From Acidimicrobiaceae bacterium (GTDB lineage: Bacteria; Actinomycetota; Acidimicrobiia; Acidimicrobiales; RAAP-2): a stretch of DNA of 64,000 bases. This document shows, one piece after another, positions 1 through 64,000 of this stretch. The stretch is from NCBI GenBank assembly GCA_003170315.1, contig PNAH01000012.1, positions 1 through 64,000 on the forward strand. Direction: 5' to 3'. The notes beneath the pieces are model-generated. The model ran no database searches. It had not been told where the DNA came from and saw only the letters and a program-made list of their open reading frames with translations. The translations under genes were made by a program, and so were the position numbers. Every line of letters starts with the position of its first letter. The stretch's first letter is position 1.

Positions 1-3
1 TTT

Positions 4-435
4 GTGTGTCTCATTGTCCGTGAACCTGAGCCAGAGCACCCAGTCATTTTCCAAGACGAAGAACACATTGCGTTCCTAAATCGTTACCCGCCTCTCCTCG
101 GCTACACGCTCGTCGCTCCTGTCGCGCACAAAGAGCGCGTTGTAGAGGACTTCGATCTAACGTCTTATCTTGCTTTTCAAGGCTTCATCTATCGCGTCGG
201 GCGCGCACTCTCGACGATTGTTCCAACCGAGCGCCTCTACCTCCTCAGTCTGGGAAGCCAACAGGGAAATAGTCACGTCCACTGGCACGTCGCTCCATTA
301 CCACCGGGATTGCCATTCGAACAACAGCAGTTCGCGGCGCTCATGGTCGAAAGCAAAGGCTTTATCCATCAATCGGTCTACGAACGGCAGGAGCTCGCAT
401 CGCGAATCCGTTTAGCTTTTGACGAGATGAAGTGA
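4..435 (+). CDS. HIT-family nucleotide hydrolase or transferase (5' end at window edge)
   Basis: The histidine triad HVHWHV lies at residues 91-96, with the family's H-x-H-x-H spacing. The middle His93 would be the nucleophile that is adenylylated or nucleotidylated in HIT hydrolases. The N-terminal part (VIFQDEEHIAFLNRYPP, then GYTLVAP) matches the usual start of the HIT fold. The frame is open to the first base of the window, so the GTG at position 4 is only the first available start and the protein may begin upstream. HIT proteins act on nucleotide phosphoramidates or dinucleoside polyphosphates; the substrate here cannot be assigned. No operon partner is visible. Confidence 0.85.
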   Translation: MCLIVREPEPEHPVIFQDEEHIAFLNRYPPLLGYTLVAPVAHKERVVEDFDLTSYLAFQGFIYRVGRALSTIVPTERLYLLSLGSQQGNSHVHWHVAPLPPGLPFEQQQFAALMVESKGFIHQSVYERQELASRIRLAFDEMK

Positions 436-539
436 TGAATGCTTGAATCGAGATTCGGGCAACCCCCTGCTAATGCAGCTGTGATAACGAGCACCGACGA
501 CGACATGCAGATAATCATCGAGTCAGGAAAAGTGCTCCT

Positions 540-1391
540 ATGAGTTCTGACGACACCTACGAGAGCGAACGAACCAGCCTCCATCCGCACCACGACGCGC
601 TCGTCGATGAACTACGAAGTTGGTTTACCCAGTCGGCACCGGAAATCAACTACGTCGTGACTGAACAGTGGTACGGCTACCTCTCCAACCCCGATGGCCC
701 GACGGGTACGCGCCTCATCCTCACCTTGGACGATCACACTTTGGTGGCGCCAGCACTCAGCGACGCCCGAGATCAGTACCCTAACGAGGAGATTACGATC
801 TGGGTCGACGACCGACTGCGGTTCCGTACTCTCGATAGTGCGCTTCGTCGGGCGGGGTGCCGGGCCGTAAAGGCCACCACGCACCTCGCTCTCGTGGGCC
901 CGATGCGCGCCTTTCGGGGTCCTGTGGATCTACAGTTCGATGACGTTGACCACGGCAACCTTCACGAGTGGGCTGAAACCAAGATCCACTGCTTTGAAAA
1001 CTCTGACGTCGCCCCCGATGCCCAACGACTCGCGCGCGAAATCTCAGTTCGTGATTCCGAATTAGCACTCGCGACCTTGAAGCTCGTCCGTCTCGACGGT
1101 GAACCCGTAGGAGTCCTTGGCTACTACGCGGGTTTCGATCAACTGCTCTTTAATGTAGGGACGCGCGTCGGCTTTCGCCATCGCGGTATTGCACAGTCGA
1201 TGTTGGCGCACTGGGTAGACGAGGGAACTGCGAACGCGTCTCGTTCACTCATGATCAACGCGGACGACCCGGGCGAGCCCGCAGCTCTGTATCGACACTT
1301 GGGCTTTCGAGACGAAATCTACTGGTACCAGAGTTACCAACTCGCGACGAACACCTCTTCCCCAGCCGCCTTAGGAATTACGCAACGTTGA
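540..1391 (+). CDS. GNAT-family N-acetyltransferase
   Basis: The C-terminal third carries a GNAT fold: strand FNVGTRV followed by the acetyl-CoA pyrophosphate loop FRHRGIA (about residues 212-218), then a helix and the late motif ALYRHLGFRDE. At 283 aa it is longer than a single GNAT domain. The N-terminal about 120 residues could be a second, degenerate GNAT or a substrate domain. The ATG at 540 follows a 100-base spacer after the HIT gene, so a separate promoter is possible. It transfers an acetyl group from acetyl-CoA to an unknown amine. Confidence 0.75.
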   Translation: MSSDDTYESERTSLHPHHDALVDELRSWFTQSAPEINYVVTEQWYGYLSNPDGPTGTRLILTLDDHTLVAPALSDARDQYPNEEITIWVDDRLRFRTLDSALRRAGCRAVKATTHLALVGPMRAFRGPVDLQFDDVDHGNLHEWAETKIHCFENSDVAPDAQRLAREISVRDSELALATLKLVRLDGEPVGVLGYYAGFDQLLFNVGTRVGFRHRGIAQSMLAHWVDEGTANASRSLMINADDPGEPAALYRHLGFRDEIYWYQSYQLATNTSSPAALGITQR

Positions 1392-1543
1392 GGTATACCC
1401 AAATGCACTAGAACCGTGGACGGGTCGTCAATGCCTGTCCTCGTCCCTTATGCAACGGATTTCTGCGGAGTCTGGGCTTCGCCGACCACCTTCATCTGTT
1501 CCTGGATAACTGAACGCCGGGCTTGGGTTCGGTGCCCAATTCG

Positions 1544-2323
1544 TCACGCCACACCAACTGCAAGGAGGTGTGCGCTCGCGTGCATTAAGAGTGGGTCTTG
1601 TTCGACGAGGCGCGCACACTCCAAAGTGACATCACGGTGCTGCTCAAACGCTTCCTCTCCATAAGCGTCGAGCGTTGCCCATGCGGGACCTTCGATGCCA
1701 AAGACCTCCACATCGCGAAAACCACTCATTTGAAACTCATGACGTAGTTCGTCCGCCGTGTGCCAGTGGCTTGAAACGAAACCGGAGCGTCCGTCGTAAT
1801 CGCCACTCGTGATGGTCGCGCGAATACTGTCGAACACCTCGGGAGTCAATTGCTCTCCCGAACCGGGGTCCATGACCCCGAGATAGCGGCTGATGGCTGC
1901 TGCAAATATGACTCCACGAGGGCGAAGGACACGATGACATTCACGGAGAGCCAACTCCCGATCGTGTGCTCCGGTTAGGTGATATAGCGGTCCCAGGAGC
2001 AAGACCGCATCGATGCTGCCGGTAGGCGACGCCAACTTTCGAGCATCCCCAACCTCGGCAGTAACGCCTGGCAACGACGCGGCAGATTCGACGTGGTGAT
2101 CGACGATGTCCACGACATGGACTTGATACCCATCATTGGCAAGCCATCGAGCATGAATACCGGTTGCGCCGCCAACGTCCAAGACCCTCGCGGGCGGCAA
2201 TGGTAGAAAACGTCGAACCAGCTCCTGGGTGCGAAGGAACTCAAGTCGCCCGTGCATTGACCGGATCAGGCGAGTTGCCTCCTGACCTGAGGCGTAGTGG
2301 TCTGCGATTTCATCGTTCGTCAT
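1544..2323 (-). CDS. Class I SAM-dependent methyltransferase
   Basis: Motif I is plain at residues 46-56 (RVLDVGGATGI). It is followed by an acidic residue after the next strand (VHVVDIVDHH), DAVLLLGPLYHL as motif II/post-II and ALRECHRVLRPRGVIF as motif III. This is the Methyltransf_11/25 type of Rossmann fold that binds S-adenosylmethionine. The ATG at 2323 gives 259 aa, normal for the family. The substrate is not predictable. The gene stands alone and points towards the preceding plus-strand gene. Confidence 0.8.
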   Translation of the reverse strand: MTNDEIADHYASGQEATRLIRSMHGRLEFLRTQELVRRFLPLPPARVLDVGGATGIHARWLANDGYQVHVVDIVDHHVESAASLPGVTAEVGDARKLASPTGSIDAVLLLGPLYHLTGAHDRELALRECHRVLRPRGVIFAAAISRYLGVMDPGSGEQLTPEVFDSIRATITSGDYDGRSGFVSSHWHTADELRHEFQMSGFRDVEVFGIEGPAWATLDAYGEEAFEQHRDVTLECARLVEQDPLLMHASAHLLAVGVA

Positions 2324-2678
2324 GCCTCTATTACCGATTCCCCCCGCCGTCAGGCTTGGCTATACCCCAACGTGACCAGTTTTGTGTTTGGACGCTCGCG
2401 CGTGCGCCTCGATCTTCACTCCGAGTCCGCCAGCCGACGCAGTGTGTCATGCTCATATTTCCTATTCACCGGTGCTTTCTGACGTCCAAAACTCGCCAAA
2501 CCGTAGCACTTTTTCCACTGAGATTCGCCATTGAGTACACAAGTTTTTTGGCGTTGCTGACGGCGTTGCTGACGTACCGCCCTTACAAACCACGCAAAGG
2601 GTCACAAAAACTGACCTGCACATACTCCGACTGGCACGTAGTTGATTGGCTTGCATCGGTACGGAGATCGCTGACTCC
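2324..2678. other. Intergenic region, AT-richer, with a 12-bp tandem repeat
   Basis: About 355 bases lie between the start of the methyltransferase and the end of the HEPN-type gene. GGCGTTGCTGAC occurs twice back to back at 2550-2561 and 2562-2573. Open frames here have no Shine-Dalgarno sequence and no recognisable protein features. I see no tRNA or clear terminator. Confidence 0.4.
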
Positions 2679-4001
2679 CTAGATATCTGGTTGCGTCGTG
2701 TCCTCATCATGACAAGCTGGCGCAAAAGAAGGGCATCCTATTAAGGAAGACCTTGGCGCTTGTAAGAAATTGAGTATTGCCCCGCGAGCCAGGTCTGACA
2801 ACAGCGCGACTCGAATTGAACCCGGGTCCGCAAACATTGCCATACCACTCGATCCTTTGAGACCAATACCGGAGTGTGTCGGCAATGAACGGATGTCGTA
2901 GATCTTGTCAAGGAGCTTCTTACGAGATCGTTGGGGGGCTGTTGCCTTCCGGAACCCGAATGCCTGCTCAATGTTGTCGTGGTTGACCAGAGAGTCGACG
3001 ACTTCCGGACAAAGTTCGTTGATGCCATCTATGAAACGTTTGGTGGCCTTATCCTTCTTCCAATCTTGGAATGGAGTAATTAAGGCTTCTATGGATGAGA
3101 CGAAGAGCATCGTTTCAACGTCGGGGCTGTGTTGCTCCAACGCCGCGTGGAACGACAGAAATGCGCCCCTCGCACGAAAAAACGAATCGATACCTCCGAT
3201 CGCCGGCAACTCACCAAATATGTCAAGGGAGACACCGTCTCGAGCTAAGCCCGGGATCGAAGGGTTAAATCTGATTACTCGCGCTGCAGCTGTATCTGGC
3301 TCACTCGCAGGGAAGATGACCGGCGGAATTTCGACTGGGTTGCCTAGGGCGAATGCACATAAGGCGCCAACAATCTCCATCATGATCGAGGCAGTTCGAT
3401 TCGTTAGTCCTCCGGCAACTGGACCACCAACGAAGATTGTTACTTCGATTACGGTCTCGGGAACAAACAGTTGTGGTTGAGAAGGATCGTCAGGTGATCT
3501 GGGCGCGAAGTTGAGCAAGACGCTGTCGCCGATGCGGCAGGGACCGGCAATTAAAGCTTGATCACCAAGCCTTCGCATGAAATTTGACATGTCTAGCGGA
3601 ACCATCTCGAACGCTCTTGAAGTCATCGTCGCCTTGTACGCGATGTCGCCGCCCACGTCACCATCGGCATAGCGGTCCATAGCGTCTTTGACAATGGACT
3701 CAAGTTCGGACTCGTCGAGACCTTGGCACGAATTGAGCGACCATTCTCCGGTGACGGATTTTTCTATGACAAAAGATGATGAGGTCGGGTCGCCGAAAGT
3801 GTAAAGAGAGCCGTGTTCGGCGGTACCACCGGTCCCGTGCTGGGTGAGCGATAGTCTCTCGTTCGCATACCGCTGAATCCAATCTGTGAAAAGTAGGTCC
3901 CCGACGTCAGCCGGACCCTGGAAGTCTGGAAGTCGGAATGCGTCCACCACGTAATCATCTCTCGAAATGGGATTATGTGCCTGGATGCAATTCACCGGCA
4001 A
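2679..4001 (-). CDS. Hypothetical protein with Apea-like HEPN C-terminus
   Basis: The C-terminal about 150 residues look like the HEPN domain often called Apea. FVSSIEALI sits in one helix, and IYDIRSLPTHSG carries an R-S-x3-H motif of the HEPN RNase type. The N-terminal 270 residues are unrecognised. The first possible start (4001) is TTG, with GTG at 3995; the first 100 or so residues contain no Met, so either a non-ATG start is used or the 5' end has been damaged. It lies downstream of the Ntn-hydrolase gene on the same strand. HEPN proteins are often RNases in defence or toxin systems, but that role is inferred here. Confidence 0.55.
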   Translation of the reverse strand: MPVNCIQAHNPISRDDYVVDAFRLPDFQGPADVGDLLFTDWIQRYANERLSLTQHGTGGTAEHGSLYTFGDPTSSSFVIEKSVTGEWSLNSCQGLDESELESIVKDAMDRYADGDVGGDIAYKATMTSRAFEMVPLDMSNFMRRLGDQALIAGPCRIGDSVLLNFAPRSPDDPSQPQLFVPETVIEVTIFVGGPVAGGLTNRTASIMMEIVGALCAFALGNPVEIPPVIFPASEPDTAAARVIRFNPSIPGLARDGVSLDIFGELPAIGGIDSFFRARGAFLSFHAALEQHSPDVETMLFVSSIEALITPFQDWKKDKATKRFIDGINELCPEVVDSLVNHDNIEQAFGFRKATAPQRSRKKLLDKIYDIRSLPTHSGIGLKGSSGMAMFADPGSIRVALLSDLARGAILNFLQAPRSSLIGCPSFAPACHDEDTTQPDI

Positions 4002-4100
4002 CGACGGAGATCATGTTGGGTACGCTCACCGATGCTCCTGACTGTTAGGTCGTTGCGCAGAAGTGCAGAATCTCCGAGTCACGAGTTTAGAAGAGGTTGC

Positions 4101-4325
4101 CTAACTAACTACTAACATCAGCGTCTTCAATCGGGAAATGTTGGCGGTGGATGAATTTGTCATCCTGCCGGGTGCATTGGTTGACAAACTCAGTTGGCGC
4201 GAGGCCCAAAGCCAATCACGTACTTCGACGCCGCCCGTCGCCGCTGAGTCAATAATCGTCTCTTGAATGAATTCTCTTCTGACTGACTGCACTGAATCCA
4301 TCGGTTCGTGTGACTGTTGCGACAT
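4101..4325 (-). CDS. Small ORF overlapping the end of the Ntn-hydrolase gene
   Basis: This 74-aa frame starts at ATG 4325 behind a strong Shine-Dalgarno sequence (AGGAGGT, 8 nt upstream). It overlaps the last 77 bases of the upstream gene in another frame. The AGGAGGT also encodes a Gly-Val-Gly-Gly stretch of that gene, so the match may be coincidental. The product has no recognised domain; it contains REFIQETIIDSAATGG and a central Trp-rich segment (RDWLWASR). It may be a translationally coupled small protein between the hydrolase and the HEPN gene. Confidence 0.35.
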   Translation of the reverse strand: MSQQSHEPMDSVQSVRREFIQETIIDSAATGGVEVRDWLWASRQLSLSTNAPGRMTNSSTANISRLKTLMLVVS

Positions 4326-5118
4326 CAACGTGACCTCCTACTCCTCGAATGGCAATCATCCAGGTTTGAATTTGCGATGTGAGGCTTACTAAGAATGTGG
4401 CCATTTCTAGGCAGTCCTGTAACGGAAGGAACTGGTACGGAATCGAGAGTCCTAATGACTCCTGAAACTTCTGTCTAAGAAGGTCCGCCTGAGTGGAATC
4501 TAGGCCGAGTGTTGAAGCTGCAAGAGCGATGGCACTGGGATCAAAGCCATTTAGCAAACGCTCAAGGAAGTCTGATTGTCCACCCCAAACAATGCCGAAG
4601 GTTCCTGCTTGTCTTTCGACAGGCTCAGGTCTATCGGGAATCACCACTTCGAAAATCTTTCCGTAAGCGTCATCCTTGTCGTAGCCGGCCACGAGAAAGA
4701 CCATCGGCTGAATTCCTGGAGGGAGAGGCGAGGTCGGCATTTTCGCGTCCTTCCATTGATCCGAAAAGAACAAGCCCAGTTCCTTGGCGAACGTATTCAC
4801 GTCAATACGAGCGTCGTGGCGCTTCGAGAGAAATGACTCGAACTCCGGAAGGAAGCTGTGAGCAGTCCTAGGCTCGGTTTGTCCAATCGCTCCAGCGCCG
4901 TAAGTTACAAAGCCGACGTGGGATTGATTGGCGACACTGAGGAGCTTCGTGGCGTTGTCGAAATACGCTGGCAGAACTTGAATTGTTGGTTGAACAATTA
5001 TTCCTGGAACCGCGGGGGGAAGTAGAGGGGCGACAGGAAGCGTCGCGGTTACGGTCACTCGACTATCGGCTGCAAGTACGAGCCCTTCCGGACTCTTGAA
5101 CACCACAGCTAGCGACAT
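4249..5118 (-). CDS. Ntn-hydrolase (proteasome beta/HslV-like) family protein
   Basis: The N-terminus MSLAVVFKSPEGLVLAADSR is like a mature proteasome beta subunit. If Met is removed, Ser1 stands where the catalytic Thr1 would be, and Asp17 of ADSR falls exactly at the family position 17. A Lys in NATKLL could serve as Lys33 after an insertion of about 20 Pro-rich residues. GGHVDVATVTRTDGF near the C-terminus also fits the family. I chose ATG 5118 over the longer frame (to 5190) because it puts Ser first after Met and has GGAGAAGA just upstream. It is not the core proteasome gene: it is longer (289 aa) and has no alpha-subunit neighbour. Substrate unknown. Confidence 0.6.
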   Translation of the reverse strand: MSLAVVFKSPEGLVLAADSRVTVTATLPVAPLLPPAVPGIIVQPTIQVLPAYFDNATKLLSVANQSHVGFVTYGAGAIGQTEPRTAHSFLPEFESFLSKRHDARIDVNTFAKELGLFFSDQWKDAKMPTSPLPPGIQPMVFLVAGYDKDDAYGKIFEVVIPDRPEPVERQAGTFGIVWGGQSDFLERLLNGFDPSAIALAASTLGLDSTQADLLRQKFQESLGLSIPYQFLPLQDCLEMATFLVSLTSQIQTWMIAIRGVGGHVDVATVTRTDGFSAVSQKRIHSRDDY

Positions 5119-5250
5119 TCTTCTCCATTTGTAGGAAGCGAATAGGCCCACCCAAATTTCGATGGTTAAACCACGTTCGCAAGGTACCACGATGAATCCC
5201 AGGCGAAGCGTTGCGACGTGGAAGGGTGTCGCCTGTTGGTGTGTTCTACC

Positions 5251-6861
5251 TCAAGGTCCCGTGTAGGTGACGGTGAAACCGTCCGAGGTTGAACTTGTCG
5301 GCGCTGCCAACGTCGCACCACCTTGAACGATGCCCCATTCCTCGCTCGGCGTCAATGACCACGAGTTGAAACTACTCTCTAGGTTGGAGAAAGTCACCGA
5401 TCCAAAATCCGCGAACGGAACTTCGTTTTGTGTCACCGTGTCCTCAGGGTCTTCAACGATCCACTCTGCGGTGTAGCCGCCCGAATAACTGATTGCTTGA
5501 GCGTTCCCTTGTATGACAAAATTGATCGTGCCGTTTTCGGTCTGCCCGACACCCCAAGCGTCGCCAGTAACCAGGAGTGCAGATAGTCCTGTGTTCAGGT
5601 TGCTGACAATGGTCTCCCACGCTCCGCTTGATAATTCAAACACGGAGGCTTGCACATGGTCACCCGCCGCCACTGGGAAGTTTGTAAAAGAAAATTCGCC
5701 ACCTGGTGTGGCTGGGACGACTTCCCACCACGCAGTATTTTCCTGCACACCATTGACGCAGTCCGAGGTGGTTCCTGTCTGAAGAAGTGCGCCTGACGAA
5801 CCGCCCGTCGACCACTGCTCGCCACCGATTCCCACCCAAACGTAGGTACTTCCATTTGGCGTCGCAGAGCAGTTCAGTGTAGGTACAGTCCAGTCTCCCT
5901 GGACGTCTGTAACGAGAGCACTGCTGGAAGGCACGACGTAGCCGGACCAGTTGACCGATGAGTTTTCGAACTGCGGAGTAGGTACTGCCGTCCATTGCGC
6001 GTAGAAGGTGGCACTCGCAGTGAACTGAACGAGTTGACCGTTAGTGAAACTGGTACCGCTCCCGTTCGCCGCTGTGTTCCAAACCCGGAAGGTGTACCCA
6101 GTTCGGGTGAAGGAATTTATGGTCAGTGCCGCCGAGACGCTCAAGGTCTCTGTCTCGGGAGCCATTGTGCCCGTGCCACCATTTGCATTGAACGTGATAG
6201 TGGCCGTTGTTGGTGCCGAAACCAACCACTGAGCGTAGAAGGTGGCACTTCCATTGAATTTCACAAGTTGACCGTTATTGAAGTTCGTGCCGCTCCCGTT
6301 CGCTTCGCTATTCCAATCGCTGAATGTGTAACCCGTGTACGTGAAGGAATTGAGCGGGAGTAAAGCAGTCGTGTCATACGGCTCGGTTTCGCTCGCCATA
6401 GCGCCGGAGCCACCATTGGCGTCAAAGGTGATGGTTACGGTCGTTCCTACTGGCGCAGTCGGCTTAGCGACATTCGATGGAGCCGAGTACGCGCTTCTTC
6501 CAAATCTGTTGATGGCGGCAACCACAAAGCGGTAGCTGACGCTGTTGGATAAGCCCAATACTGTGCACCGCGTCGAGTGGCACCGTCGAATCGCAGAGTT
6601 CTCGCCGTATTCCCTTATGTAATAGCCGGTTATTCTCGAACCGCCATTAGAGGCTGGTGCGACGAAACTCACAATTGCCGAATTGTCGCCCGAAGTTACC
6701 GTGACGTGGCGAGGAGCACTTGGGTGCGTAACCCTGGTCGCCGCCGAAGCAGGTGCTGCTGCAAGTACGGACAGCGTGAGTAGTGCTGGGACCGCGAAAA
6801 TCAGTCCACAACGGAGCAGCGTTTTATTGCCCCTAAGCATCCGAGGAGGCGGATTAATCAT
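5251..6861 (-). CDS. Secreted G1-family (eqolisin) glutamic peptidase with FnIII and InlB-type repeats
   Basis: Residue numbers count from a possible TTG start at 6930. A signal peptide spans about residues 31-66, ending ASAA. An FnIII domain follows (about 72-155), then two InlB/Flg_new-type repeats (about 165-235 and 243-313, each with ITFDANGG/ITFNANGG and ATFYAQW). The C-terminal 240 residues are a peptidase G1 domain: NWSGYVVPS, WVGIGGEQW, Gln384 (LLQTGT) as the catalytic Gln and AEWIVEDP (Glu489/493) as the catalytic Glu motif. G1 peptidases are acid proteases using a Gln/Glu pair. The likely start is ATG 6861, or ATG 6840; neither has a good ribosome site. Protein is exported and may be tethered to surface carbohydrate or protein through the repeats. 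Confidence 0.85.
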   Translation of the reverse strand: MINPPPRMLRGNKTLLRCGLIFAVPALLTLSVLAAAPASAATRVTHPSAPRHVTVTSGDNSAIVSFVAPASNGGSRITGYYIREYGENSAIRRCHSTRCTVLGLSNSVSYRFVVAAINRFGRSAYSAPSNVAKPTAPVGTTVTITFDANGGSGAMASETEPYDTTALLPLNSFTYTGYTFSDWNSEANGSGTNFNNGQLVKFNGSATFYAQWLVSAPTTATITFNANGGTGTMAPETETLSVSAALTINSFTRTGYTFRVWNTAANGSGTSFTNGQLVQFTASATFYAQWTAVPTPQFENSSVNWSGYVVPSSSALVTDVQGDWTVPTLNCSATPNGSTYVWVGIGGEQWSTGGSSGALLQTGTTSDCVNGVQENTAWWEVVPATPGGEFSFTNFPVAAGDHVQASVFELSSGAWETIVSNLNTGLSALLVTGDAWGVGQTENGTINFVIQGNAQAISYSGGYTAEWIVEDPEDTVTQNEVPFADFGSVTFSNLESSFNSWSLTPSEEWGIVQGGATLAAPTSSTSDGFTVTYTGP

Positions 6862-7036
6862 GATGAGGGTCAATCTACGACCATCCTGTGACGAGTCCAC
6901 TTTTCGCCTAACCACGGTCAACCGCCTCAAGTTGTGGTTTAACTCGACAGCAGATCCGCGTTAACTGCTTTAGCATTAACAATCGCCATGCCGTGTTGAC
7001 TCATGATCATTCCGAAGCCTTAAGTGCGCCCTCTAT

Positions 7037-7267
7037 TCAATATTCATGACCACCGTTGTTGACGAAGTCTTCAAGATCCGTCATTCGAATACGTCGCGAG
7101 CGACCAATATGCACCGATTGCAGGTGTCCCGAATTTAGAAGCTCGTAAAGTTTGGAGCGACTGATGGCGAGCACGTGGGTTGCCTCTGAGATCGTCAAGA
7201 GCAACTTCATAGGCACTGCACCTGTGTCAGGCATTGCCCCATATTCAACGACCCCGTTTGAGTTCAT
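7037..7267 (-). CDS. Excisionase-type DNA-binding protein (MerR/Xis HTH)
   Basis: This 76-aa protein has the HTH_17 layout: LLTISEATHVLAISRSKLYELL, then SVHIGRSRRIRMTDLEDFV. It is the usual form of actinobacterial Xis proteins that bend DNA next to an attachment site and steer a tyrosine integrase to excision. ATG 7267 is preceded by AGGAAGG. It is the last gene of the conjugation operon, only 34 bases after the preceding gene. No integrase is adjacent, which is unusual because xis and int normally sit together. Confidence 0.8.
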   Translation of the reverse strand: MNSNGVVEYGAMPDTGAVPMKLLLTISEATHVLAISRSKLYELLNSGHLQSVHIGRSRRIRMTDLEDFVNNGGHEY

Positions 7268-7301
7268 TTTCCTTCCTCTCGCTCACAAGCCTTTTTGGCT
7301 T

Positions 7302-8111
7302 TCACTCGAATGTAGGTTCAACGTCGATATCTAGATGGATAACCTCGAGTTCCCGATCTGCGTTCGCCCGAAACGAGAGCGCTGGCTCGTCTCTTCCGTT
7401 GCGAGTGTCCGATCCAAGGTCAATTGCAATTTGCAGTGCAGAGTGATCAATCAGTATTGGCTCCTCGTCCTCGCCGACGAAGAGCGCGAGTGTTGGTACG
7501 CCTTCGAAGTCACCAAAGAACATTCTCAGTGTTGCGCCAGAGAGTGGATCCTCTGTTTCGAGTGAAATGCTTTCGGCGAAATCGAAGTCATCAACGTCGC
7601 TGGTTAAAGTTGGCGAAGATTTCGACTGATGTAGGAAGGTCGGAGCGCTCGTCGCCAAAGCTGGCCCACCGGCACTTTCGCCATAGCCACGAGCTTCACC
7701 TAGTGCCCAATCGTGAACGAACTGGGCGACGAGCGCGAAGGCGCCCTCTATCTCCCAGCTAGTGATCGGATACTCGCTGAGATAAACCCTCGCCGCGTCA
7801 GCGAACTCCAGGGTTTCCTCGGGGTCCCAGGCGCAGTCCGGGTCGATGATGTTAAGCGCCAGTTCTATGAACTTCGTCTCCACGCGCACCGGCGCCCGAG
7901 AACCGGGCGACGTCGAGCGCTCATCTGTTCGCAACTGAGCAACAAGTCGCCTCGTGGCCTTATCCACTAGTCCCGGATCATCCACCCAACGATCCAGTTC
8001 ATCGTCCCAACAGAGCCCCTCGGGAAAACGAGCCGTCGACGCGTCGACGTCAACGATTGACGTCTGGCTGTCCGAGTCGTACGTAACGACCAGTGAGATT
8101 CGCTTCGTCAC
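7302..8111 (-). CDS. Hypothetical protein of the conjugation operon
   Basis: A 269-aa acidic protein without a recognisable domain. It is rich in Asp and Glu and has FADAARVYLSEYPITSWEIEGAFALVAQFVHDWALG in its middle (helical in appearance). The start is set at GTG 8111, which has GGGGGG directly upstream and lies 9 bases after the ArdC stop. The frame could be extended to 8141, inside ArdC, but that lacks a ribosome site. Position between ArdC and Xis suggests an accessory or element-maintenance role only by context. Confidence 0.6.
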   Translation of the reverse strand: MTKRISLVVTYDSDSQTSIVDVDASTARFPEGLCWDDELDRWVDDPGLVDKATRRLVAQLRTDERSTSPGSRAPVRVETKFIELALNIIDPDCAWDPEETLEFADAARVYLSEYPITSWEIEGAFALVAQFVHDWALGEARGYGESAGGPALATSAPTFLHQSKSSPTLTSDVDDFDFAESISLETEDPLSGATLRMFFGDFEGVPTLALFVGEDEEPILIDHSALQIAIDLGSDTRNGRDEPALSFRANADRELEVIHLDIDVEPTFE

Positions 8112-8119
8112 GTTCCCCC

Positions 8120-9211
8120 CTAGATTCCGAGCTCGTGCCACACCGGCGCGCTCGCCGCTGGTTCGTCGAACTCCCCGGCGTCGAGTGGCCGAAAGTTGCC
8201 AGCTGATTCGAGACTGCGCGAAAGGTCGATTGGTATGACGCTGATCCGCCCGGGCGACGCGTCGCCAATCTGTTGAAGGCGTGCCGCCTCACCGGACTCG
8301 CCCGCCCAGCGCTCACCGGCGTCGAGCACGGCCGTGACGTCACGCCACTGCTCGATCGAGACGCCCGCACTCACTACGTTCACGGCCTCGGCGACGGGTT
8401 CCTCCACCTCGAAGGTCTTTAGTACCGCCGCCGCGGCGCGCTGGATCCGTCCCGTGGACGCCTTGATGCCCTGGAGCGCCTGCTCCCCGCCGCCGGCCCA
8501 TCCAACGACGTAGCCAAAGGAGTAGTCACTGGTGTCCATGGCGAGCGCGCGACAGATGACGTAGGCCGTGGACTCCGCTTCAAGTTCCTTCAGTGCGCGC
8601 GACAAGTCCTTGTTGGTCGCCAGACCTGGATCGTGCAGGAGTGCGTGACCGATCTCGTGGGCCAGCGTCTTCACTTGTTGAGCCTCGGCGTTGTTGGTCG
8701 CTACCCGGATGAGGCCCTCGCAATGATTCGTGTCACCGTTCGCCCCGCTCTCGATCGACAATGGTCGCTCCACGCGAAACCCGATGTCGTCGGCGAACCC
8801 GGTGAGCTTTTCGAACACGCCCTCGGGAGCGAGTCCGTTGAGCTTGCTCACGATATCGGGCAAGTCCGGCCCCTCGGTTTGGCTGACGTCAAAGACCGGC
8901 ACCAACTTGAAGCCGCGAATTTCGCTGGTCTTCTCACCCTCGGGGACGTCGTCCTTTCGGTACTTCATCGGCGCGAAGATCCGCAGTGCCGACTCCTTCG
9001 CCACCACCTGATGACCCAGGGCTTGCCAGGCCTTGTAGCCCGCGACGCGCGTGGCGTCGGGCTTCTGAGCGAGGATCAACAGCGCGTTGTTCGAGCTGTA
9101 GCGAGGGAAGCGACTCTGGACGTCGAGGTACTGTGTCCAACGCTCGCTGGTGGTGAGCGCCGCGACACCCTCGCCCAGTGCTTCGAGTAGTTCCGCGTAG
9201 TCGTGGCCCAT
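8120..9211 (-). CDS. ArdC-like antirestriction protein with zinc-protease motif
   Basis: The N-terminal about 120 residues match the ArdC/DUF1738 ssDNA-binding domain (RFPRYSSNNALLILAQ, GYKAWQALGHQV). The metal motif HEIGHALLH follows at about residues 185-193, with a downstream Glu in LEAESTAYVICRAL, as in M78-type peptidases. ArdC proteins enter recipient cells with conjugating DNA and protect it from restriction. I chose ATG 9211 over GTG 9232 because GGAG sits 8 bases before it. The C-terminal 120 residues are not conserved in a way I can read. Within the transfer operon this role is fitting. Confidence 0.85.
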   Translation of the reverse strand: MGHDYAELLEALGEGVAALTTSERWTQYLDVQSRFPRYSSNNALLILAQKPDATRVAGYKAWQALGHQVVAKESALRIFAPMKYRKDDVPEGEKTSEIRGFKLVPVFDVSQTEGPDLPDIVSKLNGLAPEGVFEKLTGFADDIGFRVERPLSIESGANGDTNHCEGLIRVATNNAEAQQVKTLAHEIGHALLHDPGLATNKDLSRALKELEAESTAYVICRALAMDTSDYSFGYVVGWAGGGEQALQGIKASTGRIQRAAAAVLKTFEVEEPVAEAVNVVSAGVSIEQWRDVTAVLDAGERWAGESGEAARLQQIGDASPGRISVIPIDLSRSLESAGNFRPLDAGEFDEPAASAPVWHELGI

Positions 9212-9243
9212 AACTGCATCTCCGTTACCCACCCGGTAGTGAG

Positions 9244-9729
9244 TTACTCCGAGTGACCTAACGCAACGGTCGCGGCATGGCGGCGTCGACGAGCAATATC
9301 TTCGTGAACGAACTCGTCGAAGGACTCTCTCTCAGCGCGTTCGGGTCCGTGACCGCAACGCAGATCGGCGGTGAACTGGCGCAGCAGTGCCGTGATGTCG
9401 CGAAACGCGCGGTGCCAGTCCGTGCCCGAGGACGCTGGTGACGACTTCGCGTAAGCGACTCGTTCGTGATCCTTCAGCGCCTGCAAGGCCAACACCAGCG
9501 ACTGGTGTTCATACCAACACGCCGGCACGACGTAACTATCTATTCCGTTGTAGCGTTCGCGGAGCTCGTCAACCCATTCGCGCAGCCCCGACCACTCGCG
9601 CTCGGCCGCAATGGCCCCGAGACTCGGCCAGTGAATCGGCGGATCAATCTTTTCTCCGTCGGTGGTCGCCTTCGAACGCGCGTCAATAGCGCGAAGTAGA
9701 ACCGGGCGCGCTGGCCTCTCGGCGCTCAC
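9244..9729 (-). CDS. Small conjugation-operon protein, DUF4913-like layout
   Basis: About 161 aa from GTG 9729, whose GTGA overlaps the TraG stop codon, a strong sign of translational coupling. The central block, HWPSL...LREWVDELRERY...PACWYEHQSLVLALQALKDHE, then DWHRAFRDITALLRQF and DLRCGHG, resembles the W-x-H...H-L...C pattern of DUF4913 proteins found beside TraG in actinobacterial elements. The assignment is by memory of the pattern only. It is soluble, without membrane segments. Role in transfer unknown. Confidence 0.55.
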   Translation of the reverse strand: MSAERPARPVLLRAIDARSKATTDGEKIDPPIHWPSLGAIAAEREWSGLREWVDELRERYNGIDSYVVPACWYEHQSLVLALQALKDHERVAYAKSSPASSGTDWHRAFRDITALLRQFTADLRCGHGPERAERESFDEFVHEDIARRRRHAATVALGHSE

Positions 9730-11489
9730 GCCCGCACTTCCCACCCTGGAAGAGCACCGAGGCGCAGTAACTCTTCGACGTTCGTTCGCGCGAGGCTGAG
9801 TTCGCGAGCGTCGACGCGGTGCGTCCAGGGCTTCAGGGTCAACATGATGGGTTTGGCCGCGCGCAACATCAATAAGCCGTGACCCACCTTGATGAGCCGG
9901 ACGCTGCTCGGATCCAGGATGGCTCGTTGGCGCGTGGACTCCGAGATACTCCGTCCACCGCCAGCTTGGTGAGTAGTCGTGACTTCGGGGTGTTCCCGGT
10001 CACCAATGAGCTGCGCCAGATCGCGAAGGTCGCTCGCGTTACTCGAGCCCCCGAGAATCACCTTCGAAGTCGCCGAGTCCCAGATGGCCTGCGCCTGTTC
10101 ACTCCCCCAACGATCGCGCGCTTGCGCCAGGGACTGCAGGACCGCGACCGTCGTGATGCCCGTACCCCCGCCCTCACTCATTAACGAACCCAGCGAGGGC
10201 AGCGGGTAGTTCGCCGCTTCGTCCAGAATCAGCGCCACCGGCGGATCAAGGCGAGCGCCGGGCGACGCTGCGGCGAGTTGACGGGCGGTCTCCACCACGT
10301 CCTCGATCAAGGCCGAGACGATGTTCGACGTGGCGAACGCACCCGAGCTCGTGCCGAGGAGGAAGAGCGTGCCGTTCTCTTTGAGAAACTGCGCGGGCTG
10401 AAACTCAGCGCCGGGTGAGGGGGTGAGCTGCTCTATAACCTCGGGACTCGCGAAGGGCGCGAAGACCGAACTGACGACCGACCAAATGTTCGCGCGCTGG
10501 CGGGGTTCGAGTCCGACGACGGCCCCGAGGGCTCGCGACCAGAGTGGCGTGGCGACCGATGAGGCGCTCAGTATCTCGACGGCCTCCTTCGCCTCGTCGG
10601 GTGACAGGCTCCATCGATAGAGATCACTCACGCTGCGCCGATCGACCGCCGCCGCTTGCAAAAGACAGCGCACGACCACTTCGGTCTGTTGCTGCCAGAA
10701 GTTGCCTCCCTCGACGCGGCCCGCGGCGCCCGCGCACAGCGCACCGGCGCGCAGCATCGCCGTTTGCGGGAGCTCACACCCCCTGATGGGCGACCAGCGC
10801 AGCCCAACAGCGACGCCCTTGGCGAGTCCTTGGGGGTCGAAGACGCCCACGGGGCCGCGCCTCATCCTGGCGCTCATCGTCGCGGCCAAGTTGTCCGGTC
10901 GGGTGCTCGTGGTGATGACCGCGCCCGGAGCATCCAGGATGAACGGGATCACCAGGTTGTACCCCTTGCCGCTACGCGGAGGTCCGAGAATGACCATCGA
11001 GTCCTCGACGCTGGCGTAACAGTCCACTCCACGACTCGACCCGAGGAAGAGTCCGAGATCCTTCGATGTCGGCTTGGCAACTGATGGCCGCAGGATCGAG
11101 CCGCGTTGTAGAAGATGCTTCGCACCGGCGGCGACAATGACGTCGTGTCGATCAGCGAGGCCGGGACTACGAGTCGGATCATCGGCCTTGCTGCGCATGT
11201 CACGTCGCACGATGCGCGTCACGAAGCAGGCGACGATAACGCTGACGACGAAGACCACTGACGTCGCCGACCAGTAGAGCCACGCGGGACCGACCGACGT
11301 GCGCCACGCGAACGACGGGTCACTAGTGTGCGCCAAAGCCGAGAGCGCACCCGCGACGTGGTGCGTCGGGAGTCCGTGGCCCGAGAGCAACGCGCTCAGG
11401 AGTCCCCCGGCGACAAACGTGAAGAAAAGAGCGAAAGCTCCGACGATGACGAATAACCACACGTCGTCGTCGTGGCGTCGCGATCTCAC
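9726..11489 (-). CDS. traG: Type IV coupling protein, TraG/VirD4 family
   Basis: Two N-terminal membrane segments (about residues 11-35 and 71-92) are followed by a P-loop GPPRSGKG (169-176) and a Walker B-like VALILDEAANYP. The TraM-recognition region SLGSLMSEGGGTGITTVAVLQSLAQARDRWG is very typical. This inner-membrane ATPase recruits the relaxase-DNA complex to the secretion channel. The GTG start overlaps the stop of the VirB4-like gene (GTGA). At 587 aa it has normal length. It is the coupling protein of this transfer operon, and its relaxase partner is presumably the MobF protein at 27.8-31.4 kb. Confidence 0.93.
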   Translation of the reverse strand: MRSRRHDDDVWLFVIVGAFALFFTFVAGGLLSALLSGHGLPTHHVAGALSALAHTSDPSFAWRTSVGPAWLYWSATSVVFVVSVIVACFVTRIVRRDMRSKADDPTRSPGLADRHDVIVAAGAKHLLQRGSILRPSVAKPTSKDLGLFLGSSRGVDCYASVEDSMVILGPPRSGKGYNLVIPFILDAPGAVITTSTRPDNLAATMSARMRRGPVGVFDPQGLAKGVAVGLRWSPIRGCELPQTAMLRAGALCAGAAGRVEGGNFWQQQTEVVVRCLLQAAAVDRRSVSDLYRWSLSPDEAKEAVEILSASSVATPLWSRALGAVVGLEPRQRANIWSVVSSVFAPFASPEVIEQLTPSPGAEFQPAQFLKENGTLFLLGTSSGAFATSNIVSALIEDVVETARQLAAASPGARLDPPVALILDEAANYPLPSLGSLMSEGGGTGITTVAVLQSLAQARDRWGSEQAQAIWDSATSKVILGGSSNASDLRDLAQLIGDREHPEVTTTHQAGGGRSISESTRQRAILDPSSVRLIKVGHGLLMLRAAKPIMLTLKPWTHRVDARELSLARTNVEELLRLGALPGWEVRA

Positions 11490-13183
11490 AAAATCTCCAT
11501 TCTTTGGTTCGTATCAAAGAGAGCCAACTCACCCGGCGTGCAGATATGGCGAACGACGAAGGACCGCTCGCCCACGCGCCAGAGCCCTTCGCCTCGCGCC
11601 AGACTCGCGAGCTGGTCGATCTCGGTCGAGGACAAACCCAGCGCCGCGCCGGTCTTGGCGTCTTCGCCCGACTCTTGGGCGTAGACGATCTTGGTGGAGC
11701 AGTCCGCCAACAGGCCCAAGGCGAGATTGCGCGCCTCGGAGTCTCGTTCACCCACGGCGTCGAGATCGCTCAGACGATGGATCACCATCAGGTTGGCAAT
11801 CCCGAGGGCCCGACTGAGTTTCCACTGGCTCTGCATGCGCGCGAGCAAGGCTGGTTGCTTCAGCACGCGCCACGCTTCGTCGTAGATCACCCATCGCTGT
11901 CCGCCGGCGGGATCTTGCAGCGCGGCCTCCATCCACGAACTCGCGCACGTCATCACCAGGCCGATCTTGGCGTCCGAACCTTGTATACGACTGAGATCGA
12001 GACTCACCATGGGGAGAGTCGCGTCAAAGTGCACGGTGGAGGGCCCGTCAAACAGTCCTCCCAGGTCACCGCCGACGAGGCGATTGAGCGCGTGCGCAAC
12101 GTCACGCCCGTCGTCCAGCAACTGTGCGCGATTTGAACCGATCACGTCGCCCGGTGGATCGAACATCGCCGATACGACCTGCGGCAATGTCGCCACGGAA
12201 TTCGTTGCCACCGCCTCGTCGAGCGCCGCGTAGAGCGCCGTGGACTCCACCGGTCCCATCAATCGAGCGAGCGTCGCCTCGGTGATCGATCGCAGCAGCT
12301 CGCGCCGACGCTGTCGCACCATCTGCGCCCACGCCGCGTCCGACAGCGTGACCTGATCGCCGTCGGGATCCGTCAGGTACGCAGGACGCGGACCTTCGTC
12401 GAGGGGATTGACTCGCGCGGCGACACCGTCACCCAAGGCGATGGCTTGGCCGCCGACACTGCGACTGACGGCCGTCCATTCCCCCTTGGGGTCGCCGGGC
12501 ACGTAACACTTTCGCCCGAAGGCGATCGAGCGTGTCGCGATCGACTTGGCGAGCGTGCTCTTGCCACGACCCACGACGCCCGCGAGCAGACAGTTCGGAT
12601 TAGTGAGAACACCCAATCGGTAGAGCACCCACGGGTCGTAGACGAAGCCCGCGCCACTCCACGCGTCTTGACCGATCAGGATGCCTTCACTCCCGAGACC
12701 GCTCTCGGCGAGAAAGGGGTACGCGCCGGCTAAGACCTCGCTCGTCGCTCGGTGTGGTTCAACCTTCAACCTTCGATACGTACGCAGCGCACGATCCCCG
12801 AGTTCGCCATTCCTCGGCAGATACGCAGCTGCCTTAACCTCGAGTTGAAGTTGACGTTTGGCCTCCCTCAGTTGCTCGCGCGCTGCTACGCGATCCGCCC
12901 CGGAAATCTGCGCCGCCGCGCGCGCCATCCTTCGTCGAACCCGTCGCGGAGTATTGGAATCGCTGTACAACGTGGCACCGAGAGAATTCCCCCCGTCCAG
13001 GATCGCCGCTGTGGGCTCAATTTCCCCCCTGCGAGGTGTCGGCACCCCGAATCCACCAGGGTTTTTGCGCGAGACCACCAACGGCGTCACGGAATTACGC
13101 GTTCGTGGGTTGACGAATGGCGGGTACGGCGGTAGTTGAATCCTCGCCGGCACGGCGACGGGTTGCCCTTCTTGGCTCGTCAC
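11486..13183 (-). CDS. VirB4/TraC-like conjugation ATPase
   Basis: The P-loop GVVGRGKST is near residue 202 and the Walker B region RWVIYDEAWRVL near residue 455, followed by IANLMVIHRLSDLDAVG. This is the arrangement of VirB4-type ATPases that power type IV secretion. The protein is short for VirB4 (about 565 aa): the N-terminal domain is reduced, as in actinobacterial elements, where the neighbouring SCO6880-like membrane protein probably covers that part. GTG 13183 overlaps the previous stop by GTGA; a TTG at 13195 is also possible. Confidence 0.88.
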   Translation of the reverse strand: MTSQEGQPVAVPARIQLPPYPPFVNPRTRNSVTPLVVSRKNPGGFGVPTPRRGEIEPTAAILDGGNSLGATLYSDSNTPRRVRRRMARAAAQISGADRVAAREQLREAKRQLQLEVKAAAYLPRNGELGDRALRTYRRLKVEPHRATSEVLAGAYPFLAESGLGSEGILIGQDAWSGAGFVYDPWVLYRLGVLTNPNCLLAGVVGRGKSTLAKSIATRSIAFGRKCYVPGDPKGEWTAVSRSVGGQAIALGDGVAARVNPLDEGPRPAYLTDPDGDQVTLSDAAWAQMVRQRRRELLRSITEATLARLMGPVESTALYAALDEAVATNSVATLPQVVSAMFDPPGDVIGSNRAQLLDDGRDVAHALNRLVGGDLGGLFDGPSTVHFDATLPMVSLDLSRIQGSDAKIGLVMTCASSWMEAALQDPAGGQRWVIYDEAWRVLKQPALLARMQSQWKLSRALGIANLMVIHRLSDLDAVGERDSEARNLALGLLADCSTKIVYAQESGEDAKTGAALGLSSTEIDQLASLARGEGLWRVGERSFVVRHICTPGELALFDTNQRMEIL

Positions 13184-13437
13184 GCTCCACCCCAACTCGT
13201 CGCCGTCGTGACCGTCGCGCTTAGCTCGGTGATCGTCATCGGCATTGACGTGAAGATGTTTCGCACGATTCCCGGATGAAACATCGCCACTATCAACACA
13301 AGATCAACGATGCCCACGGCCATCAGTTTCACCACGGTTGTTCGCTTCGGTCTGGTCGTCGATTGCGTTGACGCCGGGCGACGGACCCGCGGGAATCCCC
13401 GTCGCGCAACCCGTCGAACCGGCAACTCGGGAATCAC
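13180..13437 (-). CDS. Small single-span membrane protein of the transfer operon
   Basis: An 85-aa product starting at GTG 13437, whose GTGA overlaps the ParA-like stop, with GAGGTGAAC as ribosome site. A basic N-terminus (about 35 residues) precedes one hydrophobic segment KLMAVGIVDLVLIVAMFHPG and a polar tail with TITELSATVTTATS. A longer frame in the same phase reaches 13602 but lies wholly inside the upstream gene. Size and position between ATPases recall VirB3-like subunits, without recognisable similarity. Confidence 0.65.
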   Translation of the reverse strand: MIPELPVRRVARRGFPRVRRPASTQSTTRPKRTTVVKLMAVGIVDLVLIVAMFHPGIVRNIFTSMPMTITELSATVTTATSWGGA

Positions 13438-14363
13438 TCGTTCACCTCGGTCAGTGGGAATCTCGCGGCGATCAGAGCGGAGGCGTGCAGATACGCAACT
13501 GCCGTGTCCAGTTGCAGCTCGCCGAGCACGATGCGATCGCCAAGGTCGAGGTGATCGTCGTGGTTGACCATGACGACACCGCCGCACACGACGCGAAGCC
13601 ACTCGGTCATTGACGTGAGATTGACGTCGCGGCGAACCGTGGCGCCGCTACGTTGACGACCGGGTGCGACGACGACCACGGACCCCGCGACCAACGGGGC
13701 GAACCTGCCGTCGGCCACGGCGGACCAGTCGTCGGGGTCGGTCCGATAACTGAGGGGCTGACCGGCGAGCGCGCTCACCATCTCAATGGTCAGCTCGAGC
13801 GCGTCGTAGGCGAACTCTGTCGCGAGGACCAACGTGCTCGCGCTCTCGAGCGCCGCGACGGCGACCGGGCCGTTGGCCTTAGCGCCCACATCGGAGATAA
13901 CGATGTCACCGGCGTGTCGTAGCAGCGCGACACCGGCGGCAAACTCGGCGGGTGTAAGACAGTCCTGGTCCGCGGGACCGCTCAGACTTCGCAGCACCCG
14001 CAGACCGTTCACCACGTCGACGTAGGGCGCGAGCGCGGACCACTCGGGAAGCACGTCACCATCAAGAGCTCGGGCGCAGAGTTCTCGAAAGGGTCGCGTC
14101 GAAGGTTCCTCTGACGACACCACGCGACGACGCAAGGTGCCGAGCTGCGTGGTCGCGTCAAGCACGCTCACGATCTCCCCACGAAGTTCGGCGAAACAGA
14201 GGGCGAGCATTGCCGCCGCCGTGGTCTTGCCCGTGCCTCCTTTCGGGCCGGCCACGACGACGTGATGGGACCCCGGCACTCGCGCGAGGCGCGGCTTCGA
14301 TATCGCCATCTCGAGATTCTTGATTTCGTTGTGCGGCGTGGGGCTGTCTCTACGACGTGACAA
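13434..14363 (-). CDS. ParA/MinD-like ATPase in the transfer operon
   Basis: The deviant Walker A GPKGGTGKTTAAA lies near residue 39 and is followed by the Walker A' region VSVLDATTQLGTLRRR. DIVISDVGAKANGP fits Walker B. These features mark the SIMIBI class of P-loop ATPases used for DNA partition, septum placement or pilus positioning (CpaE-like). Encoded between structural transfer genes and coupled to them by overlaps, it may position the conjugation apparatus or the element DNA. The start is uncertain: TTG 14363 has a GGAGAGAGG upstream, and ATG 14309 is a shorter option. Confidence 0.8.
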   Translation of the reverse strand: MSRRRDSPTPHNEIKNLEMAISKPRLARVPGSHHVVVAGPKGGTGKTTAAAMLALCFAELRGEIVSVLDATTQLGTLRRRVVSSEEPSTRPFRELCARALDGDVLPEWSALAPYVDVVNGLRVLRSLSGPADQDCLTPAEFAAGVALLRHAGDIVISDVGAKANGPVAVAALESASTLVLATEFAYDALELTIEMVSALAGQPLSYRTDPDDWSAVADGRFAPLVAGSVVVVAPGRQRSGATVRRDVNLTSMTEWLRVVCGGVVMVNHDDHLDLGDRIVLGELQLDTAVAYLHASALIAARFPLTEVNE

Positions 14364-14381
14364 TTGAATGAACCTCTCTCC

Positions 14382-15824
14382 TTAGAAGACGCTGCGCCCG
14401 AGCGGCAGCGCCGCGACAACGAAACTCTGCGACTGGCGTCCGTAGAGCACACGGGTTTCACAGCCCGACTGACCGGCGGCGCGTTCAATCAGCGCGACAG
14501 CTCGCGTCAATCCCTCTTCGCTGCTCGAGGTGACCGTGACGAAGCCACTGAACTCAACGTCGGCGTGGCCACCGATGAGGGCCTGCTCGCGTTGCAGCAA
14601 ATCCTGATACTCCTGGACGTCGGAGAGGTCTTGAATCTGGCCCACCTTGGCCTTATGACCGGCGTCGGTAATCGCTTCGGTCTTCTCCTTTCGCAGGGCC
14701 CGCAGCGCTTCGGCCGTGCCGATCGGCCGTGCTACCAGTGACAGAGATTTGCGAATATCGGGCGCGAAGACGAGCGCGTGCAGGAAATGCGCCGCGACCT
14801 CGATTCGCGGCCACTCGCTGATCCAGAGCACACTCGAGTACCCCGAATCGTGACGGAGATACAACCAGTGCTCCGAGACGGCGACCGGTCCAGCCGAACG
14901 GAGTCTCGCCCCGGGATGCTCAACTCCCAGTTCGTTCGCGGGATCGTAGGCCTGGCGAACGAGCGTCGCGATCTCGGCTTCAGTGAGCCAGGCGTCCACG
15001 CGTAGGCCGGCCGCGCGAAGCCCCTGTTCGAGGACGGTCATGTCGACGCGCAGCACGTGGGCGGCGCCCTTCACTCCGCGCCCGGCCGCGCGAATGGCCG
15101 ACGCGGCTCTCTTCATGTCAAGAGTGAGCGTGAGTGTCGTGCGATGTGTCGACGAGCCGAAGGATGACTGCGCGAGCAGGGCCCGGTACTGCTCGTTGGA
15201 CCAGTCGGGCGCGTGCGTGGCGTGCTCCTCGAACCACTGAGCGACCTTCGTGCCGGGGTCGGGAATTGTTGACTCGAGGATCTGTAACACCGCGCACGTC
15301 CCCGTTTGGGCGAGGGACGCGAGCACCTGCCCCCACGCCGACACGCGTTGTACTTGATCGCTCGGCGCGAGTAACACGTAGGCCGAGTGCGACACCGCGA
15401 GAATCGCCGAGAGCGTTTGACGATGAGGGTCGTGCACCAGACACGTTCTGGTGTCGGGATCGTTGTAGAAGCGCAGCGGTGCCGCGTCACCCGGTAGGGC
15501 CATCGTGCCCGCCGGACGTGGCGACGTGACGCGCACCCGGTACTCGGTCTGCTTCGCCGAGACGCGGGTCATCCAGTGCAGTAGGAAGGGCAACCATTCG
15601 ACGACCGGCTCGCCCTTGCGCGTGACGAAGGCACTGGCTACGAACAACATCCAGAGCGGACCCGTGACGAGGAGACCGAACCCGCCACCCACGAGGAGGC
15701 CGAGCAGCATCGTCACGAACGACAGGCCAATGGCGCCACAGCGCAGGGCCGAAAAACCGAGCATTATTCCGCGCGTGGGACGTCGGGCGAATCGCACCGT
15801 CGAGGGACCTGTGATCGTCGTCAC
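14382..15824 (-). CDS. SCO6880-like conjugation membrane protein
   Basis: Two hydrophobic segments near the N-terminus (about residues 26-70) follow an RFARRPTRGIMLG motif. A long soluble part of about 400 residues follows. Layout and position, just upstream of the ATPases and downstream of the TrbL-like gene, match the SCO6880 family of actinobacterial elements, where a PrgI-like membrane anchor carries a VirB4 N-terminal-like domain. The GTG start lies 3 bases after the previous stop. It probably docks the VirB4-like ATPase to the membrane channel. Confidence 0.7.
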   Translation of the reverse strand: MTTITGPSTVRFARRPTRGIMLGFSALRCGAIGLSFVTMLLGLLVGGGFGLLVTGPLWMLFVASAFVTRKGEPVVEWLPFLLHWMTRVSAKQTEYRVRVTSPRPAGTMALPGDAAPLRFYNDPDTRTCLVHDPHRQTLSAILAVSHSAYVLLAPSDQVQRVSAWGQVLASLAQTGTCAVLQILESTIPDPGTKVAQWFEEHATHAPDWSNEQYRALLAQSSFGSSTHRTTLTLTLDMKRAASAIRAAGRGVKGAAHVLRVDMTVLEQGLRAAGLRVDAWLTEAEIATLVRQAYDPANELGVEHPGARLRSAGPVAVSEHWLYLRHDSGYSSVLWISEWPRIEVAAHFLHALVFAPDIRKSLSLVARPIGTAEALRALRKEKTEAITDAGHKAKVGQIQDLSDVQEYQDLLQREQALIGGHADVEFSGFVTVTSSSEEGLTRAVALIERAAGQSGCETRVLYGRQSQSFVVAALPLGRSVF

Positions 15825-15827
15825 GAC

Positions 15828-17282
15828 CTATTCCCTTGGCGGCTCGGGCGGCGCGACGGGGAACGGCGGCGGCGCTAGAGATGGTGGATCGACCGCCGCA
15901 CGGGGTGGCGCAGGCGGCGGCGGTGCCTGACTAAATGACGCGGGAGAAACGGGGGCGTCGAAATTGCGACTCTGCGGACTGGGGGTCGCAGGAGTAATTG
16001 AGCTACCAGGTGAACTCGGTGTCGGGTCTTGCTCGGTGCGAGATGGACCAGCGGCGCGCGGGATAACAGGTGATCCACTCGCGCCACGACCAGTTGTCTC
16101 ACCAACCGTCGCACCCGATGCGACTCCATTTTTTACCGCGCCCGAGGCTACTCTTCGCACTCCGTCGCCGGCCTTCGCCGCGCCGGCAACGACTCCACCG
16201 CCGATAACGCTGGCCGCACCTGCGCCGGACGTCCCCGCCCTCACGGACGTCGCAACGTCACCGCCAATCGGGCCGAGTCCGGAACCGGGCGGCGGTTCTC
16301 CTGAACCCGAGCGGTGTCCCCCGAGCGTCATCGCCGAGTACTTCATTTGCGCGGCTTTCTGGGGAGCGCCCACCACGCTCGACGCACCCGCACTGGCGTG
16401 CGACGCCGACTGGGCCATTGTCGCGACGTGGTCGCCGGTGAAGTGCACGAGGCGTAGCGCCATCCACGGCGAAAAGCCGGCGACGAGGAGAATCAACAGG
16501 CCAGTGATCTCCTGGGTGATCATCGTGAGCGGCGAAGCGCCGATCGGTGAGCCCAAACCTCCGAGCACGCCAAGCCCAATAACGAAGATGATGATCAGGA
16601 TCAGTTTTGAAAAGACCAGTGCCAACATGGCTTCGAGCCATTTACGTACCCAGCCCCGCGAAAGATCGGCCACTCCCCCGGCGAAGGCGATCGGCGCAAA
16701 GATCGCGGTAATGATGATGAGCATCTTTCTGATAACGAGAGCGAACCAGACAATGGCGACTGCGACGATTGTCACGAGCGACAGGATCAAGACAGTGGCG
16801 GGACTCGCCAACGCCGTGGTGAAGAAGGCGCCGCCGATGATCTTCGTACCCAGTGACGCGATGGTGCCACCCGTCGCCGTCTTCACAACCCCGACGCAGA
16901 GTTGGTCCACCGCCGCAAGCAGAACATTCAGACTCACCAAAGTGATCGCGCACCCCACCGTCGCGATAACGAGGCCGCGCAGGGCTCGGCCGACGCCGCC
17001 CGCGTCTCGGCGTAGCGCCGACACAACCATCTGAAGGACGAAGAGTCCGAGGCACAGCACGGCCGCGATGGACACCACGATACCGAGGTCGAGCTCGAAG
17101 TTGGCGCCACCGAGTGAGACCGTCGTCGACGAAGAGAGCTGCTGCCAGAGCCAGTTGATCGCGGAGTCGGCGGTGTTCCCGAAGGCCGACGCGACGCTGC
17201 CAAACACCGATGTCGTGACGCTGCTTCCGATGCGACCAATCAATTCTACGCCGTCACAGATTGGATTCAGCCGGTTACACAC
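15828..17282 (-). CDS. VirB6/TrbL-like polytopic conjugation protein
   Basis: About seven hydrophobic segments lie between residues 65 and 285 (for example GIVVSIAAVLCLGLFVLQMVV and LILIIIFVIGLGVLGGL). A low-complexity tail of about 180 residues rich in Pro, Ser, Gly and Ala follows. GWVRKWLEAMLALVFSKLI is a signature-like segment of TrbL/VirB6 channel proteins. GTG 17282 begins directly after the previous stop. It would form the inner-membrane channel core. The tail is probably disordered and exposed. Confidence 0.85.
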   Translation of the reverse strand: MCNRLNPICDGVELIGRIGSSVTTSVFGSVASAFGNTADSAINWLWQQLSSSTTVSLGGANFELDLGIVVSIAAVLCLGLFVLQMVVSALRRDAGGVGRALRGLVIATVGCAITLVSLNVLLAAVDQLCVGVVKTATGGTIASLGTKIIGGAFFTTALASPATVLILSLVTIVAVAIVWFALVIRKMLIIITAIFAPIAFAGGVADLSRGWVRKWLEAMLALVFSKLILIIIFVIGLGVLGGLGSPIGASPLTMITQEITGLLILLVAGFSPWMALRLVHFTGDHVATMAQSASHASAGASSVVGAPQKAAQMKYSAMTLGGHRSGSGEPPPGSGLGPIGGDVATSVRAGTSGAGAASVIGGGVVAGAAKAGDGVRRVASGAVKNGVASGATVGETTGRGASGSPVIPRAAGPSRTEQDPTPSSPGSSITPATPSPQSRNFDAPVSPASFSQAPPPPAPPRAAVDPPSLAPPPFPVAPPEPPRE

Positions 17283-18092
17283 TCAGTTCACCGTCCAGTT
17301 GTTGACGGCGACGGCGCCGTAGCCGGGGTGCCACGACGCACCGCCGAGGGTAAGGGCGAAGAAGATCGACTCGACGACTGGTGCGCGACTCGATGTCGTT
17401 ACCGTGAGGGTTCCCGAGACGTCGTACATCACCATCAGCGGATCGACTGGCTGCCAACCCGTACTCAACATCTGCGTCCAGATCGGACTAACCGAGATTA
17501 CGAGGCCGCTTACGTGCCAACGCGTTCGCGAAGCGGCCATCGTTGCCCACTGGGTCTTCGTGGGCAACAAGGCGGGTCTTGCCGCGAGTGAGCCGGGGAG
17601 GATCTTCAAGTTCGCCGTAGCAGGAATGTTCGCGAGCGTGTTGGGTGCGTTGTTGTAACTCGCCCAGGCGAGAAGCTCCCTTCTCGTGGCACTGGCGAAG
17701 TCGACGTCCAAGAGTTCCTGCGTGAACGCCAGGGCGTACATCGACGGCAGCGACGAGTCCGCCATGTCGATCGGCGGAAAGACCGCAGAGGTGGCGGCCC
17801 CAGGAAATCTCGCTGCCCGTGACGAAGTGAAGCTTCCGGGGTTCTGGTTTTGCGCAATGATCGCGTTCGCCGCTCGCTCAACCGCCGTCTGTGGCGGGGT
17901 GACGCGCAGGGGATGGTACGTGGGAGACGCGGGTAAAGCGGTATGGGTGTTGGTAAGACTCGTCTGCCCGGACACTCTCTTGGTCGGTGACTCCGACGGA
18001 GGCCTCAGTGCTAGGAGCACCACCACGACGAACACCACTACCAACGGAGCCGCCACCAACAACTTCATGCGAACGGATCGGAAGGCGCCCAT
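17283..18092 (-). CDS. Membrane-anchored conjugation protein (VirB8/TcpC-like by position)
   Basis: One N-terminal membrane segment (LLVAAPLVVVFVVVVLLAL) is followed by a Pro/Ser/Thr linker and an extracytoplasmic domain of about 200 residues. The ATG at 18092 overlaps the preceding stop as TGATG. An anchored protein with a beta-rich external domain between a pilin-like protein and TrbL suits a VirB8/TcpC-like scaffold, but I cannot recognise specific motifs. TRWHVSGLVISVSPIW and YDVSGTLTVTTSSRAPVVESIFFALTL look like the core strands. Confidence 0.6.
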   Translation of the reverse strand: MGAFRSVRMKLLVAAPLVVVFVVVVLLALRPPSESPTKRVSGQTSLTNTHTALPASPTYHPLRVTPPQTAVERAANAIIAQNQNPGSFTSSRAARFPGAATSAVFPPIDMADSSLPSMYALAFTQELLDVDFASATRRELLAWASYNNAPNTLANIPATANLKILPGSLAARPALLPTKTQWATMAASRTRWHVSGLVISVSPIWTQMLSTGWQPVDPLMVMYDVSGTLTVTTSSRAPVVESIFFALTLGGASWHPGYGAVAVNNWTVN

Positions 18093-18400
18093 CAGCTGAG
18101 ACTCGATCCGAGGTTGTAGAACGTGTTGATCAATAAGTCCGAGCCACCAATGAGTAGCGCCGCGGCGAGGCACACGAGCAGACCCATCTTTCCCTTCGTC
18201 GACCACTGCGGATTAGCGCTGTGATGTCCGATCGCCATTACGATTGCGCAGCCGACGAACCCGGCCAGCGAGAGCACCAGCCCGAAGGCCATTAGTGATC
18301 CCACGAGTGTCGACAACGTACTTAGACCCGGTATCGCGGTGGTGTTCGGCGTGACGTTAACGCCGCTCGCCACCAGTTGAACTGAACTGAGATGAGTCAT
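18092..18400 (-). CDS. DUF6112-like two-span membrane protein (VirB2-like)
   Basis: 102 aa with two hydrophobic segments (about 33-57 and 73-90) separated by a short loop GHHSANPQWSTKGKMG. The loop and SLAGFVGCAIVMAIG resemble DUF6112 proteins of actinobacterial transfer clusters. The size and two-helix hairpin are those of VirB2/TrbC-type pilin-like subunits. It is the second gene of the operon and is coupled to the next gene. Assignment rests on pattern and position. Confidence 0.7.
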   Translation of the reverse strand: MTHLSSVQLVASGVNVTPNTTAIPGLSTLSTLVGSLMAFGLVLSLAGFVGCAIVMAIGHHSANPQWSTKGKMGLLVCLAAALLIGGSDLLINTFYNLGSSLS

Positions 18401-18454
18401 TACTTCTCCTTGGTTAGTTGACGTACCGCTGCCCTCACGACTTGCGTACTGCGA

Positions 18455-19129
18455 CTAGCCCACGTGACGAATCCCCGAGAGACCACCACTGACGAAGTAG
18501 GCGTACGGCTGGACGATGACCCCGTACTGCACGTCAACCGCCGACTCGACGAGACCTTCGCCGATGTAGAGGCCGACGTGGCCGGGGTTCGCAACGGTCC
18601 CGTCACTGCCGGGTACGAGCACCAAATCGCCCAGAGAAATGTCGGCGTACGAGGAAACGGGTGTGCCCTCATTGATTTGGTCGCCGGTGTAGTGCAACAA
18701 CGTCACGCCGGCCTGGGTCCAGGCCATCATGGTGAGCCCTGAGCAGTCGAAGGCGTTGGGACCAACGCCGCCCCAGAGATAGGGCTTCCCGAGCTCCGCG
18801 AGGGCGTAGGTGATCGCGACCGTTTCGGCGACCGTGGCATCGTTGGGAATGGCGTAGCTGGTGGGCAGCCCGTTATCGACAACGGGCGAACTGGGCAACG
18901 TCGCCGGGGACGCCGCCCCGCAATTCGAATTCGAAGTGGGCGCAGTAGTGGTGGTCGTGCTCGTCGAATTGGTCATGGATTGGGACTGGTGGTTCGCGAG
19001 CACGCAGGCGGCGACCTGCGTCGTACCACCAATGATGCTCGTCAGAATGACAAGTCCGAGTAGTGCCATAGCAAAACCGAGAGACGAAGCTACTACCAGA
19101 ATCGCAATGTTCTTCACGTCGCTAACCAT
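18455..19129 (-). CDS. NlpC/P60 cell-wall hydrolase of the transfer operon
   Basis: An N-terminal membrane segment (about residues 8-34) and a Ser/Thr-rich linker lead to an NlpC/P60 domain. The domain has LGKPYLWGGVGPNAFDCSG with catalytic Cys129 and NPGHVGLYIG with His184. Such enzymes cleave peptidoglycan stem peptides. Here it would open the wall for the conjugation channel, the VirB1-like job in Gram-positive systems. It heads the minus-strand operon; ATG 19129 lies directly after the stop of a doubtful upstream frame. Confidence 0.9.
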   Translation of the reverse strand: MVSDVKNIAILVVASSLGFAMALLGLVILTSIIGGTTQVAACVLANHQSQSMTNSTSTTTTTAPTSNSNCGAASPATLPSSPVVDNGLPTSYAIPNDATVAETVAITYALAELGKPYLWGGVGPNAFDCSGLTMMAWTQAGVTLLHYTGDQINEGTPVSSYADISLGDLVLVPGSDGTVANPGHVGLYIGEGLVESAVDVQYGVIVQPYAYFVSGGLSGIRHVG

Positions 19130-19495
19130 TCAGGAAAGCCGCTCACGGAATCTCACCGTGGAGCGCGCGTCGCAAGGGTCCGGCAATAGAGGAGTTGAAA
19201 TTGGATCCAGGGCGTTGGTGCCAGTCCCGACGCCTAAGCCGCAACTTCTCCGATGGCGCGTCGAACCCGCCGGATATGACGTCCGCACTTTGTCCGACCA
19301 GATTGCGACTAACAGTGAACATCGGTTAGCACACTTGGTCGGTCGCAACTCCATCAAAGTATCGCTGCCACTTTTAATTGTCGTAGCGCCGTCATTGAGA
19401 TACCAAAGTTCAGCCGACGCGAACTCGATCACTCGAAACTCTCTTTTTCCCACACATAGTGCAACGGTCCCGCCGACGCTCAGTTTCCGGAGCAC
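19130..19495 (-). CDS. Doubtful hypothetical ORF upstream of the NlpC/P60 gene
   Basis: A 121-codon frame from GTG 19495 whose TGA is immediately followed by the ATG of the wall hydrolase. The first 60 residues look protein-like (VGGTVALCVGKREFRVIEFA), while the end is Arg/Pro/Ser rich. There is no Shine-Dalgarno sequence and no recognised domain. It may instead be the leader and promoter region of the transfer operon. Confidence 0.25.
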   Translation of the reverse strand: MLRKLSVGGTVALCVGKREFRVIEFASAELWYLNDGATTIKSGSDTLMELRPTKCANRCSLLVAIWSDKVRTSYPAGSTRHRRSCGLGVGTGTNALDPISTPLLPDPCDARSTVRFRERLS

Positions 19496-19560
19496 AATTT
19501 TGGATTAACTGCAACAATTAGATTTGCCGACATCGCAAGTCATTAACGTGCCTCAGTATC

Positions 19561-19600
19561 CGAGCTGAGAACGCGGGTTCGGTTCCCGTCGCCCGCTCCA
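19561..19600 (+). repeat. 3' fragment of a tRNA-Gly gene: probable attachment-site scar
   Basis: The T-arm (CGGG-TTCGGTT-CCCG), the acceptor 3' strand CGCCCGC, discriminator T and CCA read exactly like the 3' end of a bacterial tRNA-Gly. The bases GAGCTGAGAAC before it fit the anticodon 3' stem and variable loop. No matching 5' half (acceptor GCGGGCG) lies upstream, so it is not a full gene. Tyrosine-integrase elements commonly target tRNA 3' ends and leave such copies. It directly borders the conjugation operon. Confidence 0.75.
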
Positions 19601-19633
19601 ACTGCGCTAGTTCCCAAAAACTGGATCAGGTTT

Positions 19634-19908
19634 TTATGACAATGCGACCTGGTTTGGTTGGGTTGAGTGTAGACCTTCGAAATCGCTTGGCGTCAAGTAG
19701 TTAAGCGAGCTGTGGCGACACTCCGTGTTGTAAAAGTTCTCGAGCCAATCGGCGATGGCGCCCGAGAGCTCCACGATGGTGTGCTGACGTTGACGGTCGA
19801 GCAGTTCAATCCGCATTGACCCCAGAAGGACTCCATTGGTTCGTTATCAAAGCAGTCGCCGACGGTGCCCATCGACGTAAATCTCCCGCGAGCCAGCGCC
19901 GACGACAT
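19634..19908 (-). pseudogene. IS3-type transposase (OrfB) remnant, frameshifted and truncated
   Basis: Reading the minus strand, RFTSMGTVGDCFDNEPMESF is the DDE integrase-core segment typical of IS3-type OrfB. The reading frame then shifts by one base near 19817 and continues as MRIELLDRQRQ...IADWLENFYNTECRHSSL and YLTPSDFE, the usual C-terminal end. The upstream part of the transposase is missing beyond about 19910. It is an inactive fragment lying between the tRNA-Gly scar and the DUF262 gene. Confidence 0.8.
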
Positions 19909-19938
19909 TCCAATTTCATAGAAGATAGAGTTCCGAAC

Positions 19939-21063
19939 ATGACCGAAGAGCCATTAACGGAAAGCGACGACGTCGATAGTGAAGGTCTTGATCAGGCTGA
20001 TTTGGAGATCATCGATGAGGTTGATCCGGAAGCAGCGCCAGTCAGTTATTCTGGAACGGACTTCGACGTAGAAGGACTGGTTCGACGATTCGAACGTGGT
20101 GACATACTTGTCCCTTCATTTGGTCATAATGATGAAACGATTGAAACAGCAGGCTTTCAGCGACGATTCGTTTGGCGAAGAAGTCAAATGGATCGATTTA
20201 TCGAGTCACTGCTCTTGGAATACCCCATTCCAGGAATATTTTTCGTTCAGCAGCAAGACAAGAAATACTTGATATTGGATGGTCAGCAACGAATCAGGAC
20301 GCTCGTTGCTTTTTATGGTGGTGTTTTTGGGGGGCGCGAATTTGCGCTCCAAAATGTCGCTGACGAATTCAAGACTCTTACATATAAAAGTTTGAGCCCG
20401 AGTCAAAAAAGAACCTTAGATAATACGTTCATTCAGGCGACGATCGTAAAAACCGACGGATCTTCGGTCTCGATGGAGTCGGTATATCAAGTATTTGAGC
20501 GATTGAATTCCGGTGGAACGCAATTAACGCCGCATGAGATTCGAGTGGCGCTTTATGCCGGCCGATTCATCGAATTCTTGACCAAGTTGAACTCCGACCC
20601 TAACTGGAGAACAATTTACGGTCCGGAATCCCCGAGATTGCGCGACCAGGAGTTGATCCTAAGGGTCATTGCGCTTTATTCAAATGAGAAGCCTTACACG
20701 CGACCACTCAAGCGATACCTCAATGATTTCGTTGCCGCTCATCGCGATTTGCAAGATTTCGACGAAGCGAAGATTACGAAGAGATTTTCCGACGCTTCGA
20801 GACTCTTACTGGATGGTCCCGGACCCTCGGCCCTGCGAGGAAAAGGACGGCAAATCAATGCTGCACTGACCGAATCGCTTATGGTCGGTCTTTCACGTCG
20901 ACTTGACAGAACTCCAGAACCAGACTCCAAGTCCGTCACGGACGCTGTCGAGATACTTCTTGCCGATTCCCGGATCGAAGATTCAATATCCCAAGCCACA
21001 GCGAATGAAGAACGCGTTACATTCAGGCTCGATTTAGCTACAAGTATCTTCGCAGATATCTGA
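19939..21063 (+). CDS. DUF262-domain (GmrSD N-terminal/ParB-like) protein
   Basis: The DUF262 core is clear: QRRFVWRRSQMDRFIESLLL, IPGIFFVQ, then LDGQQRIRTLVAF. The DGQQR motif is the hallmark of this ParB/Srx-fold domain, which hydrolyses or senses nucleotides in restriction systems such as GmrSD. A further pattern FERLNSGGTQLTPHEIR is also typical. I chose ATG 19939; the frame runs further upstream into the IS remnant. Eighteen bases separate it from the HEPN gene, suggesting a two-gene unit. Unlike GmrS-GmrD fusions, no DUF1524 HNH domain follows. Confidence 0.85.
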   Translation: MTEEPLTESDDVDSEGLDQADLEIIDEVDPEAAPVSYSGTDFDVEGLVRRFERGDILVPSFGHNDETIETAGFQRRFVWRRSQMDRFIESLLLEYPIPGIFFVQQQDKKYLILDGQQRIRTLVAFYGGVFGGREFALQNVADEFKTLTYKSLSPSQKRTLDNTFIQATIVKTDGSSVSMESVYQVFERLNSGGTQLTPHEIRVALYAGRFIEFLTKLNSDPNWRTIYGPESPRLRDQELILRVIALYSNEKPYTRPLKRYLNDFVAAHRDLQDFDEAKITKRFSDASRLLLDGPGPSALRGKGRQINAALTESLMVGLSRRLDRTPEPDSKSVTDAVEILLADSRIEDSISQATANEERVTFRLDLATSIFADI

Positions 21064-21081
21064 ACGCAGTGAGTTCGTTCC

Positions 21082-21588
21082 ATGGCCATCGTTAGGCGAC
21101 CTTCATATCAATGGCCAGCGCAAGAGATTGTAAGCATACGAACACAGTTGGAAGATCTAGCTGAAGTAGTGCAGCACTTTGATGGAGACAATGGCGTTGC
21201 GGCATACCTCGCAAGATTCCTAGTCGTACGAAGCTGTGGATATGTTGAGCAAACTTCATTTGAAGTGTGTCGTGGTTACGTTCGAGAGAAATCGGGCGGG
21301 CTCGTGCGCTCATTTGCTCATTCGTGGCTCGAGCGAACTCGCAATCCGACCTCGGACAACCTCATCGAACTAGTGGGACGTTTCGATTCAACAAAGTGCA
21401 ACGACTTTCAGGTATTCCTGGATGAAGACGATCAAAGGTTGAGAAGAGAACTTGACTTCCTGGTTGATCGGAGAAACAGGATTGCTCACGGTTTGAACGA
21501 GGGTCTGGCCAGTCGTAAGGCAATTGTGTTGTTCGAGATATCGAAAGAAGTTGCGTCTTGGTTTATATCTGAATTTGATCCCGGCTAG
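21082..21588 (+). CDS. HEPN-domain protein paired with DUF262 (MAE_28990-like)
   Basis: 168 aa, helical, with VDRRNRIAHGLNEG near the C-terminus. The R-N-x3-H motif (Arg131, Asn132, His136) is the catalytic signature of HEPN ribonucleases. The arrangement matches RiboL-PSP or MAE_28990-type HEPN proteins that are known from genomic surveys to sit beside DUF262 genes. A likely role is an RNA-cutting effector controlled by the DUF262 partner during phage attack. That role is inference. Confidence 0.7.
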   Translation: MAIVRRPSYQWPAQEIVSIRTQLEDLAEVVQHFDGDNGVAAYLARFLVVRSCGYVEQTSFEVCRGYVREKSGGLVRSFAHSWLERTRNPTSDNLIELVGRFDSTKCNDFQVFLDEDDQRLRRELDFLVDRRNRIAHGLNEGLASRKAIVLFEISKEVASWFISEFDPG

Positions 21589-21660
21589 ATGAAGCTTCTT
21601 TTCAATGGAATGGGGTGATTGTAGATCTGCTAACAACTAAGACTGCGACTCCGACTGGCG

Positions 21661-21921
21661 TCACCTGGGCGGTAAGGCCGCTACACCCTCGTCACTCCAA
21701 GCCCCGGGCCGACCATTCCAGAGAAATCGGTATCGGAGATAAGTCCCATCGGGAACCTGTACCGAGTCGCCAACGTTCTTGATTCCAGCGAGGACTTCAT
21801 TGTTTGGAAGACGGAACTCACGCTCCCACTGGCCTGGAGCCGTTCCGAGATATCCCTGGCCTGACCAGACGGGCGAGATCCAAACGAGGTTCTCATGCGC
21901 GGTTACCTCTTCTGAACTCAC
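21661..21921 (-). CDS. Small hypothetical protein
   Basis: 86 codons from GTG 21921, rich in Trp and Gly (WISPVWSGQGYLGTAPGQWE, YRFLWNGRPGAWSDEG). Composition is protein-like, but no ribosome site precedes the start and no domain is recognised. It points against the HEPN gene. Confidence 0.35.
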   Translation of the reverse strand: MSSEEVTAHENLVWISPVWSGQGYLGTAPGQWEREFRLPNNEVLAGIKNVGDSVQVPDGTYLRYRFLWNGRPGAWSDEGVAALPPR

Positions 21922-22130
21922 ATCAGAATGTTACTCGTGAGTCATCTGTTGAACTCGAACTCCACCACTCCACTTCGATCACGTTTCTCGTACGAAGGTC
22001 TGTGTCGACTTGCAGCGACAGGTCGGTTTCAATGGAAGGGAGTGCGACAATTCGGACAGTGCCTTGATCGCTGATTGACATTTAGGTGAAACCGTTCCAT
22101 ACTGCTTCGAAGTGCCGAAAGGAGGACCAC

Positions 22131-22253
22131 ATGGCTCATGACCGTCAAGGTAAATCGCAGCCGCCTCCTTCGCCGAAACCCGCGCCAAAGCCAGCTCCGG
22201 AGATTAAGCGAACGGAAATCAAAAAGGGATCTCGTCCCGACAAAAAGAAATGA
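22131..22253 (+). CDS. 40-aa Pro/Lys-rich peptide with a perfect ribosome site
   Basis: ATG 22131 follows AAGGAGGACCAC, a full Shine-Dalgarno sequence with 5-base spacing. The peptide runs MAHDRQGKSQPPPSPKPAPK, then PAPEIKRTEIKKGSRPDKKK, and ends at TGA 22251. It is strongly basic and proline-rich without hydrophobic segments, so it is probably disordered and nucleic-acid or surface binding. It lies 46 bases ahead of the Lys/Ala-rich histone-like gene and may share a transcript with it. No function known to me. Confidence 0.6.
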   Translation: MAHDRQGKSQPPPSPKPAPKPAPEIKRTEIKKGSRPDKKK

Positions 22254-22299
22254 AAATTGTGCACAGATTCATCCCACAAGAAGCTGTCGAAACGTCTTC

Positions 22300-22638
22300 A
22301 TGGTGTCTAGTGAGGAGGGACCCTTGGATTCCAGTCAATCGCGGGCAGTAAGAAAGCTCGAGAGAGCGATCGAATCCATTCGTGACGGTGACGCTGAAGG
22401 TGCAAAGGCACTTATCTTCAGCGCGCTAGAGAGTCTTAGAGCCCCGGAAATCCGACGAATGACCGTCAAAGAGACGGCGGCGAAGAAAGCCCCGAAGAAG
22501 GCGCCGCCAATCCGGCGAACGACCGTCAATAAGGCGGCGGCGAAGAAAGCCACGAAGAAAGCCGCGAAGAAGGCGCCAGCAATCCGGCGAACGGCGGTCA
22601 AAAAGGCGGCGAGAAAGGCAGCTGCGAAAAAGGCATGA
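22300..22638 (+). CDS. Lys/Ala-rich histone-H1-like protein
   Basis: From ATG 22300 the product has a helical N-terminal half (SRAVRKLERAIESIRDGDAE, GAKALIFSALESL). Its C-terminal tail is made of KAAKKAPKKA-like runs. The tail carries three imperfect copies of a unit PxIRRxTVxxxAAKKA (about 22444-22630). Such tails resemble bacterial histone-H1-like and HU-fusion nucleoid proteins that bind DNA through charge. The N-terminal half is not HU. The Shine-Dalgarno is weak, and the frame continues upstream to 22138 inside the preceding small gene. Confidence 0.6.
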   Translation: MVSSEEGPLDSSQSRAVRKLERAIESIRDGDAEGAKALIFSALESLRAPEIRRMTVKETAAKKAPKKAPPIRRTTVNKAAAKKATKKAAKKAPAIRRTAVKKAARKAAAKKA

Positions 22639-22659
22639 CAAATGTGGGGCCCTTTCTAA

Positions 22660-23154
22660 ATGGCTAACGACCTTGGCACATTTGTAGCGTCAGAAGTTGC
22701 GAGAGCTGAGCAAGATTTTCAGAACGTTCGAAGTCGGGCGGTCAGTCTTACTGGAATATCCGGGACAATCGTGGCGCTGGCATCTGGGCTACTGGCGATT
22801 GCCGCGCACAGTTCGAGCACGAACGCGGTGCCCACCGACACCAAGTACTTCGCCGGTGCATCTTTGATTGTCTTTGTGCTCTCGACCCTTTGTGCCCTGC
22901 GCGTGAACAAACCATTTGACGTTCAAGCAAGTGACACGGAAGGTAAAGATGGACTTAGAGACTTGGTGGATCACGATTGGGGCGATTCTGGTTGGGATCA
23001 GCGGGTTAGTCAATTCTTGGTCGAATATCTCAAAAGTCTCAGGAGGGCAAACAAATTTGCGACACGTTGGTTAACTGCGACCATTACTCTCCAGTCGCTT
23101 GGGATGGCGACTCTTGTGATATCGGTCGTGTTGTTGCTCAAGGACTCCGCGTAA
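22660..23154 (+). CDS. Hypothetical membrane protein (three spans)
   Basis: 164 aa with hydrophobic segments at about residues 27-46, 66-83 and 139-160, and a soluble acidic loop between the last two (DTEGKDGLRDLVDHDWGDSGWD). The N-terminal helix is amphipathic. This layout is like small membrane proteins in phage-defence islands, some of which act as membrane-disrupting effectors, but there is no family signature I recognise. It follows the histone-like gene by 21 bases. Confidence 0.5.
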   Translation: MANDLGTFVASEVARAEQDFQNVRSRAVSLTGISGTIVALASGLLAIAAHSSSTNAVPTDTKYFAGASLIVFVLSTLCALRVNKPFDVQASDTEGKDGLRDLVDHDWGDSGWDQRVSQFLVEYLKSLRRANKFATRWLTATITLQSLGMATLVISVVLLLKDSA

Positions 23155-23207
23155 ACCAATGGGAAAATTTGGTTTGAAGTTCGCCAAGGTCTGATTCCCT
23201 TTGTTGC

Positions 23208-24101
23208 TTAAGAGTTTTGGCGGCCCGTTAAGCGCCCTGTCCTTGACTCGAAGAATTCATCTATTTTCTCTCCGTGTTCCAGACGGAGTACGGCAATGGA
23301 ATCCTGCAGTTTTCGTTGGTATTCGGGATCTGCCATTGAGCGCCCGAACCAATTGGCTGGGATCGCGGCGGCTACTTCCGGGATCGCGTTTCGTAAGGCC
23401 ATCAGCGTGTCGAAATCTTCGCGTATGTTCGGATTGCTTTCGATCGAATCGAGGACCGAACGCATGCCCAACTCTGACCCGGCTCCCTTAAGGGCCAGCC
23501 AGATCAAGACCAGGTATGCCTGTCCTGTCACATCCTTTTGTAGGTCATCGAAACTTCTGCCCCAGGCCGCGATGCCGTATGACCAATTGTCGCCTGATTC
23601 ACGCATAACGTATGCCAGATCTGACATTCCGGTGCAAAGTCGTTTAACCTCACCCCTTGCATCGGTGAGATCGTTATCAGTTGCGTTCTCAACAATTTCG
23701 ACAAATCGACTGGGGTCCGAAAGTCTAGAAATATTTTCGAAGTCCTCTCGGGGGTCTCCGTCCAGCCAAGGCTTGCCTGTGGAACCCAGTACGTCACTAC
23801 GAGCTCGGTCCATGCCTAAAGCGTGTTCGAGTTGATCTACTGCCTCGTCGGTCAGGTCACTTGATTGACCCGAGGCGACTAACAACAGCGACTGCAAAAC
23901 CTCGTCAAATGATCCAGTTCCGACGCGTCGCCGGATCATAGCCAAAGAGTGAGGAACCCGCGCCCGGTCGGCTTCGTCCAACGAGCACTGAGCACTTTCG
24001 CTCAACTCTCCCTCATCCGAGACGAGCTCTCTAAGATTTCGGGACTGCGAGTCCGCAACTTTCATTATGAACCGACGTGCGCCCAGATCTGGGGTGGTCA
24101 A
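23208..24101 (-). CDS. Hypothetical protein
   Basis: 297 codons (285 from the internal ATG at 24065, which may be the true start). Mostly helical and acidic, with no recognised motif: DLTDEAVDQLEHALGMDRAR, then VKRLCTGMSDLAYVMRESGD, then DTLMALRNAIPEVAAAIPAN. Codon use looks coding. It lies just behind the MerR-like gene on the same strand. No function assigned. Confidence 0.5.
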   Translation of the reverse strand: MTTPDLGARRFIMKVADSQSRNLRELVSDEGELSESAQCSLDEADRARVPHSLAMIRRRVGTGSFDEVLQSLLLVASGQSSDLTDEAVDQLEHALGMDRARSDVLGSTGKPWLDGDPREDFENISRLSDPSRFVEIVENATDNDLTDARGEVKRLCTGMSDLAYVMRESGDNWSYGIAAWGRSFDDLQKDVTGQAYLVLIWLALKGAGSELGMRSVLDSIESNPNIREDFDTLMALRNAIPEVAAAIPANWFGRSMADPEYQRKLQDSIAVLRLEHGEKIDEFFESRTGRLTGRQNS

Positions 24102-24119
24102 TCCTTGCCACCAGAGTTT

Positions 24120-24521
24120 TCAGATGATTCTCTCGAGACGGCGCTCTGATTTGGCGATGTCGCATGCATGCAGAAGAAGAGTGCCTGTGCCTGGAGGATA
24201 TAACGCTCGCGAGCCTCGTGCGCCCATGTGGATCAGTACCGGTCGCCCGATCACGCCAATTCGATGCCATCGACGTAATTGATTTCGTGTCAGGCGGTGG
24301 GCCGCCGCTTCTAAAGACGCGAGAAGCGCACTTGTTTCCTCCCACTGTCCTCCCTGGTCCGTACATTGCTCCACGACAAAAGCGTAGTGATGCGTTGTTA
24401 CTTGCAGTCGAGCGACTTGCAGGCCTAGAGGGCTACGCGAAAGTACGCGGGAAGAAAGCGAGAAATTGGTCCTACCCTCGAACCAAGGCTTCCGAAAATG
24501 GCCGAAGTGAAACTTAGGCAC
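24120..24521 (-). CDS. MerR-like helix-turn-helix protein, possibly truncated
   Basis: The segment LTRNQLRRWHRIGVIGRP followed by GARGSRALYPPGTGTLLLHA is the MerR winged-helix pattern (Q-L-R-x-W...G...P, then R-x-Y). The frame stops soon after (SERRLERII), where a MerR protein would continue into a coiled coil or effector domain, so the protein is short or truncated. The start at 24521 overlaps the divergent gene and may be too long. It could regulate the gene downstream at 23208-24101. Confidence 0.45.
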   Translation of the reverse strand: MPKFHFGHFRKPWFEGRTNFSLSSRVLSRSPLGLQVARLQVTTHHYAFVVEQCTDQGGQWEETSALLASLEAAAHRLTRNQLRRWHRIGVIGRPVLIHMGARGSRALYPPGTGTLLLHACDIAKSERRLERII

Positions 24522-24542
24522 ACAAACAGAAGGGTGACAAGA

Positions 24543-24827
24543 ATGGCAAGCGCAATAAATCGGAGTAGTTGGTCACTACGAGTTCGAGACTGGGTTGGCG
24601 CAATCATCGCTCGTCGTCGTTATTCAACTTCCGCTGAACTTCGAGCTATCGCCGAGCAATATCAGTTTCCGAAAAGTTCTCAGATAGCCATTGCGAACTG
24701 GGTTTCAAATGAACTCGCCGGATGGATCATAAAACAGGCGATCCGTGGTGCCGCAAAGGAGCTCGGCTTTACGCTTTCGGATACGGAAGTCGTGTTAATG
24801 ACGGACGTTGCACTTGGATTCATTTAG
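24543..24827 (+). CDS. Small hypothetical protein
   Basis: 94 aa from ATG 24543, preceded by AGAAGGGTGACAAG. The sequence is helical (STSAELRAIAEQYQF, ELAGWIIKQAIRGAAKELGF) without signal peptide or membrane span. It is divergent from the MerR-like gene. No family recognised. Confidence 0.4.
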   Translation: MASAINRSSWSLRVRDWVGAIIARRRYSTSAELRAIAEQYQFPKSSQIAIANWVSNELAGWIIKQAIRGAAKELGFTLSDTEVVLMTDVALGFI

Positions 24828-24918
24828 TTGATGCGCCTGAGACTGGTGTTCCACGTTTCAGCACACGAACCAATCCAAGCCATCGGACCTATCTGAATTC
24901 ACGGCCACATCGCGTCAG

Positions 24919-26994
24919 TTATCGAGGTTCTATTCCCAGCGATTGTTGAAGGAATCGCAGTTGATGGAGAAGCAAGTTGAAGATCGTCATCTCGTCACTT
25001 GGTGAATGACCGGAACCTGAGAGTGGCAGTACTTGATGAGGTCGCCCAGCCTCCAACAACGCGGTAGACATACGCAACGTGTGAGCAACCACCACGTTGT
25101 CATCCGCCATGCCATGAATAAGCAGCATCGGCCGATTCAGTAGAGCAACGTCGTTGATTGGCGAACTTCGAAAGTAGTTCTCCGGCTCATGATCGGGGTG
25201 ACCGAGATATCGCTCTTTGAAGTACGTGTCGTAGAGTCTCTGGTCGCTCGGTGCCGCTCCCGATATTGCCGCATGAAACAGATCCGGGCGCCGAAGAACG
25301 GCCGCCGCAGCGAGAGTTCCCCCGTAGGACCACCCGCGAATGCCAACTCTCTCCGTGTCCAGATCGGGGTAGCGCGCTGCGACTCCCTTGAGGGCGGTCA
25401 CCTGATCCTCGATCACCGACGAGAGCGAGTCTCCATAGACCTCGTACTCCCAAGCAGGACCGCGACCCGGCGTACCGCTGCCGTCAGCAATGATCACCGC
25501 GAAACCACACTCGGCGAACCACTGCGATTCGCAAAACCAAGAGTGACGCGCACGAGTCACGAGTTGTCCTGAGGGGCCACCGTAGGGGTTCATCAGGATT
25601 GGCAATCTCTCAGCGCCAGGTTTGTACCACGTTGGCAGCAGCAACGCCGTTCGGATTTCGCGATCGCCCAGACGCAACCACGTGATTCTCGGAATGAGCA
25701 GCGGTTCGGCCTCCAGTGAACGAATCTCAATTTCATCTTCGCCAGCCCGAAGGACCCGAACTGAATGGCCCGTTTCGGTGTGCGAGGAGAGAACGAGGAT
25801 ACCGCCGCTCGCACATCCCCGATGTTCGCCAGGCTCCGCGCTTAGCTGCACTGCACCGTGTTCGGAGTCGTACGACCACACGTGTACTTCGGTGGGCTCC
25901 TCCGAGGCCGTGAAGAGCACCGTCTCTCCATCTACCCCGAGGACTTCACGTACCTGAATACCATCATCGGTCACCGCTTCGCCGTCTTTGATCAGTCGAC
26001 GGGAACCGTTCACATCAGAAACCAGTATGAAAGAACCTGACGCGGTTCGCACCGGTACACCCATTGTCATGTGTACCCAGGGAGAGTCGACCTCTTCGTG
26101 AAGTGCGGTGGTGGCTCCAGTGTCCGGATCAGCCGCAAGAATCCGCGCCGTGCGTTGATCGCGACTCTGTACGCTCAACAGTGGACCGTGTACATCCCAG
26201 ACAACGGTGACGAGATATTCGAACGAAACGTGGTCCCAGACGACCTCGGTCCGTTTCCCGTTCAGTCCAATCACGAAGAGCGACACGTCCGCGTTGGCGG
26301 TGCCGGCCGATGGGTAGCGCACGGCACGAGGTGGAACCTGAGGATTGGCCGGGTCACTAATCCACCACCGCAGAACCGGGCTGTTGTCGACCCGTGCGAC
26401 CAGAAGACGCTGTCCGTCAGGCGCCCACCAGAAACCGCGTGTCCGGTGCATCTCCTCGGCGGCGACGTGCTCGGCGAGTCCGTAGGAAACGTCAGGCCCT
26501 TCGGGCTCGGCGAGTTCGCTATCCAAGCCACTCTCAACGTCCACAACGCGAAGAGCGCCATCGCACACGTAGGCAATCCGCCTACCGGTCGGATCCAATC
26601 GAGGATCAACGGCGGGGCCAATCGTTGGCACCAACTTTGGCGGCGCGCCCTCAAGTCCTCTCGCCCACAGCTTTCCGTTCAGCACGTACGCGACTGTTCG
26701 TACTGCCTCATCAGTGGAATACGCAACGACGCCAATGGCGTGTTCGCGCACGCGTTCACGCCGAGCGAGTTCGGCGTCCGGAATGGCGTCGATCGAGTCA
26801 CTTTCGACCGGATCGACCAGAAGCCGCTCACTTCCATCCGCGAGTAACCACAGGCAACTGACTCGGTCCTCGCCGCCCCGGGTGCGAAGGTAGACAATCC
26901 GTTGGCCATCGGGCGAGATCTCGAAGCTTCGAGGTACCCCGAGGGTGAAATACTGGGTACGTGCAATCTGTCTTGGTAGCGCTTCGATATCCAT
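24919..26994 (-). CDS. S9 family (DPP IV-like) serine peptidase
   Basis: The C-terminal alpha/beta-hydrolase domain has the S9 triad: Ser in RGWSYGGTLAA, Asp in HGMADDNVV and His in SGSGHSPSDE. The N-terminal 430 residues form the beta-propeller with RSFEISPDGQRIVYLRT and further WAPDG-type blades. I chose ATG 26994 (691 aa), because the frame upstream of it runs into the divergent NUDIX gene and adds 86 residues unlike the family. It cleaves dipeptides from N-termini, usually after Pro or Ala. There is no signal peptide, so it is probably cytoplasmic. It looks like ordinary chromosomal cargo among mobile genes. Confidence 0.9.
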   Translation of the reverse strand: MDIEALPRQIARTQYFTLGVPRSFEISPDGQRIVYLRTRGGEDRVSCLWLLADGSERLLVDPVESDSIDAIPDAELARRERVREHAIGVVAYSTDEAVRTVAYVLNGKLWARGLEGAPPKLVPTIGPAVDPRLDPTGRRIAYVCDGALRVVDVESGLDSELAEPEGPDVSYGLAEHVAAEEMHRTRGFWWAPDGQRLLVARVDNSPVLRWWISDPANPQVPPRAVRYPSAGTANADVSLFVIGLNGKRTEVVWDHVSFEYLVTVVWDVHGPLLSVQSRDQRTARILAADPDTGATTALHEEVDSPWVHMTMGVPVRTASGSFILVSDVNGSRRLIKDGEAVTDDGIQVREVLGVDGETVLFTASEEPTEVHVWSYDSEHGAVQLSAEPGEHRGCASGGILVLSSHTETGHSVRVLRAGEDEIEIRSLEAEPLLIPRITWLRLGDREIRTALLLPTWYKPGAERLPILMNPYGGPSGQLVTRARHSWFCESQWFAECGFAVIIADGSGTPGRGPAWEYEVYGDSLSSVIEDQVTALKGVAARYPDLDTERVGIRGWSYGGTLAAAAVLRRPDLFHAAISGAAPSDQRLYDTYFKERYLGHPDHEPENYFRSSPINDVALLNRPMLLIHGMADDNVVVAHTLRMSTALLEAGRPHQVLPLSGSGHSPSDEMTIFNLLLHQLRFLQQSLGIEPR

Positions 26995-27087
26995 CGCATC
27001 AGCCTGCCAGACCCGTCCGTTGGCTCTGACATCACGCCAATGGACTTCCACTGACGACTCAGAATCAGAACCGAAAGGCGCGCTGGC

Positions 27088-27537
27088 ATGACTGAAACTG
27101 CCGTCTCTGATACTGGTCGTCCGTTGATCTCTGCCGGACTTATCCTCTACGACGGTCGTGTTCTGCTCTGTCTGAGATCGCTTCGCCGAAAGTGGTATCC
27201 CGGAGTCTGGAACCTCCCCGGTGGCCACGTCGAAGAAGGTGAAACGCCGCAAGCCGCCTTGGTGCGAGAACTTCGCGAAGAGCTCGGCATCCGTATAGAG
27301 GAACCAAGCGGTGCTGATCTCACTCGCCTTGTCGCGAGCGACTTCGAAATGTCAGTCTGGACTATTCGCCGGTGGATCGGAACGCCGAGCAACGCTGCAC
27401 CTTACGAACACGATGAGATTGCCTGGTACTCACCTGCCGAGGTGGAGTCTCTATCTCTCGCCCACCCCAACTATCTGGGGCTGATCACCGATGCGGTGGA
27501 CAGCACGATCATTCGCCCCATTATCCCTCGAAACTAG
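27088..27537 (+). CDS. NUDIX hydrolase
   Basis: The Nudix box is complete: GHVEEGETPQAALVRELREE followed by LGI, fitting G-x5-E-x7-R-E-U-x-E-E-x-G-U. The box binds divalent metal and cleaves nucleoside diphosphates linked to another moiety. At 149 aa it is a single-domain member of the MutT/ADP-ribose type; substrate open. It is divergent from the S9 peptidase and the two probably share the 93-base spacer as a promoter region. Confidence 0.9.
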   Translation: MTETAVSDTGRPLISAGLILYDGRVLLCLRSLRRKWYPGVWNLPGGHVEEGETPQAALVRELREELGIRIEEPSGADLTRLVASDFEMSVWTIRRWIGTPSNAAPYEHDEIAWYSPAEVESLSLAHPNYLGLITDAVDSTIIRPIIPRN

Positions 27538-27830
27538 GAGTTTCCAAAACTTGAAGCGAATCTTGCGCGTACTCTCCGTCCCGACAGTGCCTCCTCAGCT
27601 TCCTGTAAATCAATCCACCCTCACCTTCCACTGCTGACACTTCTTGTGCTCCACCGACCTTTACTGTCCTTCACGTCTCCGTCCTCGCACCTCCTGATCC
27701 CTGTTTCGCACGCCTCTCCCCGCCCCCTTCGCTTGCTTCTTAAAGTTGTCTCACACGTCTGGCACTTGTGGTTAAACCATGTCGAATTGCATCTGATGCG
27801 ACAGTTGTGGTGCATGCAGGCGCCTTCAAC
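27538..27830. other. Pyrimidine-rich spacer before the relaxase; candidate oriT region
   Basis: No gene is seen here. From 27601 to 27720 the plus strand is about three-quarters pyrimidine (31 purines in 120 bases), with many CCTCC/CTTCC runs, unlike anything nearby. Being immediately upstream of the relaxase start it is a natural place for an origin of transfer, but I cannot identify a nic site or clear inverted repeats. Confidence 0.35.
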
Positions 27831-30800
27831 ATGATGACGATTCGACGCCTCAGCATCGGAGCGGGTTACAAGTACCTGCTCAAATCAATCGCGGTAGGCG
27901 ATGGTCCCGAAGGCACCGACAAGTCGGACCTGGTTCGCTACTACTCAGAAACGGGCACTCCCCCGGGAGTCTTTCTCGGAGCCGGGCTCGCCGGTCTCAA
28001 CAACGGTCTGGGTGTTGCCGCCGGGCAGTCCGTTAGTGCGGAAAACCTCCAGAGGATGCTCCAGGACTGCGCCGATCCGATCACCGGCGACGTGCTCGGA
28101 AGGGTTCCGAGCACAAAGGCCGTCGGTGGTTTTGACTTGACGTTCAGCCCCACGAAGAGTGTCTCTACCGCTTGGGCTCTGGCCGACCGGGAGACCCGCG
28201 AAGTGATCTACCGGTGCCACCAGGCGGCCATCGGCGAGGTCCTCGCCTACGCCGAGCGCGAGGTCTTTCACACACGATCGGGCAGCCAAGGCTGCGTCGA
28301 AGAGGACATTGTGGGCGTCGTCGCCGCGAGCTTCACCCACTTCGATTCCAGGGACGGCGATCCCCAACTCCACGACCACGTCGTTGTGCTCAACCGGGCC
28401 CAGGCCGTTGGCGACGGCGTGTGGCGCACCCTCGACAGTCGCCAGTTGTTCGCCTCAACGGTGATGCTTTCCGAGATGCACCAGGGCGTACTTTCGGACC
28501 TACTGACCGGCGAACTCGGCTGGGACTGGGCGGCCCACACCCGCCGCTCCAGCACCGCCCCGAAGTGGGAAGTGGCCGGCGTGTCGACGCGTCTTATGGA
28601 CGAGTTCTCTCAGCGCACGACCGCCATCGTCGGCGCTAAGGATCGCCTCGTCGCCCAGTTCGAAGTCGATCACCACCGTGCTCCCACCGACGTGGAAGTG
28701 CTCAAACTCCGCCAGACGGCCACCCTCTCTACCCGACGGGCCAAGCGGGACCGGGGCCTCGGAGACCTCACCAAAGAGTGGACCACTCGGGCCACGCCCT
28801 ACCTCGATGATGAACCCATGGCGTGGGTGCACGAGCTGGGTGGCCGAGACGTGCGCGCTTTCACCAGCCAAGAGTTCGCGGACGAGATCTTGCTCGACGT
28901 TGCGAACGCCGCCCTCGATGTCGTCAGCGCCAAGCGCCCGACGTTCTCTCGGGCCAACGTCCAGGCGGAGGTCTTTCGCCAGATGCAGGGTGTTCGCTTC
29001 ACCGAGCCCGCCGAACGGATTCTCAGCGTCACTCGCGCGACCGACCTGGCCGTCGCCCAGGCGCTCCTCATTACCACGCCCAATCTGCAGCACACGCCAC
29101 GTTTCTTGCTTCGGGCCAACGGCACCTCTAAGTTCCAGGGAACCAGTCACTGGCTCTACACCTCGACGACGCTGCTCGACGCCGAAGCACGTCTACTCGA
29201 CGCGGGCCAGCGCCTCGACGCGGCAGTCGTTAGCCGCGCCACGGTGGCGGGCGTTACCGAGCAACGACTGCCCGGGAGAACCTTCAAGCTCTCAAGCGAC
29301 CAGGCCCTCTGCGTCGAGCAGATCACGACTTCGGGCCGGGTCCTGGACGTGCTGGTGGGCCCGGCGGGCACGGGCAAGTCAACGACCATGGCGGGGCTAA
29401 GAGCGGCGTGGGAAGTCGAGCACGGTGCCGGTTTGGTCACCGGCCTCGCGCCCTCGGCGGCGGCCGCCGAAGTCCTGGGCGACGACATGGGCATCGACAC
29501 CGACAATCTCGCCAAGTGGCTCTACGAACACCGCCAGCACGGCCAGCGCTTTCGCGAACTCGAGCAGTTGCGCGAAAAGGTCCGGCTGGTCGGACTCAAA
29601 GGACGAGCACCGAGTCCCGCGCTAGCCCAGAGCATTCGCCAACGCGAGGAAACACTTACTCGCTGGAGTCTTCGCACGGGTCAACTGGTTGTCGTCGACG
29701 AGGCCAGTTTGGCCTCGACCTTCGCACTCGATGAGTTGATGTCGGCCGCTCTCGACGCGCGGGCCAAGGTCGTCCTCGTCGGTGACTGGGCACAGCTCTC
29801 CAGTGTGGACGCCGGGGGAATGTTTCGCACTCTCGTGCGGGATCGGGGTGACGGTGCGGCGACCCTCGCGGACGTTCGCCGCTTCCGGGCCAACTGGGAG
29901 AAGCAGGCCAGCCTCGGGGTCCGCAATGGCTCTAGTTCGGCTTTGGCCACTTACGCGACGCACGGGCGGATCGCGGACGGAACTCGTGACGACATGCTCG
30001 ACGCGCTCTACGCCGCGTGGAAGACCGACACCGACCTCGGCCTGCACTCGTTGATGCTGGCCAGCGACACCGCGACCGTCAACGAACTCAATGTTCGCGC
30101 CCGCGCGCAGCGTGTCGCCAGTGGCGAAGTCATCGAGGAAGGGGTCAACGTGGCTGGTGCCATGACGGCGGGCGTCAATGATCACGTGGTGACGCGTGAG
30201 AACAACCGACGTCTTTCAACGGACACGGGCTGGGTCAAGAACGGTGACGTATGGACCGTATCGGCTACGCACGCCGATGGTTCTATGACCGTCACTCGAG
30301 TCAATGGACACGGCACGGTCCTCTTGCCGGCCAGTTACGTCGCCGAGAACGTCGAACTGGCGTACGCCTCGACGGCCCACCGCGCTCAAGGACGCACCGT
30401 GGACACCGCACACGCGTTCGTCAGTCCCACCACCACTCGCGAAGTACTGTACGTGGCCCTGACACGCGGCTCAGAGTCCAACCATCTCTGGGTGGACACC
30501 CACTACGACCCCGATCCGTCAACCGGCCACGACGGGCTAAACCCGATCCCGAGCGCCCTGGAAGTCCTCGCCGGCGTGCTGCGCCACGAAGGAGCCGACG
30601 TGTCGGCAACTGACATGATCCGTCGGTCCCAGACCGAGTCCATCGCCGCACTCGTTGCCGAATACGACACCATTGTCACCTTGGCCGACGGTGGACGCTG
30701 GGACGAGGTACTCGGCCAGTCGGGACTCAGCGACGCCGAGTTGGTTCAGGCCAAAGCGTCGCCCGCGTACGCAACGCTGCTCGCGCAACTACGAGACGCA

Positions 30801-31382
30801 GAGAACCGGGGCTTCGACATTCATGCCGAACTACCGATGCTGGTCACGGGTCGTTCGTTCGACGACGCCGATGACGTCGCCAGTGTCTTACACCACCGCA
30901 TTGATCGCTACGTGACCGGTTTGGGCTACCCCAGCCCACCGGCAACCGAACTCGTAGCCGGCCTCTTTCCCCGCCCGAGCGGAATTACCGATCCCGACAC
31001 AATCCTCGCGCTCAATGATCGTGCTGCTGCCATTGAGCAGCGAGCCCACGAACTCGCAACGATCGCTATTGAACGTGGTGACGCATGGGTGCAGGGATTC
31101 GGTGACGTTCCCCTGACGGACGAACTGCACGAGCGGTGGGTACTGGAGGTGGCAGCCGGCGTGGCCTATTTAGACCGCTGGAAGGTTGACGATCCCGACA
31201 CAATCCTCGACGATGCTCCGGTCAGCCACGAACAAGAGGCGCAGCGAAGTCGTGTACTGGATGCCGCCCAGCGGGCCCGTGTACTCGCCGTGGCCGAGGA
31301 TACGCCAGTATGTCCAGCGTATGCGCCATCCAGCGATGACCTCTTGGAGCCGCGAAGCTCGAACTTCGGACTCGACCTTTAA
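27831..31382 (+). CDS. traA: MobF relaxase with RecD-like helicase domain (TraA/TrwC type)
   Basis: The N-terminal relaxase domain has FDLTFSPTKSVSTAWAL and the metal triad His170, His181, His183 (SFTHFDSRDGDPQLHDHVVV). Candidate nicking tyrosines sit near the start (GAGYKYLL) and at RYYSETG. A helicase domain follows with LVGPAGTGKSTT near residue 509, VVDEASLAS and YVALTRGSESNHLWVD. MobF proteins nick oriT, remain bound to the DNA and unwind it. Start ATG 27831 is chosen from the conserved MTIRRLSIGAGYKYL. At 1183 aa it is typical. It lies 8 kb away from the secretion operon, and is GC-richer than its neighbours. Confidence 0.92.
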   Translation: MMTIRRLSIGAGYKYLLKSIAVGDGPEGTDKSDLVRYYSETGTPPGVFLGAGLAGLNNGLGVAAGQSVSAENLQRMLQDCADPITGDVLGRVPSTKAVGGFDLTFSPTKSVSTAWALADRETREVIYRCHQAAIGEVLAYAEREVFHTRSGSQGCVEEDIVGVVAASFTHFDSRDGDPQLHDHVVVLNRAQAVGDGVWRTLDSRQLFASTVMLSEMHQGVLSDLLTGELGWDWAAHTRRSSTAPKWEVAGVSTRLMDEFSQRTTAIVGAKDRLVAQFEVDHHRAPTDVEVLKLRQTATLSTRRAKRDRGLGDLTKEWTTRATPYLDDEPMAWVHELGGRDVRAFTSQEFADEILLDVANAALDVVSAKRPTFSRANVQAEVFRQMQGVRFTEPAERILSVTRATDLAVAQALLITTPNLQHTPRFLLRANGTSKFQGTSHWLYTSTTLLDAEARLLDAGQRLDAAVVSRATVAGVTEQRLPGRTFKLSSDQALCVEQITTSGRVLDVLVGPAGTGKSTTMAGLRAAWEVEHGAGLVTGLAPSAAAAEVLGDDMGIDTDNLAKWLYEHRQHGQRFRELEQLREKVRLVGLKGRAPSPALAQSIRQREETLTRWSLRTGQLVVVDEASLASTFALDELMSAALDARAKVVLVGDWAQLSSVDAGGMFRTLVRDRGDGAATLADVRRFRANWEKQASLGVRNGSSSALATYATHGRIADGTRDDMLDALYAAWKTDTDLGLHSLMLASDTATVNELNVRARAQRVASGEVIEEGVNVAGAMTAGVNDHVVTRENNRRLSTDTGWVKNGDVWTVSATHADGSMTVTRVNGHGTVLLPASYVAENVELAYASTAHRAQGRTVDTAHAFVSPTTTREVLYVALTRGSESNHLWVDTHYDPDPSTGHDGLNPIPSALEVLAGVLRHEGADVSATDMIRRSQTESIAALVAEYDTIVTLADGGRWDEVLGQSGLSDAELVQAKASPAYATLLAQLRDAENRGFDIHAELPMLVTGRSFDDADDVASVLHHRIDRYVTGLGYPSPPATELVAGLFPRPSGITDPDTILALNDRAAAIEQRAHELATIAIERGDAWVQGFGDVPLTDELHERWVLEVAAGVAYLDRWKVDDPDTILDDAPVSHEQEAQRSRVLDAAQRARVLAVAEDTPVCPAYAPSSDDLLEPRSSNFGLDL

Positions 31383-31422
31383 CAACCGCTCGATATGCTT
31401 ACATAAATCGCCGTCTGTTGGC

Positions 31423-31470
31423 AAGCAACTTGCGTTGTCACTCAACCCCTGTATAATAGAAAGCAACTTG
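31423..31470 (+). promoter_or_regulatory. Promoter with flanking 10-bp direct repeats ahead of the Abi gene
   Basis: A perfect -10 (TATAAT, 31452-31457) follows a poor -35 (TTGCGT, 31430-31435) at 16-base spacing. AAGCAACTTG occurs twice, at 31423-31432 overlapping the -35 and at 31461-31470 near the expected start of transcription. Repeats so placed suggest an operator. The gene start is 82 bases after the -10. Confidence 0.55.
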
Positions 31471-31538
31471 GGTCGCTCCTCTGTCACTCCTTGAGGGTGT
31501 CAAGGGCGACCTTTTACTTTTCCGTGTGGAGTCTCTTC

Positions 31539-32492
31539 GTGCCAAGTACTTACACTAAGCCATTTGAACATCCAACAGACCTGGTCATGAAACTCCAAGG
31601 CAGAGGCCTGGTCGTTGCGGACGTCCCCTCTGCCATCGATGCGCTCCGGTCAATTGGGTATTACGCGTTAAGCGGCTATTGGTACCCAATGCGCAAGACT
31701 GTCTCCGCGGTACCTCTTCAAAAGAGCGAAGACTTCATTGCTGGCGCGACGTTTGAACACGCACTTCGCATCTTCGAGTTTGACAAAGTACTCCGTGCAT
31801 TCTGTATCGAAGCCCTCGAGCGTATTGAGCGAGTCCTAAAGGTTGAGATTGCACTCAGGGTGGGTCACCTGGACGCCTTCGGGCACACAAACTCAAGTTT
31901 TATGAAAACCTGGTTTACGACGAGGACCAACGCTAAGCCAAAATCAAACCATGACAAGTGGCTAGATCGACACGAGGCAAAATACCGTGCAAGAGGAGAC
32001 ATCCAGATACAGGAATTCATAGGCAAGTATGGCGAACCTCTGCCGATCTGGGTAGCCATAGAGGCAATGGACTTCGGTGACGCATCCACTCTTCTTAATG
32101 GTCTGAACGGATCGCACCAAAACGTGATCGCCCAACGATTTGGCGTGGTCGGTGGATCTGACCTGTCATCAATGATGCGAGCGATGACCCAGATCAGGAA
32201 CACCTGCGCACATCACGATCGATTGTGGAATCGCGTTCACGTAAACCACGCCAGAATGCCGGTTGGCGCTCCTGCGCAGTTTTTCTCTCAGTTACCTTCG
32301 GGCAATCCCAGTTGGAACCGTACGTACCCTGGCCTCTTGGTTCTAGCGTACCTGCACAGCAATGTCCTGCCTAGATCTGACTGGCCTAAGAGACTGGCCC
32401 AGCACCTAGTGACACTTGAGGTCGGCTTCGGCGTCACCGAGAGTTCACTGGGCGCACCAACCGGTTGGCAGTCACATCCAATATGGAACTAG
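31539..32492 (+). CDS. Abi_2 (AbiD/AbiF-like) abortive-infection HEPN protein
   Basis: The N-terminal KPFEHPTDLVMKLQGRGL and the block IDALRSIGYYALSGYWYP are typical of Abi_2 proteins. IFEFDKVLRAFCIEALERIE follows, and the HEPN motif IRNTCAHHDRLWNR (R-N-x3-H) is at the expected place. These proteins stop phage growth by harming the infected cell, probably by RNA cleavage. GTG 31539 has GGAG 7 bases upstream and gives 317 aa; earlier TTG/GTG starts lack a ribosome site. It is transcribed from its own promoter. Confidence 0.88.
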   Translation: MPSTYTKPFEHPTDLVMKLQGRGLVVADVPSAIDALRSIGYYALSGYWYPMRKTVSAVPLQKSEDFIAGATFEHALRIFEFDKVLRAFCIEALERIERVLKVEIALRVGHLDAFGHTNSSFMKTWFTTRTNAKPKSNHDKWLDRHEAKYRARGDIQIQEFIGKYGEPLPIWVAIEAMDFGDASTLLNGLNGSHQNVIAQRFGVVGGSDLSSMMRAMTQIRNTCAHHDRLWNRVHVNHARMPVGAPAQFFSQLPSGNPSWNRTYPGLLVLAYLHSNVLPRSDWPKRLAQHLVTLEVGFGVTESSLGAPTGWQSHPIWN

Positions 32493-32570
32493 CTGAGGAT
32501 TGGCGGCGTCACACGTCCGTTAACGAATCATTGCGTATGAGCAAATAGTTCGCTAATTTTGAAACTACAA

Positions 32571-33410
32571 CTAGTCCAGTGGGGCATTCGTAAATAAGTA
32601 TTCAATCGCGCTTCCGCGTTTCGCCATCTTGCCACCAATTGCATTTCCGCGACTCGTAATTAGCTTTCTATCGCCTCGATCAAAGAGTTCCGCTATTGAA
32701 GAATGGTACGCATTTGTCAAAATGAAATATGCACCTTTTCTTCTTAACAAATCAATCAGATCCGCAAGGCGTTTTTGGTCTTCGAACGCGAAGAGGCGCT
32801 GGTTGTAATTGACGAAACCATTATTGCTGTGCGCAACCGTATAGGGAGGATCGAGAAAGACCAGATCACCCTTGCTAACGCTTTCGCACGCATGTTCGAA
32901 ATCGCAAACCTTTAGTGAAGTCCTCCCTAACCGCTTGGAAATATTTATCAAATGATCTTCAGAAGGAATTTTTGGAGATTCGCGAAATCCATATGGAACG
33001 TTGTATTCTCCCGAACTATTAACTCTGTATAAGCCGTTGAAAGAAGTGTGGTTAAGGAAGATGAATTGCGCTGCCTTCTTTGCCGGATCTTCATACTTGC
33101 GAGCTCTCAGTTTGTAATATTCTTCCGGACTGTTATCAAACCGTTTCAAGAGTCGAGAAATCGTGATTGGATTTGCTTTAACTTGTTTATAGGTTGCAAT
33201 CAACTCGGAATTGAGATCGGACAAGGTCGATTTCCCCGCAGGATTCAACCCGAAAAATATTGATCCTCCTCCAACAAATGGCTCGTAGTAATTGTTGTAA
33301 CTCAATGAGCCAATAATTTCAGGCATGCGACAAAGCAGCCAACGCTTTCCACCTGCCCAACGAAGAAATGGACCGACGCTCTCGTCCTTTTCAGTTTTGA
33401 GCGAACGCAT
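32571..33410 (-). CDS. Dam-type (D12 class) adenine-N6 DNA methyltransferase
   Basis: FLRWAGGKRWLL is the SAM-binding motif of D12-class enzymes. YYEPFVGGGSIFF and the catalytic FLDPPYTVAHSNNGFVNYN (DPPY) complete the pattern, at the usual 279 aa. It methylates adenine in a short site, often GATC, but the site is not predictable here. It is the last gene of the DrmA/DrmB operon, 100 bases after DrmB. By context it marks host DNA as self. The DISARM types described so far use a large DrmMI adenine methylase or a DrmMII cytosine methylase instead. Confidence 0.88.
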   Translation of the reverse strand: MRSLKTEKDESVGPFLRWAGGKRWLLCRMPEIIGSLSYNNYYEPFVGGGSIFFGLNPAGKSTLSDLNSELIATYKQVKANPITISRLLKRFDNSPEEYYKLRARKYEDPAKKAAQFIFLNHTSFNGLYRVNSSGEYNVPYGFRESPKIPSEDHLINISKRLGRTSLKVCDFEHACESVSKGDLVFLDPPYTVAHSNNGFVNYNQRLFAFEDQKRLADLIDLLRRKGAYFILTNAYHSSIAELFDRGDRKLITSRGNAIGGKMAKRGSAIEYLFTNAPLD

Positions 33411-33510
33411 CAGGTAAGAGTAGGCGAATCGGATCTATCGAAGAGGCGGACGTTCGCGACTGTCGAGCGAATCCAATCAGATGCAATGCCATTGATGAAT
33501 GAAGAGATAT

Positions 33511-35424
33511 TCACAGATTCATATATCCGAGGCTTGGGTTTTCGAAACTCCCAACAATCAGGCCACGATCCAAAAAGGTGTTGAAGTGCTCACACGATGT
33601 CTCAGGCAAAAGGGCGCAATTGTGACAAGCTGCGAGATTCAAAGAGTTCGGTCCCTGTCCCTGCTTACCGAACTCCATGCAAACTGGATCTGCGGAGCAG
33701 AACAGTGCCTTGTCGACCGCAGATTCCAGCAGAATTTCCAACCTACCTGGACTCCCGATGCGCACAAGCCCCCCCATACTCCCCTCAGAGTCTCCAGAAG
33801 CGGTGTAAATAAGTATTCCGTTAGCCGATGAAGAACTGCCGTTTAGAGCGCCGCAATATATTCGCTCGCGCAGTGAAGCTGCTGAGTACCCAGATTCGAA
33901 AACCGTTTGATTGATCAGCAAGTGCGCAAGGGTATGGAGGGCAACCAATCTGGGAAGAAATGTCTCGTCAGTGACATTTGGATACAACTTGAGATATGTG
34001 TCAGTCATTTTCAGAGCACTAACTCGGTCGATCACTGCGGCGTTGTTGGACCATTTCCAGAATTCGGGCGTATTTATATCCAAGAAAATTCCCTCACCAA
34101 AAACTTCGTAGGCGGGCAACCAGTGATCCTTTGGCCCTTCGGAACGCCGAAGCATTTTCCGCATCTCACCTAATGGTTTTTCGACTTCGGGACGTATTCG
34201 GCCAAAACCAACCAAAGCCCTTGTCTCTTTTAGCCGATCAATTAGAACAATCTTGGAGAAAGTCTTTCCAACTCTCTCTCCGGAATATTCCTTAAGCCCG
34301 ATCTCCTTCATTTTAAGAACTGAAGAAGTCATTAATTCGCCAGAGACGAAAACTTCGTACTCCGCCGACTTCAAGTCATCCCCGTCTTCAATTTTCGGCG
34401 ACTCTGTAGATGACTCCGACGTGTCGTTCCGGACCGCATCAATAGCTTCAGCAACATCAAACTTTTCAACAAACGGCTTTATCAACACACTTAGGCCTGG
34501 AGATTTTTGTATCATTTGCAGAACTTGTTTGCCCGGAATTCCTTCGGTAGCTTCTAGAAAACTCTGAAATTCGTTCGATTGAAGCGTCTCAAGAAGTTCT
34601 TGCGAAATTCCGGCGACCTTCTTCGGGAGGAAAATAGCGCTCTTGACATACGAGTAATAATTATTGATGGCGCCTTTGATTCCGCCAATCAGCTGTTCGC
34701 CGCATCCTTCACCTTGGAAATCGTCGAGCCACGGTCTTTGTCCGTCGCAAAGAAATTCCTTTTTGCTAGACAATCGCTGGGAAAGATATGTCTTCAATCC
34801 TGCTGTGTCAATGGTTCCGAATATTCGATCAAAACTTCGAAATTTTCCACAACTGCAACGAACTGATTGTGTCGCTAACGTTGCTCCAGTAAACGAAACT
34901 GACAGATCGCCATTACAGGAGGGCTTGTCTTCGTGGTGAACCCATTCTCTAAAGGGGAAATCTCGTATGTGACCTCTACCGCACATCGCTAAAAATTGAA
35001 TCTGCACGACTTTGGAAATGAGGTAGGGCTTCTTCTCTGGATTCTTTGCCTGGCAAAACCGACAACGTACTTGTCCTAGTTCCAATCGGCTCACCTCCAT
35101 CATCTTGTAACACGATTGGCAGAAGTTCCATAACGGAAACCGGAGCGCTGGCAAAGTTACGAAACTATTTGAATTGCCCTTCGATGAGTAGCCGAACGGA
35201 ACTCGAAAGTCAGGTGGCCGTACGAATCCATCAACCCCTAAGGCTTTATTTAGGCGCCACTCATCGGCAATATAGAACTCGCTGGGATCAAACGAAGCTT
35301 CGTCGGAGTCAATCCAATGGTCAAGACCTGCGACGATCGCACTAACCCCATCAACAGAAGTTACGATCGCACCGACACCAAATGGTGCAATCAACTGAGC
35401 TCTTCGGATAGGAAAATCAGACAT
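33511..35424 (-). CDS. drmB: DrmB-like DUF1998 protein
   Basis: N-terminus IRRAQLIAPFGVGAIVTS is characteristic of DrmB. A Cys4 cluster CQSCYKMMEVSRLELGQVRC plus RFC follows. The DUF1998 domain is near the C-terminus (LAHLLINQTVFESGYSAASL, ILIYTASGDSEGSMGGLVRI, CHNCALLPETSCEHFN). In DISARM, DrmB forms a complex with the DrmA helicase and controls DNA access. The start overlaps the DrmA end by 8 bases, and length (637 aa) is normal. Confidence 0.88.
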   Translation of the reverse strand: MSDFPIRRAQLIAPFGVGAIVTSVDGVSAIVAGLDHWIDSDEASFDPSEFYIADEWRLNKALGVDGFVRPPDFRVPFGYSSKGNSNSFVTLPALRFPLWNFCQSCYKMMEVSRLELGQVRCRFCQAKNPEKKPYLISKVVQIQFLAMCGRGHIRDFPFREWVHHEDKPSCNGDLSVSFTGATLATQSVRCSCGKFRSFDRIFGTIDTAGLKTYLSQRLSSKKEFLCDGQRPWLDDFQGEGCGEQLIGGIKGAINNYYSYVKSAIFLPKKVAGISQELLETLQSNEFQSFLEATEGIPGKQVLQMIQKSPGLSVLIKPFVEKFDVAEAIDAVRNDTSESSTESPKIEDGDDLKSAEYEVFVSGELMTSSVLKMKEIGLKEYSGERVGKTFSKIVLIDRLKETRALVGFGRIRPEVEKPLGEMRKMLRRSEGPKDHWLPAYEVFGEGIFLDINTPEFWKWSNNAAVIDRVSALKMTDTYLKLYPNVTDETFLPRLVALHTLAHLLINQTVFESGYSAASLRERIYCGALNGSSSSANGILIYTASGDSEGSMGGLVRIGSPGRLEILLESAVDKALFCSADPVCMEFGKQGQGPNSLNLAACHNCALLPETSCEHFNTFLDRGLIVGSFENPSLGYMNL

Positions 35425-38400
35425 CTGACCTCCTAGATACGTATACGTCGCTCACTTTGATTCGACATTGAGCGTCTACATTTCTTAGACTCCCAGGAGT
35501 TTCCCATGACGCGATCCGCTTGTCTTCGGGTAGATACGATCCGGCGTAGTACATCAAAGGAAGTTGGTCTTCTTTGAAGTCGCCAGTCCATACGGACCTG
35601 CCCCAGTCTTGCCACTCTCTTTTTCTTTTCTTCGCAATCCGGTCGAAGTCATTTACTTGGCCCGGGTCAATTCGAATCATTCGTTCTCTGAGTACGGTGA
35701 CCGCATTATCGAAGTTCATTTCTGGAAACGGGTACGGGTCTGTGCCTTTTCTACACATGTTTCGGATGTACCCAACGATCACACCATGCATAGCCCTTTC
35801 CAGCACGGGCGTCGACCAAGGCGTGACGCTGGTGGGTTCAACTTCCGCATAGAGGCGCTGATGGTAGCTACGAAATTTCTCAAAGTGCGATTTGTCTCTA
35901 GCTCGCCGGGGCGGGTACATAACGACGATTAAGCCTGGGCGATCCTGTGGTCGACGACCGACTCGACCTGATACCTGAATGTACTGAGCCGTCGTTTTCG
36001 GTTGTCCCAAAATCGTCATTAACGACAGTCTTGGAATGTCTATTCCTACTTCAATAATGTTTGAAGCGAGACACACATCAACATGTTTGGAACCGTATTC
36101 AACGAGTAGCTCATCAATTGCCTTTGGCAGATCAGACGATTCAATGCGGCTCGTCAATTCTCTTCGTCGGAAAAGAGTTCGCTTTGATTCACGATCAGTG
36201 ATTCCCATGCGCTCCCATATCGCTTTCAATTGAGCCCTCACATTGATCTGGAGCAATGTAAACGAAGTTCCGATGTCTTGAATTCGATTAAAGAATGCGA
36301 GATTTGTTATCCACGGATCTCTTTGTTCGATCGGGAGTTCGAAGGGTGCTTGTGCCAAGGCCGCCGTTACTCGAACCTGAAGGTCTTGAACAGAGCGTAA
36401 CGACGTACCAATTGCGCCCACATAGAGACGACCTTGGGCCAATCTTCCAGTTTCCAGGTCAATATCGAATTTCGCAAAAAATGAATCTGAAATGTCGATC
36501 CCGTTTGGCGGAAACAGAGTTGAAGTAGTCCTACCGAAAAGACTCAAGATCTGTTCACTTGCGTTTCGGATAGTGGCCGTTGAGCACACGATTTTTGGAC
36601 GCCTGACACCGTCTGGATCTACACGGTTACAAAGTTCTTCAAACAAGCTTTCGTATATTCCAACGACCGATCCTAAAGGCCCGCTTATCAGGTGCAGCTC
36701 ATCTTGGATTATTAAATTTGGCGGCTCAATGCATCTTTCACCTTCGGCATCAATTCCGAATAATTCTCGGATTCGCTCGTTGAAAGCTACCTGGGCAAAT
36801 TTGTCAATGGTGGCGACAATCAGTGACGGCTTTTCATCAAAAATGTCGTCGTCGATCACGAGAGCCGGAATTGGACGTTTTTCTTCGCTGAAAAAGCACT
36901 GCCGGTTTGGACATATGAAAATTACGGTCTCTTGGCCGTGCGTTATTGGACTTCTGGAGATCTCATACCCCGGCCATCGTTCGTCTTTGTCGCCACCTTC
37001 GGCGGGTCCAAGCGAAGTGCTGCAGAGCGGACACCGATTCAGAATGAATCTATGTTCTTTATTGATATTTCCGCGAATTGCTTTGAGTTCTTTACAGGCC
37101 GGCTGTCGATGTAGTGGAGAAAGGCTATCTCCAACCCATATTCCGATGGAAAATCTTGAACCTCCCAAAGACTCGCGATCTCGGATGACTTCCATGCACG
37201 CAATAAGGCTTGCAGCTCGCGTGAATTGCTGAGCCGTAAGTAGCCGCAACGTGTATCTCATTATCGCGCCAACCGCTTGATTGGAGCCGGAAAGACGAGA
37301 ATAAAAGAGCGAAAACGAGATCAAGCCTTGATATGCCTCAGTCTTTCCTCCACCCGTCGGAAAGAAAATTAGGTCCACCGTTTCCCTGTTTGCGTCTTCC
37401 GAGTCAATGGTTGAACAAAGGCTGGTTAAGAGAAATCCAATCTGAAACGGTCGCCATGAACCTTTACCCTCCGACGAAATTGTTGGAGTTTCCTCGACGA
37501 TCAATTCGGAGACTGCGGAATTCATTCTCTTTCTTGAAATTCCACGCGTCATGACTGGAACCTCTAGTTGCTGCATGAGTACTGATTCGTTCGCCAACTC
37601 GAATGCTCGTCGCGCCGTGGGATTCGCCTCGATCAGAGCCAGTCCTTCCTTCATGCGGATCAGCGCGAGTTCACACAAGTCAACGTGCGTCTGAGCAGTC
37701 CGCGACATATCGGAAGCAAGTTTCAAGGTTGCCGTTCGACAGTGTTCGATCCAGTTTTGATAACTAACTATCAAATTCGAAAGACTTGCTACACCCTTGC
37801 TCCCGGGTCCGCAATCCATCAAATCTTGCATCGAAACTCTGATAGGTACGCCTTTAATGTCTCTAATATCAGGCGTAATGCTGGGGACTTCATGAGTGGG
37901 AAAGAAAGTCGCCTTTACGCTGGCGCAACGTTCTTCTTCAATTTCCCACGTCGCTGAACAACCGTGACCGATCGCATATGTTTCGTAGTTTCGGTAAAGC
38001 AATTTGAGAGAACGCGCTTCTTCACTTGTCCGAAGCAATTCACTGTCTTCGCGTTCGGGATATGCAAGAAACCTTGATGGAGTTCCATCGCTTCGAATCA
38101 AAGCTACGTCAAACTCAGTTTGAAATAATCCGAACGAGTTACAATCAGACTGTTGCGAGATGTTCGATACCGCGACGGTCACAAATCGACTCCCGAATTT
38201 GTCCCTCGGCCGGATCAGTATGTTCGCCGTAAGTGTTAAATCGCCCGCATCCGCAGAAACTATTTCCATTGACTTGAATGAGTTGGCAATTTTGACAGTG
38301 GACTCTATCTTTGTTTCAAATTCAATCAAAACGGGTCGTCTTACGTACCACGGGTAGCCAACTACGTTCCCAGCTTCAGCGCCGATGGTTGCGGCTAAAC

Positions 38401-38965
38401 CGCTTACTTCTTCTTCCGGTTCGACCGTTTCACTCGCTTCATCAAGTTCTCTGTCATCCGAACCGAGTTTGCTACTTCGTCCGATGTGTACGTTGAACGA
38501 CTCGTATCTTCCTCCACTTAATGTCAGGAGAATCTTGTGGGTCTCATCATCGATTACAAAAGTCAGTGCGGCCGACTCAGGATCCCTTTCATTCACAGGA
38601 CTTAGATCGAAATCGTCATCTACTTCTTCTGTGAATGACTTGCCGGTGTTGGCAAACACGTCGTCTTCCGACAAATCTTCTTCATTGTCTACTGTCAATA
38701 GCTCAAGTTCTAAAGCCTCATCCGTGTCTGAAGCCTTCGAGTTAGCAGGAAAGAGAACCCCGGTCGCGTATCGACGCATCGGCTTAACACGGTCCGTAAT
38801 AACTTCTTCCCCCGTGCCTTTTTCAATCCATGGGCCCAATGCGGCATTTCGATCCGGAAAGAAAATGGCTTCTTTCAAGTCCAATTCGGTGCCTTGGGGA
38901 TCAGGGCCAATTAACTCACGACGTAGTGCAGCAACTATTACCTGACGTCCGCCATCACTCACCAC
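35417..38965 (-). CDS. drmA: DrmA-like helicase (DISARM core)
   Basis: 1182 aa. The SF2 motif I FFPTGGGKTEAY lies at about residues 535-545, motif II IIQDELHLISG at about 752-762, and the C-terminal helicase motifs SNIIEVGIDIPRLS and QVSGRVGRR near 1030-1060. Two Cys pairs (CPLC near 645, CPNRQC near 685) probably bind zinc between motifs I and II. The long N-terminal part with YATGVLFPAN is the usual DrmA N-terminal region. It would be the ATP-driven engine sensing or loading on invading DNA. Fourth gene of the six-gene operon. Confidence 0.9.
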   Translation of the reverse strand: MVSDGGRQVIVAALRRELIGPDPQGTELDLKEAIFFPDRNAALGPWIEKGTGEEVITDRVKPMRRYATGVLFPANSKASDTDEALELELLTVDNEEDLSEDDVFANTGKSFTEEVDDDFDLSPVNERDPESAALTFVIDDETHKILLTLSGGRYESFNVHIGRSSKLGSDDRELDEASETVEPEEEVSGLAATIGAEAGNVVGYPWYVRRPVLIEFETKIESTVKIANSFKSMEIVSADAGDLTLTANILIRPRDKFGSRFVTVAVSNISQQSDCNSFGLFQTEFDVALIRSDGTPSRFLAYPEREDSELLRTSEEARSLKLLYRNYETYAIGHGCSATWEIEEERCASVKATFFPTHEVPSITPDIRDIKGVPIRVSMQDLMDCGPGSKGVASLSNLIVSYQNWIEHCRTATLKLASDMSRTAQTHVDLCELALIRMKEGLALIEANPTARRAFELANESVLMQQLEVPVMTRGISRKRMNSAVSELIVEETPTISSEGKGSWRPFQIGFLLTSLCSTIDSEDANRETVDLIFFPTGGGKTEAYQGLISFSLFYSRLSGSNQAVGAIMRYTLRLLTAQQFTRAASLIACMEVIRDRESLGGSRFSIGIWVGDSLSPLHRQPACKELKAIRGNINKEHRFILNRCPLCSTSLGPAEGGDKDERWPGYEISRSPITHGQETVIFICPNRQCFFSEEKRPIPALVIDDDIFDEKPSLIVATIDKFAQVAFNERIRELFGIDAEGERCIEPPNLIIQDELHLISGPLGSVVGIYESLFEELCNRVDPDGVRRPKIVCSTATIRNASEQILSLFGRTTSTLFPPNGIDISDSFFAKFDIDLETGRLAQGRLYVGAIGTSLRSVQDLQVRVTAALAQAPFELPIEQRDPWITNLAFFNRIQDIGTSFTLLQINVRAQLKAIWERMGITDRESKRTLFRRRELTSRIESSDLPKAIDELLVEYGSKHVDVCLASNIIEVGIDIPRLSLMTILGQPKTTAQYIQVSGRVGRRPQDRPGLIVVMYPPRRARDKSHFEKFRSYHQRLYAEVEPTSVTPWSTPVLERAMHGVIVGYIRNMCRKGTDPYPFPEMNFDNAVTVLRERMIRIDPGQVNDFDRIAKKRKREWQDWGRSVWTGDFKEDQLPLMYYAGSYLPEDKRIASWETPGSLRNVDAQCRIKVSDVYVSRRSDV

Positions 38966-39000
38966 AACTCTTTTCTATTTTCGCAGCATCGTACGTAAAC

Positions 39001-40680
39001 TTAGATGCTCGATGCCAGTCGCTCCAATATGTCCACTTGATCTGATCGGTGAGCGACTAACACTAGTTTTTCTATAGCCCTAGACACTCCCGCATAAACG
39101 ATGTCTTCTTCTCCACCAATCTCAAAATCATGAATGATGACAAGTTGAGATTCAAGTCCCTTGAATTTACGGGCACTACTTGAAAATATCTTTCGCCGAT
39201 TAGCCATGTCATCAGGTTCTGAAAAATAAAATTTGTCACGCAGGGATTGCGACAACTGTCTCGGATCGAATTCACTCCTCAACCCCAGTACAACCACTTC
39301 TCCTAGTGGAAACGACTTCGTAGCCTCATGGAGCGCGCGCGCCAAAGAACCGATCTTTTCTTCCATAGAGTTGTAATAGTGAAACTGAGTACAGTTGTCA
39401 CGACCTTTAAGCCGAAAACGTCTGTAGATGTCCCTTCTATTACGAATGGAACAAATCAAGTCTCCGACACCTTCTCTGTTACGACAGTTCGTCCACAGCT
39501 GGAATGTCTCCACACCCGGAAAGTTTGTTCGAAATTGATCGCGAGCGTTTTGATCTTGGTAGAAAAGTAGTTGATGAGCGAAGTCGCCAAAGAATCGAAG
39601 CTCGGTGGCACCACACGCAATCGGAAGTAATGAAAGAAAGTTCAACACATTCTCATTCGAGAAGTCTTGGATCTCGTCGACAATTAGAACATCGAATGCA
39701 AAAATTGATTGAGGTCCTTCGAGGAACTCGATCGCTCGCCTCGGAAGCTCTGTATCAAACCAAGCTTCTTCGGGTGAGTCGAAATGAGAATCTGTCATTC
39801 TCAACATCAGTGAGTGATAGGTGCCGCAAAAAACAAGGTTTTCATGTTCTCCTAAAGAGTTCCGGAGGAAACTCGAGAGGTATCGATTTCGACACAGCAT
39901 AATTATTCGCTTGCCTGATTCCAGGGCTCTCCTTGCAGTTTCAAGTGCAAGGAGCGTTTTCCCGGTTCCTGCAGCTCCTTCGAACAAAAGGATGGGGTGT
40001 TCATCAAGTTGATCTAATGCCTCAAATTGCTCCTCGAGGAAATTGTGATACTCCTCGAATCGATTCTGGGTGGTAGCAGCAAGTGATTCAGATACTTCAA
40101 AGTCTCCACGTAGAAAAGTCGCAAGTTTTTCTGCGTCCTCGGCGTCGAAGGCCAACTGATCGGGTTGCCTCGTCAATTTAAGATGGTTCTGCATGGCGAT
40201 AAATGCCGACTTGATAGCGCCGCCGACACCTTGCAAATTGATTTGGGACTTATCGATGCACTGCCATGGCAACCATTCGAGAGAATTTTCGGAGAAATTG
40301 ACGTTGGTAAAAGCAACGACCGACCGCATAGGAGGTACGCGTCTCCCCGCTCTCTTCAATTGATTCGTCAGGCTATACCGATTCAATTCTGCCTGCTCGA
40401 ACGGGCTGCGAGTTGTGGGCGAATCGTTCCCAAGGCGCCAAGTGCCATTTTCTCGAACAATATTCCGATGAGACTTCACCTCGACGACAAGTACTCCAAA
40501 CCCCGGGGCAATCACAACGAAGTCAATTTCCCCTTTTTCTTGTCTGACATGCCGAGAGAGCGTGAGGCTATGTAGCACGATCCAATCCTTCGTGACTTGG
40601 TCATCGCGCAATCCAACGAACACTCTTTTTTCGCCTGGGGGGGCATCGCTCAAAATCCAATTTGGAAGCATTCGCGCCAT
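39001..40680 (-). CDS. NERD-nuclease/UvrD-type helicase fusion
   Basis: The N-terminal NERD domain shows GEKRVFVGL and GEIDFVVIAPGFGVLVVEVKS (the D...E-x-K nuclease pattern). A superfamily-1 helicase follows with LLFEGAAGTGKTLLALETA, DVLIVDEIQDFS (Walker B) and late motifs including SARKFKGLESQLVII. Its ATG overlaps the previous stop as TAATG, and the gene is 35 bases ahead of DrmA, so it belongs to the same operon. It offers a nuclease activity in a locus without the DISARM DrmC nuclease. Confidence 0.87.
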   Translation of the reverse strand: MARMLPNWILSDAPPGEKRVFVGLRDDQVTKDWIVLHSLTLSRHVRQEKGEIDFVVIAPGFGVLVVEVKSHRNIVRENGTWRLGNDSPTTRSPFEQAELNRYSLTNQLKRAGRRVPPMRSVVAFTNVNFSENSLEWLPWQCIDKSQINLQGVGGAIKSAFIAMQNHLKLTRQPDQLAFDAEDAEKLATFLRGDFEVSESLAATTQNRFEEYHNFLEEQFEALDQLDEHPILLFEGAAGTGKTLLALETARRALESGKRIIMLCRNRYLSSFLRNSLGEHENLVFCGTYHSLMLRMTDSHFDSPEEAWFDTELPRRAIEFLEGPQSIFAFDVLIVDEIQDFSNENVLNFLSLLPIACGATELRFFGDFAHQLLFYQDQNARDQFRTNFPGVETFQLWTNCRNREGVGDLICSIRNRRDIYRRFRLKGRDNCTQFHYYNSMEEKIGSLARALHEATKSFPLGEVVVLGLRSEFDPRQLSQSLRDKFYFSEPDDMANRRKIFSSSARKFKGLESQLVIIHDFEIGGEEDIVYAGVSRAIEKLVLVAHRSDQVDILERLASSI

Positions 40681-42194
40681 TAAAGGGCCTCGTCGTTCTT
40701 CGCCACAACATCGATCATTGAAATTGGAATGAGGACGGCAGTTTCTTCAACGTATTCAACTCGAAATACTCCGAGTGCGCCGCAATCTTCAATGTGAATG
40801 GAACTCATTCCGCCTGATTTCACCAAATCGTCTCCGGAGAGGGCGAGTACAGCACTACGAAGGCGAGCAAGAATAACTCCGCCAGCTTTCAAGTGAAGTT
40901 TTCGTATCGCTTGCAAATCCGTCCAGAGTGACTCGGCAGAGTCGATTAAACCAAGATAACGACAAGTGCCCAAAAAATCACTTTTGGAATTCGGTGCGAT
41001 CGAACGAGGATCGTAAACCCAATGCCGAAGATTCTGGACATCAACGCCGTACTCATTCGAGAGCGAGCGTTGGACTGCCTTTAGATTTCCCGTTTCTTCA
41101 ATTCGTTGCTTTAGCGCGTCTTTCCAGTGACTTTGAGATGCGCGAAGCCGAAGAGCACCCAGGCCATCAGCGACACTGTCGATCAGGATCGGCGACGAAC
41201 GACCAATTCTTTCAACAATCAACTCGCCTTCATGCAATTCGCTTGTTTGTCGGGATTCGAGTTCGAGCACGCCTTCAGATGACACCACAACTACCCGGCA
41301 TCGCGAGTCAGGACGTGCACTCATCCACATGTGATGACCGTTGGCCAATCCAACAAACCGAGCCATCTCCATAATTTCGGTCTCGGAATTAGATGGCTCT
41401 GCGCTGGCGCTAATCACTTCCCATTCGCTACGCAACGCTTCCATTTCCATTTCAGGCATCGAGCCAAAGGGCAGTGAGTATCTGACGCTTCGGGAAATCG
41501 CGGAAGAATCGATCAGTCCGTCTACATCGGGCGATTTTCCAAACGGATAGAGAATGAAATGATTCAACGCCGATTTTGGGTCAAGCAAGAATCTCGTATC
41601 AGGCTCACTTCGATACCTCGAAGAAAAATAGAAAGGACTACCTAAATAAACCATTTTGTGTGAAATTTCCTCGTCCAGTAGACGCTTGAATTGAATAACT
41701 CTTAGTGGAAAGTCACAGGATTTCTCCAAATGACTTGTCAGAGGACTCACCCAAAAAGAATCTTTGACAACAACCACAGCTCCTTCTTCCAAAGCTTGGA
41801 GCAACTTCTCGTTGATGGGATTTTCTCTTTCGTGAATGAGTTTCTCCAAAAGAGTCAGAGTGCGTTCTACGATTACGCGAATCGCATTGAAGTCGTCAAG
41901 CGACTGAGCATTTGAGGCGAGAAGTTCAATTGTAGATTGAATACCCATTTCCATTCCTGAGTATTGAAAAGGAAGAGTTGAGAGTTTTGTACGTGCCCGT
42001 TGAACCGGCGCCAGGAACATCTCGTAATATTCGCTCAAAGCTTCTGCGTCACGGACTGCCAACTGAAGCGAGCGACATTCGACCCAGAGTTTCTCTACTT
42101 GGGCTTGCCGAGCAAAATCGAACGAGAATGTCGCGCTATTCCTTGTTTGAAGCGCATGAGTCGTGTCGCCGAGCCTGTTCAATTGATACTCCAA
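40680..42194 (-). CDS. Unknown DISARM-operon protein, possible C-terminal half of DrmE
   Basis: 504 aa. The C-terminal 200 residues are SHWKDALKQRIEETGNLKAV, LRHWVYDPRSIAPNSKSDFL, then LQAIRKLHLKAGGVILARL. This W-x-x-A-L...L-R-x-W...P...D-F...I-R-x-L-H-x-x-A-G pattern resembles the C-terminal region of DrmE, as far as I remember that family. The N-terminal part is helical. Start codon overlaps the 3' end of the previous gene by 16 bases. Together the two proteins (305 + 504 aa) would be about the size of one DrmE. This is an inference. Confidence 0.5.
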   Translation of the reverse strand: MEYQLNRLGDTTHALQTRNSATFSFDFARQAQVEKLWVECRSLQLAVRDAEALSEYYEMFLAPVQRARTKLSTLPFQYSGMEMGIQSTIELLASNAQSLDDFNAIRVIVERTLTLLEKLIHERENPINEKLLQALEEGAVVVVKDSFWVSPLTSHLEKSCDFPLRVIQFKRLLDEEISHKMVYLGSPFYFSSRYRSEPDTRFLLDPKSALNHFILYPFGKSPDVDGLIDSSAISRSVRYSLPFGSMPEMEMEALRSEWEVISASAEPSNSETEIMEMARFVGLANGHHMWMSARPDSRCRVVVVSSEGVLELESRQTSELHEGELIVERIGRSSPILIDSVADGLGALRLRASQSHWKDALKQRIEETGNLKAVQRSLSNEYGVDVQNLRHWVYDPRSIAPNSKSDFLGTCRYLGLIDSAESLWTDLQAIRKLHLKAGGVILARLRSAVLALSGDDLVKSGGMSSIHIEDCGALGVFRVEYVEETAVLIPISMIDVVAKNDEAL

Positions 42195-43093
42195 CCCATA
42201 TATTCAATTCCTTTCGGTAACGAAAGAGTGGGCGCGAGCTTCACGGAGGACCCCCTTGAACGAGTCCTGAAACTTTTAAGACTTGAAAGCACTTCTCTCG
42301 CATGAATGTCCCAGCGATTTAGAACAACAACCGACGTGAACGAGTTGACATAATTTCGTTGACGACTCACTGCTCTGGATCCGTCATAGACCGTGAAATC
42401 CGCTTCGACTTCCAACAAGGACCTCGAAGCAGGGTTGACATATAACGACAAATGATGAGGAGATTCTCTAACGTCGTCGAGATCCTTCACTCGTAGAATG
42501 TCGTCGAGACAACCAATGGTTCCTTCGCACGAGAGTTCTTGCGCCAGAAGATCATTTCGAATCTCTTGATCACCTACTAAACAGATTTCGTTTTTTGATT
42601 GTGTAGTGAGGTCAATGACCCTCCCAGGTGCGAACGCGTCCAAAAAGTTGAAATTTCGAGACAATGGACGAGCGTGGACGAAAGGCGCTCCATCGAACCG
42701 TGAGAACCTGTATTTGTCAAAATATTCCGTGTACCTACTCATCGCCCCTCTCCGGCTACACACATAACTGAATTTGTTTTTCGGGGGGTCCAATTCTGAA
42801 ATTGTTAGTTGACCGAAGGTTCCATGGCTCAGTTGTGAATGAGAATCAAGCCAGGTAATTTGGTCGCCGTCACTGAGCGTTTCAATTGATTCACGAGAAT
42901 AAAAGTCCAACGACTCGAAGCGTGCCGACGCAAATCCGGCGGCCAACATCCCGCTCACCATTCGTGTCCCGGGGAATGTCAAGACATGCCATTTCTCTGT
43001 CTCCAGCGGCTCAGTCGCCAGCCACCGGCCGAATCCATAGACGAACTCGGCCCAAGCAGGCATTGGACTTTTGTCCGCTTGAAGGAGAGCCAT
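42179..43093 (-). CDS. Unknown first gene of the DISARM-like operon
   Basis: 304 aa from ATG 43093 (a GTG lies just before). Contains WHVLTFPGTRMVSGMLAAGFASARF near the N-terminus. FVHARPLSRNFNFLDAFAPG and FTSVVVLNRWDIHAREVL follow later. No known motif for a nuclease, helicase or methylase is visible. It overlaps the next gene by 16 bases, implying coupled translation. There is no ribosome site that settles the start. Its place at the head of the operon matches that of drmE in class 2 DISARM. Confidence 0.5.
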   Translation of the reverse strand: MALLQADKSPMPAWAEFVYGFGRWLATEPLETEKWHVLTFPGTRMVSGMLAAGFASARFESLDFYSRESIETLSDGDQITWLDSHSQLSHGTFGQLTISELDPPKNKFSYVCSRRGAMSRYTEYFDKYRFSRFDGAPFVHARPLSRNFNFLDAFAPGRVIDLTTQSKNEICLVGDQEIRNDLLAQELSCEGTIGCLDDILRVKDLDDVRESPHHLSLYVNPASRSLLEVEADFTVYDGSRAVSRQRNYVNSFTSVVVLNRWDIHAREVLSSLKSFRTRSRGSSVKLAPTLSLPKGIEYMGWSIN

Positions 43094-43358
43094 CACGCAA
43101 AACTAACTAAAACTTGTAACACGCCCCTATGAATAGCGTCGCCCGTCGGGCTCGCCGTAGTTGGAGGCACGAAAAATCTCAAAATGTGCGCATAAATTTG
43201 AACGTAAATGTGATTGCTAATTTTGAGTTAGCTCGGTCCATTGCCCGGATAAAGGGTTCGAGACCAGGGAAGTTAGATGCCACTGAGTAGCCAGTGGCAA
43301 ACAGAAATTATAAATCCGCGAGGAATATTGTTTAGTCAAAACTTCAGGAGGCCCAGAA
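43094..43358. other. Divergent intergenic region with a hairpin
   Basis: AT-rich 265-base spacer between the DISARM-like operon (minus) and a small plus-strand gene. A perfect 7-bp inverted repeat, GCCACTG/CAGTGGC at 43279-43285 and 43292-43298 with a 6-base loop, could be an operator or RNA hairpin. It should hold the operon promoter; I cannot pick a convincing -35/-10 pair. Confidence 0.4.
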
Positions 43359-43562
43359 GTGTCGCTTGCTGACCTGAAGACCGTACACGCCAATGCGCGC
43401 GAGGTAAACGACAGGATGAAAGGGATGTCAAACGCGCTTCATGATGGCGCAATTGATATCCCAGGAATCCTTGCTCAACTTATCTGGGCATTTGCAACTA
43501 TTTCCTCCCAATTGGAGTCTTTCGCAACTCACGCAATCGCTGAAAGCGAAAGCAATAAATGA
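43359..43562 (+). CDS. Small helical protein divergent from the DISARM-like operon
   Basis: 67 aa beginning at GTG 43359 with AGGAGG 8 bases upstream. Sequence includes LKTVHANAREVNDRMKGMSN, ALHDGAIDIPGILAQLIWAF and ends SESNK. It looks like a soluble helical hairpin with one mildly hydrophobic stretch. No DNA-binding motif is evident. Its position suggests a partner or regulator of the defence operon, which is only conjecture. Confidence 0.55.
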   Translation: MSLADLKTVHANAREVNDRMKGMSNALHDGAIDIPGILAQLIWAFATISSQLESFATHAIAESESNK

Positions 43563-43588
43563 TCACGGTCCACTGAAATGCGCAGACT

Positions 43589-43620
43589 CCCTCATTACAT
43601 CCCTCATTACATCCCTCATT
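43589..43620 (+). repeat. 12-bp tandem repeat (2.7 copies)
   Basis: CCCTCATTACAT is repeated at 43589-43600 and 43601-43612, with a partial third copy to 43620. It lies between the small gene and the tRNA-Lys scar, inside a 324-base stretch without a convincing gene (43563-43886). Confidence 0.75.
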
Positions 43621-43724
43621 TTTCCCAAACACCATTTGACGATATAGACGTTTGCACCACCAACTTCCCTGAAAACATTGGGCTTTACTGCGCTTCACGA
43701 AACTTCAAAACACGCCACCTAGAC

Positions 43725-43769
43725 CTCTTAATCAACAGGTTCCGGGTTCAAGTCCCGGCCGGCGCACCA
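43725..43769 (+). repeat. 3' part of a tRNA-Lys(CTT) gene: probable island attachment site
   Basis: The segment begins in an anticodon loop CTCTTAA (anticodon CTT). It continues through the 3' anticodon strand, variable loop, T-arm CCGGG-TTCAAGT-CCCGG, acceptor strand CCGGCGC, discriminator A and CCA. The bases just before it do not pair as an anticodon stem, so only the 3' part is present. This is where tyrosine integrases recombine. Genes to its right are ordinary chromosome, so it marks the right end of the accessory island. Confidence 0.8.
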
Positions 43770-43886
43770 GCAAAGCACCAATAAGGATTCCTAATACCAC
43801 GGCTGAACTATGACACTCCGAAGCCGCAACTCCCTTTACTTTTCAAGTTCGATTGACGATGATTACGACGATCTACGTCGTAGTGC

Positions 43887-46448
43887 TCATTCGGCTCGGA
43901 GGACAAGTGCCGCCGGAGTACGTGCGGCGCTACGACCGGGTAGTACCGCGACGAGGTTGGCGAACACCAGGGTGCCTGCGCCGATAATGATCACCGACAA
44001 GACCGGCACGGTGGGTTCCGGTACCGCGTTGATGCTCCGGGCGAACAGCGTCCACAGTTCGCGTCCAATGAGGACGCCCACTGGGATTCCCACTACCGCA
44101 CCCACCAGTGCGGTCGTCGTCGACTGCCACGCGACGGCGGCGGCCAACTGGCGGCGGGTGAAACCGAGCGTTTTCAGCATGGCCAGGTCTCGGCGGCGGC
44201 GGCGCACTGACGAAGCGAGTGTCAGTCCCAAGGCGAGTACCGCCCCGGCGGCCAGTCCGACGGCCAGAGTGATCGGCGTCGAACCGACGCTGCGATAGTT
44301 CACGATCTGGACCGGTCGAAGTACGCCAAGCACCGAGACACTATTACCGAATGTGTTTTGGTCGTGAGCAAAAATCTTGTTGGCGAATTGCGCAATGCGT
44401 TCTAAATCGGCTCGCCCAGCCCGGGCGCTCACACCCGTGCGCGTTCTGACGAACGCGAGTTCTGGGCCCTGGAGATTCGGATCCGGGCCGCTGCCGCCAA
44501 AGGCCGGCGGGAAGAAGCCAAGGGGAAGTAAGGCCCCAGTGCCCATCGAAGTGTGTTCGGCAACAAAGCTGGAATACCCCACCGCAGGCAACGTGGCGGT
44601 CCCGACGATCAGGAGTGCGGTGGGCTTTATGAACGCTGGAGCGTCCTTCTTGGTGCCGAGGCTGACGACGATGGTCTCGCCGACGTGCTTGTGCAACACA
44701 GCAAGCGTGCCTTCCCCGAGCACGATCTGATGATTGTTGTCCAGACCGTGCCCGGACAATATCGGCGGGGTTACCTTGGCCCTCGCACTTTCGACGAGTA
44801 TTGGAACCTCTTGACCGTTGATTTCCAAATCGGTGTAGTCAGCGCCACTCCACGCCGCGATTTTCGGGTCGTGATTCAGTAGCGCCATGGCCTTGGGCGG
44901 GAGGTTGTTCGTCGGCTGCAGTAAATAGTTCCAGTTCCACCCGTACAGCGGAGGACGCGACACCAGGTTGCTGAGACCACTCGCGAACGTAAGCGTGGTC
45001 ACGACGAGTGCGACTGCGAGCGTCGTGCCAACGAGCACCGATCGCACCGGCACCGCGGTGCGACCCTGACCCGGTTCCAGAGCGAAGTGCACGCCAATCA
45101 CGCCGGCCAACGGCAATCCCGTCGCGTTCGCGCGGTGAAAGACCCTCGATTGGCGCCCGAACGACTCGCCGGTCGCACGAATTCGATGTGGTGCCCGACG
45201 ATACGCTTGCGCGACGGCGATGGCCGTGAGACCGAAAATCAGCACCGCCGACCCGACGCCCAACACGGTCCAATCAACCGCGAATCTGGCGCCGGGGCTG
45301 ACTGGGCGAACGGGACCTAGGGGGGAGAGCGGTGAAAGCAGGGTGGCGACCACGAGGGCCACCACGGTGCCCAGAGTCACCGCGTACATCAGACCCATGA
45401 GTCCTTCGAGGGCGGCCGCGGTGCGACTGGCACCCAGTGCGCGCAGTATCCGTCGTTCGTCCTCGCCGCGTCGCAACTGACGAGAGATGGCCTGGGCGGA
45501 AAGAACTAAACAGACCAATCCCGCGATGGCACCGAAGGCGCCCAGAGCCACCGACTCTGGCTTGATAGCCAGTTCAACCTGGTCGACCACGCTCGACGTG
45601 ACGTGGAACTCGTACGTTTCGCCGTGCGGTACGACGCTAATAAGTTCGTGTTCCACCTGAGATACCGAGACCTGGGAGTGATCGATCTGAATTGCATACA
45701 GAGCGGGCACGAAGACGCCCGGCTCCAAGTGGTTTAACTTTTGCATGAGGGATTGGTCAAGGATGACGCCTCCGAACGTCTGATCGACGTCGTCTTCGAC
45801 CAATTCCGTATTAAGTACGACGATTCCCACCAACCGGGCTCGCACCGTCAGGAGAGGGGTGAGGCGCGAGGAGCCAAATTCCGGCGAATTAGCTTGGGCA
45901 TTCGAGTAGAAACCGAACGGCACCGTCTGGCCCACGCGCACGCCAAGAATGCGCGCCGCACTGGCCGTCATGACAATTTGATTGTCCCGGTGCGGATTGG
46001 GCAAATGGCCCTCAACCACCGCGAGGCGATCCTGGTTGAGGAACATTCCGTCGAGGCTGCCGGAGGTGGTGACGTTGGACAAGGTATTCAACCGAGGTGC
46101 GCCGTTTGCCTTGAGGGGCATAGCGTTGGGCCCGGCGGCCGTCACGACTCGTTCGACACCCTTCAAGTGGGCGATTGTTGCTTTCAAGGAAGAAGTCTTG
46201 CCGGAGTTGAGGCCGTAACCGTAGACGGCCATTGTCAAGTCCGACGGATTGGTGCTGGCCAAGAACTGTGGATACGAGGATTGGGTTCGCCGGGCACCCG
46301 CGACTGCGGCCATTCCAATGCCACCGATCATCCCGATGAGCAGCACCACCGTTAGGTAGCCGGTCAATTGGCGCGCGAGCGTCGCACGGTACCTGTACCA
46401 AGCGATTCGAAAGGCTTGATCCATGGATCCAATGACCTCCGAGTTCAT
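43887..46448 (-). CDS. FtsX/MacB-type ABC transporter permease
   Basis: 853 aa with an N-terminal span (GYLTVVLLIGMIGGIGMAAVAGARR), a large extracytoplasmic domain, and two groups of later spans. These include AIAGLVCLVLSAQAISRQL with GEDERRILRALGASRTA, and GAVLALGLTLASSVRRRRRDLAMLKTLGFTRRQL. The A-L-G-x-S/T-R-x-Q pattern is the coupling helix of FtsX-fold permeases. It is a double-length permease like LolCDE or antibiotic-export members. No ATPase gene is next to it in the window, which is unusual, so its partner must be elsewhere. Cargo unknown. Confidence 0.88.
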   Translation of the reverse strand: MNSEVIGSMDQAFRIAWYRYRATLARQLTGYLTVVLLIGMIGGIGMAAVAGARRTQSSYPQFLASTNPSDLTMAVYGYGLNSGKTSSLKATIAHLKGVERVVTAAGPNAMPLKANGAPRLNTLSNVTTSGSLDGMFLNQDRLAVVEGHLPNPHRDNQIVMTASAARILGVRVGQTVPFGFYSNAQANSPEFGSSRLTPLLTVRARLVGIVVLNTELVEDDVDQTFGGVILDQSLMQKLNHLEPGVFVPALYAIQIDHSQVSVSQVEHELISVVPHGETYEFHVTSSVVDQVELAIKPESVALGAFGAIAGLVCLVLSAQAISRQLRRGEDERRILRALGASRTAAALEGLMGLMYAVTLGTVVALVVATLLSPLSPLGPVRPVSPGARFAVDWTVLGVGSAVLIFGLTAIAVAQAYRRAPHRIRATGESFGRQSRVFHRANATGLPLAGVIGVHFALEPGQGRTAVPVRSVLVGTTLAVALVVTTLTFASGLSNLVSRPPLYGWNWNYLLQPTNNLPPKAMALLNHDPKIAAWSGADYTDLEINGQEVPILVESARAKVTPPILSGHGLDNNHQIVLGEGTLAVLHKHVGETIVVSLGTKKDAPAFIKPTALLIVGTATLPAVGYSSFVAEHTSMGTGALLPLGFFPPAFGGSGPDPNLQGPELAFVRTRTGVSARAGRADLERIAQFANKIFAHDQNTFGNSVSVLGVLRPVQIVNYRSVGSTPITLAVGLAAGAVLALGLTLASSVRRRRRDLAMLKTLGFTRRQLAAAVAWQSTTTALVGAVVGIPVGVLIGRELWTLFARSINAVPEPTVPVLSVIIIGAGTLVFANLVAVLPGRSAARTPAALVLRAE

Positions 46449-46928
46449 GTAGACCGGCGAGTGCTCTCGTCAGACTCGCGTACAAGACAGTGCTGCGCCA
46501 GCATGGTGACGCCCGATCTCACCTCGTACCAGTACCCCTCGTCCACCATCCCCAGTCTTTTAAATTACTTAATCGCCAGATTGGGCCCCATTTCGGGCCA
46601 CACATTTCTGCAGCAGACGAAGTGGGCCGAGCAGCCGGGCTGCTTACCACCGTCATTGACGTTGGCGTACCATGGAAAGCCACGACCCTTGAGCAGTGAG
46701 GCAACCGCGTGCACCGAACCGATGGCACCGCCGAAAAGTACGAGGTCATTAACTTGGTACTGACCGGCACGCTCGAACACGGACTTCTCGCGATGGTCGA
46801 GCGCAAGGCCGACTTTCCGAACGCAATTCGCAGCGAGTTGGGAGGACGTACTCGAGCCACTGGTGGTAAAGGACGTAACTTCTTCGAACCGGCGCTCGAA
46901 AACTGGTCCGAAAACCCGGAGTAGTTGC
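46449..46928. other. Intergenic region between the ABC permease and the PBP, with a doubtful 71-codon ORF
   Basis: A GTG at 46709 begins a frame to 46924 (MHRTDGTAEKYEVINLVLTG...), with GAGG 7 bases ahead and its stop 4 bases before the PBP start. An antisense frame (46565-46780) is equally protein-like, so neither is certain. The region probably contains the divergent promoters of the permease and the PBP. Confidence 0.3.
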
Positions 46929-49112
46929 GTGCTACGTTCACTCCTCTACCGACTCCGCCCGCCGCGTCACGTCGCGCCATTGCTCCTTCTCGCCAGCACC
47001 ACGATCTTGCTCTTCTTGTCGGGGGTCTACGTGCCCGCCGTCAGTTCGACGGTGATCGTCGGTGCCGCGAACCTCGATGCGATGGTGACCGGACTACCCC
47101 CGCTCGTGATTCCACCACTCCCCCTGTACTCGAGACTCCTCGCCGCGAACGGGTCGGTAATCGCAACGTTCACTTCGGAGAACCGTGTTCCAGTGAAACT
47201 CAACGCCGTCGCACCGATCGTGGTGAAAGTACTGCTCTCCTCAGAGGACCGAACCTTCTTCACCAACGACGGCATCGACCCGCGAAGCATGGCTCGCGCG
47301 CTGCTCGCCAACCTCGAGGGCCGACCAATCCAAGGAGCCTCTACGATCACCCAGCAGTACGTGAAGAACATCCTTCAACTGCAACAAGGTGCCGCGGCCT
47401 CGGTCGACACGATCCAGCGCAAGGTGAACGAGATCGCGTACGCGCGCCAACTCACCCGCGAGCTCACCAAGGATCAGATCCTTGATGGCTACCTCAACAC
47501 GGTCTTCTTCGGCGCGCAGGCCTACGGCGTTGAGGCCGCGGCCGAGCGCTACTACTCCATCACCGCGCGCCAACTCGATCTCCAACAGTCGGCGATGCTC
47601 GTCGCACTCGTTCAATCCCCGACGACGTACGATCCGTTCACGAATCCGACGCTCGCGCGAACCATGCGTAACCAAGTGCTGCACACTACTTACACCAACC
47701 ATCAGATCACGCTTCATCAGGAGCAAGTAGCAATCGCATTACCGTTAGACCTCAAGTCGTCGCAGCCGACGACTGGTTGCCCGGCCTCGAAAGTGCCCTA
47801 TTTCTGCGACTGGGTATCGAGCGAGCTCACCTCGCTGCCCGCCCTCGGCGCCACGCGCGCCGAACGCGTCGCCACCTTGGAAAGAGGTGGCCTCACTATC
47901 CGTACGACGCTTGTGCCGTCCCAACAGGCCGCGGCCGAGAACGCGGCGGTTTCTATCGTGAATAACACCAACCGAGTCGGTGACGCGATCGTCGTCGAGA
48001 CTCCAGGGACCGGCGCAATAACCGCGATGGCGCAGAATCGTGTTTACGGACTGGATACGAGAAAGAACCAGACCACGCTCAACTACGCCAACTCTCCTTC
48101 ACCGGTCGGATCAACCTTCAAGGCATTCACTTTGTCAGCGGCCCTCGATGCCGGCGTGCCACTCACCACCACGCTCCCCGCGGGAGTCACCTATCACTCC
48201 ACGCTCTTTGATAACCCGCCCAGTGGTTACTTCAACAACGCCGAACCATCAGACGGGACCAACTTGACGATCGCGCAAGCTACCGACGGGTCGGTCAATA
48301 CCGCCTTCGTCCAACTAGAAGAGAAGGTTGGCGTACTCGCAATCGCGAAGACCGCGCGCGCCATGGGACTCACCGACTTGCCGCTCACGGGACCGCACGC
48401 GGTCACCGCGAAGGAGGGCAGTCTTACCCTCGGCGCACGAGGATTCACCGCCATTCAGATGGCTGGCGCCTACGCAACGCTCGCAGCGCACGGACTGCAC
48501 TGTACGCCCAACGCCGTCAAGGAGATCACCCTGGCGAATGGCACCTCGGCCACCATCGCGCCCCAGTGCACCCGGGCAATCTCCCCCGCCGTAGCCGACA
48601 CCGTAACGTCGCTATTGGCGGGTGTGGTGACTTCAGGCACGGGCATCGCCGCGGCCGTTCCCGGCCACCAGGTCGCCGGCAAGACGGGCACGACAGGCAA
48701 CTTCGGTTCGGCGTGGTTCGACGGCTACACCCCGGACACCGCGATGGCCGTGTGGATGGGTGACCCTCGAGGGATTACGTATCCCTTGTATAACGTTGCC
48801 GGCGTGCCCGCGGTGTACGGAGGGACGCTGCCCGCCGAGATGTTCAAGACGGCGATGACGTCAATCCTCCAGGGACAGCCCGACTTCCTCATTGCTCCCC
48901 CGACCGAGTTCTATTTAGCGAAATCGTCCGAGGTAGTTCCCGACGTCGCGGACCTTTCAATGTCGAACGCCCGCGCGCTGCTCGTCGCACTCGGCCTCGT
49001 CGTTACTGGGCCGACATCGGGAGTGGCGGGCGTCACGAATCCTCGAGCGGGCACGTCGGTTTCGCCCGGTGATCGGATAACGCTGAACACGTACTCGAAA
49101 CCGGTGTCGTGA
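46929..49112 (+). CDS. Class A penicillin-binding protein (PBP1-like) with PASTA tail
   Basis: After one N-terminal span there is a glycosyltransferase domain: LLSSEDRTFFTNDGID with the catalytic Glu, and GASTITQQYVKN. Then comes a transpeptidase domain with SPVGSTFKAF (SxxK), SVNTAF (SxN) and VAGKTGTT (KTG). A single PASTA-like domain closes the protein (VVPDVADLSMSNARALLVAL). The enzyme polymerises and cross-links peptidoglycan outside the membrane. GTG 46929 has CGGAG 7 bases upstream, and the frame extends further without a ribosome site. Its stop overlaps the next gene. Confidence 0.93.
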   Translation: MLRSLLYRLRPPRHVAPLLLLASTTILLFLSGVYVPAVSSTVIVGAANLDAMVTGLPPLVIPPLPLYSRLLAANGSVIATFTSENRVPVKLNAVAPIVVKVLLSSEDRTFFTNDGIDPRSMARALLANLEGRPIQGASTITQQYVKNILQLQQGAAASVDTIQRKVNEIAYARQLTRELTKDQILDGYLNTVFFGAQAYGVEAAAERYYSITARQLDLQQSAMLVALVQSPTTYDPFTNPTLARTMRNQVLHTTYTNHQITLHQEQVAIALPLDLKSSQPTTGCPASKVPYFCDWVSSELTSLPALGATRAERVATLERGGLTIRTTLVPSQQAAAENAAVSIVNNTNRVGDAIVVETPGTGAITAMAQNRVYGLDTRKNQTTLNYANSPSPVGSTFKAFTLSAALDAGVPLTTTLPAGVTYHSTLFDNPPSGYFNNAEPSDGTNLTIAQATDGSVNTAFVQLEEKVGVLAIAKTARAMGLTDLPLTGPHAVTAKEGSLTLGARGFTAIQMAGAYATLAAHGLHCTPNAVKEITLANGTSATIAPQCTRAISPAVADTVTSLLAGVVTSGTGIAAAVPGHQVAGKTGTTGNFGSAWFDGYTPDTAMAVWMGDPRGITYPLYNVAGVPAVYGGTLPAEMFKTAMTSILQGQPDFLIAPPTEFYLAKSSEVVPDVADLSMSNARALLVALGLVVTGPTSGVAGVTNPRAGTSVSPGDRITLNTYSKPVS

Positions 49113-50359
49113 ACGCGATGAGATCAACACTTCGCTCAATGCGGCATTTGATTGCTGGCCTTGTCGTTATGGCCCTCACCGGTGCCTTCGCCGCGGTACT
49201 CGCACTCACCTTCGCACTCGCCGCGTCGGGCACGTGGCTGACCCCTGTCGCGCTAGGTCCTCCCTCCACTACTACGACGACGACGACGGACCCACCTGTA
49301 GTTCGCGCTGCTGTCGATACTTCGCCAGCGGCGTCCCTCGCCGCCACACTGGTAGCCAGCTTGCACCGCCAGTCCGGCTACGCCGCGACGGATCCGTCCT
49401 ACGCCACGACCGATCCGCTGCTCGCCGGCTGCGCCGCGTCAACCATTCCCGTGGCGCAGATCACTCGTTCGCTCACGCTCTCCTCCTCTTCGCTTGAGGT
49501 CGTCGCGGACGTTGACGTCTACGGTGCCGGCCTCGGCGGACTCGTAGTTGCCAACACTCTGTCCAGCACGTTGAGTTGCTCTGGGGACTACGTGCAGACG
49601 ACAACGCCCTCAGGACTTAACGGGTTCGTAGCGAGCAGCACTGACGTGTCAGGTTCGTCCATTCTCGAAGTGACGTTTCGCCGTGGTGACGTCGTAATAT
49701 CGCTCTACGCGTTCCCGAACAATTATCAAAATGCCTCGACCGCGACGATGGCACTAGCGGCAGCGATCGACGCCCAGCTCCAGCCTGCGATGTCGTCCGT
49801 CTGCGCCAACGAGAACGCGCCCGCCGCGGCTTTCGCTCGAAATCCCACCCAACCCGACTACCGGCCCTACACGACGACGGTCGTCGTCTCCCCACCGGCG
49901 CAACTCGCACGTCCCGACTTCAGCCTGTTGAACAAAGCCCTACCGGTCGTTACGCCACCACCGGCCGGTTCCATAACCGGCGCCCCTAGGGCGCTAATCG
50001 TGCCGACCGTTCCACTCACCACTACGTTCAGAACACCGGCAACCGACACCGTAGGACCAGGCTGTGGCTGGTCCTTCACCGCAATGGTGCCGCCGACGTC
50101 CAATTCGAGCACCGGGTCTCTCAGCACCCGCGTTGCGTCTGCCGTTTCGCAACTGGAAAGCAATTGGGCGAAGTGGCCAACGGTGGTGGCGGCCTACCTC
50201 GAGGCGAAGGCGGTGTACCTCAGCGACCTCGCGAGCTACAAAGCCACAGTCCCGACCACTACTACCTCAACGACGACAACGACAACGATCTCGACAACGA
50301 CGACAACAACGACAACGACGACGTCGCCCACTACCACCAGCACGCTCTCAACCGGATAA
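49109..50359 (+). CDS. Secreted or anchored hypothetical protein with Thr-rich ends
   Basis: GTG 49109 overlaps the PBP stop as GTGA, so the two are co-translated. ATG 49118 is an alternative. A signal or anchor helix (LIAGLVVMALTGAFAAVLALTFALAASG) is followed by a Thr-rich linker and a soluble domain of about 300 residues. The C-terminus is a poly-Thr/Ser tail (TTTTSTTTTTT...). Cysteines are few. The pairing suggests a role at the cell wall with the PBP. No domain recognised. Confidence 0.65.
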   Translation: MNAMRSTLRSMRHLIAGLVVMALTGAFAAVLALTFALAASGTWLTPVALGPPSTTTTTTTDPPVVRAAVDTSPAASLAATLVASLHRQSGYAATDPSYATTDPLLAGCAASTIPVAQITRSLTLSSSSLEVVADVDVYGAGLGGLVVANTLSSTLSCSGDYVQTTTPSGLNGFVASSTDVSGSSILEVTFRRGDVVISLYAFPNNYQNASTATMALAAAIDAQLQPAMSSVCANENAPAAAFARNPTQPDYRPYTTTVVVSPPAQLARPDFSLLNKALPVVTPPPAGSITGAPRALIVPTVPLTTTFRTPATDTVGPGCGWSFTAMVPPTSNSSTGSLSTRVASAVSQLESNWAKWPTVVAAYLEAKAVYLSDLASYKATVPTTTTSTTTTTTISTTTTTTTTTTSPTTTSTLSTG

Positions 50360-51045
50360 ATTCTTCCAAGCAGATCGGTGTATTCGATACCTCGTCGCTG
50401 GTCCTGAAATGTCTATGGCACTTCACGCCTTCGGCAAACATCGCAATTGTCGCCCACATCCCTTTGGTTCGTTTCGGCACGTATCTACCAACACTCTGAG
50501 ACCAACGCCGGGACCAACGAAGCGACAAGTTTTTCATCGCATCATTTGATCTCCCGATTACGAACTCGCACGTCGCCTGAAAGCGGCGGTTCCACAATGT
50601 GATCGTTTTGTCGCGGACGCAACGACCGATTTCAACGGTCTGACATTGAGAATTGTCTGAGACCTCGCGTTGCTGCCGATTTATCGTGTACCACCGCCCT
50701 TAAGGTGAGCCTTAACCACGAGGGTTTTCGCGCTGGTTAGCCGTCGCTGAGATGGAAACCGGTTCGTGAAGATCACTCTGGAGAAGATCCCGGTGCGAGC
50801 AGCCCGGTCGCACTAGTAAACGCAGTCTCGCACCAGAAGTGACCGACCAGGAGGTTGCAGCAATCATTGAAGCACCCGTTCTTCGATCGCAGTTGAGTAG
50901 CGAGAATTATCCGTCGCTCGACCCAAAGTCCAACTGGACCAGCGAATGGCCCTCGATGGCACAGATTCTCGCGGGACTGTCCGCGAATGAAGCAATTGAA
51001 GGAGTCGTCAGATCGACGATGTCATGAACAACTGGAGGTCCGATC
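50360..51045 (+). other. Long leader or intergenic region with a hairpin and a doubtful small ORF
   Basis: About 690 bases. GTGCGA (50793-50798) pairs with TCGCAC (50808-50813) across a 9-base loop, not followed by a T-run. A GTG at 50839 opens a 62-codon frame to 51027 (TDQEVAAIIEAPVLRSQLSS..., ending 18 bases before the next gene), without a good ribosome site. The stretch 50650-50830 looks like structured RNA, but matches no riboswitch class I can confirm. Confidence 0.3.
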
Positions 51046-52418
51046 ATGGAACCAACTAACCCTCGTCCAAAGGTGCTTCGCACGCTGGGCCAGTGGCTGC
51101 TCCCACTACTTCTCGTGGCGTCGGGACTAGTTCTCGGGGTCGCGGGGCCGGCGAGTGCCGCTTCGGCGAACGGCACTGGGACCATGACAACCAAGACCAC
51201 GAGCGTCCCTTATGGCTCGACCGGCCACGTCATCACCTTCACGTACACCGCCGCGACCGGGGGCGTGTCGGGCGGCGGCGTCCACCTAACGGTCCCTACG
51301 GGCTGGTCGGCCCCATCAACGACCGGTACGTCCGCCGGCTACACGACGGCGAGCACCGGTACGGTCTCGGTCGACGGTCAGACCATTGTCGTGCTCGGTG
51401 TGACCCTGGTCGCCGGCGCCACCCTCACCATTAACTACGGCGCCAAGGCCGCCAAGGGGCCGGGCGCGACTGCAACCACCAGCGTCGGCGCCGCGACGTG
51501 GATCGCGACGGAGAAGTCAACCTCGGGCGGAACGGAGACCACTCTCGCCAAGTCGCCGGTCATTACGGTGACCCAGACCTTGTCCACGCCGGCCGCACCG
51601 TCGGTCTCCCTCGTTTCACCAAGTTCGATCGTCGTCAACTTCGCGCCCAACGGCAATGCCACATCGAGCACCGTCACCATTCGATTGTCGAACGGCTCAC
51701 TGGTGAAGGCCGTCACCGGTAACACCACCGGCACTGAGACCATTACCGGTCTGACGCCGGGCGACGCCTACTACGCGACGATTACCTCCGTGGGCAACGG
51801 CACGGACTACTTCACGTCCGCCGTGGGTGCTCACTCCGTCACCATCACGCCCGGCGTGCTCACGATCTCGGCGAGAGCGACCAACGTGACCGTTGGTCAC
51901 CCATTGACGTCGCGGCCGTGGTAACCGGGCTCACGGCGACCGATCGGGCCACCGTCACCAAGGACACCTTCACCTACACCGGCGTCGCTCCGACGGTCTA
52001 CGCGACGTCCACCATCGCACCGTCGGCCGTGGGCACGTACCTCACTTTGCCCGCGAACGCAACGGTGGTCGTGACGCCCAGCGCTGATCAAGGCGTCTAC
52101 GCAACCACGTACAACTATGTCGCCGGCTCACTCGTGATTTCGGCCCTCTCCAAAGTCCCCCTCCGCGCAACGAGGGTGGTCGGAGGTGCGTGGACCGGTC
52201 GAACCGTCAACGTGACCATCTTGGGAACCGGCTTCTTTGGTCAACCGAGGATCACCAGCAACATGGGTCGACGCACCACGGCCCGCGTGATTCACGACAC
52301 GGGGAAACGATTGACCGTACGCGTGACCGTGCGATCTGGAACACCAAGGGGCATCCACGTCTTTCGCATCACGTTGGGTAACGGGAAATCCTGCAACGTG
52401 CACTACAGCCAGTTCTAG
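51046..52418 (+). pseudogene. Secreted MBG/Ig-like repeat protein, broken by a frameshift
   Basis: ATG 51046 follows GGAGGT. The first frame (292 aa) has a signal peptide (LLLVASGLVLGVAGPASAAS) and beta-rich repeats with an FnIII-like part (APSVSLVSPSSIVVNFAPNG, GDAYYATITSVG). It ends at TAA 51922 just inside an MBG-like domain (TNVTVGHPLT). The next frame begins in the overlap and continues the same domain: VVTGLTATD, then TYTGVAPTVYA, YNYVAGSLVI, and a C-terminal domain to 52418. A one-base shift near 51900-51920 would join both. It may be a true pseudogene or a sequencing error. Confidence 0.7.
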
Positions 52419-52771
52419 AACGCAGACACCCTCGGATCAAGTGGCCCGGGGTCTGCCGTGAAGAAGGATTCCGACTCTAGCGAGTGGTGAAACGTCTGCG
52501 GAGCGTGCCTGCACCGCAGACAATGGTCGCCAACGCCGTGCCCGCTCCGGTGTTCGGTCCGATCTCCCAGGTCGGCGAACATCACTTTCGGCGCGTGCTC
52601 AACGGAATCAGACGTCCGCGTGGGGTAGGTGGCGACGACGGATGACGGAGCTTTCGCCGCGTCCACACTTGGTCGACCGAGCGTTTGACGGTGGGGCGAA
52701 AGTTCTGTGGTGCGTTCAACGTGGGGACGAACGCCAACATATCCAGGCGAAGGACCTAGGGTGAACGAAGC
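52419..52771. other. Intergenic region without a supported gene
   Basis: About 350 bases between the broken secreted protein and the LLM oxidoreductase. An antisense frame (52415-52798) has no ribosome site or recognisable content and overlaps the next gene's start. I see no tRNA or repeat. Confidence 0.4.
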
Positions 52772-53809
52772 ATGATTCCTCTCTCCGTACTCGACCACGC
52801 CACGGTAGCGACCGGTTCAACACCGGCGCAGGCACTACAAGAGACGACTGAAATGTCGCGAATCGTGGAACAACTTGGCTACTACCGACATTGGGTCGGG
52901 GAGTATCACAGCATGTCAGCGATCGCCAGTTCGGCTCCCGCCGTACTCGTCGCCCACCTCGCGAATGTCACTTCGACCATAAGAATCGGGGCGGGCGGCG
53001 TGATATTACCCAATCATTCTCCTCTGGCCGTGGCCGAGCAGTTCGGGACCCTCGAAGCGCTGCATCCGGGCCGGATCGATTTGGGAGTGGGCCGTGCGCG
53101 CGGCACCGATCCCCAAACGGCACAGGCCCTACGACGCGCCGCCGACCGAGGGGTCCCGGCCCGAAGGGTCCCCGACCGAGGTGCTGACACTTTCCCTGAC
53201 GATGTGACGGAACTGATCAACTACCTTCTGCCTCGCGAAGGTCCCCCGTCGTACCCCTTCGCCAACCCAGGCAGCGGCTACCTCCCCGAAGTGTGGTGGC
53301 TCGGTTCGTCCACTTTCAGTGCCCAACTGGCCGGGATGCTGGGACTGCCCTTCTCCTTCGCCTACCATTTCGCTCCCAATCTCCTCGAACCCGCGCTCAG
53401 CATCTACCGATCAACGTTTCAACCCTCCCTCTTGCTCGCAAAACCTCGGGTCATGGTCGCTGTTTCCGTGCTCTGCGCACCTACGACCGACGAAGCTCAG
53501 TGGCTCAGGGGCTCGACAGCACTGAGCATCCTCCAGCGCCGGTCGGGCGACGTTGGCTTGTTTTCATCCCCGGAAGAGGCCGAGGCGTATCCCTTTACCT
53601 TGGAGGAGAAAACGATCATCGACGAGGCCCTAGCGACCCACGTGATCGGAGATCCTCAGACGGTTCACGAAGGACTCGACCTCCTTCAAGAGCGAACCCA
53701 GGCGGACGAACTGATGCTCTCAACACGCACCCATTCGTACCAAGCGCGAGTGCGCTCGTTCACCTTGGTGGCCCAATCGTGGGGACTCGTTCCACTGAAG
53801 AGCTCCTGA
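52772..53809 (+). CDS. LLM-class flavin-dependent oxidoreductase (luciferase-like)
   Basis: Typical LLM motifs: GYYRHWVGEYHSM near the N-terminus, RIGAGGVILPNHSPLAVAEQ, then LEALHPGRIDLGVGRARGTD. The fold binds FMNH2 or F420. It is closest in pattern to the MsnO8-like LLM group. Between LRR and FPDDVTEL there is a stretch of about 16 residues (AADRGVPARRVPDRGAD) that looks like an extra insertion built from near-repeated DNA (53142-53180). The substrate is unknown. It stands alone in the plus direction. Confidence 0.88.
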   Translation: MIPLSVLDHATVATGSTPAQALQETTEMSRIVEQLGYYRHWVGEYHSMSAIASSAPAVLVAHLANVTSTIRIGAGGVILPNHSPLAVAEQFGTLEALHPGRIDLGVGRARGTDPQTAQALRRAADRGVPARRVPDRGADTFPDDVTELINYLLPREGPPSYPFANPGSGYLPEVWWLGSSTFSAQLAGMLGLPFSFAYHFAPNLLEPALSIYRSTFQPSLLLAKPRVMVAVSVLCAPTTDEAQWLRGSTALSILQRRSGDVGLFSSPEEAEAYPFTLEEKTIIDEALATHVIGDPQTVHEGLDLLQERTQADELMLSTRTHSYQARVRSFTLVAQSWGLVPLKSS

Positions 53810-53875
53810 CGTCGGACTTCAACCGGGAGACCAATCCACCGTGGGCGTTGATTCTCGGGACTGAGTCGATTTTGG

Positions 53876-54538
53876 TTATTCACTCTCCGATTCAGTGTTT
53901 CGGGCCTTAACCAGATCGTCGATGACCTCCTGGTCCGAAGTTTGTCCGAAGTCCTCGTAGAACTGACCGACGGCGAACGGTCCGTCAGCTCGTACCAACG
54001 ATACGAACTGGTCGGTGACACGGTCCATGCGAATCGCGGCGGCGACACTAGTGACGGGAACGGCCACGATGACTCGCGTCGCCCCTCGAGCTCGGGCGAC
54101 ACTGCACGCCACGTGCGCCGTGGCGCCGGTCGCCAGACCATCATCGACGATCACGACCGCCTCGTTCTCGAGAGAGATGGCGGGAACACCCTCTCGATAG
54201 AGACGAACTCGCTCCTCGAGTGTTGCGCGCTCATCGGCGACAACGCGCTCAAACTGCGCGTCCGTCACGCTGAACCGCTTCGCCGTGGCGGGCTCGACCT
54301 CCAGCATTCCCTCCTCGCCGATCGCTCCCATCGCCAATTCGGGCTGCAACGGAACGCCGACTTTCCGAACGACCAGCACATCCAAGCGACACAGCAATAT
54401 ACGAGCGACTTCGTAGGCCACGGGGACGCCACCTCGTGGAAGGCCGACGACGACCACGTTCTTATCGCTCAGCACTTCGGCGAGTCGCGTCCCCAAGCGA
54501 CGTCCCGCGTCTCTTCGGTTTGTGAAAGGTTTCACCAT
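53876..54538 (-). CDS. Phosphoribosyltransferase-domain protein
   Basis: The PRPP motif AVVIVDDGLATGATAHVA is clear, and LPRGGVPVAYEVARIL with VRKVGVP matches the stand-alone PRT family often found with dienelactone hydrolase-like or erythromycin-esterase genes. 220 aa is normal. It would use PRPP and a base, but many members of this group have no known activity. ATG 54538. Confidence 0.85.
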   Translation of the reverse strand: MVKPFTNRRDAGRRLGTRLAEVLSDKNVVVVGLPRGGVPVAYEVARILLCRLDVLVVRKVGVPLQPELAMGAIGEEGMLEVEPATAKRFSVTDAQFERVVADERATLEERVRLYREGVPAISLENEAVVIVDDGLATGATAHVACSVARARGATRVIVAVPVTSVAAAIRMDRVTDQFVSLVRADGPFAVGQFYEDFGQTSDQEVIDDLVKARNTESESE

Positions 54539-54685
54539 TGACGCGCCCCTGACGTTGGGGTAATCGCGAGCGTCGCAATGTCGTTCATGGGTCAGCCACA
54601 GTCCTCACCAATGCGCAGTATTTCCTTATGATGACACTTTCCCAACATTCGAACAATCGCCCAAGTCGAGGTCTAGGTTCAGGTC

Positions 54686-55198
54686 GTGAAGGCCCTCGCG
54701 AAGTTTCTGATGGCGATTGTTCTGGTGTTTCTTGCATTTGTCGTCGTCGTGGGACCGGGCCGAGTCGTGGCCGGCGCAGAGTATCCCTTCGGGATTGGCC
54801 CCTGGAGTTCCACCGGGCGCTACTGCCACGACATCTACGAAATGACGCACTTCGTCGACCAGTGGCGTCACTCAGATCAATCCCTACCGACGGCCAGTCA
54901 GAAAGCGACGTGGCTCGCGTTCGAGAAGACCTTGACCAAGACCGGTCCCCGGGTACCGCGCGCTGACTTCTCGGCGTGGTATCGAGACACGGGCAACGTG
55001 GCGAAGACGGCGGCGAGGGAGACCCCACTGATCAACAAGTGGTGGAATCAGAACTGCACCGATCCGATGATGGAGGCGCCGGCAACAGTCAGCCACGTAT
55101 GGTCGGGCCTCAGGTCGCACGCCGCGTTCGCCCACTACCCCAAGAACGTCGTCCGACTCCAGAACTTCGGCCAGAGGATCCCCACGAACGGTATGTGA
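54686..55198 (+). CDS. Secreted or anchored hypothetical protein
   Basis: GTG 54686 begins a 170-aa protein with a hydrophobic N-terminal helix (FLMAIVLVFLAFVVVVGPGR). An extracytoplasmic domain follows with several Trp and two Cys (GRYCHDIYEMTHFVDQW, WWNQNCTDPMMEAPATVSHV). The two Cys could form a disulphide. No family recognised. Confidence 0.6.
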   Translation: MKALAKFLMAIVLVFLAFVVVVGPGRVVAGAEYPFGIGPWSSTGRYCHDIYEMTHFVDQWRHSDQSLPTASQKATWLAFEKTLTKTGPRVPRADFSAWYRDTGNVAKTAARETPLINKWWNQNCTDPMMEAPATVSHVWSGLRSHAAFAHYPKNVVRLQNFGQRIPTNGM

Positions 55199-55272
55199 GA
55201 TTTCTCCACGCAGGGGTCGGCGTATGCGAATTCAGTACTGCGCATACGTGGCGCGAGCGCCAACCGAAATGT

Positions 55273-55995
55273 TCAGCCAATGACCTTGGCGTAAGGAATC
55301 GTGTTCGCGACCGCGGGCGCGGGCTCGACGACGTGTTCGCCCCACATCGAGAAGGCGGTGGTCCCACCACCCGTGGTGCCGGTGATCACCTCTTTTATCG
55401 GGAGGGTCTTCGACCCCGAGGAGATTGTCAAGACGCTGTTCGTCGCCGAGGCGGTGCTGGAAGCCGCGGTCTTCCAGGAGAGTTGGTAGTCCTTGACGCT
55501 GTCACCACTGACCTTGTACTTCGTTCCCTTGGCGACGGGAAGGATTCCCGAGAGGACCGAGGTCGTGAGATTCGTGTGGAAGCTGGTGTAGGGCGACGTT
55601 CCGGCCTTCATCACCACCGAGAGAGTACCGACCTTCTTCTGCTCGGCCGCGGTGAGGCCCATGATCTTCGTGAGGCCGGTCGAGCTGCCGCTCAAATACG
55701 CGTCGGTCGGAGTGACGATGATCTTCACGCTGTTCTTGCCCGACGTGATCGTCTCTTCGCCGTAGGTGGCGCCAATATCGACGACGACCACGCTCTTAAC
55801 GGTCCCGGTTTTTGAGGTGACGTAGATGTGCACGCCGGATTCTTTGGCCATGGCCTTTTGCGCGGCCTTCAGCACCGATTTGGTCGTCGGATTCTTCACC
55901 GAGGCCTGGGCCGCAATCGGCGTGACGGCGAGAACCAGGGTGACACCGAGGGCGAGGGAGATGAGTTGGAGACGGCTGCGAGGTGAAAAGGACAT
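55273..55995 (-). CDS. Secreted LppX/LolA-like hypothetical protein
   Basis: A clear signal peptide (LQLISLALGVTLVLAVTPIA, ending AQAS) precedes a 210-residue domain. The domain starts with KSVLKAAQKAMAKESGVHIYVTS and continues through VVVVDIGATYGEETIT and LKLVGTLSVVMKAG-like strands. Its size and the opening 'conditional helix plus long beta strands' are like LppX/LprG-type lipid-binding proteins, but it lacks a lipobox Cys. Function unknown. Confidence 0.6.
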   Translation of the reverse strand: MSFSPRSRLQLISLALGVTLVLAVTPIAAQASVKNPTTKSVLKAAQKAMAKESGVHIYVTSKTGTVKSVVVVDIGATYGEETITSGKNSVKIIVTPTDAYLSGSSTGLTKIMGLTAAEQKKVGTLSVVMKAGTSPYTSFHTNLTTSVLSGILPVAKGTKYKVSGDSVKDYQLSWKTAASSTASATNSVLTISSGSKTLPIKEVITGTTGGGTTAFSMWGEHVVEPAPAVANTIPYAKVIG

Positions 55996-56126
55996 GGTCT
56001 CCAGCCTACGGTGAATTGCCGCGTCGATTCGTTCAGTGAACCAACGGCGCGCTTCGACTCACGCCATCGTGCCCAAAAGCGCACAACCTATGCTGACGCC
56101 AGGACAGGATGTCCGGAGGTGATGAG

Positions 56127-57764
56127 ATGACCCCGTCGGCCTACGACCAGTGGCTTGCACTCTATGAAGCGTCCGCGAAGCGCGACGCTACCTTCGCGAC
56201 GATGTCCGGGGTCGCGCTCAACCCGGTCTACGGACCAGAGAGCGGAGAGTTCCCCGGGCTGTTTCCGTACACCCGCGGCGTCCACGCCAGCATGTACCGG
56301 TCTCGCCTCTGGACGATGCGCATGTTCGCCGGTTTCGGCACGGCGATCGACACCAATCTGCGCTTCAAGGAGATCATCGCCGCCGGTGGTCAGGGCCTTT
56401 CGACGGCCTTTGACATGCCGACACTGCTCGGACTCGATTCCGACGATCCGATGGCGCTGGGTGAAGTCGGACGCTGTGGCGTGGCGATCGACAGTCTTAG
56501 CGACATGCGTGACCTCTTCGCCGACATCGATCTCGCCACGATCACGACCTCGATGACCATCAACTCCCCGGCCGCGGTCATGCTCGCCCTCTTCGTCGCC
56601 CAAGCCGAGGAGAAAGGCGTCGCGCGCGAGCAACTCGGCGGCACGTTGCAGAACGACATCTTGAAGGAGTACCAGGCCCAGAAAGAGTTCGTCTTCCCTC
56701 CGCGCCAATCGATGCGACTGGTGCGCGACACCATCGCCTTCACCGCGAAAGAGATGCCCAAGTGGAACTCCATCTCGGTCTCCGGCTATCACATTCGAGA
56801 GGCCGGATCGACGGCCGCCGAAGAGCTGGCCTTCACCCTCGCGAACGGCTTCGCCTACGTCGAACTGGCCCAACAAGCCGGACTCGGTGTCGATGAGGTG
56901 GCGCCGCGGCTCTCGTTCTTCTTCAACGCCCACATCGACTTCTTCGAAGAGATCGCCAAGTACCGCGCGGCGCGTCGCCTGTGGGCCACCTGGATGAAGG
57001 ACCACTACCAAGCTGCCAACGAACTCAGCTGGAAGCTACGCTTCCACACGCAAACGGCTGGGGTGTCGCTGACCGCCCAACAGCCCGAGGTCAACGTTGC
57101 GCGCACCGCCATCGAAGCCCTCGCCGGTGTGCTGGGCGGTACCCAGTCGCTTCACACCAATTCGATGGACGAGGCCCTGGCCCTACCGTCGGAGAAGGCG
57201 GCGCGCATCGCCCTGCGCACCCAACAGGTGATCGCCTACGAGACCAACGTCGTGAACGTGGCCGACCCCCTGGGCGGTTCGTGGTTCGTCGAGGAGTTGA
57301 CCGACGAGATGGCGCGACAGGCCGAAGCGATCTTCGCCGAGATCATGGCCATGGGCGAAGGCTCGATGCTCGAGGGCTGCATCAAGGGCATCGAGGAGAA
57401 CTGGTTCCAGGGTCGCATCGCCGAGTCGGCCTACAACCTCGAACGCAGTTTTAACGCTGGCACGCGCATCGTCGTGGGCGTGAACGACTTCACTGAGGGC
57501 AACGACGACGCGGACTTAGAGATCCTTCGGATCACCAACGCCGACGAGCGCAAGCAAGTCGGCCGGTTGATCGACGTTCGAGCTTCCCGCGATGAGTCGA
57601 AGGTGCTCCTCGCGCTCGAAGAGCTGAACCGAGACGCCCTCGATCCCGAAGTGAACCTCATGCCGGCCTTGATCAACGCGAGTCGCGCCTACGTCACGGT
57701 CGGAGAGATGATGGGCGCCATGGAGAAGGTCTTCGGTCGTCACGTCGAGGTGCCGACGCTGTGA
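56127..57764 (+). CDS. icmA: Isobutyryl-CoA mutase-type large subunit (B12-dependent acyl-CoA mutase)
   Basis: 545 aa, the catalytic TIM-barrel part of an acyl-CoA mutase without the B12 domain. Key residues align gap-free (offset 22) with methylmalonyl-CoA mutase. MCM Tyr89 is Phe67 here (MRMFAGFGT), MCM Arg207 is Gln185 (LKEYQAQKE), and MCM His244 is His222 (SGYHIREAG). Phe and Gln at these places are the known signature of isobutyryl-CoA mutase, since the Arg that binds the methylmalonyl carboxylate is missing. ATG 56127 is chosen for its GGAGGTGAT. It acts with the next gene product in isobutyryl/butyryl-CoA interconversion or a related reaction. Confidence 0.85.
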
Positions 57765-58156
57765 CCGTTCGGGTCCTAGTCGCCAAGGTCGGTCTCGACG
57801 GACACGACCGCGGCATCAAGGTCGTCGCGCGACTGTTGCGTGACGCCGGCATGGAGGTCGTCTACACCGGACTGTTCCAGACCCCCGAAACGGTGGCCAT
57901 CGCGGCCATTCAAGAAGACGTCGACGTCGTCGGCCTGTCCATGCTGTCGGGCGCCCATCTGACCCTGGCCCCGCTGGTGGTCGAAGCGCTTCGGGCCCGG
58001 GGTTCGGACATTCCGGTCGTGGTGGGCGGCATCGTGCCGAACAACGATCTCGATGACCTGCGCGCCGCCGGCGTGGCCGCGGTATTCGGGCCCGGCGCCA
58101 GTGCCGACGAGATGGTCGCGTCCATCAATCAAGTGGTGAGTCAAGCCCGGGCCTAG
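57761..58156 (+). CDS. icmB: B12-binding small subunit of the acyl-CoA mutase
   Basis: 131 aa with the cobalamin-binding signature: DGHDRG (His15 is the lower axial ligand), then VVGLSMLSG and VVVGGIVP. This is the D-x-H-x-x-G...S-x-L...G-G pattern. GTG 57761 overlaps the large-subunit stop as GTGA, so the two are made together. It supplies adenosylcobalamin to the TIM barrel. Confidence 0.92.
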
Positions 58157-58192
58157 CCCCATCGACCGTGACGTGACCAGCGGTGTTCGCGT

Positions 58193-59419
58193 TTACGCCA
58201 CCGGCTTGATGAGATTATTCACCTTCGTCGACCAGTTGTTGAGGATCTTGCCGGCGTCGGTACCGAGCACGTCTTCGAGCATCGAGGCGTAGACGTCACG
58301 GAAGTCCACGTGCACGACCAGGTCCCCTTGCACCAATTGCGTGAGCGACGGCTGCTCCCCGTAAAAACCACCGGCCACCCGGTTGCCGGCGACGAAGACC
58401 GGCGCGGACGTGCCGTGGTCGGTGCCGTGCCCGCCGTTGGCTTCCACGCGGCGACCGAACTCCGAATAGACCATCACGACCACGTCGTCGGCTCGCGGCG
58501 TCGTCCCGACCTGAGTGAGGAAGGCCGTGATGGCGTCGGAGAGCTGACCCACCAGCGCGTTCTGTTGGCTCAGTTCGTCGGCGTGGGTGTCGAAGCCACT
58601 CAGCGACACGGAGTACACGCGCGTCGGCACGTTGGCCGTGATCATGTTGGCGACGGCGTCGAGCTGTTGGGCGAGCGGTGACGCCGAGGCCGGCGGCGCG
58701 TTTTTCAAGACCGGCGTGAGCGTTGACGAGAGCGCGTAGAAGTCAGCAATGGAACCGGCGGCGTCGGCGACCAGCGCGGTGTCCTGATGCGAACTCTTGG
58801 CGAAATGTTTCAATTGAGTCCCGAGCGGTTCCCAGGGCGCCTGGAGGCCGCTGACCGGCACCATCGAGCCCACGCGTCTATTGCCGGCCAGCAGCGGCGT
58901 GAGAGTAGAGTCGATCCCAATTGCGCGGAAAGGATCGTGCGGTAGTCCATCGAGATAACGACCGATCCAGCCACTTGAGATCTCCTCAACGGGCGAACCG
59001 GTCTGCCAGATGGCCATGGACGAAAAGTGCGAGAGGTTCGGATTCGGGTAACTCGTTCCGAGCACGATGGCCAGCTTGTTGGCCGTCCACAGCGATTGGA
59101 ACCCGGTCATGGTGCCGTTGAGCGCCAAAACGACATTGTCCGATCCAGACCCCAAAGGGGGAAGCACCTGGGAGGCGTCGAGGGACATGCCGGGGCGGTT
59201 CGACAGATAGGCCGGGTCGAGATACGGCACGACGGTATTGAGTCCATCGTTGCCTCCGTAGAGCGTGACGATCACCAGGATCGGTGTCCCGACCGGTAGC
59301 GGCGTCACACTCGCCGCCTGGGCCACGTCGTCCATGGAGAACGTCGCGGCCATCGTGGCCGCGCCGGCGGCCCCGGTGTACTTAAGGAACTGACGGCGAT
59401 TGAAGTCGCAGGGACTCAC
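58193..59419 (-). CDS. DUF1501 family Tat-exported protein
   Basis: The N-terminal NRRQFLKYTGAAGAATMAATF is a twin-arginine type signal. The mature part has LVIVTLYGGNDGLNTVVPYL and VVMVYSEFGRRVEANGGHGTDHGT, the recognised DUF1501 (sulfatase/alkaline-phosphatase-like fold) blocks. GTG 59419 overlaps the stop of the DUF1800 gene (GTGA); a longer frame to 59518 lies inside that gene. DUF1501 and DUF1800 proteins are a common pair of exported proteins with unknown function. Confidence 0.88.
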   Translation of the reverse strand: MSPCDFNRRQFLKYTGAAGAATMAATFSMDDVAQAASVTPLPVGTPILVIVTLYGGNDGLNTVVPYLDPAYLSNRPGMSLDASQVLPPLGSGSDNVVLALNGTMTGFQSLWTANKLAIVLGTSYPNPNLSHFSSMAIWQTGSPVEEISSGWIGRYLDGLPHDPFRAIGIDSTLTPLLAGNRRVGSMVPVSGLQAPWEPLGTQLKHFAKSSHQDTALVADAAGSIADFYALSSTLTPVLKNAPPASASPLAQQLDAVANMITANVPTRVYSVSLSGFDTHADELSQQNALVGQLSDAITAFLTQVGTTPRADDVVVMVYSEFGRRVEANGGHGTDHGTSAPVFVAGNRVAGGFYGEQPSLTQLVQGDLVVHVDFRDVYASMLEDVLGTDAGKILNNWSTKVNNLIKPVA

Positions 59420-60708
59420 GCGTTCACCAAGTACTCGGGGGCATTCAGCGCGAGGAGCGCTAATTGCTTGGGGTCCGAGACGGCTTGATTGAGCGCGCGT
59501 TCGGTACGGGTGCTCCACTGCGCGACGCCCAGCCAGTCGGCGGCGGCCTGGACGATCTTGGCTTTCGGCACCGACGTCAATGGCGCGAGGTCACCGTTCT
59601 GCACGAGGACGTTGGCCAGATTGACGCGGTACGGAATCGCCGCGGCGGTCAGCCACGCTTCGTCGGAGGGCCAACCACCAACGCTGGGCGGATTGAAGGG
59701 GAACTGACCCATCGAAAAGAGCAACCACGCCAATGCTGCCGACTCCGGCAGCTTGGACGGCGTGACGCGAAGCGCTCGGCTCGCTGAAACGAACCACTCG
59801 ACCGGTGACTTCGCCTGCGAGTACTGGGGCCGGCGCATGGCGGGATTGCGGGCAATGGCGTTGATGAGCAGCGAGATGTCGCGTTGCTCGAAGACCTTGG
59901 CCAACGACGCAGGCGGTTCGACGGTCGTGGAGATAAATCGGAACCAGAGGCGGCGCGCGATGAACTTCGCGTTCTCCGGTCGTGACACGATCCAGTCACT
60001 CAACGAGACGGCGTGGAAGACCTGTCGCTTGCCGAGAACGCTGACGGCTGAATTATCGTGCATCTTGGGGTCAAAGGTGACGGCGCCGCTCGTCATATCA
60101 ACGTCGTAGCCGGTGAAGCCGAGGGCCGCTTGGTGGACGTCGGTTTGGGAGTAATTGCCCACACCGAGGGTGAAGAGCTCCATGAACTCACGACCGAGGT
60201 TTTCGTTCGGCGAGTAGGCGACGTTTTCCGGCCCGTCGAGCCAATAAATCAGCGCACCGTCTTTCACCATGGCTCGTGACATGTCCACGAAGTTGCCCAG
60301 TGCGTGCGTGCGTAGCGTTTCGTTTTGAATCTTCATCGGCAGGGCGTAGCTGACCTTGGTGATCGACGTCGCCCAGTGGCCGTGCCAGAACCACGTCATG
60401 CGCTCGATGAAGGGATAGTCGGCGAGCACCATTCGGTCCATCCACCAGACCCCCACGCTCAACGACTGGGCACCGACCTCCTTCCAGTACGCCAAACCCG
60501 CGGTCGGATCTGAAGGCGCCGGTCCCATGTTCGGGAAGGGCGGCGTCACGAGCGCATTGAGGCCGGGATCGAAGCGGCGGGCCAGAACCTTGGCCCGCGC
60601 TTGGGGGATGCCGCCGGCGAGGAGTTGGAGGTACTCCCCGGGCTTGGGTCCGAGGCCGAAACGGTGTACGAGACGTGACAGTTCGAGTCGATCCGAGGCC
60701 GCCGTCAT
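59416..60708 (-). CDS. DUF1800 family protein
   Basis: 430 aa. RLVHRFGLGPKPGEY at the N-terminus, ERMTWFWHGHWATSITKV, NENLGREFMELFTLGVG and GGWPSDEAWL are the standard DUF1800 landmarks. It precedes and is coupled to the DUF1501 gene. The pair is thought to act outside the cytoplasm, but the role is not known. No own signal peptide is seen, so it may be carried by its Tat partner. Confidence 0.9.
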   Translation of the reverse strand: MTAASDRLELSRLVHRFGLGPKPGEYLQLLAGGIPQARAKVLARRFDPGLNALVTPPFPNMGPAPSDPTAGLAYWKEVGAQSLSVGVWWMDRMVLADYPFIERMTWFWHGHWATSITKVSYALPMKIQNETLRTHALGNFVDMSRAMVKDGALIYWLDGPENVAYSPNENLGREFMELFTLGVGNYSQTDVHQAALGFTGYDVDMTSGAVTFDPKMHDNSAVSVLGKRQVFHAVSLSDWIVSRPENAKFIARRLWFRFISTTVEPPASLAKVFEQRDISLLINAIARNPAMRRPQYSQAKSPVEWFVSASRALRVTPSKLPESAALAWLLFSMGQFPFNPPSVGGWPSDEAWLTAAAIPYRVNLANVLVQNGDLAPLTSVPKAKIVQAAADWLGVAQWSTRTERALNQAVSDPKQLALLALNAPEYLVNA

Positions 60709-60785
60709 GTTTCAAGATTAGAACAGGTTTTCGACACCACCCCGGAAATGAATGAAATTGTCACACAATTGATGCTCAATCAGGT

Positions 60786-61220
60786 TCAAAAACAGGCAGC
60801 CAAATCGAAGAGCAGCGACTGCAGGGTCCGCACGTAACTGAGCATTTCGTCATCCGCGGCGGCCAATTGCTCGTCATTGTGCAGCCCGTGAGTCTGGGCC
60901 GTGGAACGAAGGGCCACCTGCAACGTCGTAAGCCACACCCATGCTTCGGCGTCGTTCAGGAACTGCTCGTCGACCGTGAGACTGGCTAATTCGGCGTTGG
61001 TCGAAGTCTCGGTTTGGCGAGCGAGCATGGACACGGGATTGTCTTGATCGAGGCTGGGATCGATGGGGCCCGAGAGCGAGATGTGCCACTCGTGGTCGGG
61101 GTCGCGCTCGGCCGCCAAGACGTTGGCGAAGGCACTGCGAACCACCGAGCGACCGTACTCGTTCATGCGCACTTCCACCCGGCCGTCGCGACGACGGGTG
61201 AAGACCTTGCTTCCCGCCAC
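60786..61220 (-). CDS. DUF2017 family protein
   Basis: 144 aa from GTG 61220, which shares its first base with the ClpS stop (TAGTG). SKVFTRRRDGRVEVRMNEYG and the later DAEAWVWLTTLQVALRST fit DUF2017. In actinobacteria this gene regularly follows clpS, suggesting a shared role in proteolysis. The same frame can be read to 61445 inside clpS, but that start has no support. Confidence 0.8.
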   Translation of the reverse strand: MAGSKVFTRRRDGRVEVRMNEYGRSVVRSAFANVLAAERDPDHEWHISLSGPIDPSLDQDNPVSMLARQTETSTNAELASLTVDEQFLNDAEAWVWLTTLQVALRSTAQTHGLHNDEQLAAADDEMLSYVRTLQSLLFDLAACF

Positions 61221-61525
61221 TACGTGTCCTGTTCGATCGTGCTCTGCAAACCGGCGACCTGCAGCTTGACGCAGTAGCTCTCGGCGCGTTCGCGGTGACC
61301 GGACCAGACGAGCGCTCGACCCTCGTGGTGCACGGCCAACATCAGCTGCGTGCACTTGTTGTTCGAGTAGCCGAAGATCTTGCGGAAAATCACTACGACG
61401 ACCGTCATGGGCGTCACCGGATCGTTCCACACGATCACGTTCCACGGCTTCTTGGTCTCGACAGCGTCCTCGGTTTGGACGTCCCCTTCGGTCGTCGTGC
61501 GCCGAAGCGGTTGCGTAGAGGCCAT
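61220..61525 (-). CDS. clpS: ATP-dependent Clp protease adaptor ClpS
   Basis: 101 aa from ATG 61525. PWNVIVWNDPVTPMTVVVVI, FGYSNNKCTQLMLAVHHEGRA and VWSGHRERAESYCVKLQVAGL are the standard ClpS core: the N-D-x-x-T-P-M pocket and the V-H-x-x-G segment. It delivers N-end-rule substrates to ClpA/ClpC. It heads a two-gene unit with DUF2017. Confidence 0.93.
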   Translation of the reverse strand: MASTQPLRRTTTEGDVQTEDAVETKKPWNVIVWNDPVTPMTVVVVIFRKIFGYSNNKCTQLMLAVHHEGRALVWSGHRERAESYCVKLQVAGLQSTIEQDT

Positions 61526-61597
61526 TTCTCTAGTGTCCCAGACGGCTGCTTGAATTGAAAGTGATGAACGTAGTCTGTCCAAGAGAAAGCGAGGACC

Positions 61598-62473
61598 GTG
61601 CCAGCCACGATGGCCACTGAAACCCTGACTCGACTTCGGCGGCGCGTCCACCGCGACATCCGAAAGTCCGTCGGGCTGTCCAAGGATCCGCCGCCTCGTT
61701 GCAACGATCCCGACGAGGCCTACTTCGCGCTCGACGGTGTGGCGCGAACCATCCACGGTGACCTGCCGCCCATGCTGGTTGGTGGACTCGGATCACTATT
61801 CATTCAGATGCTCCATCCCCACACGATGGCCGGCGTCGCCCAACACTCGCGGTACCGCGAGGATCCCCTCGGGCGACTCCTCCAGACCGCGAACTTCATT
61901 GGCTTCACCACTTACGGCACGAAGGCTCAGGCCTACGCGTCGATCGAGCGCGTCCTCGCCGTGCACCAGGTCGTTCGCGGGGTTGCCGACGATGGCGCCC
62001 CGTACTTCGCGAACGATCCCCATCTGCTGGCGTGGGTGCACGCCGCCGAGACGTCGATGTTCCTCGTGGCTTATCGAAGATTCGGTGCGGTGCGCCTCAG
62101 CGACGATGACGCCGACCGGTACGTGCGCGAGATGGCGAGCTTGGCGAACGACCTCGGCATGGTCAGCCCACCGACGTCGGTCGCGGAGTTGGAAGCCGCC
62201 ATCCAACGATTCCGCCCGGAGTTGCGGCTCAGTGCGGACGGTGCCATCGCACGGGACTTCATCGTGCGCGGCGTCCAACGTGGCGTGATGAATCGTTCGG
62301 CGAATTGGCTGCTCGTGCGCAGCTCCTTCGCGCTGATGGCGCCGTGGCAACTGGAACTCCTCGGCGTGGCGAACCGACCGGTTCGCAATCGTTTCTTCAT
62401 TCAACCAGCGACGGCCGTGTTCTGTCGGCTGTTGCGGTTCTTCGTGCCGCCGCCGCCTACGTCGCGAGACTGA
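61598..62473 (+). CDS. DUF2236 (oxygenase MpaB-like) protein
   Basis: 291 aa. GGLGSLFIQMLHPHTMAGVAQHSRYREDPLGRL and RTANFIGFTTYG-like blocks are typical of DUF2236. The conserved His pattern (HPHTMAGVAQH) and a later AWVHAAETSMFLVAYRRFG resemble the haem-binding latex-clearing protein family. Activity here is unknown. Start could be GTG 61598 or ATG 61610. Divergent from clpS. Confidence 0.85.
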   Translation: MPATMATETLTRLRRRVHRDIRKSVGLSKDPPPRCNDPDEAYFALDGVARTIHGDLPPMLVGGLGSLFIQMLHPHTMAGVAQHSRYREDPLGRLLQTANFIGFTTYGTKAQAYASIERVLAVHQVVRGVADDGAPYFANDPHLLAWVHAAETSMFLVAYRRFGAVRLSDDDADRYVREMASLANDLGMVSPPTSVAELEAAIQRFRPELRLSADGAIARDFIVRGVQRGVMNRSANWLLVRSSFALMAPWQLELLGVANRPVRNRFFIQPATAVFCRLLRFFVPPPPTSRD

Positions 62474-63182
62474 GACCGCCGTCGATGACGACGACTTGGC
62501 CGGTCACGTACTTCGACGACGCCAGGGCCACGATCACCTCGGCGACGTCGTCGGGCGAGCCGCTTCGCTTGAGGGGAGCGACGGCATGGACGAAACCACG
62601 CACGGTATCCCAGTCCGCGGTCCACGGCGTGTCGACCAGGCCCGGCGCCACGGCGTTCACCCGTACCTCGGGCCCTACGACTTTCGCGAGCAGCGCGGTC
62701 ATGTGATTGACCGCCGCCTTCGAGGCGGCGTAGGGAATCGACGAGCCGAGCGGTCGCACGCCCGCCATCGACGAAACGTTCACGATTGCCCCGTGGCTCG
62801 AGCGCAGGGCGTCCATCGCCGCGACGCAGAGACTCCACGTGCCAAAGACGTTCACCTCGAAGATCTCGCGCCATACGTCGAGCGACGCGGCCTCCAGGTC
62901 GGCGTGGGGAATCACCTTGGTCGTACCGGCGTTGTTGATCAACACGTCGAGACGGCCGTAGTGCTCGAGGACGTCGGCGACGAGTCGGGTGCAGTCCTCG
63001 CTCAGCGCGATGTCGGCTTGCACGTATCGAGAATTCGGCGTCGCGGCGGCGAGTCGTTCGCCGGCTTCGACACTGCGCACCGAGTTGAAGACCACTCGGT
63101 GGCCGGCGTCGGCGAAACGAAGTGCCGTCGCCTCGCCAATGCCGCTCGTCGAACCGGTCACCAGCACGACTTTGTCGCTCAT
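62457..63182 (-). CDS. SDR family oxidoreductase
   Basis: Classical short-chain dehydrogenase. TGSTSGIGEATAL (T-G-x3-G-I-G) binds NAD(P), NNAGTTKV is the N-N-A-G motif, VSSMAG gives the catalytic Ser and PYAASKAAVNH gives Y-x3-K. ATG 63182 has GGAGG 5 bases before it and is preferred over a start at 63206 inside the neighbouring gene. Its end overlaps the DUF2236 gene by 17 bases in the opposite direction. Substrate unknown; the fold fits a 3-oxoacyl-ACP or alcohol reductase type. Confidence 0.9.
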   Translation of the reverse strand: MSDKVVLVTGSTSGIGEATALRFADAGHRVVFNSVRSVEAGERLAAATPNSRYVQADIALSEDCTRLVADVLEHYGRLDVLINNAGTTKVIPHADLEAASLDVWREIFEVNVFGTWSLCVAAMDALRSSHGAIVNVSSMAGVRPLGSSIPYAASKAAVNHMTALLAKVVGPEVRVNAVAPGLVDTPWTADWDTVRGFVHAVAPLKRSGSPDDVAEVIVALASSKYVTGQVVVIDGGLSLAT

Positions 63183-63184
63183 CG

Positions 63185-64000
63185 TTACCTCCGTCGCAGT
63201 CGCCACGAACCGGCCCAGTGCTGACCCGGTTCGAGTACCACTACGTCCTTGCCACTGCGCAGCGCGTCGGGCGGACAGGTCATCGGTTCCACGGCCACGG
63301 CGGTGCGTCGACGACCCTTTTCAAGATGGTCACCGGTGAAGACCTGCAAATACGGAAAGTTACGATCGACGCTCAGCTCGATCTCGCCCCCGGCCGAGTC
63401 GACGAGCACGACCGTGGCCAGCCCCGAATCGTCGCGCACCAGTTCGGTGAAGGTGGTGTCGAGCGTGTGGCCATTCACCGACTTGCGCTTGGTGAAGTCG
63501 AAACTGTTTCCCGCCACCGGCAAGATCTCTCCGGTCGGCAGCTGGCGATCGTTCACCGCGACGTAGGCGTTCGCCGGGATCTCCAACTCGGCTCCCTCGA
63601 TCGTCGGCGTGGTGACGGCGAGGTAGGGGTGAAAACCCACGCCGAAGGGTATGGGCACGTCATCGCGATTGGTCACCGTCGTGGTGACGGTGAGACCCAG
63701 TCGACCCAAGTGGTAGGTCACGTTGATGTCGCTCAAGAACGGATAGTCGGGCGACGGATGCAACAACATCGAGAGCGAGCAGCGATTCTGGTTGACCGAG
63801 TCGATGCGGAACGGCCGCCAGCGCACGAGCCCGTGGATGGCCGTCGCGTGGGCGACGTCGTCAATCGTCGGTCGCGCGACGCGATCGGAGAACGTCCATT
63901 CGCCGTCGGACATCCGATTAGGCCACGGGTACAGCACCTGTCCCCGGGCCCCGGTCGGCACCTCTTCGCCGGCGAAGCCCTCGACGACGCTGAGCCCGCC
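63185..64000 (-). CDS. Aldose 1-epimerase family protein (5' end outside window)
   Basis: The frame is open to the last base of the window, so the gene is partial; the first codons seen read GGLSVVEGFAGEEVPTGARG. QVLYPWPNRM, GVGFHPYLAV (catalytic His) and VAVEPMTCPPDA (catalytic Glu) are galactose-mutarotase landmarks. It would interconvert sugar anomers. It ends 2 bases before the SDR start, so they are likely one operon. Confidence 0.88.
   Translation of the reverse strand, partial: GGLSVVEGFAGEEVPTGARGQVLYPWPNRMSDGEWTFSDRVARPTIDDVAHATAIHGLVRWRPFRIDSVNQNRCSLSMLLHPSPDYPFLSDINVTYHLGRLGLTVTTTVTNRDDVPIPFGVGFHPYLAVTTPTIEGAELEIPANAYVAVNDRQLPTGEILPVAGNSFDFTKRKSVNGHTLDTTFTELVRDDSGLATVVLVDSAGGEIELSVDRNFPYLQVFTGDHLEKGRRRTAVAVEPMTCPPDALRSGKDVVVLEPGQHWAGSWRLRRR

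Follow-up and report, generated by a model that had tools for sequence, protein, structure and literature searches.

How DISARM destroys phage DNA is an open question, and the locus described here raises it in a specific form. Within the window, the whole 64,000-nt stretch of DNA analysed, a DISARM-type helicase pair is encoded together with a nuclease-helicase and an adenine methylase, with no DrmC. Is this a DISARM operon that has lost a part, or a version of DISARM with a nuclease of its own? We consider it probable that the locus belongs to a DrmE-type (class-2-like) DISARM subtype with a NERD protein as built-in nuclease and an exchangeable methylase. Because the core operon of this lineage includes a conserved nuclease-helicase, the question becomes open to direct genetic test.

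The operon comprises six genes on the minus strand, all with open reading frames, and coordinates and domain matches confirmed the order given in a preliminary description of the locus. ORF1 (305 aa, 42179..43096) and ORF2 (504 aa, 40680..42194) are followed by a fusion of a NERD (PD-(D/E)xK) nuclease with an SF1 helicase (559 aa, 39001..40680; Pfam NERD PF08378, E 9e-17), by DrmA, an SF2 (YprA-family) helicase (1182 aa, 35417..38965), by DrmB, an MZB/DUF1998 protein (637 aa, 33511..35424), and by a D12-class N6-adenine DNA methylase (279 aa, 32571..33410; MethyltransfD12 PF02086, E 3e-43). From the coordinates, ORF1 and ORF2 overlap by 16 bp, ORF2 and the NERD gene by 1 bp, and drmA and drmB by 8 bp, while gaps of 35 bp and 100 bp separate NERD from drmA and drmB from the D12 gene, respectively. 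AbiD, GmrSD_N and TrwC genes also lie within the window.

The identification of genuine DrmA and DrmB held up in a search with DISARM profiles, which matched both (PADLOC DrmA, E 2e-177, 590 bits; PADLOC DrmB, E 2e-66; Pfam MZB, E 1.5e-7). Against NCBIfam DISARM_DrmAS, the window DrmA scores 758 bits, under the equivalog cut-off of 950, and its helicase motifs are intact (PTGGGKT at 536, DELH at 755 and QVSGRVGR at 997). DrmB scores 396 bits against NCBIfam DrmB_fam, above the cut-off of 240, and is encoded as a separate gene adjoining drmA, as in DISARM.

A single-sequence DrmA search of genome contigs gave no match. From an alignment-based search we kept the best 80 of 109 relatives, so that the census covers the DrmAs most like that of the window rather than DISARM at large. 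Two entries, L067 and L062, were dropped as the same loci as L016 and L051, and 16 of the remaining 78 for too little flank; the requirement of at least 5 kb upstream and at least 2.2 kb downstream left 62 distinct DrmA loci. Because L022 and L027 duplicate L009 and L008, respectively, each pair entered the counts as one locus. DrmE is present in 48 of the 62 loci, recognised by sequence in 46 and by size and position alone in two (L064 and L068). These 48 loci are distributed over Actinomycetota (29), Pseudomonadota (7), Bacteroidota (5), Bacillota (2) and others (5), and the operon, previously regarded as a single atypical case, is therefore better described as part of a widespread lineage. 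Actinobacterial carriers of a split-DrmE operon include Arthrobacter sp. MYb214 (L028) and Herbiconiux sp. (L020). The order ORF1-ORF2-NERD-DrmA-DrmB was found in 32/32 loci in which all five core genes were called at E<1e-20, with every junction within 120 bp in 27 of them, demonstrating that the gene set is not a chance assembly. In a separate DrmE-profile search, 5 of 348 genomes from the phylum of L061 and 1 of 296 from that of the window passed the cut-off; a NERD helicase adjoins drmE in all six, and four of these loci (L109, L120, L121 and L122) lie outside those of the DrmA search. Loci L076-L091 (except L077 and L078) were rejected as members of the subtype, as the NERD domain is absent from their helicases, other than those of L079, L082 and L084, and their DrmAs are near class 1.

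ORF1 and ORF2 had been listed as unknown; by profile comparison, they are DrmE in two pieces. The ORF2 family aligned with DrmE-family columns 329-862 (hhalign 99.5%, E 5e-23) and would form the C-terminal two thirds of the protein. The assignment of ORF1 as the N-terminal third rests on a collinear match to the DrmE-family N-terminus over 236 columns (hhalign 78.5%, E 1.7e-5) and on its position; ten decoy profiles all gave 0.7% or less, and earlier comparisons with fewer sequences had given 0.6% and 30-50%. Profile searches matched 5 of 39 members of the ORF2 family to NCBIfam DrmE_fam at E <= 0.001, and the window's own ORF2 matched neither that model nor the equivalog NF038323. The DrmE characteristic of DISARM class 2 is thus recognised here at family level, by profile-profile comparison and as a split protein. 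Fused DrmE proteins matched DrmE_fam in 9/9 cases scanned, and ORF1 is absent from all ten fused-DrmE loci. L064 and L068, assigned by size and position, each encode a 925-aa protein that matched neither DrmE_fam nor our in-house DrmE profile. The split DrmE accounts for two orphan families and provides a structural guess for DrmE: ORF1 is predicted to be a RecA-like lobe with no recognisable Walker A motif (AF2 model, pLDDT 84.7; best VIA-align Z 9.2, to DEAD-box RecA1), and ORF2 is modelled as a helical bundle and a RecA2-like lobe, with beta strands and a helical C-terminus. For ORF2 residues 19-229, the Hef helicase scored Z 10.8, with unrelated helix bundles within 1 Z. The fold matches of both proteins are modest, with weak Foldseek results, and their match lists name no close homologue, which carries no weight either way. 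An AvrPphF-like effector was discarded as a candidate for ORF1 (E 0.022, failing the cut-off).

The claim that the NERD helicase-nuclease is a recurring operon member was borne out. In 45 of the 48 DrmE loci (43 of the 46 recognised by sequence), the co-oriented gene immediately upstream of drmA encodes a NERD-domain helicase. Residues E51, D53, E67 and K69, together with 14 helicase positions, are identical in 45/45 aligned homologues (the window and 44 loci; L013 and the near-copies L008/L027, L009/L022, L023, L035, L042 and L058 were excluded from the alignment). When the NERD site was searched as a strict letter pattern, 36/45 matched; eight of the nine misses carry the same four residues in the alignment, and the ninth is the gene of L013, which is broken into two frames. 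NERD is missing from three DrmE loci (L014, L029 and L056), and also beside drmA in L054, L094 and L095. Because NERD is absent or broken in some DrmE loci, it is not strictly required.

DrmC is absent from the window operon, as had been proposed. Pfam and PADLOC scans revealed no PLD domain among the operon proteins, and a DrmC profile, built from six annotated DrmC proteins and recovering each left-out member at E <= 2.7e-36, matched only the reference DrmCs at E <= 10 among the ORFs of window positions 20-60 kb and of loci L008-L100. L041, which has no DrmE, encodes a 1052-aa protein that the profile picked up at E 0.006-0.01 in two of the leave-one-out runs. DrmC was found in 0/48 DrmE loci, so that a gene normally present in relatives and lost only here was not seen. 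In the neighbourhood comparison, the NERD helicase and DrmE recurred together without drmC; a D12 methylase did not recur with them (1/48).

The locus might nevertheless be an ordinary DISARM minus drmC, perhaps using a PLD nuclease from elsewhere, with the NERD-helicase and the methylase as unrelated defence-island neighbours. DrmC is reported to be dispensable and often missing from DISARM operons, with host PLD proteins proposed as stand-ins (PMC9142583); the host genome has four PLD matches elsewhere, and the AbiD, GmrSD_N and TrwC genes of the window would suit an island. However, NERD precedes drmA directly in 45 of the 48 DrmE loci across several phyla with DrmC found in none, which argues that the absence of DrmC is not a recent loss, and eight class-1 plasmid loci examined have no NERD-domain gene beside drmA. 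We therefore regard this explanation as quite improbable. A DrmC-like PLD protein may still act in trans. The PLD genes at 96-101 kb of the window's contig were dropped as the system's DrmC, being more than 50 kb away; a 400-aa PLD protein among them scores 46 bits against the DrmC profile (E 9e-15), compared with at least 299 bits for the references. In a whole-genome search of 50 relatives, PLD genes occurred in 49 among the matches listed, on contigs unassigned to loci, so this count has no bearing on the absence of DrmC. The stronger idea that NERD replaces DrmC was not supported, as NERD lies between drmE and drmA and not after drmB, and DrmC is itself described as dispensable. An alternative, recruited nuclease has been proposed for DISARM (PMC9142583).

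The operon contains a DNA methylase, as DISARM does, but its class is neither DrmMI nor DrmMII, and no 5mC methylase that could correspond to the class 2 DrmMII was called beside it. The best PDB match of the D12 enzyme, and its closest solved relative, is DpnM (2dpm, E 9e-52), in an alignment that includes the NGLYRVN...NVPYG block; it is predicted to be DpnM/Dam-like with GATC specificity. The D12 gene is likely the self-marking gene of the operon, and marking through GATC methylation is plausible. A Dam-type methylase does not define the system. Near the 48 DrmE loci, a 5mC methylase lies within ~8 kb in 38 (co-directional in 30 of these), a D12 methylase in one, and none was called in nine; the Dam/DpnM-like methylase therefore represents a local swap, which suggests that the methylase module is exchangeable. 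With a D12 profile made from one sequence, D12 genes next to operons of this kind were detected in only three loci, the window, L071 and L074, and the three enzymes share only 33-35% identity. In the window and L071 the gene is co-directional and right after drmB; in L074 it is divergent and cut by the contig end. That scarcity, together with the 100-bp gap after drmB, would also fit a role outside the operon, in a separate restriction-modification system or as an orphan Dam-like enzyme. Against this stand the methylases called near 39/48 such loci, the shared placement in the window and L071, and the genomic context: the host genome yielded no other D12 gene, and neither of the next genes beyond this one, AbiD and TrwC, encodes a restriction nuclease. 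A separate function thus appears doubtful, and we favour the D12 gene as part of the operon. Among the relatives, Vsr is found near 15/48 DrmE loci, and the 5mC methylase of L008 matches the DrmMII model with 380 bits and MTase_II with 397.

DrmAB is reported to form a complex with methylation-sensitive ATPase activity (PMC9142583). In the mechanism that we propose for an anti-phage role, DrmA and DrmB would act as a DNA-loading helicase core that opens invading DNA, and DrmE, helicase-like with no recognisable catalytic motifs and here made of two polypeptides, would probably sense DNA structure or serve as a scaffold. The NERD-SF1 helicase would be the built-in nuclease motor of this complex; if it cuts the DNA engaged by DrmAB, DrmC would not be needed. 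A separate, exchangeable methylase (here N6-adenine, probably GATC) would mark the host genome as self. Alternatively, the NERD helicase could serve as a backup toxin and degrade the host's own DNA once the DISARM core is blocked, as suggested by the NERD nucleases of PglW and DndF, proposed as suicidal backup effectors (PMC12839542, PMC10853773). Those NERDs, however, are domains fused to sensor proteins, whereas here the fusion is to an SF1 helicase, and the retention of all checked motif residues with the near-universal presence of NERD in the core operon would better fit a primary effector. Abortive infection is thus an unlikely role, and we retain the NERD protein as candidate direct effector. 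A bolder version of the cutting step draws on XPF, in which a PD-(D/E)xK-type nuclease accompanies a dead helicase. By analogy, DrmE could be a dead Hef/XPF/RIG-I-like SF2 helicase that forms, with the NERD nuclease-helicase, a structure-specific endonuclease in trans, cutting forked phage DNA opened by DrmAB. We hold this to be speculative and rather unlikely; if true, the pair would supply the nuclease step that DISARM without DrmC is missing.

In a DrmA tree of 43 rows, split-DrmE and fused-DrmE loci form separate, well-supported branches (100/99 and 100/98) apart from class 1 (100/99). These rows are a chosen subset of 94, without L095, L097, L107 and L120 among others; the 94-row tree grouped similarly, with L097 and the DrmE- and NERD-bearing L120 on the class-1 side. 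tblastn searches of DrmA against phages and of ORF2 against plasmids gave no match, nor did a plasmid search with the fused DrmE of L050; with an 801-aa L. plantarum protein, only three plasmids matched, all from the same species.

With DISARM type 2 (PADLOC: DrmA, DrmB, DrmC, DrmE, DrmMII) the window shares DrmA, DrmB and a DrmE-family protein, and most relatives have a 5mC methylase nearby. It differs in having no DrmC, an added NERD-SF1 helicase, a D12 in place of the 5mC methylase, and a split DrmE outside the NCBIfam DISARM_DrmE equivalog model. With class 1 (drmD-drmMI-drmA-drmB-drmC) it shares the DrmA/DrmB pair as separate adjacent genes, but lacks DrmD, the PglX-like DrmMI and DrmC, and its DrmA is on a separate branch; DrmD and DrmMI were not found among the eight proteins scanned, nor by DrmD/PglX profiles beside the operon. 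Since the PADLOC definitions of DISARM types I and II both require DrmC (PMC9252829), this gene set would fall outside either. In the papers covered by our literature search, we found no published description of it; this widespread version of DISARM with NERD and split DrmE is apparently undescribed. TALON, as presented in a preprint (Bell et al. 2025, PMC12458937), shares a YprA-family helicase and a NERD nuclease but has an ARMADA-like helicase with TPR-CSD and TBP genes, whereas the window has separate DISARM-type DrmA and DrmB, and a Pfam scan of the eight operon and neighbour proteins revealed no TPR, CSD or TBP domains. In ARMADA type II, one operon likewise encodes a YprA-like helicase and a methylase along with a UvrD/GajB-like helicase, but the system's BrxHII-like and PglX-like proteins and RelE-fused helicase were not seen among the window proteins scanned. 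The same eight proteins include no identifiable reverse transcriptase. The NERD-SF1 helicase architecture is shared with PADLOC RTasNERD-Hel and C3a187 NERD+UvrD, models that derive from other systems, and the window protein gives a nearly full-length profile match to the former (E 9.5e-27).

The operon runs along the minus strand of the window from 43096 to 32571, and its six genes lie in the order given by the preliminary description, namely ORF1, ORF2, a NERD plus SF1 helicase, DrmA, DrmB and a D12 adenine methylase. The junctions in gene order, taken from the coordinates, are overlaps of 16 bp and 1 bp, a gap of 35 bp, an overlap of 8 bp and a gap of 100 bp. Pfam, PADLOC and NCBIfam named the last four of the six genes and gave no family match at accepted levels for ORF1 and ORF2. 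The DrmA motifs PTGGGKT, DELH and QVSGRVGR are intact, as are the methylase motifs FVGGG and DPPY. An AbiD/Abi_2 gene (31491-32492, plus strand; PF07751, E 6e-45) and a TrwC-type relaxase-helicase gene (27768-31382, plus strand; PF08751, E 1e-71) adjoin the operon, suggesting a mobile defence island. The window also encodes a protein with a GmrSD N-terminal domain (19816-21063, plus strand; PF03235, E 6e-29), possibly a type IV restriction component.

ORF1 and ORF2, previously described as unknown, are by profile comparison DrmE in two pieces. A search with ORF2 in 296 genomes of the window's phylum found, besides the window, two relatives that share its five-gene core. ORF2 of the related locus L008 matches positions 642-830 of 838 in the NCBIfam model DrmE_fam (E 2.8e-8) but scores only 32 bits, below the 80-bit cut-off. 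A single protein of 834-925 aa occupies the place of ORF1 and ORF2 in Bacteroidota, Bacillota and others; all nine such fused-locus proteins scanned match DrmE_fam, and those of loci L109 and L120-L123 (5/5) exceed its cut-off. Profile-profile comparison aligned ORF2 with columns 329-862 of the fused DrmE profile (99.5%, E 5e-23) and ORF1 with the first 310 residues of DrmE (78.5%, E 1.7e-5, 236 collinear columns), while ORF1 scored at most 0.7% against decoys (the middle and C-terminal parts of DrmE, plus eight fragments of the DrmA, DrmB, NERD and 5mC profiles). Earlier runs with fewer sequences gave weak ORF1 values of 0.6%, 30% and 50%. Separate ORF1 genes were found in none of the 10 fused loci. 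At the drmE place beside the NERD helicase, loci L064 and L068 (5466-8243, plus strand; Allomuricauda, Pseudozobellia) carry 925-aa proteins that match neither DrmE_fam nor our own DrmE profile, and these loci are therefore counted by size and place only; the proteins are either very divergent DrmE or something else.

The ORF1 model (pLDDT 84.7) best matched RecA1 lobes of DEAD-box helicases (Z 9.2, rmsd 3.7, 169 residues). In the ORF2 model (pLDDT 83.1, pTM 0.50), residues 19-229 matched the portion of Hef made up of the insert and RecA2 (Z 10.8, rmsd 3.5, 191 residues), followed within about 1 Z by MDA5, Dicer and XPF-containing entries, and the RecA2 lobe of Vasa matched over 116 residues (Z 10.5). 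Unrelated helix bundles scored close to Hef on residues 30-124 (7dgu, Z 10.4; 1x8z, Z 10.0), so the helical part is uninformative alone, and Foldseek by itself gave weak matches for the DrmE parts. A Walker A pattern occurs in 1/33 ORF1, 1/39 ORF2 and 1/9 fused sequences and a motif VI pattern in none of them; DExH-like letters, counted at any position, occur in 3/33, 6/39 and 8/9, respectively. Because ORF1 resembles RecA1 and ORF2 resembles RecA2, with Walker A rare and motif VI absent, the two separately folded proteins may correspond to the lobes of one dead SF2 helicase, a likeness that is suggestive only.

In an unrooted 43-row DrmA tree of a chosen subset (LG+C20), a branch with 100/99 support sets apart the split loci, together with L105, placed by its DrmA. 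Fused loci lie on a 100/98 branch along with L041, where no DrmE was called, and L054, which lacks NERD, and class 1 on a 100/99 branch. Since the split loci group on one supported branch, DrmE would need to have been split only once. A faster, unrooted 94-row tree reproduced the main groups with one exception: L120, which has fused DrmE and NERD, joins L097, L107 and class 1.

A scan of a DrmA alignment against an 84,980-species collection supplied the neighbourhoods. We took the best 80 of 109 relatives, which biases the census to DrmAs resembling that of the window; 78 were distinct and 62 had enough flank. Among these 62 loci, 34 carry split DrmE with NERD, 10 fused DrmE with NERD, one (L037) a partly called DrmE with NERD, three split DrmE without NERD, and 14 no DrmE. 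The NERD helicase, which the preliminary description placed in the operon, proved to be a recurring member: in 45/48 DrmE loci (43/46 of those assigned by sequence), a NERD-domain gene immediately precedes drmA and is read in the same direction. Gene order is kept in all 32 loci with all five genes called at E<1e-20, with tight junctions in 27. Using DrmE_fam as an independent query, to avoid the DrmA start, we found 5/348 genomes of L061's phylum, very likely including those of L061 and L051, and 1/296 of the window's phylum above the cut-off. NERD helicase adjoins drmE in all six, four of which (L109, L120, L121, L122) are new. L109, L120-L122 and L061 are fused-DrmE operons of the NERD type with 5mC methylases nearby. 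L051 and L123 come from contigs of equal length (20,978 bases) that are very likely one and the same; L051 carries DrmA-DrmB at one terminus and L123 carries 5mC-DrmE-NERD at the opposite one, which would fit a circular element or a cut made in assembly.

The set recurs without DrmC, and the absence of DrmC claimed for the operon extends to its relatives. A profile of six annotated DrmC proteins from class 1 plasmids, which recovers every left-out member (E <= 2.7e-36) and detects a distant PLD gene in the window's own genome (46 bits), found no DrmC in DrmE loci at E <= 10, nor in L109 and L120-L123 at E <= 1e-5. Among eight class 1 plasmid loci, six have an annotated DrmC and two show none. 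In the definitions published for PADLOC, DrmC is required by both DISARM type I and II (PMC9252829). Because DrmA, DrmB and a DrmE-family protein are kept and DrmC is missing, we file the gene set as a candidate new variant of DISARM. Within the main text of a YprA-family survey, PLD nucleases are named for DISARM, NERD only for TALON, and DrmE is absent (PMC12458937). The literature searched for DISARM with NERD or DrmE gave no account of the set; an earlier listing in Ofir et al. 2018 or supplements is possible.

The NERD nuclease motif is intact. E51, D53, E67 and K69, which make up the PD-(D/E)xK pattern, are identical in all 45 aligned NERD helicases (the window and 44 loci), as are Q96 and 14 helicase positions; L013, whose NERD helicase gene lies in two frames, was left out. 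When the helicases of the DrmE-less loci from the L076-L091 range were compared with a NERD-domain-only profile, the domain was detected in those of L079, L082 and L084 alone. In the same range, a second DISARM-like layout in Actinomycetes (L076, L080, L083, L085, L086, L088-L091) carries a protein of 1545-1678 aa, with an SF2 helicase at the C-terminus of the one scanned (L090). In all but L091, an SF1-type helicase without a NERD domain precedes drmA-drmB. L076 also has DrmD and a PglX-like methylase, as does L099, which is without the large protein.

According to one study, DrmAB loads onto 5'-overhang DNA, methylation lowers its ATPase activity, DrmC is dispensable in DISARM and a recruited nuclease is proposed (PMC9142583). 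We propose, as an inference for every step beyond gene identity, that this lineage encodes such a nuclease within the operon itself: DrmAB would open the DNA, DrmE would act as a bridge and the NERD helicase-nuclease would cut.

The D12 methylase, previously described as Dam-type, is Dam/DpnM-like but is not a regular member of the set. It is closest to DpnM (2dpm, E 9e-52) and conserves the Dam/DpnM block NGLYRVN...NVPYG, which presumably contacts GATC; no second D12 gene was found in its genome. Within about 8 kb on either strand of the 48 DrmE loci, a 5mC methylase occurs near 38 (co-directional in 30), a D12 methylase near one, and no methylase was called near nine. The methylase of DrmE operons thus appears exchangeable. 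Identity among the D12 proteins encoded in the window, L071 and L074 is 33-35%, pointing to repeated exchange. Vsr-type nuclease genes lie near 15/48 DrmE operons (e.g., L050, L057 and L022, the last being the same locus as L009); Vsr is often found with 5mC methylases and repairs deaminated sites.

Two further loci have a DrmA/DrmB pair. L110 (9331-12651, minus strand) encodes a 1106-aa protein with a DrmE-like C-terminus (60 bits, below the DrmE_fam cut-off), preceding a divergent DrmA/DrmB pair, with neither NERD nor DrmC called. L097 (5847-8252, plus strand), on a Lactiplantibacillus plantarum plasmid, with no DrmC or NERD called, is a very small DISARM-like set of a 5mC methylase, an 801-aa protein without a DrmE_fam match, DrmA and DrmB.
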